This document shows, piece after piece, positions 1-35,315 of a DNA stretch of 35,315 bases (its first letter is position 1; each line of letters opens with the position of its first letter). The notes below the pieces were generated by a model. That model saw only the letters and a program-made list of their open reading frames with translations, made no database searches and was not told the DNA's origin. The position numbers and the translations under genes were made by a program. The stretch comes from Candidatus Zhuqueibacterota bacterium (GTDB lineage: Bacteria; Electryoneota; RPQS01), in the NCBI GenBank assembly GCA_003818605.1, contig RPQS01000039.1:1-35315 (forward strand), read 5' to 3'.

Positions 1-45
1 ACCAGATCCTAAATCTGGCGCGTCTGCCAGTTCCGCCACTCTCGC
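1..45 (-). tRNA. tRNA-Leu(UAG), 5' part only
   Basis: Read on the minus strand this begins GCGAGAGTGGCGGAACTGGC, the usual start of a bacterial tRNA-Leu, with T8 and the GG pair of the D loop. It continues into an anticodon arm of stem CCAGA/TCTGG around the loop TTTAGGA, giving anticodon TAG (UAG, reading CUA and related codons). The window ends just after this arm, so the long variable arm, T arm and acceptor 3' strand lie outside. The 5' end was placed at 45 by analogy with E. coli leuW. Identity is firm; the 3' part is not visible. Confidence 0.93.
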
Positions 46-55
46 GGAAACATAT

Positions 56-84
56 AATATACACAGGATGGTACAGATTTTCAA
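56..84 (-). promoter_or_regulatory. sigma-70-like promoter of the tRNA-Leu gene
   Basis: On the minus strand TTGAAA (84-79) is followed by exactly 17 bases and TATATT (61-56). The predicted start falls just ahead of the tRNA 5' end at 45, as expected for a tRNA with a short leader. Match to the consensus is 5/6 at each box. Confidence 0.7.
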
Positions 85-176
85 CTGAAACGGTTTAGGA
101 GAGGCTATAACCGATAGATCTGTATAATATATTAATTAATATTTACTTGCACGATTATAAAAAAGGACCGTCGTTT

Positions 177-375
177 ATGTTAACGCTTCGGCCTCTGCAC
201 ATGTCCTGTTTGAACTGTTCCGGATGCCGACGGTTCCATGCAGAGGCATTAAAAGAGTGGGATTGCGATTCATACTAAATTGAGGCTGCCGACCCGCGAG
301 GAAAAGGCCTACCTATGTGAAATTATGATGTTCATTGAGCGGGAAGAAATTATAAATTCATTGCAGACAACATAG
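177..375 (+). pseudogene. possible small Cys-rich gene, interrupted by a frameshift
   Basis: Not recognised. An ATG at 177 lies 9 bases after an AAGGA ribosome-binding site (163-167), and a TATAAT box at 123-128 lies upstream without a clear -35. The frame runs 33 codons to TAA at 276-278 and contains CLNCSGC plus a later WDC. The next frame (+1) then reads on, from about the TTG at 280, for 31 codons to TAG at 373-375. That stretch looks protein-like (TREEKAYLCEIMMFIEREEI). Dropping one base near 276 would join them into one protein of about 64 residues with five cysteines. It could be a decayed gene, a sequencing error, two separate small ORFs, or chance. A long hairpin (191-247) overlaps the first half. 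Confidence 0.3.
191..247. other. long imperfect hairpin
   Basis: GCCTCTGCA (191-199) pairs perfectly with TGCAGAGGC (239-247). Inside it GAACTGT (212-218) pairs with ACGGTTC (230-236) with one G-U wobble on the plus-strand RNA, and CGG/CCG closes the top. The two stems are separated by an asymmetric internal loop of 12 and 2 bases. There is no U tract after it, so it is not a standard terminator. It may be part of a small RNA or simply lie within the broken small gene. Confidence 0.45.
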
Positions 376-391
376 TACAGACTGAATGGGC

Positions 392-420
392 TTGACTTTT
401 GCATATTTCTTACATAGCTT
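392..420 (+). promoter_or_regulatory. weak promoter candidate for the FG-GAP protein gene
   Basis: TTGACT (392-397) is followed after 17 bases by TAGCTT (415-420). The -35 box is good and the -10 box poor; an overlapping TTATAC sits at 419-424. It lies about 65 bases before the ATG at 484, whose ribosome-binding site (AAGGAG, 472-477) is strong. Confidence 0.3.
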
Positions 421-483
421 ATACCGTTATCCTGCATCTTTCATACTTATGGGATTGAAATCACAGCCGAAAAGGAGCAGAGT

Positions 484-2280
484 ATGAGAAGCGGAGTTCT
501 CATGTTGGCAAGCACAGCAGTAGTCTGGATCATCTGTGCTATCGTTTTTCCGTTGACGGCAGCCGCGCAACTATCGTTTACAGACGTCGCTCCGGAGTTG
601 GGGATGGCGGATGAGGGTTTATGCGCCGATGTTATCTGGTATGATTGGGACGGGGATGGGGATCAGGACTTGATGGTTACACGCCGTTTCAACGACGGCA
701 ATACGTATTTCCGGAATGACGGCGATCATTTTACACGAGTGGACAACACAGGGCTGACTCCTTCAACCGACGGCGGCATGCCGAAGCCCGCGGACATTGA
801 CCACGACGGCGATCTGGATTACTGGACACGGTGCTATCACACCGAAGGCCAGATGATGGTAAATGAGAACGGAACGTGGGTGGACAGAACGCAGAACATG
901 GGCTTGCCCGTGACCACGGGATGGCGGGATGCCGCCTGGGTAGACGTGGATCACGACGGATGGATAGACCTGATTTCCGGTCACTATCAAATGGGATTCC
1001 GTCTGTATCGCAATATAAACGGCAGCCAATTCGAGGATGTCACCGACACACACCAGCTTCCGAATTTTTCGCAGTTCGCGGAAATGTGCGAAGCAGATGC
1101 TGATTTAGACGGTGAAATCGAGCTGTTTATAACGACCATCTACCGGGAAGACTACTATTTTGACAATAATGGAAACGGCAATTTCCGGGACGCGACGACG
1201 GAAGCGGGACTTGACTTGGCCGAAGGCTTCATGGGGTGCAAGTGGGCGGATTTCGACAATGACAAGTACCCTGACCTACTCACTCAGCGCGCGGATCGCC
1301 ACACGATCTGGCATAATAACGGTAACGGCACGTTCACCGAAATGAACGTTCACGGAACTGAAGTTTTGGAATGGGGCGACGGCAGCGGTTATCCGGGCGG
1401 AGCCATGTATGCGGTAGCGGATTACAACATGGACGGATTCTTCGATTTTTATGCGGGAATTCCGGGTGGCTGCGGCTATACCACGGGACAAAGTCAATTC
1501 ATGGTCATGGACAGCATTCGCGGACTGGACATATGGTTCCATGACATCGCGCTCGAATTGGGAATGGACTTTCACACTTCGACGAACCCGACCGCGATTG
1601 ATTTCAACGGCGACGGCGCGATGGATTTGTGCACCGCGTCGAATAATGAACCGCTCCGTTTATTTCGCAACAATACAATGCAAAACGGCAACCGGCTGGA
1701 AATTCAGCCGCTGGGCCCGAACGGCGAAAGGGATCGCTGGCATACGCGCGTGGAGGTCTATCCTCACGGCGGAACGCAGCCGATCCGCGTTTCGGAACTC
1801 AATTCATCCAACGTGAGTCGGAACGGGTTCAACAGTTACTTTGTGCTGGATGAGAATGCCCATTACGATTTGCGGCTGTCTTTTGCGAGCGGAACGATAA
1901 TGCTGCCGGAAAACTATCCGCAGTTGAACGACATCGTGCCGTCGCAGATCGGGCACTTGCTGACCGTGCGAATGGGTCAGACGGTTACGGCAGTAACGGA
2001 ACCCCCGGCTGTTGTCAACCGGCTGCAGATGATGCCCGCGCATCCGAATCCGTTCAATGCGGCGACCACGCTCCGCTACACGGTTCCGGTCAGCGGAGAC
2101 ATCACTCTCGCGGTTTACAATATTGCCGGACAGCATGTGGCTGATCTGGTCAATAACCATGTGATCGCAGGCGAACACCGGGTTCAATGGAATGCATCGG
2201 GGATTTCCAGCGGCGTGTATCTGATTCGTCTTGATGCGGCCGGAACCACCGTTTCGCAGAAGGTTGTGCTGCTGAAATAG
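484..2280 (+). CDS. exported FG-GAP/VCBS-repeat protein with C-terminal type IX sorting domain
   Basis: A 598-residue secreted protein. Residues 1-28 form a signal peptide ending in a TAAAQ-like cleavage site. The body carries at least seven calcium-loop repeats of the FG-GAP/VCBS type, each with a D-x-D-x-D-G-x-x-D core (for example DWDGDGDQDLMV, DIDHDGDLDY, DVDHDGWIDL, DFDNDKYPDL, DYNMDGFFDF and DFNGDGAMDL). Together these are expected to fold as a beta-propeller. The last 85 residues contain HPNPFN, then VYNIAGQ, SSGVYLIRL and a basic end (KVVLLK), the hallmark of the Por/type IX secretion sorting domain. The protein is likely exported to the cell surface or medium. Ligand and function are unknown. 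It stands alone, with a strong AAGGAG site and a terminator 34 bases after its stop. Confidence 0.9.
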   Translation: MRSGVLMLASTAVVWIICAIVFPLTAAAQLSFTDVAPELGMADEGLCADVIWYDWDGDGDQDLMVTRRFNDGNTYFRNDGDHFTRVDNTGLTPSTDGGMPKPADIDHDGDLDYWTRCYHTEGQMMVNENGTWVDRTQNMGLPVTTGWRDAAWVDVDHDGWIDLISGHYQMGFRLYRNINGSQFEDVTDTHQLPNFSQFAEMCEADADLDGEIELFITTIYREDYYFDNNGNGNFRDATTEAGLDLAEGFMGCKWADFDNDKYPDLLTQRADRHTIWHNNGNGTFTEMNVHGTEVLEWGDGSGYPGGAMYAVADYNMDGFFDFYAGIPGGCGYTTGQSQFMVMDSIRGLDIWFHDIALELGMDFHTSTNPTAIDFNGDGAMDLCTASNNEPLRLFRNNTMQNGNRLEIQPLGPNGERDRWHTRVEVYPHGGTQPIRVSELNSSNVSRNGFNSYFVLDENAHYDLRLSFASGTIMLPENYPQLNDIVPSQIGHLLTVRMGQTVTAVTEPPAVVNRLQMMPAHPNPFNAATTLRYTVPVSGDITLAVYNIAGQHVADLVNNHVIAGEHRVQWNASGISSGVYLIRLDAAGTTVSQKVVLLK

Positions 2281-2313
2281 TCTGATCTATCATCCTTATT
2301 ACCGGAATAAACA

Positions 2314-2339
2314 AAATCCCAGCCGAAAGGCTGGGATTT
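2314..2339. terminator. bidirectional intrinsic terminator
   Basis: A perfect 11-bp stem, AAATCCCAGCC / GGCTGGGATTT, closes a GAAA tetraloop between two converging genes (FG-GAP protein on plus, fbp on minus). The A/T ends of the stem give short U runs in both directions. Confidence 0.85.
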
Positions 2340-2375
2340 GTGTGTATTGGGTATTTCGAAAATTCCGATGTTATC

Positions 2376-3398
2376 TTATCCGAACTGCCGGATGAACTCT
2401 CCGGCTTCGGTAACCTCTTGTCGGGATCCGATGAAGAGGGCCGTGCGCTCGTGAAGGCCTTTGGGTTGAACATCCAGAATCGGTTCGATACCGTTCGTGG
2501 CCGCGCCTCCCGCCTGCTCCATGATAAAGGACATCGGCGAGGCTTCGTACAACATGCGGAGCTTGCCTTTGGGTTTCTTGGGGTCTTTATAGTCCACGGG
2601 GTACATAAAGATGCCGCCGTAGAGCAAGGTGCGGTGGAAATCCGCCACTAAAGAACCGATGTAGCGGCTGGTATAAGTCTGTCCGGGATGCGCATCCGGG
2701 GCAATCAGATTGTCCACGTACTTGCGGGTTCCTTCACTCCAATGGCCGTAGTTGCCCATGTTGCAGCTAAAGACGTTGCCGTGTTCGGGAACGCGGATAT
2801 CGGGATGGGAAAGCAGGAATTCACCGATGGAGGGTTCGAGCGTGAAGCCGTAGACTCCCTTACCGGTTGTGTAGACCAGCATGGTGGACGATCCGTACAT
2901 GACATAGCCGGCCATGACCTGCCGCCGACCCGGTTGAAGCAAGTCCTCCGCCCTGCCGTCCCGTCCCGGAGTAATCTTGCGATGGACAGAAAAAATCGTT
3001 CCGATGTTGACGTTTGCGGCGATGTTGGACGAACCATCCAACGGATCGAAGGCGAGTGTGTATTTGCCCAAGTCGAACTGCGCCGGAATGTTAATAATGT
3101 CTTCCACTTCTTCCGACGTCATACAGCAGAGTACACCGATGTGATCAAACGCATTAAAAAACGTTTCCTGCGCGATCGCATCCAGCTTTTGAACGGCCTC
3201 TCCCTGAACGTTTACATCGCCGGTCGTTCCAAGAATGTCAATCAAACCGGCGCGGCGGACTTCCCGGTTGATGACTTTAGAGGCATAGGCGAGTTGGTAG
3301 AGCAATCTCGTGAACTGTCCGGTCGCTTCCGGATTCTGTCGCTCCTGATCGAGAATGTGCCGCTCAATCGTAATCAGGTTTGGCGTGGTTACGTGCAT
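2376..3398 (-). CDS. fbp: class I fructose-1,6-bisphosphatase
   Basis: Hydrolyses fructose 1,6-bisphosphate to fructose 6-phosphate in the cytoplasm, the committed step of gluconeogenesis. The 340-residue length fits class I enzymes. Visible family signatures are the GDVNVQGEAVQKLD segment, the acidic SEEVEDI motif that binds metal, and FDPLDGSSNI, the classic metal and phosphate site. Near the C-terminus are the conserved YTSRYIGSLVADFHRTLLYGG and RMLYEASPMSF-type stretches around the substrate pocket. The ATG at 3398 is preceded by GAGG. It is the last gene of the long minus-strand run, 21 bases after the HAD phosphatase, and ends at the terminator at 2314-2339. Very secure. Confidence 0.97.
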   Translation of the reverse strand: MHVTTPNLITIERHILDQERQNPEATGQFTRLLYQLAYASKVINREVRRAGLIDILGTTGDVNVQGEAVQKLDAIAQETFFNAFDHIGVLCCMTSEEVEDIINIPAQFDLGKYTLAFDPLDGSSNIAANVNIGTIFSVHRKITPGRDGRAEDLLQPGRRQVMAGYVMYGSSTMLVYTTGKGVYGFTLEPSIGEFLLSHPDIRVPEHGNVFSCNMGNYGHWSEGTRKYVDNLIAPDAHPGQTYTSRYIGSLVADFHRTLLYGGIFMYPVDYKDPKKPKGKLRMLYEASPMSFIMEQAGGAATNGIEPILDVQPKGLHERTALFIGSRQEVTEAGEFIRQFG

Positions 3399-3419
3399 AT
3401 CGTTTTTCCTCGCGGAAAT

Positions 3420-4058
3420 TTATAAAAGGGTCAACAATTCATCGTAATTTCGAATCACTGCGTCCGCCTCATGCAGATATTCGGCGGGCAGCGTCCGCGT
3501 GATCGCCACGGTGCGCAAACCGGCGGCGCGGGAAGATTGGATTCCCAACGGAGCATTTTCAAGTACGAGACATTCCTCCGCGCGAAAACCGGAGCGCTCG
3601 ACGGCGATCAGATACGGATCGGGCAGCGGTTTTCCTTTGGAATAATCATCGGCGGTGATAATGTGACGGAAAAGGGTCAGCTCCTCGGGAGTTACCACAC
3701 CGTTCATGTTGGAACGGATAGAACCCGTAACGATGTCGCATTCGACGCCGCGCAGGATGAGTTCGTCAATAAGCTTTCGCGCTTCGGGAATCAAGCCGTG
3801 TGGAGCAATCGTGCGGTAGAGAGTGCGCTTGCTTTCGATTAATGTGCGAAGTTCGTCCCGCGAAAGCGGCAATCCATGTTCGTCCGCCAGACGGAAAATC
3901 GTGTCTTCCGCCTTCTCCCCTTCATGCAACTCAATATATAAATCATCCAGCACGATTCCGTATTCACGCAAGATGGAGGTCCATGCTTTGTGGTGAGCGG
4001 GCATGGAATCTATAATCGTACCATCCAGATCAAAGAAAACCGCTCGAACTCCGCTCAC
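3420..4058 (-). CDS. HAD-superfamily phosphatase, beta-phosphoglucomutase-like
   Basis: A cytoplasmic HAD hydrolase of 212 residues. Motif I is FFDLDGTIID with nucleophile Asp10 and acid/base Asp12. The HKAW cap motif follows, then motif II around VTGS, motif III Lys in GKPLPDP, and motif IV in VLENAPLGI. This layout is that of the PGM-like subfamily (beta-phosphoglucomutase, phosphoglycolate or 2-deoxyglucose-6-phosphate phosphatases); the substrate cannot be told. The frame is open upstream to an ATG at 4127. However, a GTG at 4058 overlaps the TGA of the preceding SDR gene (GTGA), follows an AGGAGAGG site about 8 bases upstream, and puts motif I at the usual distance from the N-terminus, so I chose it. 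It lies between the SDR and fbp. Confidence 0.88.
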   Translation of the reverse strand: MSGVRAVFFDLDGTIIDSMPAHHKAWTSILREYGIVLDDLYIELHEGEKAEDTIFRLADEHGLPLSRDELRTLIESKRTLYRTIAPHGLIPEARKLIDELILRGVECDIVTGSIRSNMNGVVTPEELTLFRHIITADDYSKGKPLPDPYLIAVERSGFRAEECLVLENAPLGIQSSRAAGLRTVAITRTLPAEYLHEADAVIRNYDELLTLL

Positions 4059-4924
4059 GAATCCATCCTCTCCTGCTCCACAGATATTCTGCTTACACCA
4101 TAGAAGAATTTTATCATGCGATCCCATGCGCGATCCGTGAAAAACGGCCGGATTACCGAACTGACGCGCGCGGGCACGGTCAACACGTAGCGCGGTTTAG
4201 GTCTTCTTCGCTCGCATGCGCGCAAGATGACGTAGGCAACCTTATCCGCCGAAATCTCAAAATGCCGCTCACTGCGCCGTTTTTTCAATCGTTCGTACAG
4301 CTCATGGTAGAAACGCGGAAAGTCGGCCTTCGGAGGAACGATATTCAGATTGCTCATAAATCCTGTTTCCACCGGGCCGGGCAGTATGGAAACCGTCTGC
4401 ACTCCGAACGGCTCCAATTCCATGCGCATAGCATCGCTCAGCGCTTCCAATGCGAACTTCGAGGCCGAATACCAGCCGCCGAGCGGTATCAGGATTCGGC
4501 CTGCAATAGAAGAGACATTGACAATCCGCCCCCATCCCGCTTTGCGCATATCCGGTGCGATGAGCTGTATCAACCGCATGGCTCCGAAAACATTAACCTC
4601 GAACTGATGGCGGGCTTCGGATAGCGGAACGGCTTCCAGCAAACCCATTGAACCGTAGCCTGCGTTGTTCACCAGAACATGAATATCACCGAATGCGCTA
4701 TGAGCGAATTCCACGGCGGCAAGCAGCGAAGATTCCGAAGTGACATCACAGGTCGTGATGTACAACGTCAGTTTTTCGCGAGAGGCGATCTCCTCCAAAT
4801 CCTGAATCGCTTCCAATTTTCGTGCCGTAGCGACCACGCGATAGCCGGCCTGCGCAAAAAGCAGAGCCACGCTGCGGCCGATGCCGGTGGAACAGCCCGT
4901 GATAAATACCGTTCTATCAGGCAA
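4055..4924 (-). CDS. short-chain dehydrogenase/reductase (classical SDR)
   Basis: An NAD(P)-dependent oxidoreductase of 289 residues. It has the cofactor-binding TGCSTGIG (9-16), NNAG (86-89), Asn111, catalytic Ser139 in VNVSS, and YSASK with Tyr152 and Lys156, followed by a PGPVETGF stretch. ATARK after the second strand suggests NADPH preference (inference). The C-terminal part resembles retinol-dehydrogenase/DltE-like SDRs that act on lipidic or bulky substrates, but the substrate is unknown. The start is a TTG directly after the tryptophanase stop, supported by a GAGGAA site 8 bases upstream. It overlaps the next gene by 4 bases, so it is co-translated with tryptophanase and the HAD enzyme. 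Confidence 0.9.
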   Translation of the reverse strand: MPDRTVFITGCSTGIGRSVALLFAQAGYRVVATARKLEAIQDLEEIASREKLTLYITTCDVTSESSLLAAVEFAHSAFGDIHVLVNNAGYGSMGLLEAVPLSEARHQFEVNVFGAMRLIQLIAPDMRKAGWGRIVNVSSIAGRILIPLGGWYSASKFALEALSDAMRMELEPFGVQTVSILPGPVETGFMSNLNIVPPKADFPRFYHELYERLKKRRSERHFEISADKVAYVILRACERRRPKPRYVLTVPARVSSVIRPFFTDRAWDRMIKFFYGVSRISVEQERMDS

Positions 4925-6301
4925 TCAAACTTCCTCTAAACGCGCCGTGAAATGCCTGAGCATCGGCGCTTCATAGGTCAAGCGCAAGCCGCGCAGCTTA
5001 TCGCGATTCTTGTAAACCGCAACAATCGCATCCGCCACATAAGCCATGTGCGTATTCGTATACACGCGACGCGGGATTGCCAGCCTGACTAAATCCAGCG
5101 GCGGATACTCGACCTTACCGGTTTTCGGATCCTTTTCGGCAAACATCATTGAACCGATTTCCACCGCACGTATTCCCGCTTCGCGATAGAGAGCCACGGT
5201 TAAAGCCACACCGGGAAACTCAGACTGTGGAATGTGCGGGCAAAACGCCAGAGCATCAATAAAAACCGCATGTCCGCCGATAGGCTTCACCAGAGGAACA
5301 CCTCCGGCCATCAGCATTTCGCCTAAATAGCGGACTTGCTCGGTTCGATACTTGAGGTAGTCCTCATCCAATCCTTCATAGAGGCCGATGGCAATGGCTT
5401 CCAGATCGCGTCCCGCTAACCCGCCATAGGTGGGAAAACCTTCAATCAGAATTAATTTATTCCGGAGAGTCTGCGCGAGCTTTTCATCCTTCATAGCAAG
5501 AAAGCCGCCGATATTCACAAGCGCATCTTTCTTCGCGGACATCCAGCAGCCGTCGGCATAGCTGAACATCTCACGGGCAATGTCAATCACTTTTTTATTT
5601 TTGTAGCCCGCTTCGCGCTCATGAATGAACCAGCAGTTTTCTGCATAGCGCGCGCAGTCGAAAAAGAAAGGCACACCGTGCTTGCGGCAGATTTGCGATG
5701 TAGCCTTGATGTTTTCCATGGACACGGGCTGGCCGCCGGCGGAGTTGTTGGTCACCGTCATCGCCACCAACGGAATCGAACCTTTACGCTCGGTGAGCAC
5801 TTTCTCCAGAGCTTCCAGATTCATGTTGCCTTTGAACGGATGCTCGGTTTCCGGATGCAGCGCTTCGGGCACGGGAAGATTCAAAGCATCCGCGCCGTTG
5901 GCCGCAACGTTGGCATGCGTCGTGTCAAAATGCGTGTTGTTCGGAATCGTAATACCCGGACGGCATATCGTAGAGAACAACAAGTTCTCGGCGACGCGGC
6001 CCTGATGCGTGGGAATGACTTGCGGGAAGCCCGTGATGTCGCGAATGGCGGCTTCAAAGCGATAGAAGCTGCGCGAGCCCGCGTAGGCTTCATCGCCCGT
6101 CAGAAGTCCGCCCCACTGCTGATCGCTCATGGCGGAGGTGCCGCTGTCAGTCAGCAAATCTACGAAAATGGATTCGGAAGGAACGGCAAAAACATTGAGA
6201 CCGGCTTCCTTCAGATAGGCTTCACGTTCTTCACGGGTTGTCTGACGGATGCGTTCGACGGTCTTGATGCGGAAGGGTTCTACGGGGATGTTCATGAACA
6301 T
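4925..6301 (-). CDS. tnaA: tryptophanase (PLP-dependent beta-elimination lyase)
   Basis: Splits L-tryptophan to indole, pyruvate and ammonia; 458 residues, close to the family size. The whole chain aligns with tryptophanase and tyrosine phenol-lyase: DLLTDSGT, GDEAYAGS, PTHQGR, NSAGGQPVSM, and the PLP lysine (about Lys258) in SAKKD. Three positions separate the two enzymes. Asp126 (in FDTT) matches E. coli TnaA Asp137, where phenol-lyase has Thr. VEIGS occupies the place where phenol-lyase has its hydroxyl-binding Arg (SMER). His450 in RHFTARL matches TnaA, where phenol-lyase has Phe. All three favour tryptophanase, although much of the rest (AMSDQQWGG, MFSYADGC) resembles phenol-lyase. No TnaC-like leader with a Trp codon lies upstream. 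The start may be Met1 or Met3. Confidence 0.88.
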   Translation of the reverse strand: MFMNIPVEPFRIKTVERIRQTTREEREAYLKEAGLNVFAVPSESIFVDLLTDSGTSAMSDQQWGGLLTGDEAYAGSRSFYRFEAAIRDITGFPQVIPTHQGRVAENLLFSTICRPGITIPNNTHFDTTHANVAANGADALNLPVPEALHPETEHPFKGNMNLEALEKVLTERKGSIPLVAMTVTNNSAGGQPVSMENIKATSQICRKHGVPFFFDCARYAENCWFIHEREAGYKNKKVIDIAREMFSYADGCWMSAKKDALVNIGGFLAMKDEKLAQTLRNKLILIEGFPTYGGLAGRDLEAIAIGLYEGLDEDYLKYRTEQVRYLGEMLMAGGVPLVKPIGGHAVFIDALAFCPHIPQSEFPGVALTVALYREAGIRAVEIGSMMFAEKDPKTGKVEYPPLDLVRLAIPRRVYTNTHMAYVADAIVAVYKNRDKLRGLRLTYEAPMLRHFTARLEEV

Positions 6302-6342
6302 GTCGTGAAGGAATTCACGTCTCCAAAGCGGTTAAATCGGAG

Positions 6343-6363
6343 AATGATCCACGCGGGATCATT
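6343..6363. other. intercistronic hairpin between HD gene and tnaA
   Basis: A perfect 8-bp stem AATGATCC / GGATCATT closes a 5-base loop and touches the TAA of the HD gene. There is no U tract, so it is unlikely to end transcription. It may act as an RNA-processing or stability element in the 61-base gap before tnaA (inference). Confidence 0.4.
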
Positions 6364-6905
6364 TATTTCAGCAAATCGCGCAGCGGTTCAAAATTGATAA
6401 AATCGGCGTGGTGAATAATCACCGACGCGGGCGAACGGAAAGCTCCATCGCCTTCGTGCGCGTGCGTTGCGATGATGTGCTGGACTTCCACGGGCAAGCC
6501 GTGCTTAAGTGCGAGACCGGCGCCGGAAAAAGGATGACGCATGATTTTTCCGTTGTGGCTTTTCACAAAGCCCTTCTCGGTCTCGGTGTATTCCATGAGC
6601 TTGCCCACGTCATGCAGAACGGCTCCGCTCACCAGAATATCGCGGTCAATGCGGAAGAATTCATTGTAGGTGGCATCCATGACGTCGGCGATCTTCATGG
6701 ACGTTTGTACGACGGCTCGCATGTGCGTCAGCAGGCTCACCTTGCAGTTGGGAATAATCAGCGTGAACGGAATGCGATCGAGATCATCGAGCGTCCATCC
6801 GCCGAGGCTCAAAGCTTCCTGAAAAGCCGCGACGGTTTTATGACGCACTCCCACGTCGGTAATCCATTCTATTTCCGGGAATTTGGCGATCAGTTTTTCA
6901 GGCAT
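6363..6905 (-). CDS. HD-domain phosphohydrolase, function unknown
   Basis: A cytoplasmic 180-residue single-domain protein with the full HD metal-binding set: His61 (LLTHMRAV), His98-Asp99 (LHDVGK), His124 (RHPFSG), His148/His150 (ATHAHEGD), and His165-His166/Asp168 (IIHHADF). Such enzymes are metal-dependent phosphohydrolases, often acting on nucleotides; the substrate here is unknown. The N-terminal 50 residues show no second domain. The ATG has a GGAG site 6 bases upstream. It lies 18 bases after the glycosyltransferase gene and 61 bases before tnaA, so it is probably in the same transcript. An extra role in tryptophan or indole metabolism is only suggested by position. Confidence 0.85.
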   Translation of the reverse strand: MPEKLIAKFPEIEWITDVGVRHKTVAAFQEALSLGGWTLDDLDRIPFTLIIPNCKVSLLTHMRAVVQTSMKIADVMDATYNEFFRIDRDILVSGAVLHDVGKLMEYTETEKGFVKSHNGKIMRHPFSGAGLALKHGLPVEVQHIIATHAHEGDGAFRSPASVIIHHADFINFEPLRDLLK

Positions 6906-6923
6906 GACGGCTCCGGATTATTT

Positions 6924-8489
6924 TTATTCGATGTCTTGCTTGGTCGGCCACCACTGATCTTCCGGCGTGCGGCGGCGATAGACGGGAACACGGCCGATCT
7001 CCCCTTCGGGAAGATAGTTTTGGCGGAGGTAGTCGGCCAGCTCGGGATAGGTGCGCAGCGAATAATTGAAAAACGTAAACGTGTAGTTGTCTATCTGTAC
7101 GAGATCAAAAACATATTTCGGCTCGCGGCGTTCCAGATCTTCGATGAACATCTGCTGCGCGCGGGGATGACCGAACGCCCGTCGGGCGCGCTCCTCGAAC
7201 GGAGAGAACGTGCCGGGAGAAAATCCCGTAATGTAATGGCAAAGAAAATCGCGAACGCCCGGCAAGCGATGCGCGTGATAATAGATTTGTGGACAATAGC
7301 CCCAAACGGCAATGGTTTCGTCCGGCTTCGTGTGTTCGCGAGCAAACGCCCCGACCGCCAATTCTTCCTGCTCTTTTCCCAGCGCGAAAAACGAAATGCC
7401 GCGCGGCGGCGCGTAGTCGTCCCAATATCTCCACGTGGGAAAGTGCAGCAGCGCAACGGCGCAGCCGATGAACAGAGCCGCTCCGAGAATCCATTTTTTT
7501 GCCAGACTGCTGCGTGCGAAAGCGAACCACGCAGGGATCCCCCATAACGCCAGAACCGAAAAAGTCTGAATCCAATAATGGCCGAAGAAACGCGAGCCGG
7601 AACACAGCGCAGCGAAGGAGGCAATTCCGAGTAGGAATAAGAACTGCGCGCGCGGCGTATGCCGTTCCTTCCAAAGTAAAACGACACCGCCTAACGCCAT
7701 AATCACGGGCACAAACACTTGCAGGCAAAAATCCGCTGAGTTCAAATAAAGCGCCTGCAGAAACCCGCTCCAGCCTGTATCAGCGGCATAGGTCATGGGA
7801 TATCGGATCCACGAATCCCATGCCCAACCCAGACCGCCTTTAGCTCCGTACCAGATTAGAATCGGCAGCCAGATAAACACAAATCCCGCGAAAGCGAGGA
7901 TGATTCCGCGAACGCGGTCGGTAAATCTGAACCAGATAGCGGCAGCCGTCGGCAAGGCGAATGCAAGAAAGCTTTGCCGAAAAATCGTCGCCAATCCAAG
8001 TAGTACACCCGCACCGATCAATGCATTCCGGTTGTTCGGCTTCGACCAAACCAGACAGAGAGCAGCCGCAATACAAACGATGCCGGGCGATTCCACATTG
8101 AGGGCAATGATCTCATGCGGAATATTAAAACTGTTCGCAACCATCCAGAACAGCATCGCCGCGGGAATAGCCGCTGAGCGATCCCAAAGGGCGATAGCCA
8201 GTTCCACCACCAGCATTCCGGCCGCGATCATCAGCAGAATATGAGCGGCATGAATAACCGTTAAAGACCTGCCGAAAATGAGAAAGAGCAATTTGAAAAA
8301 GAGGACAATACCCGGCGGTTTGGTGGTGCCGAGTAGATCCACTCCGGGCAGCCAGCCTTGATCGAGCGCATCCGCTGCTACCGCGTATTCCGCTTCATCA
8401 ATATTATAAACGACGTCTTCTAAAAAGCCGGCACGGGATACGATCATCCCGACAATAATAATCAGCCACGCCCAAGCGCGCCGATTCAT
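6924..8489 (-). CDS. membrane glycosyltransferase of the GT39/PMT-ArnT type (GT-C fold)
   Basis: A 521-residue polytopic inner-membrane protein. The first loop carries NIDEAEYAVAADAL with the Asp31-Glu32 pair that is catalytic in GT-C enzymes, followed by TTKPPG. Some ten hydrophobic helices run to about residue 365, and a soluble C-terminal domain follows. Such enzymes transfer a sugar from a polyprenyl-phosphate donor to lipid or protein on the periplasmic side; donor and acceptor cannot be told here. It starts 7 bases after the PdxJ-like gene and shares its transcript. A polyprenyl synthetase that could feed its donor lipid lies further along the window (25084). Confidence 0.85.
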   Translation of the reverse strand: MNRRAWAWLIIIVGMIVSRAGFLEDVVYNIDEAEYAVAADALDQGWLPGVDLLGTTKPPGIVLFFKLLFLIFGRSLTVIHAAHILLMIAAGMLVVELAIALWDRSAAIPAAMLFWMVANSFNIPHEIIALNVESPGIVCIAAALCLVWSKPNNRNALIGAGVLLGLATIFRQSFLAFALPTAAAIWFRFTDRVRGIILAFAGFVFIWLPILIWYGAKGGLGWAWDSWIRYPMTYAADTGWSGFLQALYLNSADFCLQVFVPVIMALGGVVLLWKERHTPRAQFLFLLGIASFAALCSGSRFFGHYWIQTFSVLALWGIPAWFAFARSSLAKKWILGAALFIGCAVALLHFPTWRYWDDYAPPRGISFFALGKEQEELAVGAFAREHTKPDETIAVWGYCPQIYYHAHRLPGVRDFLCHYITGFSPGTFSPFEERARRAFGHPRAQQMFIEDLERREPKYVFDLVQIDNYTFTFFNYSLRTYPELADYLRQNYLPEGEIGRVPVYRRRTPEDQWWPTKQDIE

Positions 8490-8496
8490 GCGCCGC

Positions 8497-9177
8497 TCAA
8501 CCTAAAAGACTGCGGTATTCGGACACCGCTTGCCCCCACCCTGATCGCAAGGCCATAGCCCAGAGGTCGGGAGTGGGATAGATTTCTTCGACGTTGGGAA
8601 TGCGCGACAAGGCTTGCGGCAAGTGCCGTCCGGTCGGGCCGAACAACGCCGTGCGGAGGCGAACATGCGATGCGGCCAGCGTCGCGGAGGTTAAGCGAGC
8701 AATTTCCTCCTGCGTTTCGGCCAGAGTGGATAGACCGAACACTCTTTCCGTTGAGAAGACCGCCCAGTGTGCGCGCAACCGCGAGATTTCCTTCAAAGGC
8801 GCGGCTTCCGGTTCGATCAACACGGCAATTTCCTGATCGGTGCCGCCCGTGCGCGCCATGAACGCGGCCACGCGGGCAAGATCTTCCACCGGACGGCCTC
8901 GTTCACCGGTAATAAAGATGCGATCGGGAGCGGAACCTAATCCGGAGATGCGATCCAAGTCTTCGATTTCGGTCTTCACGGCCAACACAGGCAATCCGGG
9001 CCGCCGGAAGAGATCGGGAGTATACGAGGCGGAGGTTACAAACGCTGAAACGGGCAGCATGATAATCTGCGCACCGCCGTGAACGGCTCCATAGGCGATA
9101 TCCAGCAGATCCAAATCGGGCACGGCACGAGCGATGTGAAGACCGGGTTCGAGATCCAAACCGATCCGGAGAATCAT
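8497..9177 (-). CDS. PdxJ-like protein lacking the catalytic residues (putative pseudoenzyme)
   Basis: A 226-residue protein that lines up from end to end with pyridoxine-5'-phosphate synthase. LRIGLDLEPGLHIAR matches the PdxJ start (LGVNIDHIATLRNAR in E. coli), PDLDLLDIAYGAVHGGAQII matches the next helix and strand, LTSATLAASHVRLRTALFGP matches the KAATFAASLGLKVNAGHGL region, and the last 40 residues match the NIGHAII-AVxxMK end. But the E. coli catalytic His45, Glu72 and His193 align to Leu, Leu and Phe, and the HLRED-RHI phosphate/substrate stretch is gone. It is probably a TIM barrel with a changed or lost activity. The frame is open further upstream, but an ATG at 9177 overlaps the coaD stop (ATGA) and has GGAGGG 5 bases upstream. 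The assignment rests on remembered alignment. Confidence 0.72.
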   Translation of the reverse strand: MILRIGLDLEPGLHIARAVPDLDLLDIAYGAVHGGAQIIMLPVSAFVTSASYTPDLFRRPGLPVLAVKTEIEDLDRISGLGSAPDRIFITGERGRPVEDLARVAAFMARTGGTDQEIAVLIEPEAAPLKEISRLRAHWAVFSTERVFGLSTLAETQEEIARLTSATLAASHVRLRTALFGPTGRHLPQALSRIPNVEEIYPTPDLWAMALRSGWGQAVSEYRSLLG

Positions 9178-9662
9178 GCTCCCTCCATGCGAAATTTTTC
9201 CGCCAAAGCCTTTGCGATGGGTGCAGGAACGAAACAATCCACTTTCCCGCCATGCCGCGCGACCTCGCGAACAATGGAACTGTTCAAATACGAATATCTT
9301 TCATGAGGAAGCAAGAAAACCGTTGCTACTTTTTCCGCCAATTTGCGGTTGGTCAGAGCCATTTGAAACTCATAATCGAAATCCGACACGGCGCGAACAC
9401 CGCGAATGATGGCCACGGCTCCGTGCTCCACGGCGAAATTCACGATTAAACCGCGGCACACGGCCACTTCCGTATTGGGAATCTCGCGAACGGCTTCCTC
9501 AACTTGCTTGCGGCGCTCTTCCAGCGTGAAAAAGGTTGTCTTTGCCGAATTGGCGGCAAGAGTCACTATCACCCGATCGAATAATTCGGAGGCGCGGCGG
9601 ATAACATCTAAATGGCCGAACGTGATCGGATCGAAGGTTCCGGGGTAGATCGCGGTTTTCAT
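9174..9662 (-). CDS. coaD: phosphopantetheine adenylyltransferase
   Basis: Transfers AMP from ATP to 4'-phosphopantetheine, the penultimate step of coenzyme A synthesis. The 162-residue length is typical. Signatures are YPGTFDPITFGH with the nucleotidyltransferase T-x-G-H motif at 14-17, IIRGVRAVSDFDYE (86-98), and LNSSIVRE (126-133), the second ATP-binding motif. The start ATG overlaps the stop of the ATPase gene (ATGA), and the stop overlaps the start of the PdxJ-like gene, so translation is coupled on both sides. Housekeeping CoaD inside a signalling operon is unusual. Confidence 0.97.
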   Translation of the reverse strand: MKTAIYPGTFDPITFGHLDVIRRASELFDRVIVTLAANSAKTTFFTLEERRKQVEEAVREIPNTEVAVCRGLIVNFAVEHGAVAIIRGVRAVSDFDYEFQMALTNRKLAEKVATVFLLPHERYSYLNSSIVREVARHGGKVDCFVPAPIAKALAEKFRMEGA

Positions 9663-10087
9663 GAGGCAAGCGGCAGTTTTTTAATCATGATAATCTGCAT
9701 GCCGTCGGGCAGTCGTCGAATCTCCACATGATCCATCAAGGCACGGATTAAATGAAGACCCCGCCCGTGATCCTTCAACAGATTTTCGGGCAGCGTGGGA
9801 TCCGGGATCTCCTGCGAATAAAAACCGGGGCCATGATCCCTGACGGAAATCTGCATGTGGTCGGCATAACGCTCGATGCAAATTTCGACGGGAATTTCCG
9901 CCCGTTCGCCGTGAGCATGAACGATGGCGTTGCCTGCCGCTTCCGTAACGCATATTCCCAGATCCGAGCGCACTTCCTCGGCAAAGCCCATCTCGCGCGC
10001 CATGCGCTCCACGACTTGATCTATCTGCTCAAGCTGATCCAATGAAGACGGTAAACAAAGGGTTTCCACGGCTTGCGGTTCAGACAT
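9659..10087 (-). CDS. RsbW/SpoIIAB-like serine kinase (anti-sigma-type ATPase)
   Basis: A single GHKL ATPase domain of 142 residues. The N box is EAAGNAIVHAH (Glu49, Asn53), the G1 box DHGPGF (84-89) and the G2 box DHGRGLHLI (106-114). Proteins of this type phosphorylate a STAS antagonist and hold a sigma factor or another target. The matching STAS protein and PP2C phosphatase are encoded directly upstream, so a three-part partner switch is likely. No sigma factor gene is in the window. It overlaps the SpoIIE gene by 8 bases and coaD by 4. Confidence 0.9.
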   Translation of the reverse strand: MSEPQAVETLCLPSSLDQLEQIDQVVERMAREMGFAEEVRSDLGICVTEAAGNAIVHAHGERAEIPVEICIERYADHMQISVRDHGPGFYSQEIPDPTLPENLLKDHGRGLHLIRALMDHVEIRRLPDGMQIIMIKKLPLAS

Positions 10088-11603
10088 ATTTGATTACCGA
10101 AATGGTCAAATCATCCTGTACGGAATCCACCATCTGAAATTGGTGGACGGAATCACTAATGCGGCGAACCATCTCTCCTGCGGGCAAATCGCGCAGTTCG
10201 CGGACTAAAGACGTGAGTCTGTCTATCCCGAATTCGCTGCCCGCACTGTCATAGGCTTCGGTCACACCATCCGTATAAAAAACCAGAATATCGCCGGGTT
10301 CAAGCCGGATCGCCGTTTCCTCATAGTCCACGTTGGGAAACGCTCCCAGTAGCAGACCGCCAACCTGCAGCCATTCGATACTGCCGTCCCGGCGCATGCG
10401 AAACGGCGGGTTATGTCCGGCATTCGCATAGCTGAACATGTGATTCTGCCGGTCCAGTACTCCATATACGGCGGTGACGAAGCTCTCCGGCAAGTTCGTC
10501 TCGTAGAGATAATCGTTGACTTTGGAAAGGATGGCGCGAACCGTAAAATTGTTGCGCGATTCGATGCGCAAACAAGCCCGGAAATTCGCCATCAAGAGAG
10601 CCGCTCCCACCCCATGCCCCGTGACATCGCCGACCGCCACTCCCATGTCGGTTTGCGTGATGGGGATGAAGTCGAAATAGTCTCCGCCGACTTCACTGGA
10701 TGGGAAATTCGTGCCCGCCAAATCATACGGTGCAAAATCGGGTGTTTTTGTAGGCAAGAAGGAGGCTTGGATTTTCCGAGCGAGCGAAATTTCTTCCTGC
10801 ATGCGGCGCGAGTGCAGGCGAATCCGGTCGGCGCGCGCGCGCTCCAGAGCCACTCCCGCATGGTTGGAAAAAGTCGTGAGGCTGCGCAAGTCCCGTTCAC
10901 TGAAAGCGTCCATCCTGTCCGCTTCCAGATTCAGCGCACCGATGACTTCACCCCGCAGCAGAATCGGCACGGCCAATTCCGAAAGAGTGCCTTCTCTGGC
11001 CGCAATATAACGCCGATCCTTGCGAACATCCGGGTCATAAATGGGCTGCCCGGTCTGAATGACCGTGCCTACGATCCCATGGCCGATTTTCACGCCTTCC
11101 TGAAATTTCTGGTGAAGCTTCTGCCGTTCGGATTTCTCGTACCCCACGAGCATGTCTATTTCCAGCTGTCCCATCTCGCGGTTGTAGACGAAAATACCGG
11201 CCGCGTCAAAATTCACGACCTGCCTAAGGGAATCGAGAATGGTGTGCAGAACATCCTCAATCGCGGATGAGCTGGAGAGCTTCATACTGATTTCCATCAG
11301 CGTCTGATTCTCCTGACGCTCACGCTCGACTTCGCGAAAGAGTTCCAGCACGGCTTCGCCGCGAACCGCCTCGCGCCAGACCGTTAAAAAACGGTCCGCA
11401 AGGTCTGTATCGGTCCGGCCGTCACGCAGCGACTGAACCAAGCGACCACTCAGATCCGCCAGCTCATGAAGGCGTTCGCCCAATAACTCCAATCGGTCGC
11501 CAAAGGACGCCCGCGAAGCCGAAGACGGGGATTCCGCATGCAGAAGATCGTGAATCAGCGATGTCTCCGTAGAATTACTTGAAGCTGGCAACAGCGGCGT
11601 CAA
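10080..11603 (-). CDS. GAF-domain SpoIIE/RsbU-type PP2C serine phosphatase
   Basis: A cytoplasmic signalling phosphatase of up to 507 residues with no membrane segment. A helical N-terminal region (30-105) leads into a GAF sensor domain (about 110-255) and then a PPM/SpoIIE domain (about 290-505). The metal-binding Asp residues sit in GGDYFDF (Asp308) and GDVTGHG (Asp326), with FYTDGVTEA and QDDLTI further on. It is expected to dephosphorylate the adjacent STAS protein in response to a small ligand or redox cue sensed by GAF (inference). The start is uncertain: the TTG at 11603 lies 29 bases inside the STAS gene without a clear ribosome-binding site, while a CTG at 11558, just after the STAS stop, has GGAG 6 bases upstream. 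Confidence 0.92.
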   Translation of the reverse strand: MTPLLPASSNSTETSLIHDLLHAESPSSASRASFGDRLELLGERLHELADLSGRLVQSLRDGRTDTDLADRFLTVWREAVRGEAVLELFREVERERQENQTLMEISMKLSSSSAIEDVLHTILDSLRQVVNFDAAGIFVYNREMGQLEIDMLVGYEKSERQKLHQKFQEGVKIGHGIVGTVIQTGQPIYDPDVRKDRRYIAAREGTLSELAVPILLRGEVIGALNLEADRMDAFSERDLRSLTTFSNHAGVALERARADRIRLHSRRMQEEISLARKIQASFLPTKTPDFAPYDLAGTNFPSSEVGGDYFDFIPITQTDMGVAVGDVTGHGVGAALLMANFRACLRIESRNNFTVRAILSKVNDYLYETNLPESFVTAVYGVLDRQNHMFSYANAGHNPPFRMRRDGSIEWLQVGGLLLGAFPNVDYEETAIRLEPGDILVFYTDGVTEAYDSAGSEFGIDRLTSLVRELRDLPAGEMVRRISDSVHQFQMVDSVQDDLTISVIKYV

Positions 11604-11913
11604 CCGTGGAATGAGTTTCGAATACTGAATTGAGTTTGGTAATCACCAAGAGCGACGTGATCTTGTCGGTGGCGCGGGCCAGTTTGAGTTCGCCTCCGGA
11701 ATTGCGGGTGGTCGTCAAAGCGGAAATCAACAATCCCAAGCCGGAACTGTTCATCCATTCCACTTCACCCAAGTCCAGAATGAGTTTGTGTTGTCCGGCC
11801 ACAACCGCTTTTTTCAACTCATCGTGGAATTCCGCGGACTCCGGCCCGCCCATGATCTTGCCCTTTAATGCGAATACCACAATCCCGTCTTTTAAACCTG
11901 TCGAGTACTTCAT
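11575..11913 (-). CDS. STAS-domain anti-sigma factor antagonist (SpoIIAA/RsbV-like)
   Basis: A 112-residue single STAS domain. The phosphorylation site is Ser56 in VEWMNSSGLGLL, the equivalent of B. subtilis RsbV Ser56. It should cycle between phosphorylated (by the RsbW-like ATPase) and free forms (by the GAF-SpoIIE phosphatase), both encoded just downstream. The start is well set by GGGAGGAG upstream of the ATG. It follows the XRE gene after a 74-base gap in which I see no clear terminator or promoter. Confidence 0.94.
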   Translation of the reverse strand: MKYSTGLKDGIVVFALKGKIMGGPESAEFHDELKKAVVAGQHKLILDLGEVEWMNSSGLGLLISALTTTRNSGGELKLARATDKITSLLVITKLNSVFETHSTVDAAVASFK

Positions 11914-11987
11914 CGGTCTCTTCTCCTCCCGAATGAGTTTTTTGACCTATTGAAATCGTTTACAGTGCACCTATTCCGCGCGTTCGT

Positions 11988-12404
11988 TCACCGGGCAATT
12001 CGATTCTTGCGAAAATCGAGAAGCGCTTCGATGAAGAACTTTTTCGAGGGACGGTACCGTGAATCCACGCGGATGTTTTTAAGCACGCTCAATTCATCCG
12101 GCGCCGGATTCATCAGCAGCATTTGTTCGTGATCCGCCAACAGTTCCGCCAGCCCTTCATAAACCGGGCCTTGCGCCTCATCCACGGTTACTAAACCGCT
12201 GATTTCGTGCCCCAGCACGAGGTCTTCCACGGCAATCTCCAATCCTCCCGCCACCTTGTCAAGAAATTCAAAAGTGGGAGACGACTTTCCGTTTTCCACC
12301 AGAGACAGATAGGACCGATTAACGTTTATCCGATCCGCCAAAGTCTCCTGCGAGTGCCCAGCTTTCTTGCGGGCTTGCCGAATACGGTCACCGATCTTTG
12401 ACAT
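11988..12404 (-). CDS. XRE-family transcriptional regulator
   Basis: A 138-residue DNA-binding protein. An N-terminal Cro/C1-type helix-turn-helix (about residues 6-60, with SQETLADRINVNRSYLSLVENGKSSPTFEFLDKVA split as SQETLADRINVNR and SYLSLVENG) is followed by a roughly 75-residue helical C-terminal part with no recognised domain (GLAELLADHEQMLLMNP, then a basic end). It leads the twelve-gene run, directly behind a consensus promoter that contains a dyad, so it probably regulates its own operon (inference). The ATG has no obvious ribosome-binding site and the predicted leader is only about 25 bases. Confidence 0.9.
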   Translation of the reverse strand: MSKIGDRIRQARKKAGHSQETLADRINVNRSYLSLVENGKSSPTFEFLDKVAGGLEIAVEDLVLGHEISGLVTVDEAQGPVYEGLAELLADHEQMLLMNPAPDELSVLKNIRVDSRYRPSKKFFIEALLDFRKNRIAR

Positions 12405-12435
12405 ATGTGGAGTGGGTTAAGTTGAAGTTGTAATC

Positions 12436-12464
12436 AATATACAGAATTCCGGCGGAATTGTCAA
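12436..12464 (-). promoter_or_regulatory. consensus sigma-70 promoter of the XRE-to-fbp operon
   Basis: On the minus strand a perfect TTGACA (12464-12459) is followed by exactly 17 bases and TATATT (12441-12436). Transcription would start near 12429, about 25 bases before the XRE start codon. It is the strongest promoter-like sequence I found in the window and the only clear one in the 10-kb minus-strand run. Confidence 0.8.
12445..12459. promoter_or_regulatory. dyad operator inside the XRE promoter spacer
   Basis: AATTCC-GGC-GGAATT is a perfect 6-bp inverted repeat with a 3-base centre, placed exactly between the -35 and -10 boxes. A repressor bound here would exclude RNA polymerase. The adjacent XRE protein is the obvious candidate (inference). 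Confidence 0.55.
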
Positions 12465-12506
12465 CTATCTTCGACGTTTTGGGGAAATGTTTGTTCCCTA
12501 TAGAAC

Positions 12507-14216
12507 TCAGAAACCTTTAGCAAATCCGTTCACTCGGCTGTCTGACGCGCCCCACCAACCGGAACGGGCGGTGTCGGCCATAATTGCCGTAGCCGCCGCC
12601 CAACGATTCTGCTGACGGATTGTATGCCCTTTGGCTCGCAATGCAGAAAGAACATCAAAAGGATATTCCGGTTCCATATAGAGAACATCCGGCATCCATT
12701 GCTGATGAATACGCGGAAAGTCCATCGCTTCCTGACTGGTCATGCCAAAGTCGAGCATGTTGATCAGAGCCAGAACAACGCTGGTAATAATCCGCGGCCC
12801 GCCCATGCTTCCCGCAATAATGAACGGTTTTCCATCCCGCAGTAAAATTGTCGGCGACATGGAGGATAGCGGCCGCTTGCCCGGCTGAATTTCATTGGCC
12901 TCATTGCCCACTAAACCGAAGTAATTCGGTTTTCCCGGCCAGGTCACAAAATCATCCATCTCATTATTCAAGAGAAATCCTAATCCGGGAACGATCACGC
13001 CGCTGCCGAACGGAGTATTAACCGTCGCAGTCAGCGAAACGGCATTGCCGAACGAATCTACCACACATAAATGCGTCGTATGTTTCAGCGGCGGCAGGGA
13101 ATCTGCTTCCAGAGAATAAGCCCAGGGATTGCCCGCGCCGGGTAATGGTTCATGCGTAAGCCGGTTGATTCTTGATCTTTGCGCATCCGCATAGTCTTTG
13201 CTGATTAAACCCGCAGCCGGCACTTTCACAAAAACCGGATCGCCCAATAATGCCGCGCGATCCGCAAAGGCAATCTGCATGGCCTCGGCAATGATATGCA
13301 CAACTTCCGATGAACCCGCTCCCCAGTATTTCAAATCGAACGGTTCGAGTAAATTGAGAATCTGTATCAAATGCACTCCGCCCGAACTGGGAGGCGGCAT
13401 GGATAGCACCTGATAACCTTTATAGTCGCCGCGAACGGGCTCCCGCGTTAAAGGCTGATAACCGGCAAAATCTTTTTTACTGAGTATTCCGCCGTTTGCC
13501 TTCATGTGCTCTTCGACTATTCGTGGTACATCCCCCGTATAAAATGCTTCAATCCCGCCGGTCTGGACGCGCCGCAGCGTGTTCGCTAAATCAGTCTGAA
13601 CCAAACGATCTTGAAAACGCAGCGGCACTCCATTCCGGAAGAAAACAGCTTTGGTTCCGGGGAATCTGCCGAGTAGATCGGCATTTGAATTCAAAGACCG
13701 CGCGTAACGGCGATTGACAATAAATCCCGTGTCGGCCAGAGCAACCGCTCCGTTGAATGCCGCCGCAAAAGGCAGCCGGCCATAGGTCCGCACAGCCAGA
13801 TCAAGGGCGGCAAGCTCCCCGGGTGTGGCCGCCGCCAAGACACCTTCCGTGGAAAGTGTGGAAGCCTGCGTCGTATCGCGCGGCACATACATTTTGCGCG
13901 TGGCAAGCGCGGGAGCCGTTTCCCGGCCGTCAATGCAAACGGATGTTCCGTCCGCCATGCGAATTAAAATGAAACAACCGCCGCCGATGCCGCTGGAATA
14001 ACCTTCCGTCACTCCCAAGGCTAAAGCCACGGCCGCAGCGGCATCCACCGCATTTCCGCCCTGCCGCAGGATATCCAGACCGACCTCCGTAGCCAAGGAA
14101 TCCGCACTGGAAACCATTACATGCGGAGCCCATGCAGGTTGGGGCGAGGCAGCGTGCGAAAGCGGCCCTGCAAATAGAAAAATAATAACCAACAAGAAGA
14201 CGGAAAGGAATTTCAT
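12507..14216 (-). CDS. ggt: gamma-glutamyltranspeptidase, exported
   Basis: An N-terminal nucleophile hydrolase that cleaves glutathione and other gamma-glutamyl compounds in the periplasm. I place the start at the ATG at 14216, because it gives a proper signal peptide (MKFLSVFLLVIIFLFAGPL, cleavage near HAA) and a 569-residue protein of normal size. The frame is open back to 14312, but that extension looks unlikely. Substrate Arg99 (DGRETAP) is present. Self-cleavage would occur before Thr381 in KHTTHLCVVD, giving large and small subunits, and the small subunit carries the GG pair (GSMGGPRII) of the oxyanion site. It is a single gene between the M14 terminator and the XRE promoter, and has no strong terminator of its own. 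Confidence 0.93.
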   Translation of the reverse strand: MKFLSVFLLVIIFLFAGPLSHAASPQPAWAPHVMVSSADSLATEVGLDILRQGGNAVDAAAAVALALGVTEGYSSGIGGGCFILIRMADGTSVCIDGRETAPALATRKMYVPRDTTQASTLSTEGVLAAATPGELAALDLAVRTYGRLPFAAAFNGAVALADTGFIVNRRYARSLNSNADLLGRFPGTKAVFFRNGVPLRFQDRLVQTDLANTLRRVQTGGIEAFYTGDVPRIVEEHMKANGGILSKKDFAGYQPLTREPVRGDYKGYQVLSMPPPSSGGVHLIQILNLLEPFDLKYWGAGSSEVVHIIAEAMQIAFADRAALLGDPVFVKVPAAGLISKDYADAQRSRINRLTHEPLPGAGNPWAYSLEADSLPPLKHTTHLCVVDSFGNAVSLTATVNTPFGSGVIVPGLGFLLNNEMDDFVTWPGKPNYFGLVGNEANEIQPGKRPLSSMSPTILLRDGKPFIIAGSMGGPRIITSVVLALINMLDFGMTSQEAMDFPRIHQQWMPDVLYMEPEYPFDVLSALRAKGHTIRQQNRWAAATAIMADTARSGWWGASDSRVNGFAKGF

Positions 14217-14258
14217 GGGAATTTCTGGTTGAATCAACAGGGGAAAATGCGGGCCTTC

Positions 14259-14287
14259 AAGATAGTAAATCCACAGGTAACTCGCAA
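14259..14287 (-). promoter_or_regulatory. weak promoter candidate for ggt
   Basis: On the minus strand TTGCGA (14287-14282), 17 bases, then TATCTT (14264-14259), about 40 bases before the ggt start. Each box matches the consensus at 4 of 6 positions. Confidence 0.3.
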
Positions 14288-14295
14288 AGAGGTGT

Positions 14296-14325
14296 AAAAA
14301 AGGAAGGGGCACTTGCGTGTCCCTT
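14296..14325 (-). terminator. intrinsic terminator after the M14 carboxypeptidase gene
   Basis: On the minus strand AAGGGACAC and GTGCCCCTT pair around a GCAA loop (8 of 9 pairs), followed by CC and six T residues (14301-14296). It separates the protease genes from ggt. Confidence 0.75.
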
Positions 14326-14345
14326 CACAATAGCATGAAAACCAA

Positions 14346-14370
14346 GAGATCAGCGCTTATCGCTGATCTC
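14346..14370. other. perfect hairpin around the M14 stop codon
   Basis: GAGATCAGCG / CGCTGATCTC is a perfect 10-bp stem with a 5-base loop. The TAA stop of the carboxypeptidase gene (14357-14359) lies in the loop. It is followed on the minus strand by only a short T-rich run, so it may assist the main terminator 20 bases downstream or protect the mRNA end. Confidence 0.55.
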
Positions 14371-16828
14371 GACGATCCACTGAAATGGGGAGATCCGGCG
14401 GAAAAGCAAATCCCGAAACTGCTTTGACTTGATAAAAGAACGGTCCCGGCTCAGCTACAGCCTCCGTATCAACATATATTGTCGTATCGCTGGTACCGAT
14501 AGAATCAAATTCACCGGTAACGGAATCGGCTCGTTCAATAACATAGGCCAAAGCAAACCCCGACGGATTCCAGCGCAACTCAATACCTTCGGAGGTCCAA
14601 TATGCCGTCAATCCCATGGGCGATTCCGGAATCGCGGAAGTTGCCATAATCGGCACACTGACTACCGGCGTGATCACATCGTTGCTGTGTATTTCCAGCG
14701 CCGAATGCGAGATTTCTCCACAAAGCAGACTGCCGTCCACGAGTAATCTCAGCGTGTCGGTTTGACCGGGCGGCAGCATTCCGCTGGATGGGCTGACGGA
14801 AATCCAACGCGGTCCCGTCGCAAATCTGCGGGCGATATTATTGCCGACACCGGTTTGATTGGATAATATGGTTAAGCCCATGGAGCGCGTATCATTCTGA
14901 ATGGCGATGGTCGCGCTATTCAAACGAAGAGTGCCCATATTGCCGTAAAATATCCGGATATCGCCGTTAGATGTAATCAGGATTTGGAAATTGTATGTTC
15001 CTTGCGGCGATGTGCCGGCACGGACGTTTTCGTAATGTGCCGCGGCGGAATCCACTCCATTCGTCCAGAAACGAATATTCGTTCCGGCAAGCTGTGGCTT
15101 CAGATCATCCCACCAGCCGCAAATCGCGGCCGCCGGGCCGGACACCGAAGGCAGAGCCCGATTGGAAGAACTCGTATACGTACTGTCTATAAAGCTGATC
15201 CAGCCATTTGCGGAAATCCACAGCCGGCTGTAAAGATGTCCATAGAAAGGAAAATCGAATCCCAACGCGTACGGGCCGCGGACGGCGTCTCCTTCGGTTG
15301 TACCGAAAGTCAAGGGAGTCCCCAACGTAGAAATCGGCAACCACTGATAAGCCGGGCCGCAGGCTTCTTCGGAATCCTGCCAATGATAGCCGAAAGCATC
15401 CGGACCGCCTGTATCCCTTGTGGCCGCACCATTGGCAAATACCGCCGTCCAGGCCATGTCCCGGCCGCCGTTGTTACTCACATAGATTTCTCGAGTCGTT
15501 GTCTCTGTTGTCCCGACAGCGATATCCAAATCCATCGGAGTGACAACGGTCACAGGCGGCGCTTGTCCAAGCGTGCCGACATACCGCGCGAAAAACAGAT
15601 TTGCCTGAAGATTTTCCGCCGCGAGGGGAATAATGCGGCTGGGCGCAGGCCAGAAATTGTCGGTTTGATTACCCACTTCCGTACTCACGGAATACATTTT
15701 CTGATGCTGCGTGGTATCCCCGTACTCCCAATCGAAGGAACCGCCGTTTGTATTGTAAAGCAGCTCCCATGCGGTGCCGACCTCATAGGACACGCCGTTG
15801 ACGCTTTGAATAGCCGTCGCCATGGAGTCTACAATTAAACGGAATTCCACGTCGTCCTCGGTGATCCCCGTTCCGTGGAAATAGTTGGTTCCCCATGGAA
15901 TGAGTACGAGGTTTGAATATGTATGATAGTCTATACTGCCGACGAAATGGCGCGCGTTGATGAAATCGCGCAGTCCGGCCGTTTCCGGTTCGGAAAAGGC
16001 CGCCGCGCCACGATACGTAATATCGCTGGGATCTCCCGATGACCCTTCGTCATCCAAGCCCCAGGTATATCCCCAGTTTCGGTTCAGGTCTATCCCGTAG
16101 CTGCCATCATAGTTGAGACGGCGGTTTTTCCGGTACATGCCGCCGCCGTTCGGATTGGTCTGGCGGTTGTATTCATAGCCGTCGGGATTGACACAGGGAA
16201 CAAAAAAGAGTTCCCGATTATTCACAATTTCCGTAACCTGCGGATTCGTCCCGTAATTATCGAGCAGATAATTCATGAAGTAAATAACGACTTCCATACC
16301 CGCCGGCTCGCGAGCATGGATCAATGCATTATAAAATAGTTCCGGCTCATCCTCATCCACATCCGGATTATCGCTGATCTTCAAACACCACAAGTCGCGC
16401 GATTCGATGCTGGTTCCGACGGAAAAACGCGCGGTGGTTATGGCCGGGAATCGGCTGTGCATGGAATCCAGGACCGCTATGATTTCCGCCCATGTTTTGT
16501 ATCCGCCCATATCATCCAAATGCCCTTCGTCCCGCGCCCGATCGGCATAGAATCGTTCCAGATCCTCATGAATCACTTCATGTCGAAATCCCGCCCGGTT
16601 CAGCAGATCAAGATCTTCGGGCCGAGCGACAATCATGGGTTCGTATTTTGTAGGACCCGGAACAACATCCAACTGCAGGGAGAGCAACTCCTTGAGGCGC
16701 ACGTCCGATGCGACGTCTACTTTAACTAATGCATGATGGCGGTATTCGGATCCGGCATAAACGACAAGACTCCCAAACAAGGGAAGTGCGGTCAAAAAAA
16801 GTACACAAATAATTCTCCGCAAGAGCAT
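14357..16828 (-). CDS. secreted M14 zinc carboxypeptidase with accessory beta-rich and FN3-like domains
   Basis: An exported metallopeptidase of 823 residues. A signal peptide (1-25) and a propeptide-like region lead to the catalytic domain (about 105-415). Zinc ligands are His171 and Glu174 (HAREPAG) and His302 (SIDYHTYS), and the catalytic base is Glu384 (VSTEVGNQ). Substrate-binding stretches NPDGYEYNR and DLNRNW are present. After it come a beta-sandwich linker (IYVSNNGGRDMAWTA), a module of about 190 residues with YGHLYSRLWISANGWISF and WWDDL, another sandwich segment, and an FN3-like domain (about 735-815). The C-terminus lacks a type IX sorting domain. It follows the subtilase by 39 bases, so the two are probably co-transcribed and act together on external proteins. 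Confidence 0.92.
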   Translation of the reverse strand: MLLRRIICVLFLTALPLFGSLVVYAGSEYRHHALVKVDVASDVRLKELLSLQLDVVPGPTKYEPMIVARPEDLDLLNRAGFRHEVIHEDLERFYADRARDEGHLDDMGGYKTWAEIIAVLDSMHSRFPAITTARFSVGTSIESRDLWCLKISDNPDVDEDEPELFYNALIHAREPAGMEVVIYFMNYLLDNYGTNPQVTEIVNNRELFFVPCVNPDGYEYNRQTNPNGGGMYRKNRRLNYDGSYGIDLNRNWGYTWGLDDEGSSGDPSDITYRGAAAFSEPETAGLRDFINARHFVGSIDYHTYSNLVLIPWGTNYFHGTGITEDDVEFRLIVDSMATAIQSVNGVSYEVGTAWELLYNTNGGSFDWEYGDTTQHQKMYSVSTEVGNQTDNFWPAPSRIIPLAAENLQANLFFARYVGTLGQAPPVTVVTPMDLDIAVGTTETTTREIYVSNNGGRDMAWTAVFANGAATRDTGGPDAFGYHWQDSEEACGPAYQWLPISTLGTPLTFGTTEGDAVRGPYALGFDFPFYGHLYSRLWISANGWISFIDSTYTSSSNRALPSVSGPAAAICGWWDDLKPQLAGTNIRFWTNGVDSAAAHYENVRAGTSPQGTYNFQILITSNGDIRIFYGNMGTLRLNSATIAIQNDTRSMGLTILSNQTGVGNNIARRFATGPRWISVSPSSGMLPPGQTDTLRLLVDGSLLCGEISHSALEIHSNDVITPVVSVPIMATSAIPESPMGLTAYWTSEGIELRWNPSGFALAYVIERADSVTGEFDSIGTSDTTIYVDTEAVAEPGPFFYQVKAVSGFAFPPDLPISVDRRDQR

Positions 16829-16867
16829 TCTCCATTTCCAGTCTGTTTCCGAACACGGATGCAGGCT

Positions 16868-19800
16868 TTAGGGTTCATCGCACAACCGAACGTCGAAAAA
16901 CCGAATGTGCCGGTCTTGATACGGCAGCGTAATAAAAGTATCCGTGACCGATGCCTCCCGATAATCCAGCGGCGCATCAAGGGATGCTCCGCTGTATACG
17001 CAATAACGCGGTGCCGGAACGCGATCCCAAATCAACCGGATGCCGTCTACATCGGGAATAATCAGGAGATGCAGATTATCCGCCGCCGGCATGCTCTGCA
17101 TATTGACCTGCACTAAAAGCTCTGGCGATTGCGGATCGGTGGATCGGATTCCGATCGGCCAGGAGCGTTCACCAAAACTCAAAGTCCGGTTCTGAATTTT
17201 CAGCGGAATCCTCAGCGAATCCTGCCCGCCGATTACTCCCTGTTGATGATCCTGCATCGTACAACGGACACTCGCCGTATCAGGACAATAAAATCGCACT
17301 AATGTATTACTCTGTAAAAAGGCCTGGCAATAAGCCAACTGAACCACTTCCGCCGCGTTTTTACCCTTCACGCCCACCGTGCCGTTATTGAGCGGCGTAG
17401 ACATGGCGGCATACACGAATTCGATCATGCCGTCCGGGTAGAGAATAGTCTGGAACGTATTGGCTCCGCTCTCGTGATAGCGGCGAATCTGATTCCACTG
17501 AATGATAAAGCGGTTTTGCGCCGCATCATAGTACTTCAGTACCGCTCCGCCCGAAGTGATGTCCAGATCCACCCAATAGGGAGACAGCAAATAGTACGGA
17601 TCATGCTGATCGCTGAGCGGATTCGGATTCCACGATCTGTCGTTATTCCAGGAGACAAACGACAGATATCCATTGGAGCATACCACTAAACGGTCAAAAT
17701 ATCGGCCATACATCGGAAACAACCACGGCAGAATTTGCGTATCGGTCGTGGTATCGTCGCGGGCAATCCCCAGATTCACTCCCAAACCGGAAATGTCCGT
17801 AAATTGATAAGCCGGACCTCCGGTTAGGCGCGAGCTGGTCCAGGAATAATTTCCGATTATTTCTCCAACAATGTTCGCGGCGAATCCCGCCGGAGCCGTT
17901 CCCGTATTCCTGATTACGATTGCCGTATCAACGGTGACTCCCGCCGCCGCGGACAGATCAAGAACCGGATTGAGAAGCTCCAGATGCGGAGTACCGGGCA
18001 GCCGGTCTCCCGCCGTGAAACGAATGGCCCTGCCATTCTGGATTGGATTGGCGTGCGCGGGATAAGCTCCATTATATGCGTACTGCAGAGAACCCGTGCC
18101 GGATAACCCTTCGATACCCACGGTGCACCCGTTTTTTTCGGATAATTCCTCATACCGGCACTCTAAAACGGCATCTCCGGTGGTCGTGGGATACACTGCC
18201 GGATCGTAAATAACTAATTGGAATGTCTCATTCCCCTGGCCGTCATAACGAGGCACGTTTTTCCATTCCAGAATAAACGCGGCCTCTGCCGGTTCATAAT
18301 AGGAACAGATATCTCCGCCCAAATTGTCACATAGATCATCCCAAAACGGATAGATGACGGGAGCCATGCCCCGCGGCAACGTCGTGTTCGTGTATTCGAG
18401 GAACGGATTAATGAAACTCGCGTTGCCGTTCGAATTCAGGTACAACCGGTTTCGTGTCACTCCGTAAAACCGTATTGGAAACGGCGCGGCCAAAGCGGCC
18501 GCCGCATCGTTGCTGAGATTGTGAATGATCCCCTTGCCGCCCGCCGACGGAACGATTTCCTTCCATTTATATACCGGACCACCGGGATCGTAATCATCGC
18601 AGACTTGATACCCGTAGCTGTCCCGGTTGCTGCACAGATGACTTGGATTGACCGGGAGAATGATCTCGATATCGGTAGCTCCTCTTCCGTACACTTCAAT
18701 CGCCGGGACGATTCCTTCCGCACAATAGCCGTTCGATGCATGCACGCTATAGGTGCCGGCGTGAAGGGTGGTATGAAAGAATCCGTTTGCGTCGGCCTCG
18801 CAAACGGGGATGGCCGGATCGGATACCCAGACCTGAGAACCTGCACCGGATTGACCGAGACATGTCGTAACCGTTCCCCGCAGCAGACCGCAGGTACTCG
18901 ACAGATTGAGAATAACTTCCAGAGACAGCGTGTCTCCCGGTAATATGCTCAAAGGTATTCTCGTCGTGTCATAGGTCGGCGAATGTATCTGTAAAACAAA
19001 CGGCCATTGCGCCGGAACAGGCAGAGTGAAGAATCCATTGCTGTCGCATTTGCACCACTGCGGATTTCCGGCAATCGTCACGACAGCGGCAAGGTTGAAG
19101 CCGTAGACATCGGATACCTGTCCGGATACCCACCCTATACCTCCTAAAGCGCCCATCACAGCCGCATAGGCGTCTATCTGACCATAACCATATGTGTTAT
19201 CTTCACCATCCACCCCCAAATCTACGGCCGTCAGCAGCATGATCTTTTTCAAAGAATCGGGCGTAAGCAGCGGATTGGCTTCCAGCATCAAAGCCGCCGT
19301 CCCTGCCGCATGCGGGGCTGCGAACGAGGTCCCTGTTCCTAAGGCATACGTTGTTCCGAGGCACGTGCTGCGGATACTGCATCCCGGAGCAACCAGTTCG
19401 GGTTTGATTTGCAACGCAGGATCTGGTGAACAAGGGCTCGGTCCGCGGCTGGATTTGCTGTAAATGGAGCCGGTGGTGTTATTGTAGGCTCCCACAGCGA
19501 AAGAATTCGTGGCGGTTACAGCGCGATCCGCAGGAATGCGTATCGTCTGCTCCCCCATTTCGCCCTCATTCCCTGCCGCCCAAAAGATGGATATGCCCGC
19601 CGCCTCGCAATTGTCCAATGCGGTGTTAAAGATCGTGTAGCATGGCTGAATTGAACTGGATTCCAGTCCCCAAGAGCAGGAAAGAACACGGGGTATATCT
19701 TCGAATGTTTCCGGATTTCCGTCCGGATCAATAGCCCATTCAAATGCTTCGATCGCCGTGGAGACGATCGTGGGACTGCTGGACATACCGATGCGCGCGG

Positions 19801-20575
19801 CAATGAACTGCGCCCCCCAGGCCACACCGACGGTATCTCTCTCCACCATCCCGCAGAGAATACCCATGGTTTGCGAACCATGCCCTACCGCATCGGTGGG
19901 TGTAGTCGTGGAACCCGCCAGATCGAGCCAGCATTCGGAATACGGATGACCGCAGTTTCCTCTCCAGTGAGTCGTCAATGCGGGATGGGTGCCGTTGACT
20001 CCCGAATCAAACGTAGAGACAATAATACCCGCCCCGGTAATACCCATCGCCCACACTTCCGGAGCACGGATACTCCGCAATCCCAATCCTGCTTCGGCAT
20101 CATCCAACGTTCGTTGCCCGCGGACTGGTTCCACGTCCGGCCTAACGAAAGTAATCTCGTAGTCCGGCTCGACGCGGTCAACTCCCGGCATCGCGGCTAA
20201 CAAATCAAACGCATGCGCCGTTCCCCGAACCGCAATCACATTGACAATGAAGAAGGGCCGATAACTCAGGATTTCGCCTTCCGCCTGCAATGCGTTTATC
20301 GTTTCAATCAACGGACTTTGTGAATTCGCAACAGCGTTTTTTAGGTCGAAAACAACGGATCGGTGCCGCCGCTGAAGGTCACGCATGTGATGAACCGGCT
20401 GGCTATTCCGAGCTTGCAGGTCAGCCTGCGCCCGGAGAACGACCAGACGATTCTCGTATGGCGGCAATTGTGATTCAGTAAGACGTTCGGAAGCAAAGGA
20501 GGAGGGTCCGTTCCAGAGGATTAACAGCAGGCTGATGACGAAAACAATCCAGGATCGCCCACGGGTACGAATCAT
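16868..20575 (-). CDS. secreted subtilisin-like serine protease (S8) with accessory modules
   Basis: A very large exported protease of 1235 residues. I take the ATG at 20575, which opens a clean signal peptide (RSWIVFVISLLLILWNG); a TTG further up (20638) would add a non-signal extension. An I9-type propeptide (about 40-145) precedes the catalytic domain, with Asp190 (STFDSGVNG), His232 (GHGSQTMGI), Asn336 (AAGNEG) and Ser417 (GTSFAAPHAAG). Two segments resembling the carboxypeptidase regulatory-like fold follow (LRGTVTTCLGQSGAG). Then come two copies of a beta-rich module shared with the neighbouring carboxypeptidase (LYLNSNGNASF-FWDDL and LVVCSNGYLSF-YWVDL), a sandwich domain and an FN3-like end. 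No type IX sorting signal is seen at the C-terminus. Confidence 0.93.
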   Translation of the reverse strand: MIRTRGRSWIVFVISLLLILWNGPSSFASERLTESQLPPYENRLVVLRAQADLQARNSQPVHHMRDLQRRHRSVVFDLKNAVANSQSPLIETINALQAEGEILSYRPFFIVNVIAVRGTAHAFDLLAAMPGVDRVEPDYEITFVRPDVEPVRGQRTLDDAEAGLGLRSIRAPEVWAMGITGAGIIVSTFDSGVNGTHPALTTHWRGNCGHPYSECWLDLAGSTTTPTDAVGHGSQTMGILCGMVERDTVGVAWGAQFIAARIGMSSSPTIVSTAIEAFEWAIDPDGNPETFEDIPRVLSCSWGLESSSIQPCYTIFNTALDNCEAAGISIFWAAGNEGEMGEQTIRIPADRAVTATNSFAVGAYNNTTGSIYSKSSRGPSPCSPDPALQIKPELVAPGCSIRSTCLGTTYALGTGTSFAAPHAAGTAALMLEANPLLTPDSLKKIMLLTAVDLGVDGEDNTYGYGQIDAYAAVMGALGGIGWVSGQVSDVYGFNLAAVVTIAGNPQWCKCDSNGFFTLPVPAQWPFVLQIHSPTYDTTRIPLSILPGDTLSLEVILNLSSTCGLLRGTVTTCLGQSGAGSQVWVSDPAIPVCEADANGFFHTTLHAGTYSVHASNGYCAEGIVPAIEVYGRGATDIEIILPVNPSHLCSNRDSYGYQVCDDYDPGGPVYKWKEIVPSAGGKGIIHNLSNDAAAALAAPFPIRFYGVTRNRLYLNSNGNASFINPFLEYTNTTLPRGMAPVIYPFWDDLCDNLGGDICSYYEPAEAAFILEWKNVPRYDGQGNETFQLVIYDPAVYPTTTGDAVLECRYEELSEKNGCTVGIEGLSGTGSLQYAYNGAYPAHANPIQNGRAIRFTAGDRLPGTPHLELLNPVLDLSAAAGVTVDTAIVIRNTGTAPAGFAANIVGEIIGNYSWTSSRLTGGPAYQFTDISGLGVNLGIARDDTTTDTQILPWLFPMYGRYFDRLVVCSNGYLSFVSWNNDRSWNPNPLSDQHDPYYLLSPYWVDLDITSGGAVLKYYDAAQNRFIIQWNQIRRYHESGANTFQTILYPDGMIEFVYAAMSTPLNNGTVGVKGKNAAEVVQLAYCQAFLQSNTLVRFYCPDTASVRCTMQDHQQGVIGGQDSLRIPLKIQNRTLSFGERSWPIGIRSTDPQSPELLVQVNMQSMPAADNLHLLIIPDVDGIRLIWDRVPAPRYCVYSGASLDAPLDYREASVTDTFITLPYQDRHIRFFDVRLCDEP

Positions 20576-20935
20576 TCGTTCGGCTCGCGTCGAAAAGTTC
20601 GTATTCAAATGTGCTGGGGTCTTCGGAAGCTTATACAACGTGGTCAGATGACTTGACAGTTAGTTTTATCCGTTTCGGGCCTTTTCATCGTCAGCAATAT
20701 AATATACAAACGAAACTACAAGTCCGCTATCCGCCGCCGCAAGGTTATTGATTTTTTCAATTTGTTCCGATCTTGCCCTTTTTGCAAATTTCTCGTAACT
20801 TAATCTATTACTTTTAGTTTCTTGCCGGAACATGGGCAGTATTTTACACACACGCCTCTCATCCATCAAACTATTTGCCGCTTCATTCGTCTAAGCTATG
20901 AGCACTACAGATAACCGCAGATCACCCATCCTGGC
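20576..20935. other. divergent intergenic region, nothing firmly identified
   Basis: A 360-base A+T-rich gap between the start codons of the subtilase (minus) and the TPR gene (plus), which must hold both promoters. Isolated TATAAT (20698-20703, plus) and TTGACA (20653-20658, plus) motifs are present, but none has a partner box at the right spacing. The best plus-strand pairs are weak (TTGCCG 20875-20880 with TATGAG 20897-20902). I see no RNA gene and no convincing ORF. Confidence 0.5.
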
Positions 20936-21991
20936 ATGAACCATTCATCACAACATCCGTTGAAATATTTTATTCTAATTGTTTTATTAATATGCTCATC
21001 GGCATTCGGATTACCGGTATTCGCTACGTCGCCAATAGAATACTTCCCGGCACTAATGGACACACTCATGGGAGGGCATTACGCGGAGGCACATCAGTTA
21101 AGTTCAATAATTTACGCTGATTATCCTCAGCATCCGGCAACAACATATTCTCGTATTGCTATATTATACAGTCATATAATTGATCTTGAAGACACAACCG
21201 GGCAAGCGGAATTCATTTCTTTGGTAGATTCGTGCGTCCGACAGTGTGAATCATGGAGGAAAGCTCATCCGGACGAACCAGCCTTCATCGCTTGGATCAA
21301 GGGAAGCGCCTTATCGTCACGGGGGATAATCCTTTACCGGGCGGGAAAGACTGTAGCCGGGCTTAGGCAATTGGTTTCTGCCCGCGGTGATTTTGACGAA
21401 GCCATATCTCTGGATTCCACTTTTTTCGATGCACAATTCGGGAGAGGAACATATCGTTCCGCAGTCGGACGGAATGCCTCTTTATTAGCGTGGCTTCCGT
21501 TGATTCCCAGCGCGGAAGAAGGTTGGCAGGATTTACAGGTCGCTGCCTTAAAATCACGCTGGTCCCGCTATGCCGCGTTGAACGCCATGGCTTGGTTTGC
21601 GCTGGATGACCGCAACTTTGCGCTGGTTGACAGCATTACATCCGTCGGTCTTGCACGATTTCCGGAAAGCCGCAGTTTTCTCTGGCCGCGCATGGCGATG
21701 TATGAACGCCAGGAGATGTGGACTGAAACCGCCCAAATAGCGGAATTGTTGTTGAAACAATATTCGAGTCATCCGGACAACAACGGCTATGAAACCACCG
21801 GCTTGCACTGGCGGCTGATGCAATGTGCCGATTCACTCGGGAAACCGGCGGAAGCCGAAGCTTTTGCGCGGGCGGGAATCTCCGCCTTTCGCACTCCGGC
21901 CGCCGCCGAACGGAGAAAAGGCAAGCTGGCCGAAATGAAAAAAAGACTCGAACGAATTTCAACCGAAGCGGGGCAAAAATCCGGTGAGTAA
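20936..21991 (+). CDS. exported TPR-like protein, function unknown
   Basis: A 351-residue protein with a signal peptide (hydrophobic stretch FILIVLLICSSAFGL, cleavage near residue 30). The rest is almost all helical with degenerate tetratricopeptide-like repeats, for example AEAHQLSSIIYADYPQHPAT, GKTVAGLRQLVSARGDFDEA and TAQIAELLLKQYSSHPDN. The C-terminus is charged. It is probably periplasmic, and a scaffold role is the usual one for this fold; nothing points to a partner. The ATG has no clear ribosome-binding site. It overlaps the CCA-adding enzyme gene by 8 bases and so probably shares its transcript. Confidence 0.8.
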   Translation: MNHSSQHPLKYFILIVLLICSSAFGLPVFATSPIEYFPALMDTLMGGHYAEAHQLSSIIYADYPQHPATTYSRIAILYSHIIDLEDTTGQAEFISLVDSCVRQCESWRKAHPDEPAFIAWIKGSALSSRGIILYRAGKTVAGLRQLVSARGDFDEAISLDSTFFDAQFGRGTYRSAVGRNASLLAWLPLIPSAEEGWQDLQVAALKSRWSRYAALNAMAWFALDDRNFALVDSITSVGLARFPESRSFLWPRMAMYERQEMWTETAQIAELLLKQYSSHPDNNGYETTGLHWRLMQCADSLGKPAEAEAFARAGISAFRTPAAAERRKGKLAEMKKRLERISTEAGQKSGE

Positions 21992-23474
21992 ACGAGCCGC
22001 GACAACCACCCGCGTTTTTAACCGCTCCGATTCCAAACTTCTCGATAAACTGGGGTGTTTTGCCGATGCGGAGCATATACCCTTGTTCGCAGTCGGCGGC
22101 TATGTGCGGGATCGTTTGCTCGGTCTTCCCCTCAAGAAGGAAATTGATTTTACCGTCATCGGCGACGCCGTGTCTTTTTCGCAGAAATTAGCCGGGCATT
22201 TAGGTGTGCGAAGTCCGGTGATTTTTGAACGGTTCGGTACGGCGATGGTGCCTTATCGCGGTTTTCGGTTGGACTTTGTGACCGCACGCAAAGAGGCCTA
22301 TCAGGAAGACTCGCGCAAGCCGCACGTTCTGCCCGCCGGATTGGAGGCGGACTTGCTGCGGCGCGATTTTACGGTCAATGCGATGGCGGCCGGATTGAAC
22401 TCTGGAAACTATGGAGAACTCATTGACCTCTTCGGCGGCGTGGATGATCTGAAGGCAAAGGTGCTGCGTACTCCGCTTGAACCGGAACGCACATTTTCGG
22501 AAGATCCGCTGCGCATTCTGCGGGCGATTCGTTTCGCCGCACAACTCGAATTCGCCATTGACAAGCAAACGCGCGAAGCTCTTGAGCGCATGGTGGACCG
22601 GCTGAAAATCATCAGCCAGGAACGGATCACCGAAGAGCTTTTCAAGCTGCTCTCCACCAAGCAGCCTTCCATCGGTCTCCGTTTGCTCTATCTCACCGGA
22701 GTCATGGAAGTAATTCTTCCCGAGATCAGCCGTCTTTCGGGCGTGGAACAAATTGGACCTCACCATCACAAAGACGTCTTTGAGCATACGCTGCAAGTTG
22801 TGGATCAGATCGCACTTTTAACCGACGATCCTGCAATGCGGCTGGCGGCGTTGATGCACGATATAGCCAAACCGCGCACGAAAAAATTCGTGGCTGGAAC
22901 CGGCTGGACGTTTCACGGACACGAGGATTTAGGCTCGCGAATGATGAAGCCGATCTCCCGCCGTCTGAAGCTGTCGGAAACTGATTGCCTCAAACTTGGG
23001 AAAATCGTCGCTCTCCACATGCGGCCGATTAATCTCACGCACGAGGGTGTTACCGATAGCGCGGTTAGGCGGTTGATTGTGGATGCGGATGAAGACTTAG
23101 AAGACCTGTTGACCCTATGCCGGGCGGATATCACATCTTCTAAGCCTAATAAAGTCAAAAGATACCTTGAAAAATTCGAACTGCTCCGCACGCGCATCGC
23201 GGAAGTGATCGAAAAAGACAATCTCCGCGCTTTTCAAAGCCCCGTTCGCGGGGAAGAAATCATGGCTGTCTGCAACATAACCCCCGGTCCCTTAGTCGGA
23301 AAGATAAAGACAGCACTGGAAGATGCGATCCTTGACGGCCGGGTTCCCAATGAACACGATGCCGTTCTTGCCTATCTTCACGAAATAAAATCCCAATTTA
23401 TAGGGCTTAAAGCCACCCATGAGACTTCGAGTTCTGCTGCTGGGAATCCTCCTCGCGGGAAGCGTTCTCGCTGA
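21984..23474 (+). CDS. cca: CCA tRNA nucleotidyltransferase (class II, with HD domain)
   Basis: Adds or repairs the 3' CCA of tRNAs. The 496-residue protein has a nucleotidyltransferase head with GGYVRDRLLG (38-47), EIDFTVIGD (53-61), RLDFVT (95-100), RRDFTVNAMA (126-135) and the neck motif EDPLRILRAIRFA (173-185). A C-terminal HD domain follows (HHHKDVFEHTL, His292-Asp293 in MHDIAKP). The first residue of the usual D-x-D metal motif is Glu53 rather than Asp. The start is a GTG that overlaps the TPR gene. The C-terminal 18 residues overlap the tolC-like gene in another frame and look like read-through into its signal-peptide region. Confidence 0.93.
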   Translation: MSKRAATTTRVFNRSDSKLLDKLGCFADAEHIPLFAVGGYVRDRLLGLPLKKEIDFTVIGDAVSFSQKLAGHLGVRSPVIFERFGTAMVPYRGFRLDFVTARKEAYQEDSRKPHVLPAGLEADLLRRDFTVNAMAAGLNSGNYGELIDLFGGVDDLKAKVLRTPLEPERTFSEDPLRILRAIRFAAQLEFAIDKQTREALERMVDRLKIISQERITEELFKLLSTKQPSIGLRLLYLTGVMEVILPEISRLSGVEQIGPHHHKDVFEHTLQVVDQIALLTDDPAMRLAALMHDIAKPRTKKFVAGTGWTFHGHEDLGSRMMKPISRRLKLSETDCLKLGKIVALHMRPINLTHEGVTDSAVRRLIVDADEDLEDLLTLCRADITSSKPNKVKRYLEKFELLRTRIAEVIEKDNLRAFQSPVRGEEIMAVCNITPGPLVGKIKTALEDAILDGRVPNEHDAVLAYLHEIKSQFIGLKATHETSSSAAGNPPRGKRSR

Positions 23475-24873
23475 TCCCCAGTTTCCCACTATTCAAAGCG
23501 ACACTCCGCTGTCGCTGGATTCGCTTGTTGCGCTGGGATTTCGTTATAATCCCGCACTCCGCCAGACAACCTTTGATACACAACTGAACCGAATCGGGCG
23601 CATGAATGCCATCGGCAATTTTCTACCGACCGTTTCATTCGGTATGGGATTCTCGCAGTCGCACTATCGGAATCCGACTTTTACTAATGCCGATGGCAGC
23701 GTCTCTTCGTATCCCACGACTCCTCAGGAATTCACCGATTACCGCGTAGTATGGGGAGACACCGCCCCCGACGGCAGTCTGTCCGATCCCAAAATTGAAC
23801 CGTACACGTACACACTTCCCGGTCAGGATGTACCGGAAGGCGATAGCCGCTCTTCCAGTTGGTCCCTGTCGCTGAACGAGTCCATTTTTGAAGGCGGACG
23901 GCGGTTCTTTCTCTATCGTATGGCGAAGTCTCAGGAGGAGATCAACAACCTCTCCGTGGTGGACAAACAAAAGTCGTTGGCCAGTCAAATCGCGCAGCAG
24001 GTCATGGTGGTTCTCACTCAGGAGAAGCTGCTCGATCTGGATAAAAGACTACGCGATCAACGCAAAGATGCTTTCGATTTAGCCAAAGCTCGTTTTGACG
24101 TCGGCGCGGTGACGGAGTTGGACGTGCTGCAGGCGCAGATTGCCTTAGGCTCCGCCGAAAACACGATCACGTCCGCCCAGCGCGAACTCGAAGCGCAAAC
24201 GGAAGCTCTCAACCAGATTCTGGGCATTGATCTGAAGAGCCGTTTTCCGCTGGAAACCGCTTACAATGTCACTCCGTTCGAGTTCGAGATTGACGGCTTA
24301 GTGCAGGAAGCTTACCGATACCGCACCGATCTTCGTCTCTCGGAGCTAAGCGTAAAGCGCGCCAGGGACAACGTAAACGTCTATCGTACGGAGTACCTTC
24401 CTTCACTGTCGTTTTCATGGCAATATTCCCGCAGCCGCCAAACCGGCAAGAATGAGAATTGGACTCTTGACCCTAAAAACGAAAACACGTACTACGGTTT
24501 GAATCTGCGCTGGAATCTGTTTGACGGTTTCACACGCGAATACAATCTCCATACGCAGAAGGTTTCCCGCGACAAGGCAGTGGAAAGCGAACGGCAGATG
24601 AAGCTCAGTCTGGAAAAGTCCGTGCGCGATGCGTATTACAATTTGGAAAAAGTCTACAATCAGTTGCAGATCACCGGACGCAATCGCGAATTAGCAGAGC
24701 GCACGTTAAATCTCGAACGTGAACGCTATCGTTTGGGCGCAACTTCAGCGCTCGGTCTGCGCGATGCTCAAGTCACTTACGCGCAGGCGGAGACCGAACA
24801 TCTGCAGAAAACGCTCGAATACCAGTCTTCCGTTATTGCTCTCGAGCTGGCTGTGGGAAAAAACTTCAGATAA
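23419..24873 (+). CDS. TolC-family outer-membrane efflux protein
   Basis: A 484-residue outer-membrane channel of the OEP/TolC family. An 18-residue signal peptide (RLRVLLLGILLAGSVLA) is followed by the two repeated OEP halves: SLDSLVALGFRYNPALRQ opens the first and LVQEAYRYRTDLRLSELSV the second. Long coiled-coil helices (KARFDVGAVTELDVLQAQIAL and ERYRLGATSALGLRDAQVTY) form the periplasmic tunnel, and beta strands with aromatic residues form the barrel. It should work with a membrane-fusion protein and a pump encoded elsewhere. It starts 56 bases inside the cca gene, without a strong ribosome-binding site, and is the last gene before a strong terminator. Confidence 0.93.
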   Translation: MRLRVLLLGILLAGSVLADPQFPTIQSDTPLSLDSLVALGFRYNPALRQTTFDTQLNRIGRMNAIGNFLPTVSFGMGFSQSHYRNPTFTNADGSVSSYPTTPQEFTDYRVVWGDTAPDGSLSDPKIEPYTYTLPGQDVPEGDSRSSSWSLSLNESIFEGGRRFFLYRMAKSQEEINNLSVVDKQKSLASQIAQQVMVVLTQEKLLDLDKRLRDQRKDAFDLAKARFDVGAVTELDVLQAQIALGSAENTITSAQRELEAQTEALNQILGIDLKSRFPLETAYNVTPFEFEIDGLVQEAYRYRTDLRLSELSVKRARDNVNVYRTEYLPSLSFSWQYSRSRQTGKNENWTLDPKNENTYYGLNLRWNLFDGFTREYNLHTQKVSRDKAVESERQMKLSLEKSVRDAYYNLEKVYNQLQITGRNRELAERTLNLERERYRLGATSALGLRDAQVTYAQAETEHLQKTLEYQSSVIALELAVGKNFR

Positions 24874-24910
24874 GTTAAAACGCGGAAACGCGAATACCGG
24901 CAGGTCTTTC

Positions 24911-24939
24911 AGAGGCGAATCATATTCGCCTCTTTTTTA
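24911..24939 (+). terminator. intrinsic terminator after the tolC-like gene
   Basis: A perfect 10-bp stem AGAGGCGAAT / ATTCGCCTCT closes a 3-base CAT loop and runs directly into six T residues. It ends the TPR-cca-tolC unit 37 bases after the last stop. Confidence 0.92.
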
Positions 24940-24992
24940 TCCCGCTCGGTCTGGACCGCGAATCGGCCTAAATCCCAGCCGCACCTTAAGCC

Positions 24993-25021
24993 TTGCAATT
25001 GATAGAGGATTCATGTATTAT
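24993..25021 (+). promoter_or_regulatory. promoter of the polyprenyl synthetase-PTS operon
   Basis: TTGCAA (24993-24998), exactly 17 bases, then TATTAT (25016-25021). It lies 55 bases after the preceding terminator and about 60 bases before the TTG start codon at 25084, giving a leader of roughly 55 bases. Confidence 0.6.
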
Positions 25022-25083
25022 AAAAGTTTGAATTAGTCAATTCCAATGCGTTTAAAACACTTCACGCGAAGATTCAACTCCAT

Positions 25084-26172
25084 TTGAAACAAAGATTTCA
25101 AGAAGAAATCGAGAGGCGAATCCGGCTGGTCAAGGAATACGTGACTCAGCCCGAATACCTGAACCGCCTTGCTCCGGAAGATATGCGGGAAGCGGTGACC
25201 TGCTATTTTGAGTCGGGTGGCAAGCGATTGCGCCCCGCGGTTCTGCTCTTTTGCGTGGGAGCCGTGGGCGGTGATGAGAAGCGCGCCATCTGCGCCGCCG
25301 CCGCTACGGAAATATTTCACACATGGACGCTGGTTCACGACGATATCATTGACCGTGATCCCATTCGGCGCGGTTCTCCCACGGTTCATGAGCGGTTCCG
25401 GATCAAGCCGTCAACCCGTGAACTGTACGACAACGATGAAGCGGAAGCCCGCCATTATGGATTGTCGGTAGCGGTTCTGGCCGGCGATGTGCAGCATGGC
25501 TGGGGCATCAGTCTGATGACCGAACTAACGCGGAAATACGGCCTGAATCCCGCCGTCACCCTGATGCTTATCAATACGCTGGACACACGTGTTTTATGCA
25601 CGCTTGTGGACGGTGAAATGCTGGACGTGCAATACTCCCGCTTGCCTGTGGAACGGCTGACGTTCGAGCAAGTGGAAAACATGCTGTGGAAGAAAACCGG
25701 CGCTCTTTACGAGTTCTGTGGTGAAGCCGGAGCCTGTATCGGTTTGGATTGCCCCGATCTCAAGCATCCGATGGCTGTTGCCTTAGGCCGCTTTTGCAGC
25801 GAATGCGGAACCGCCTTTCAACTTCAGGATGATATATTGGGAATCGTCGGGAATGAGAAAACGCTGGGCAAACCGGTGGGGGGCGACATCCGCGAAGGCA
25901 AACGCACTTTAATTGTTTTACATGCGTTCCAACACGCCGACCAAACCCAGCGCAAGTTCATGTTGAAAACGCTCGGTAATCCGCAGGCAAGTGCGGAAGA
26001 CGTAGCGGAAATAAAGCTGCTGTTCACGCAGTTGGGAAGCATCGCTTATACGGCTCATTTGGCCCGGCAGCGCGTGGATCACGCGCTGCAGAATTTGGCG
26101 CAGATTCCCCCGTCTCCTTACCGCGATTTGCTGCAGGATTGGGCGGAATTCATGATCGAGCGGGAGTTCTGA
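25084..26172 (+). CDS. trans-polyprenyl diphosphate synthase
   Basis: Condenses isopentenyl diphosphate units onto an allylic primer; 362 residues. GGKRLRP (45-51) leads to the first Asp-rich motif HDDIID (Asp86, Asp87, Asp90) and RRGSPT. The second Asp-rich motif is FQLQDDILGIVG, followed by KPVGGDIREGKRT. Trp81, five residues before the first motif, is bulky and would favour a short product such as farnesyl or geranylgeranyl diphosphate (inference). A stretch of about 20 extra residues (103-124) follows the first motif. The start is a TTG without a clear ribosome-binding site. It overlaps the TGA of a 13-codon ORF beginning at 25046, which may couple translation. PTS genes follow. Confidence 0.9.
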   Translation: MKQRFQEEIERRIRLVKEYVTQPEYLNRLAPEDMREAVTCYFESGGKRLRPAVLLFCVGAVGGDEKRAICAAAATEIFHTWTLVHDDIIDRDPIRRGSPTVHERFRIKPSTRELYDNDEAEARHYGLSVAVLAGDVQHGWGISLMTELTRKYGLNPAVTLMLINTLDTRVLCTLVDGEMLDVQYSRLPVERLTFEQVENMLWKKTGALYEFCGEAGACIGLDCPDLKHPMAVALGRFCSECGTAFQLQDDILGIVGNEKTLGKPVGGDIREGKRTLIVLHAFQHADQTQRKFMLKTLGNPQASAEDVAEIKLLFTQLGSIAYTAHLARQRVDHALQNLAQIPPSPYRDLLQDWAEFMIEREF

Positions 26173-26174
26173 TC

Positions 26175-26855
26175 ATGTCCTGGATCTGGGTGGCTCTTGT
26201 CGGAGCCGTAGTCTATCTGGATACCACCGCCATCGCCCAGCTCATGATCTGTCAGCCGCTTATTGCCTGTCCTTTATGGGGAATCATCGCAGGCAGACCG
26301 GAGATCGGACTTTTTTTCGGCATCACTTTCCAACTGATTTGGCTGGGCAGTCTGCCTGTGGGCGCCTCCAAGTTTCCCGAAGGAAATGTGGGAGCGTTGA
26401 TCGCCGCGGCACTCGCGATCCGATTTACCCCTGATCCAATTTCGGGCTTCCCGTGGTTGATTTTGCTCGCGGCGGCATTAATCGGCATTGCCGCGGCATA
26501 CGCGGGATCGGAAGTAACTGCTTTAATTCGGAAATCACTGGCCCGTGTCTCCGACCGGCTGATTGCGGCGGCTGAAGCCGGACGAAGTGCGCGTTTTAAT
26601 CTGCTTTTCTTCGGCGCAATCGGCGTTCACGCCTTGGCCGGATTTTTATTGACGGCGATCTTCTATTTTACGGGTTCGTTATTGCTTGCCCGAGTGCCGC
26701 AAGAACCTTTTTTCGATTCGCTGTCGGGACTCTGGCCTGCTCTGTTGGGTGCGGGAGCCGCCGTCATCGCGCTGCGCTTTCTTCGAAAAACGAATTTGGT
26801 GTGGTTTTTAATCGCCTTGGTCTTGAGCATCGGCGGGGGATTCTTGTGGCTCTAA
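26175..26855 (+). CDS. PTS mannose/sorbose-family EIIC component
   Basis: A 227-residue integral membrane protein of the mannose-family phosphotransferase permease, predicted to form the sugar channel with EIID. Hydrophobic helices fill most of the chain, and the family signature region reads ICQPLIACPLWGIIAGRPEIG then FGITFQLIWLGSLPVGASKFPE. It is somewhat shorter than E. coli ManY. The ATG at 26175 is chosen over a TTG at 26139 because it lies just past the preceding stop and has GGGAG 8 bases upstream. It overlaps the EIID gene by 10 bases. No EIIA or EIIB gene is near, so the transporter is incomplete within this window. Confidence 0.85.
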   Translation: MSWIWVALVGAVVYLDTTAIAQLMICQPLIACPLWGIIAGRPEIGLFFGITFQLIWLGSLPVGASKFPEGNVGALIAAALAIRFTPDPISGFPWLILLAAALIGIAAAYAGSEVTALIRKSLARVSDRLIAAAEAGRSARFNLLFFGAIGVHALAGFLLTAIFYFTGSLLLARVPQEPFFDSLSGLWPALLGAGAAVIALRFLRKTNLVWFLIALVLSIGGGFLWL

Positions 26856-27601
26856 AGACCGGCGAGATCCTCCGCATCGTATGGCGTTCCCTTTTCCTGC
26901 AGGTGCCGCTCAATTATCGCACCATGCAGGGCAGCGGCTACTTGTTTGCAATCTGGCCGTGGTTGAAAAAGGGCGATAAGCGAATCAGTCGAGTCCGTGC
27001 GGCATCCGGCTATATGAACGCCCACCCGGTTACGGCAACTCTGGCCATCGGCGCGCTTCTGAAACGATTGCAAACGGACGATGCCGAGCGGGATCCGATG
27101 TCCTTCAGTCTGTGGAAGAATATGCTCTGCGGGCCGCTGGGCATGACGGGGGATTCGCTCATTTGGGATCGCTGGAAACCGCTTGTTTTTTCCCTGGGCG
27201 TTTTAGTTCTCGTGTGTTCCCCGACCATTGCAACGTGGTGGATCGTTGCTCCCGGCGTTCTGCTGATCTATAATATCCCGCTCTTCATCACGCGATTCTG
27301 GGGAATCCGCGCAGGCTACCTTCGGGGCGAACGCGTTCTCGATACATTGAACCTGCCTGCGGTGGCCGCGCTCCCCCGCAAGCTGGGTTTTATTGGTTCG
27401 CTGATCGCAGGCGCGCTTTGCGGACTCAGCTTGTTTCGCGCTGACGATAATCCTCTGCACGGAGTTCAGTTCCTCATCGCTTTTTTCGCCACCTGCATCG
27501 GCATACGAAAAAACGTACCGGTGGTCTGGGTACTGCTGGCCGCTGTGGGTCTGGCTTTACTGCTTCCTTACTTCGGATCGGAAATTATTCAAAGAAGATA
27601 G
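26846..27601 (+). CDS. PTS mannose-family EIID component
   Basis: The partner membrane subunit of EIIC; 251 residues. The N-terminal cytoplasmic half contains family-like stretches NYRTMQGSGYLFAIWPWLKK and HPVTATLAIGALLKRLQ, and the C-terminal half has three or four hydrophobic segments ending at SEIIQRR. A GTG at 26846 is preferred as start: it has a GGGGGA site 5 bases upstream and overlaps the end of the EIIC gene by 10 bases. HPr follows after 4 bases. Shorter than E. coli ManZ. The substrate is not defined by sequence; hexose is likely from the neighbouring isomerase (inference). Confidence 0.83.
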   Translation: MALKTGEILRIVWRSLFLQVPLNYRTMQGSGYLFAIWPWLKKGDKRISRVRAASGYMNAHPVTATLAIGALLKRLQTDDAERDPMSFSLWKNMLCGPLGMTGDSLIWDRWKPLVFSLGVLVLVCSPTIATWWIVAPGVLLIYNIPLFITRFWGIRAGYLRGERVLDTLNLPAVAALPRKLGFIGSLIAGALCGLSLFRADDNPLHGVQFLIAFFATCIGIRKNVPVVWVLLAAVGLALLLPYFGSEIIQRR

Positions 27602-27605
27602 TGCC

Positions 27606-27872
27606 GTGATCCAAAAAGATTTTATTCTCATGAACAAGCTGGGTCTGCACATTCGTCCCGCCGCCCAGTTTACCAAAATTGCCTCCAAATATAAGGCGGA
27701 CGTCTTTCTCGTCCGCGACGGCATGCGCGTGAATGCCAAAAGCATTATGGGAGTCATGATGTTGGCTGCCGGTCAAGGCACTCGTCTAACCATGGAATGC
27801 ATCGGTGAGGATGAGGATCAACTCTGCGCCGAGCTGCAGACACTCATAGACAATAAATTCAATGAAGAATAA
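27606..27872 (+). CDS. ptsH: HPr phosphocarrier protein
   Basis: Carries the phosphoryl group from Enzyme I to EIIA proteins. The GTG start gives an 88-residue protein in which the active His falls exactly at position 15 (KLGLHIRPAAQF) and the regulatory Ser at position 46 (NAKSIMGVMML), the canonical numbering. The Ser46 context suggests control by an HPr kinase/phosphorylase, whose gene is not in the window. It overlaps ptsI by 11 bases. Confidence 0.96.
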   Translation: MIQKDFILMNKLGLHIRPAAQFTKIASKYKADVFLVRDGMRVNAKSIMGVMMLAAGQGTRLTMECIGEDEDQLCAELQTLIDNKFNEE

Positions 27873-29649
27873 CCCTTCTCGCACGACGCCCGGCATAGAA
27901 ACCGTCCTGCGCGGCATCCCCGCATCGCCCGGCGTATCCATCGGACGCGTCCATTTGCTCATTCCGGAGCGAGTCGTGGTTGCTCCGCACAAAATCGCGC
28001 CCGCCGAAGTTCCGTCCGAACTGGAAAAATTCGATCAGGCGATTGCGGAAACCCGAACGGCTATCGAGGGTTCGCGCGAACGCGCACTGGCGATTGCCGG
28101 AATTGCCGCCGGCAAGATTTTCGATGCCCATATGATGATCTTGGAGGACGTCGTTTTTCAGGAACAAGTCCGCTCGCGCGTGGAGCATGAGCAGTTCTCT
28201 GTGGAGTATATCGTGAACGATATCCTCGGGCAAAACATCGAAATCATGCAGAAGCAGCAGGGAGAAATGTTCCGCGAACGAGCTTCCGACATCAGTGACA
28301 TCCGGCAGCGGCTGCTGCGCTTTCTGCGAGGCGAGGGAGACATGATTCCGCACAGCTTCGATGAACCCGTTATTCTCGTGGCTCCCGATCTGTCTCCTAC
28401 CGATACTTTGCATATTGACCGCCGCCACATTCAGGGCATTGCCACAGACATGGGCGGCTTAACTTCGCATACGGCCATTCTCGCGAGGTCGCTCGATATT
28501 CCCGCCGTGGTCGGTTTAGGCCAGCTCTCGGCCCGCGTGCGCGACGGCGATTCCATTATTCTCAATGGCAATTCGGGTAAAGTTATTTTGCATTCGAGCG
28601 AAGCCACCCTGCAGGAGTATCGCGGCAAACAAGAACGGTATCAAAGTTTTCAAACGGCTCTGGGAAATTTAAAGGATCTACCCGCGGCGACCACCGACGG
28701 GCATGAAATTCATCTTTGGGGCAATATCGAGCTGCCGTTTGAAGCGGAGTCCGTGCTGACCCACGGCGGCGGCGGCGTCGGATTATTCCGCAGCGAATTT
28801 CTCTTTCTGACGCGAGACACGGTGCCTTCCGAAGACGACCAATACGATACGTACGATAAGGCCGCGGAAATCATGGCGCCCCGGCCAATCGTCATTCGCA
28901 CGTTCGATCTGGGCGGCGACAAGCTGCACGGTTCGATCAACATCAAGCAAGAACGGAATCCGTTTCTCGGCTACCGGGCCATCCGGGTATCTCTTTCCAG
29001 ACGCGACCTGTTCCGTACGCAATTAAGAGCGATCTTGCGCGCGTCACGGCGCGGAAATGTGCGTGTCATGTTCCCCTTTATTTCGGGAATGGAAGAACTG
29101 CGCGAAGCGAAAATGGTTCTGGCCGAAACGGCGGCGGATCTCGAACGCGAAAGAATTCCTTATGATCTCGCTCTGCAGGTAGGGATTATGGTGGAATTGC
29201 CGTCCGCCGTGATGATTGCCGATCTGCTCGCGGCGGAATGCGATTTTCTCTCCATCGGAACCAACGATTTGATTCAATACTCTGTTGCCGCCGACCGCGG
29301 CAATGAGGCCGTGGCCGGATACTATCGCAGTTTTCATCCGGGGGTGCTGCGCATGATACAGGTCACCGTGAAAGCCGCGCATAAACTGAAAAAACCGGTG
29401 GCGATCTGCGGCGAATTCGGCGGCAATCCGGTCGCCACTCCGCTTTTAGTGGGCTTGGGTATTGATGAAATCTCCACCAACTCCACAAACATCCCGGAAA
29501 TCAAGAAAATCATCCGCACTCTTTCCTTTGATGAATGCAAAAAAATCACCGCCAAAGCCATGCGCTTCTGTACGGCGGCGGAAATCTCCGACTATCTGAC
29601 CGGCGAACTGAAAAAACGTCTGGCCGATCTGCCCATCTGGTTTTCCTGA
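27862..29649 (+). CDS. ptsI: PTS Enzyme I (phosphoenolpyruvate-protein phosphotransferase)
   Basis: Takes phosphate from phosphoenolpyruvate and passes it to HPr. The 595-residue protein begins with the HPr-binding helical domain (about 18-140), carries the phosphorylated His203 in GGLTSHTAILARS, and ends in the PEP-binding barrel with FRSEFLFL, RTFDLGGDK, NPFLGYRA, SIGTNDLIQY and active Cys516 in AICGEFGGNP. The last motif is usually GEMAGD in other Enzyme I proteins, a small departure. Translation is likely coupled to ptsH by the 11-base overlap. Confidence 0.97.
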   Translation: MKNNPSRTTPGIETVLRGIPASPGVSIGRVHLLIPERVVVAPHKIAPAEVPSELEKFDQAIAETRTAIEGSRERALAIAGIAAGKIFDAHMMILEDVVFQEQVRSRVEHEQFSVEYIVNDILGQNIEIMQKQQGEMFRERASDISDIRQRLLRFLRGEGDMIPHSFDEPVILVAPDLSPTDTLHIDRRHIQGIATDMGGLTSHTAILARSLDIPAVVGLGQLSARVRDGDSIILNGNSGKVILHSSEATLQEYRGKQERYQSFQTALGNLKDLPAATTDGHEIHLWGNIELPFEAESVLTHGGGGVGLFRSEFLFLTRDTVPSEDDQYDTYDKAAEIMAPRPIVIRTFDLGGDKLHGSINIKQERNPFLGYRAIRVSLSRRDLFRTQLRAILRASRRGNVRVMFPFISGMEELREAKMVLAETAADLERERIPYDLALQVGIMVELPSAVMIADLLAAECDFLSIGTNDLIQYSVAADRGNEAVAGYYRSFHPGVLRMIQVTVKAAHKLKKPVAICGEFGGNPVATPLLVGLGIDEISTNSTNIPEIKKIIRTLSFDECKKITAKAMRFCTAAEISDYLTGELKKRLADLPIWFS

Positions 29650-29656
29650 GCAACTT

Positions 29657-30727
29657 ATGACACTGAAGAATATTAATCTCTCTGCCGAACGCATGCGCGC
29701 GCTCGATCCCGGCAACATGCTGGGCATGACTCTGGAATTGCCCGATCAAATCCGCAAAGGCATGGATATTGGCGCGGGTTTTCTGTGTCAGCATTCCTTG
29801 GATAAGATAGACTATGTGGACTGGATGGGCTTAGGCGGCAGCGCCGTTGCCGGAGATCTTCTGCAAGCTTTCGGCTGCGTCCCCCCCGCTCTGCCTCTGC
29901 GCATAGACGTTCGCCGTCATTCGCACGACTCCACGGCGAAACGGCTGGTGTGCAGCTATTCGGGCAACACCGTGGAATCGGTCTATGCGCTGGAAAGCGT
30001 TCCGGCTTCGCAAGTGTGGTTCTCCATGAGTAGCGGAGGCAATCTTGCCTCGCTCGCTCAATCGTCAGGCATTCCGCATCTAATGATTCCCGGCGGTTAT
30101 CCGCCCCGCGCCTCCGTCGGTTTCGTCATCGGGGCCATGCTGTCCATCTTCGAAAAACGATACGGGTATCAACTGGATTCTCCTATCGAATCCATTCTCC
30201 GCAGCCTTACTGAAGATGCGGAGCAATACCGCCAATTCTCCGCGGAACAAAATCCCGCGTTGGATCTGGCCCGAAAATTAGTAGATAAAACGCCGGTCAT
30301 CTACACAACCGATCCGGCGATGTCGGCCATCGCTTTTCGGTTTCGTGCGCAGCTTGCAGAAAACAGCAAGGTCTGGTCGCATTCCGCCGATTTACCGGAG
30401 TTAGCTCACAACGAAGTGGAGGCCTTTCACTTTCTCGGGCAAGTTCTGCCGCCGCCACTGGTCATTTTCCTCGGCAAATGGAATCCGCAAGGTCAATTCA
30501 CAGATCCCCGACCGGGAATTCGCGAAATCCTCGACTCCCTCCCCGCTCAGCATATAACCCTTGATCCTGTTGCGCTTTGGGACACAGGAATCGGCAAAAT
30601 GACCGCCGGTTTACGCCTCATGCTGCTTTTAGATTCCATTAGCATCTATTTGGCGGTACTAAAAGCAATTGACCCTCTTGAAATTCCTGTTATAACAAAA
30701 CTTAAGAAACTCACCTCACACGCTTGA
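29657..30727 (+). CDS. bifunctional phosphoglucose/phosphomannose isomerase
   Basis: Interconverts glucose 6-phosphate or mannose 6-phosphate with fructose 6-phosphate. It is a 356-residue SIS-domain enzyme of the archaeal-type PGI/PMI family: GLGGSAVAGD (58-67), SYSGNTVES (100-108), the phosphate-binding PPRAS (149-153), catalytic PELAHNEVEAF (247-257), and a C-terminal lysine region DPLEIPVITKLKK. It begins 7 bases after ptsI. A mannose-family transporter would deliver mannose 6-phosphate or glucose 6-phosphate, which this enzyme would feed to glycolysis, and that supports a hexose PTS. Confidence 0.9.
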   Translation: MTLKNINLSAERMRALDPGNMLGMTLELPDQIRKGMDIGAGFLCQHSLDKIDYVDWMGLGGSAVAGDLLQAFGCVPPALPLRIDVRRHSHDSTAKRLVCSYSGNTVESVYALESVPASQVWFSMSSGGNLASLAQSSGIPHLMIPGGYPPRASVGFVIGAMLSIFEKRYGYQLDSPIESILRSLTEDAEQYRQFSAEQNPALDLARKLVDKTPVIYTTDPAMSAIAFRFRAQLAENSKVWSHSADLPELAHNEVEAFHFLGQVLPPPLVIFLGKWNPQGQFTDPRPGIREILDSLPAQHITLDPVALWDTGIGKMTAGLRLMLLLDSISIYLAVLKAIDPLEIPVITKLKKLTSHA

Positions 30728-30752
30728 TATGCTGAGGGATTTTCGTTAAGTT
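30724..30752 (+). promoter_or_regulatory. weak promoter candidate before the sugar nucleotidyltransferase
   Basis: TTGATA (30724-30729), 17 bases, then TAAGTT (30747-30752), about 50 bases before the TTG start at 30803. The -35 box overlaps the isomerase stop codon. The -10 box is poor, so read-through from the PTS operon remains likely. Confidence 0.25.
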
Positions 30753-30802
30753 TATTGCCTTGTATTTTTAGGCCTCTCAATTGCACAAGGATAAAAACTA
30801 AC

Positions 30803-31801
30803 TTGAAAGCTATTATTCCTGTTGCCGGAGTCGGTTCCCGGTTGCGGCCGCACACGTTTACAAAGCCCAAGGTTTTATTGAATGTCGCGGGACGGCCTAT
30901 TCTTGGTCATATTCTCGATCATCTTGTGGACTGCGGCGTGACGCGGCTGTCGTTAATCGTCGGTCATATGGCCGACTTGATCGAATTGTATGTACGTAAA
31001 CATTACGATGTGCCGTCGGAATTTATTATTCAGGAAGAACCGCGCGGCTTGGCGCACGCGGTCTCGCTGGGACTGGCTCCTGAAGATAAAGAAGTTTTAG
31101 TTATTCTCGGTGATACGATCTTTGAAACCGATCTGCAAAGAGTCATCGAAAGAAGCGACACGACATCGCTGGGGGTTACAACCGTAGAAGATCCGCGCCG
31201 CTTCGGAGTTGTGGAAACAACCGGAAATGGCCAGGTCACACGGCTGGTCGAGAAGCCGGATGTACCCAAATCGAATCTGGTTTTAGTCGGAATCTATATG
31301 ATTCGCAACGCTCCCCTTTTACGCGAATGCATCCAGACGCTTTTCGAACGCGAACTGACCACTCGGGGCGAGTATCAGTTGACCGATGCCCTGCAGCTAA
31401 TGATTGAAAAAGGCGAACCCGTTACGACGTTTCCCGTAACGGAATGGTTCGATTGCGGAAAGCCGGAAACGCTGCTGGCCACCAATCGGCATCTGCTCGA
31501 CCAGAAACAAAATTCCACGTATGAACCGCGCCCCGGAGCGATGATTGTTCCCCCGGTCTACATTCATCCGACGGCTGTCTTGGAACGCACTGTTGTAGGA
31601 CCTTACGCCACGGTCGGCGAAGGCGCTGTGGTTCGCGACGCGATGGTGCAGAACAGCATTTTAGGCGGCGGAGCGCACGTGGAAAACGCTCTCATCAGCG
31701 GTTCATTGGTCGGCAACAATTCCACCATCATCGGCCAGTTTCAGAAATTCAATCTCGGCGACTCGAGTGAAATCGTCGCCGGGCGGGATTTCCCGGAATA
31801 A
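30803..31801 (+). CDS. sugar-phosphate nucleotidyltransferase with left-handed beta-helix tail
   Basis: Makes a nucleotide sugar from NTP and a sugar 1-phosphate. It has the Rossmann-like core with GVGSRLRPHTFTKPKVLL (9-26), EEPRGLAHAV (78-87), LGDTIFETD (102-110), a VEKP motif (149-152) and WFDCGKPETLL. Hexapeptide repeats of the left-handed beta-helix type follow from about residue 245 (IHPTAVLERTVVGPYATVG). The base and sugar cannot be fixed: glucose-1-phosphate thymidylyl- or uridylyltransferase and mannose-1-phosphate guanylyltransferase are all possible, the last suggested by the isomerase upstream. The frame is open to a TTG at 30755, but the TTG at 30803 (332 residues) puts the nucleotide motif at the usual place and has AAGGA upstream. 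Confidence 0.88.
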   Translation: MKAIIPVAGVGSRLRPHTFTKPKVLLNVAGRPILGHILDHLVDCGVTRLSLIVGHMADLIELYVRKHYDVPSEFIIQEEPRGLAHAVSLGLAPEDKEVLVILGDTIFETDLQRVIERSDTTSLGVTTVEDPRRFGVVETTGNGQVTRLVEKPDVPKSNLVLVGIYMIRNAPLLRECIQTLFERELTTRGEYQLTDALQLMIEKGEPVTTFPVTEWFDCGKPETLLATNRHLLDQKQNSTYEPRPGAMIVPPVYIHPTAVLERTVVGPYATVGEGAVVRDAMVQNSILGGGAHVENALISGSLVGNNSTIIGQFQKFNLGDSSEIVAGRDFPE

Positions 31802-31830
31802 AGAATAATTCGTTGTCAGAATATGCAGCC

Positions 31831-31884
31831 GCGCTCCTTTTTAACGGGCGAGCGGGAGCGCAAGGCTTAGGCAGCTTGCCTTAG
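31831..31884 (+). promoter_or_regulatory. structured leader before metK
   Basis: In the 93-base gap before metK, GCGCTCC (31831-31837) pairs perfectly with GGAGCGC (31855-31861). A second hairpin, CTTAGGCA (31866-31873) with TGCCTTAG (31877-31884), has one mismatch and ends 10 bases before the ATG. The second element can also pair as AAGGC/GCCTT or CAAG/CTTG, so alternative folds exist close to the ribosome-binding region. It does not resemble the SAM riboswitch classes whose consensus I remember. Function unproven. Confidence 0.4.
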
Positions 31885-31894
31885 AAAGTAGATC

Positions 31895-34337
<2,443 letters not shown>

Positions 34338-34338
<1 letters not shown>

Positions 34339-35315
34339 TGGACAAACTTCTGGATTCGCATCCCCACGAGTTTCAGTGCAAAGGACGGAGGCCCCTCCGT
34401 CTTTTGTGCTTCTGGATCATTATAGTCATGATTCTGGCCGGCTGCGCGCTGCCCGAAGCGCCCGGCGATTATTCGTGGGATACTCACCTGACTGTTCCTT
34501 TCGGCATTCGCACTTACGGGTTGATCGATCTGGTGGATTCCAGCGAAGCGATTAATGCGGCGGGATCCGGCGTCGGCATGGACGACGACAGTCTGCTGTA
34601 TTATGCAGCCTTCACTGACTTGGAAATTCCGATGTACGATTCGCTGACCATTGAACCGATCACCGACACCCTTTTCAAACCGGCTTGGGTGACGGATACC
34701 ACGTCATTTTACACCGTGGTCAATCAACGGCACCGCCTCATTCAGGGAACCATTGAAACCGGCACGGTAACCGTCTCCGCGCGCAACATTTCCGATGTTC
34801 CGGACACGGTTCGGGTGACGTTTCCGAATATGTTGAATCCGTTGGGCGAGTGGCTGGTCATCAAGCGATTTGTGGCGGCACAAAGCCAATCCGACACCAC
34901 GTGGAATCTGACCGGATACCGCATCTCTCTTACGGAAGATATCCCGCAAAGCGTGGAAATCCGATTACACGCGTCTGAAGGATCGCAGATTCATGCCGTC
35001 GTGAACACCAGCCGTTTCCTGTTCCGCTACTATACGGGCGTACTGGCCGAGCAGGAATTGGAAAGCTTTGCCAGCGGCCGCTCGGTGGATTTGCCGCCTG
35101 AAGGTTGGGAATCCGTACATCCTACGGAAGTGGAAGCTCTCATCCATGTCGAGCACGGCGTGAACGGCTTGCTGGCCAACATCTCAACGAACGTGGCGAC
35201 CTATCTGAGCGGTTTGACTTTGGCTTCCGCCAACCTGAATGCCTCCGGCGTTAATTTGGGACGGGATACCAGCGCCGTCGTGCCCGATCTGTTGCAGCTG
35301 CTGCAAATCTATCCC
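34338..35315 (+). CDS. lipoprotein, function unknown (3' end beyond the window)
   Basis: The ATG shares its first base with the last base of the ahcY stop (TAATG), and the frame stays open for 326 codons to the window edge. A basic N-terminus (KGRRPLRLL) and a hydrophobic stretch (FWIIIVMIL) lead to the lipobox LAGC, with Cys36 as the lipid-modified residue and a short linker after it. The visible part looks beta-rich (DTTSFYTVVNQ, GTIETGTVTVSARN, YRISLTEDIPQSVEIRL), as in surface or outer-membrane lipoproteins. I recognise no domain. It may simply be coupled to ahcY by position. Confidence 0.88.

Follow-up and report, generated by a model that had tools for sequence, protein, structure and literature searches.

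The window, by which we mean the whole stretch of 35,315 nucleotides that was analysed, carries on its minus strand twelve genes that all run in the same direction, from a gene for an XRE regulator at the head to one for a fructose-bisphosphatase at the end. From first gene to last, the unit and the hairpin beyond it are laid out as follows:

11988-12404, minus strand: XRE regulator of 138 aa, with an HTH_3 domain and a DdrO-like C-terminal region
11575-11913, minus strand: STAS-domain protein of the anti-anti-sigma type
10080-11603, minus strand: GAF and SpoIIE-type PP2C phosphatase
9659-10087, minus strand: RsbW-like HATPase_c_2 kinase
9174-9662, minus strand: CoaD, pantetheine-phosphate adenylyltransferase (above the curated cut-off)
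2376-9237, minus strand: PdxJ-like, PMT_2, HD, tryptophanase/tyrosine phenol-lyase family, SDR, HAD and class 1 fructose-bisphosphatase genes
2314-2339, both strands: terminator-like hairpin past the last gene

That these twelve genes make up one unit had been proposed in an earlier note on this DNA, and the proposal is borne out by synteny, by a promoter scan and by the terminator-like hairpins on either side; it is well supported that up to twelve co-directional genes form one unit behind the XRE promoter. Relatives within the order, where their contigs reach far enough, largely keep the gene order, apart from some genes lost or inserted; L071, for instance, gave no PdxJ-like, PMT_2 or HD gene. 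In loci outside the order, these genes do not follow XRE in any of the seven that were checked (7/7). A consensus scan placed the flanking hairpins at 14370-14346 and 2339-2314, detected several weaker hairpins inside the unit, and returned no other sigma-70-like site in the minus-strand stretch 2000-14500. No second promoter was found between the XRE and STAS genes, either in the window or in 11 relatives. Three family members (L015-L017) have an extra STAS gene, placed after XRE and ahead of the usual one. The PdxJ-like ORF (8497-9237) falls just under the Pfam cut-off and has a doubtful TTG start that overlaps coaD; translation probably begins at the internal ATG of MILRIGLDLEPG. The member of the tryptophanase/tyrosine phenol-lyase family (4925-6301) scores above the subfamily cut-off and below every equivalog cut-off.

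The STAS protein, the PP2C phosphatase and the HATPase kinase, which together characterise a partner-switching system, are all encoded here. As in modules of the RsbW/RsbV/RsbU type, the STAS, GAF-PP2C phosphatase and HATPase kinase genes stand in a row, and they do so order-wide; unlike in those modules, an XRE gene stands at the head, and none of the scanned genes encodes a sigma factor. The literature search found no report joining Calditrichaeota with partner switching.

Ahead of the XRE gene lie the promoter and two further sequence features, listed here in the direction of transcription:

12493-12506, minus strand: block A, GTTCTATAGGGAAC, a candidate regulatory site of 14 bp centred at about -70 from the predicted transcription start
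12459-12464, minus strand: -35 hexamer TTGACA (TTGACA in 12/13 and TTGATT in 1/13 order-level orthologues)
12445-12459: perfect palindrome of 15 bp, AATTCCGGCGGAATT, in the promoter spacer (in 1/13 orthologous promoters; probably no conserved operator)
12436-12441, minus strand: -10 hexamer TATATT (TATATT in 10/13 and TATCTT in 3/13 orthologues)
12429, minus strand: predicted transcription start, placed from the position of the -10 hexamer

An XRE orthologue is present in 13/13 genomes of the order, the window's own genome being counted among the 13. The TTGACA and TATATT hexamers that had been claimed at a spacing of 17 bp were confirmed at 12464-12436 on the minus strand, and the placing of the promoter holds across the orthologous loci: in all 13 the hexamers (TTGACA, with one TTGATT, and TAT[A/C]TT) are exactly 17 bp apart, and this conservation of both hexamers and spacing indicates that the promoter is real. 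The distance from the promoter to the aligned XRE start is 26-39 nt over the 13 loci, and the predicted start at 12429 would agree with the position of the -10 hexamer. The window's own genome holds 48 TTGACA-N17-TATATT sites, and the reversed control has none there, so that this type of promoter is evidently common there; exact TTGACA-N16..18-TATATT sites number 55. With conserved -35 and -10 hexamers at a spacing within 16-18 bp, the site appears from its sequence to be an ordinary, strong sigma-70-type promoter of the clade, lying ahead of the XRE gene. It would drive the XRE gene and probably also the other eleven genes of the unit.

A second promoter, TTGTTGACAATTA...TTTCGTATATT, is alike in four genomes, where it stands ahead of a lipoprotein-like gene (412-426 aa) at G008:C5:27391, G003:C103:5260, G009:C130:3911 and G005:C17:2552 (L132-L135). 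The sequence TTGTTGACAA, which overlaps the -35 hexamer, was considered as an operator and rejected: it is found in 5/13 XRE promoters, yet the 13 genomes also have it at 8 unrelated sites, and so it looks like general promoter context.

Operators with a dyad of about 15 bp are common among XRE regulators, and a palindrome is indeed present within this promoter (7-1-7, 12445-12459). An inverted repeat between the hexamers had been described before; the repeat is there and is perfect, but on the minus strand it reads AATTCCG-C-CGGAATT, with arms of 7 bp about a 1-bp centre and not the 6-3-6 arrangement that had been given. Nor does it lie exactly between the hexamers, since it does sit in the spacer but shares the last base of TTGACA and ends 3 bp before the -10 hexamer. 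When the spacer of the XRE promoter alone was shuffled, arms of at least 7 bp arose in 0.6% of shuffles; when the spacers of the 55 like promoters were shuffled, at least one such dyad was obtained in 27% of trials (0.31 expected). In the window as a whole there are three 7-1-7 palindromes, against 3.3 +/- 1.6 in dinucleotide shuffles, and palindromes with 7-bp arms at all gaps of 0-8 are commoner than in shuffled sequence (46 against 27 +/- 6). The dyad is notable for the XRE promoter alone and unremarkable genome-wide.

Comparison with the orthologous promoters is what separates the dyad from the promoter in which it lies. The palindrome is not found in the other 12 orthologous promoters of the order, which leaves it in 1/13 of the promoters whose regulators have the same recognition helix, and the nearest orthologue (same genus, XRE protein 84% identical) has the spacer GTTCTGGCGGATTTCCG, without the dyad. 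The recognition-helix stretch VNRSYLSLVENG[K/R]SSPT occurs in 13/13 XRE proteins with a single K/R difference, and with a helix that is essentially invariant one would expect an operator held in common to have been kept. Seven family loci have an upstream region that can be aligned; among them each of the two hexamers has a mean pairwise identity of 1.00, the spacer one of 0.45, the stretch just downstream one of 0.30 and neighbouring upstream stretches 0.43-0.46. By this measure the spacer (45%) is at background. Symmetry about the dyad centre extends to 2.9/8 paired positions in the 13 loci and to 2.6/8 when the window is left out, the mean for all centres scanned being 2.0 (sd 0.51); in the other 12 loci it is slightly high and not distinctive.

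A regulon sharing the dyad, as had been envisaged, was not found when the window's own genome was searched: the dyad has 20 places at up to one mismatch (a palindrome being counted once per place), and none is a second promoter copy. All 19 other near-matches lie within ORFs, 18 of them in ORFs of at least 120 aa and the remaining one, at 14209, inside the ggt ORF, and since all are coding there is no sign of a regulon. For the reversed control pattern the genome gave 2 matches against these 20, so near-matches to the dyad are the commoner. The right half of the dyad resembles CGGANTTCYG, which is weakly recurrent just before the -10 hexamer in four loci. Among the matches listed, which do not cover G000 and G001, exact CGGANTTCYG occurs in the XRE promoter of G002, in that of G003 and at one other place, which is in G006; these hits come partly by construction, because the pattern was built from the same promoters, and a shifted dyad beside the -10 hexamer was not adopted as an element.

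Block A lies directly past the ggt stop codon and is found at a fixed distance, 27-28 nt upstream of the -35 hexamer, in 7/13 orthologues; it is not recognisable in the other 6/13 loci. Its mean pairwise identity (as a 15-mer, in 7 loci) is 0.68, against 0.43-0.46 in the flanks and the spacer. L009 and L010, which belong to one genus, agree at 25/25 positions in block A and its tail and at 7/17 in the spacer; in the pair L005/L006 the spacer agrees at 12/17 and block A at 9/15, so the contrast between the two is absent there. Block A is kept in L006 even though ggt lies about 3.3 kb upstream in that locus, and it therefore seems to be part of the XRE promoter. In G003 and G009 it takes the form GTTCTTTATAGAAC, a perfect 5-4-5 palindrome of the type GTTCT-N4-AGAAC; the half-site GTTCT is the same as the opening five bases of GTTCTYT, the consensus of SinR (PMC3163267). 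The palindrome is not preserved in L007, L011 and L013, and an element that is recognisable in 7/13 loci, with a good palindrome in 2-3, would be no universal operator either. At up to two mismatches block A has 25 sites in 6 genomes, two of which are the XRE promoters themselves. As a regulon box it was rejected, since 19 of the 20 contexts examined (from 23 further sites) lie within ORFs; the one exception, in G003:C131, lies outside called ORFs and is not established as a promoter, and no further promoter-located copy was established among these 20 of 23 sites in the 6 genomes. An exact copy in the window's own genome lies inside a 686-aa ORF.

The protein encoded by the first gene appears, from its HTH_3 domain and its C-terminal region, to be a regulator of the DdrO/ImmR type. 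By sequence it matches DdrO over query positions 3-129 (6jq1, E 1.4e-10; 6rmq, E 8.3e-10), its family profile matches DdrO over positions 2-131 (E 1e-12), and the top five Foldseek hits of its predicted fold are DdrO (E 1.6e-6 to 1.1e-5). The whole-chain TM to DdrO is only 0.43-0.49, for a predicted model with a mean pLDDT of 85.5 and a pTM of 0.49, and the similarity to DdrO in the C-terminal region, which would be the dimerising part, appears weak. The best HTH match of the XRE profile is SinR (E 4.4e-15), a match that ends at position 71.

In Deinococcus, the repressor DdrO is cleaved by IrrE. A peptidase ORF with an HExxH motif adjoins the XRE gene in 14/19 non-family loci, and PF06114 (M78, ImmA/IrrE) was confirmed in 9/9 of those scanned, the remaining 5 of the 14 calls resting on the motif and the surrounding sequence. 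XRE-M78 gene pairs outside the family lie, for instance, at L012:1890-2510 and L014:896-1564. In the other 5/19 non-family loci no adjoining peptidase was found; L025 has no called downstream ORF in the stretch examined. Within the window's family, the STAS gene directly follows XRE in 10/10 testable loci (the contig of G009 ends too soon), and a search for PF06114 gave 0 hits in the window's own genome (93% complete) and none at the window, so the partner M78 peptidase gene is found in neither. M78 proteins do occur elsewhere in the genomes of six other family members (G001, G003, G004, G005, G007 and G008). The peptidase gene thus appears to be missing next to XRE in this family, and proteolytic control may have been lost with it.

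The residues of the window's XRE protein that align with the DdrO cleavage site are V-D, with Asp aligned to P1'; in DdrO itself the R109E variant is uncleavable (PMC4374696). Asp is the second aligned residue in 7/11 family proteins (L005-L011) and in 0/19 others, and the first aligned residue is Leu/Phe in 19/19 non-family and 2/11 family proteins. Leu/Phe is also kept in L026, L027, L028 and L031, non-family loci with other downstream genes, so the V-D change is no clean mark of peptidase loss. Those XRE proteins that are paired with M78 here are without the full DdrO cleavage motif.

Of the known systems, DdrO of Deinococcus, which is controlled by IrrE/PprI, comes close in size (129-132 aa, against 138), in its HTH_3 domain and short C-terminal region and in its full-length sequence and profile match, and relatives of the XRE protein are encoded beside an M78 peptidase. 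It differs in that promoters of the window's type have no conserved 17-bp palindrome and in that the window's family has no adjoining peptidase and an Asp at the P1'-aligned residue. In a DdrO regulon several promoters share an RDRM-like palindrome; for the window's dyad, the search of its genome gave no second promoter copy. The ImmR/ImmA pair of ICEBs1 resembles the XRE repressor and M78 antirepressor pair of most non-family relatives, and the HTH of ImmR is among the PDB matches of the XRE protein; unlike ICEBs1, the cluster is conserved across the order, with no mobile-element genes among those scanned, and lacks a peptidase partner at the window. SinR of B. subtilis has the closest HTH by profile, and block A has GTTCT half-sites as in GTTCTYT; here the differences are that the profile match covers only the HTH and that the palindromy of block A is not conserved. 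The literature search showed no occurrence of DdrO in the Caldithrix abyssi genome paper, and for operators between promoter elements it gave one unrelated paper, on MarR.

That the XRE protein shuts off its own unit, as had been supposed, stands as far as the promoter and the unit are concerned; the dyad as its operator does not, being absent from 12/12 other orthologous promoters, and a palindrome found in a single genome is probably not the proposed switch. It is common for XRE proteins to bind upstream of the genes that encode them (PMC12565409), and autoregulation here would for that reason be plausible. The comparison shows that the promoter is conserved and the dyad is not, and that the peptidase gene adjoins XRE in most relatives outside the family and is missing here. 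We consider it probable that the dyad is a lineage-specific and likely chance feature of the spacer and that the XRE operator lies elsewhere, with block A as the best candidate. The spacer palindrome would most likely be a chance product of a drifting spacer and no operator of the XRE family, and the regulator, if it acts on its own promoter, would more likely use another site, for which block A (12493-12506) is the foremost candidate.

The most specific form of this explanation, and one compatible with it, is that block A is the XRE operator or the upstream site of another regulator, acting by class-I-like activation or by cooperative repression. This is a tentative possibility, as is the preference for block A over the spacer dyad as a cis-element candidate; it draws on the fixed distance to the -35 hexamer, the identity in 7 loci, the retention in L006, the palindromes of G003 and G009 with their SinR-like half-site and the HTH match to SinR, and it is weakened by the loci in which block A is unrecognisable or has lost its palindromy and by the want of another established promoter-located copy at the 20 sites examined. 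That the dyad is a true operator of recent origin, through which XRE blocks RNA polymerase at its own promoter, is unlikely. Such an operator would suit a perfect 7-1-7 repeat that lies between the hexamers and overlaps the -35, a probability of 0.006 for the spacer of the XRE promoter alone, and the habits of the protein class, in which XRE proteins are often autoregulated (PMC12565409) and DdrO binds its own promoter (PMC4374696); it is at odds with 12/12 other orthologues that have the same recognition helix and no dyad, with the 27% of shuffled sets in which one or more of the 55 like promoters gained such a dyad, and with the lack of another promoter copy in the genome. Any dimeric repressor could make use of a palindrome placed between promoter hexamers, and this one is perfect, but that a regulator other than XRE reads it is very improbable, as no second promoter has the dyad and it is not conserved.

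To return to the preferred reading, in which the promoter is conserved and the dyad is a chance feature, the promoter appears to be an ordinary one and the history of its regulator mildly interesting. A well-placed, perfect palindrome in a single promoter can mislead; orthologous promoters separate the promoter from the dyad and point elsewhere. It is conceivable, if improbable, that a DdrO/ImmR-type repressor left without its M78 protease and cleavable site has had its control passed to the adjoining STAS-PP2C-RsbW genes, from proteolytic to phosphorylation-dependent, through an upstream site and not the spacer. A DdrO-like repressor that is without its protease partner family-wide, and that has kept its DNA-reading helix, would offer a natural test of what becomes of such a repressor without the enzyme that cleaves it.
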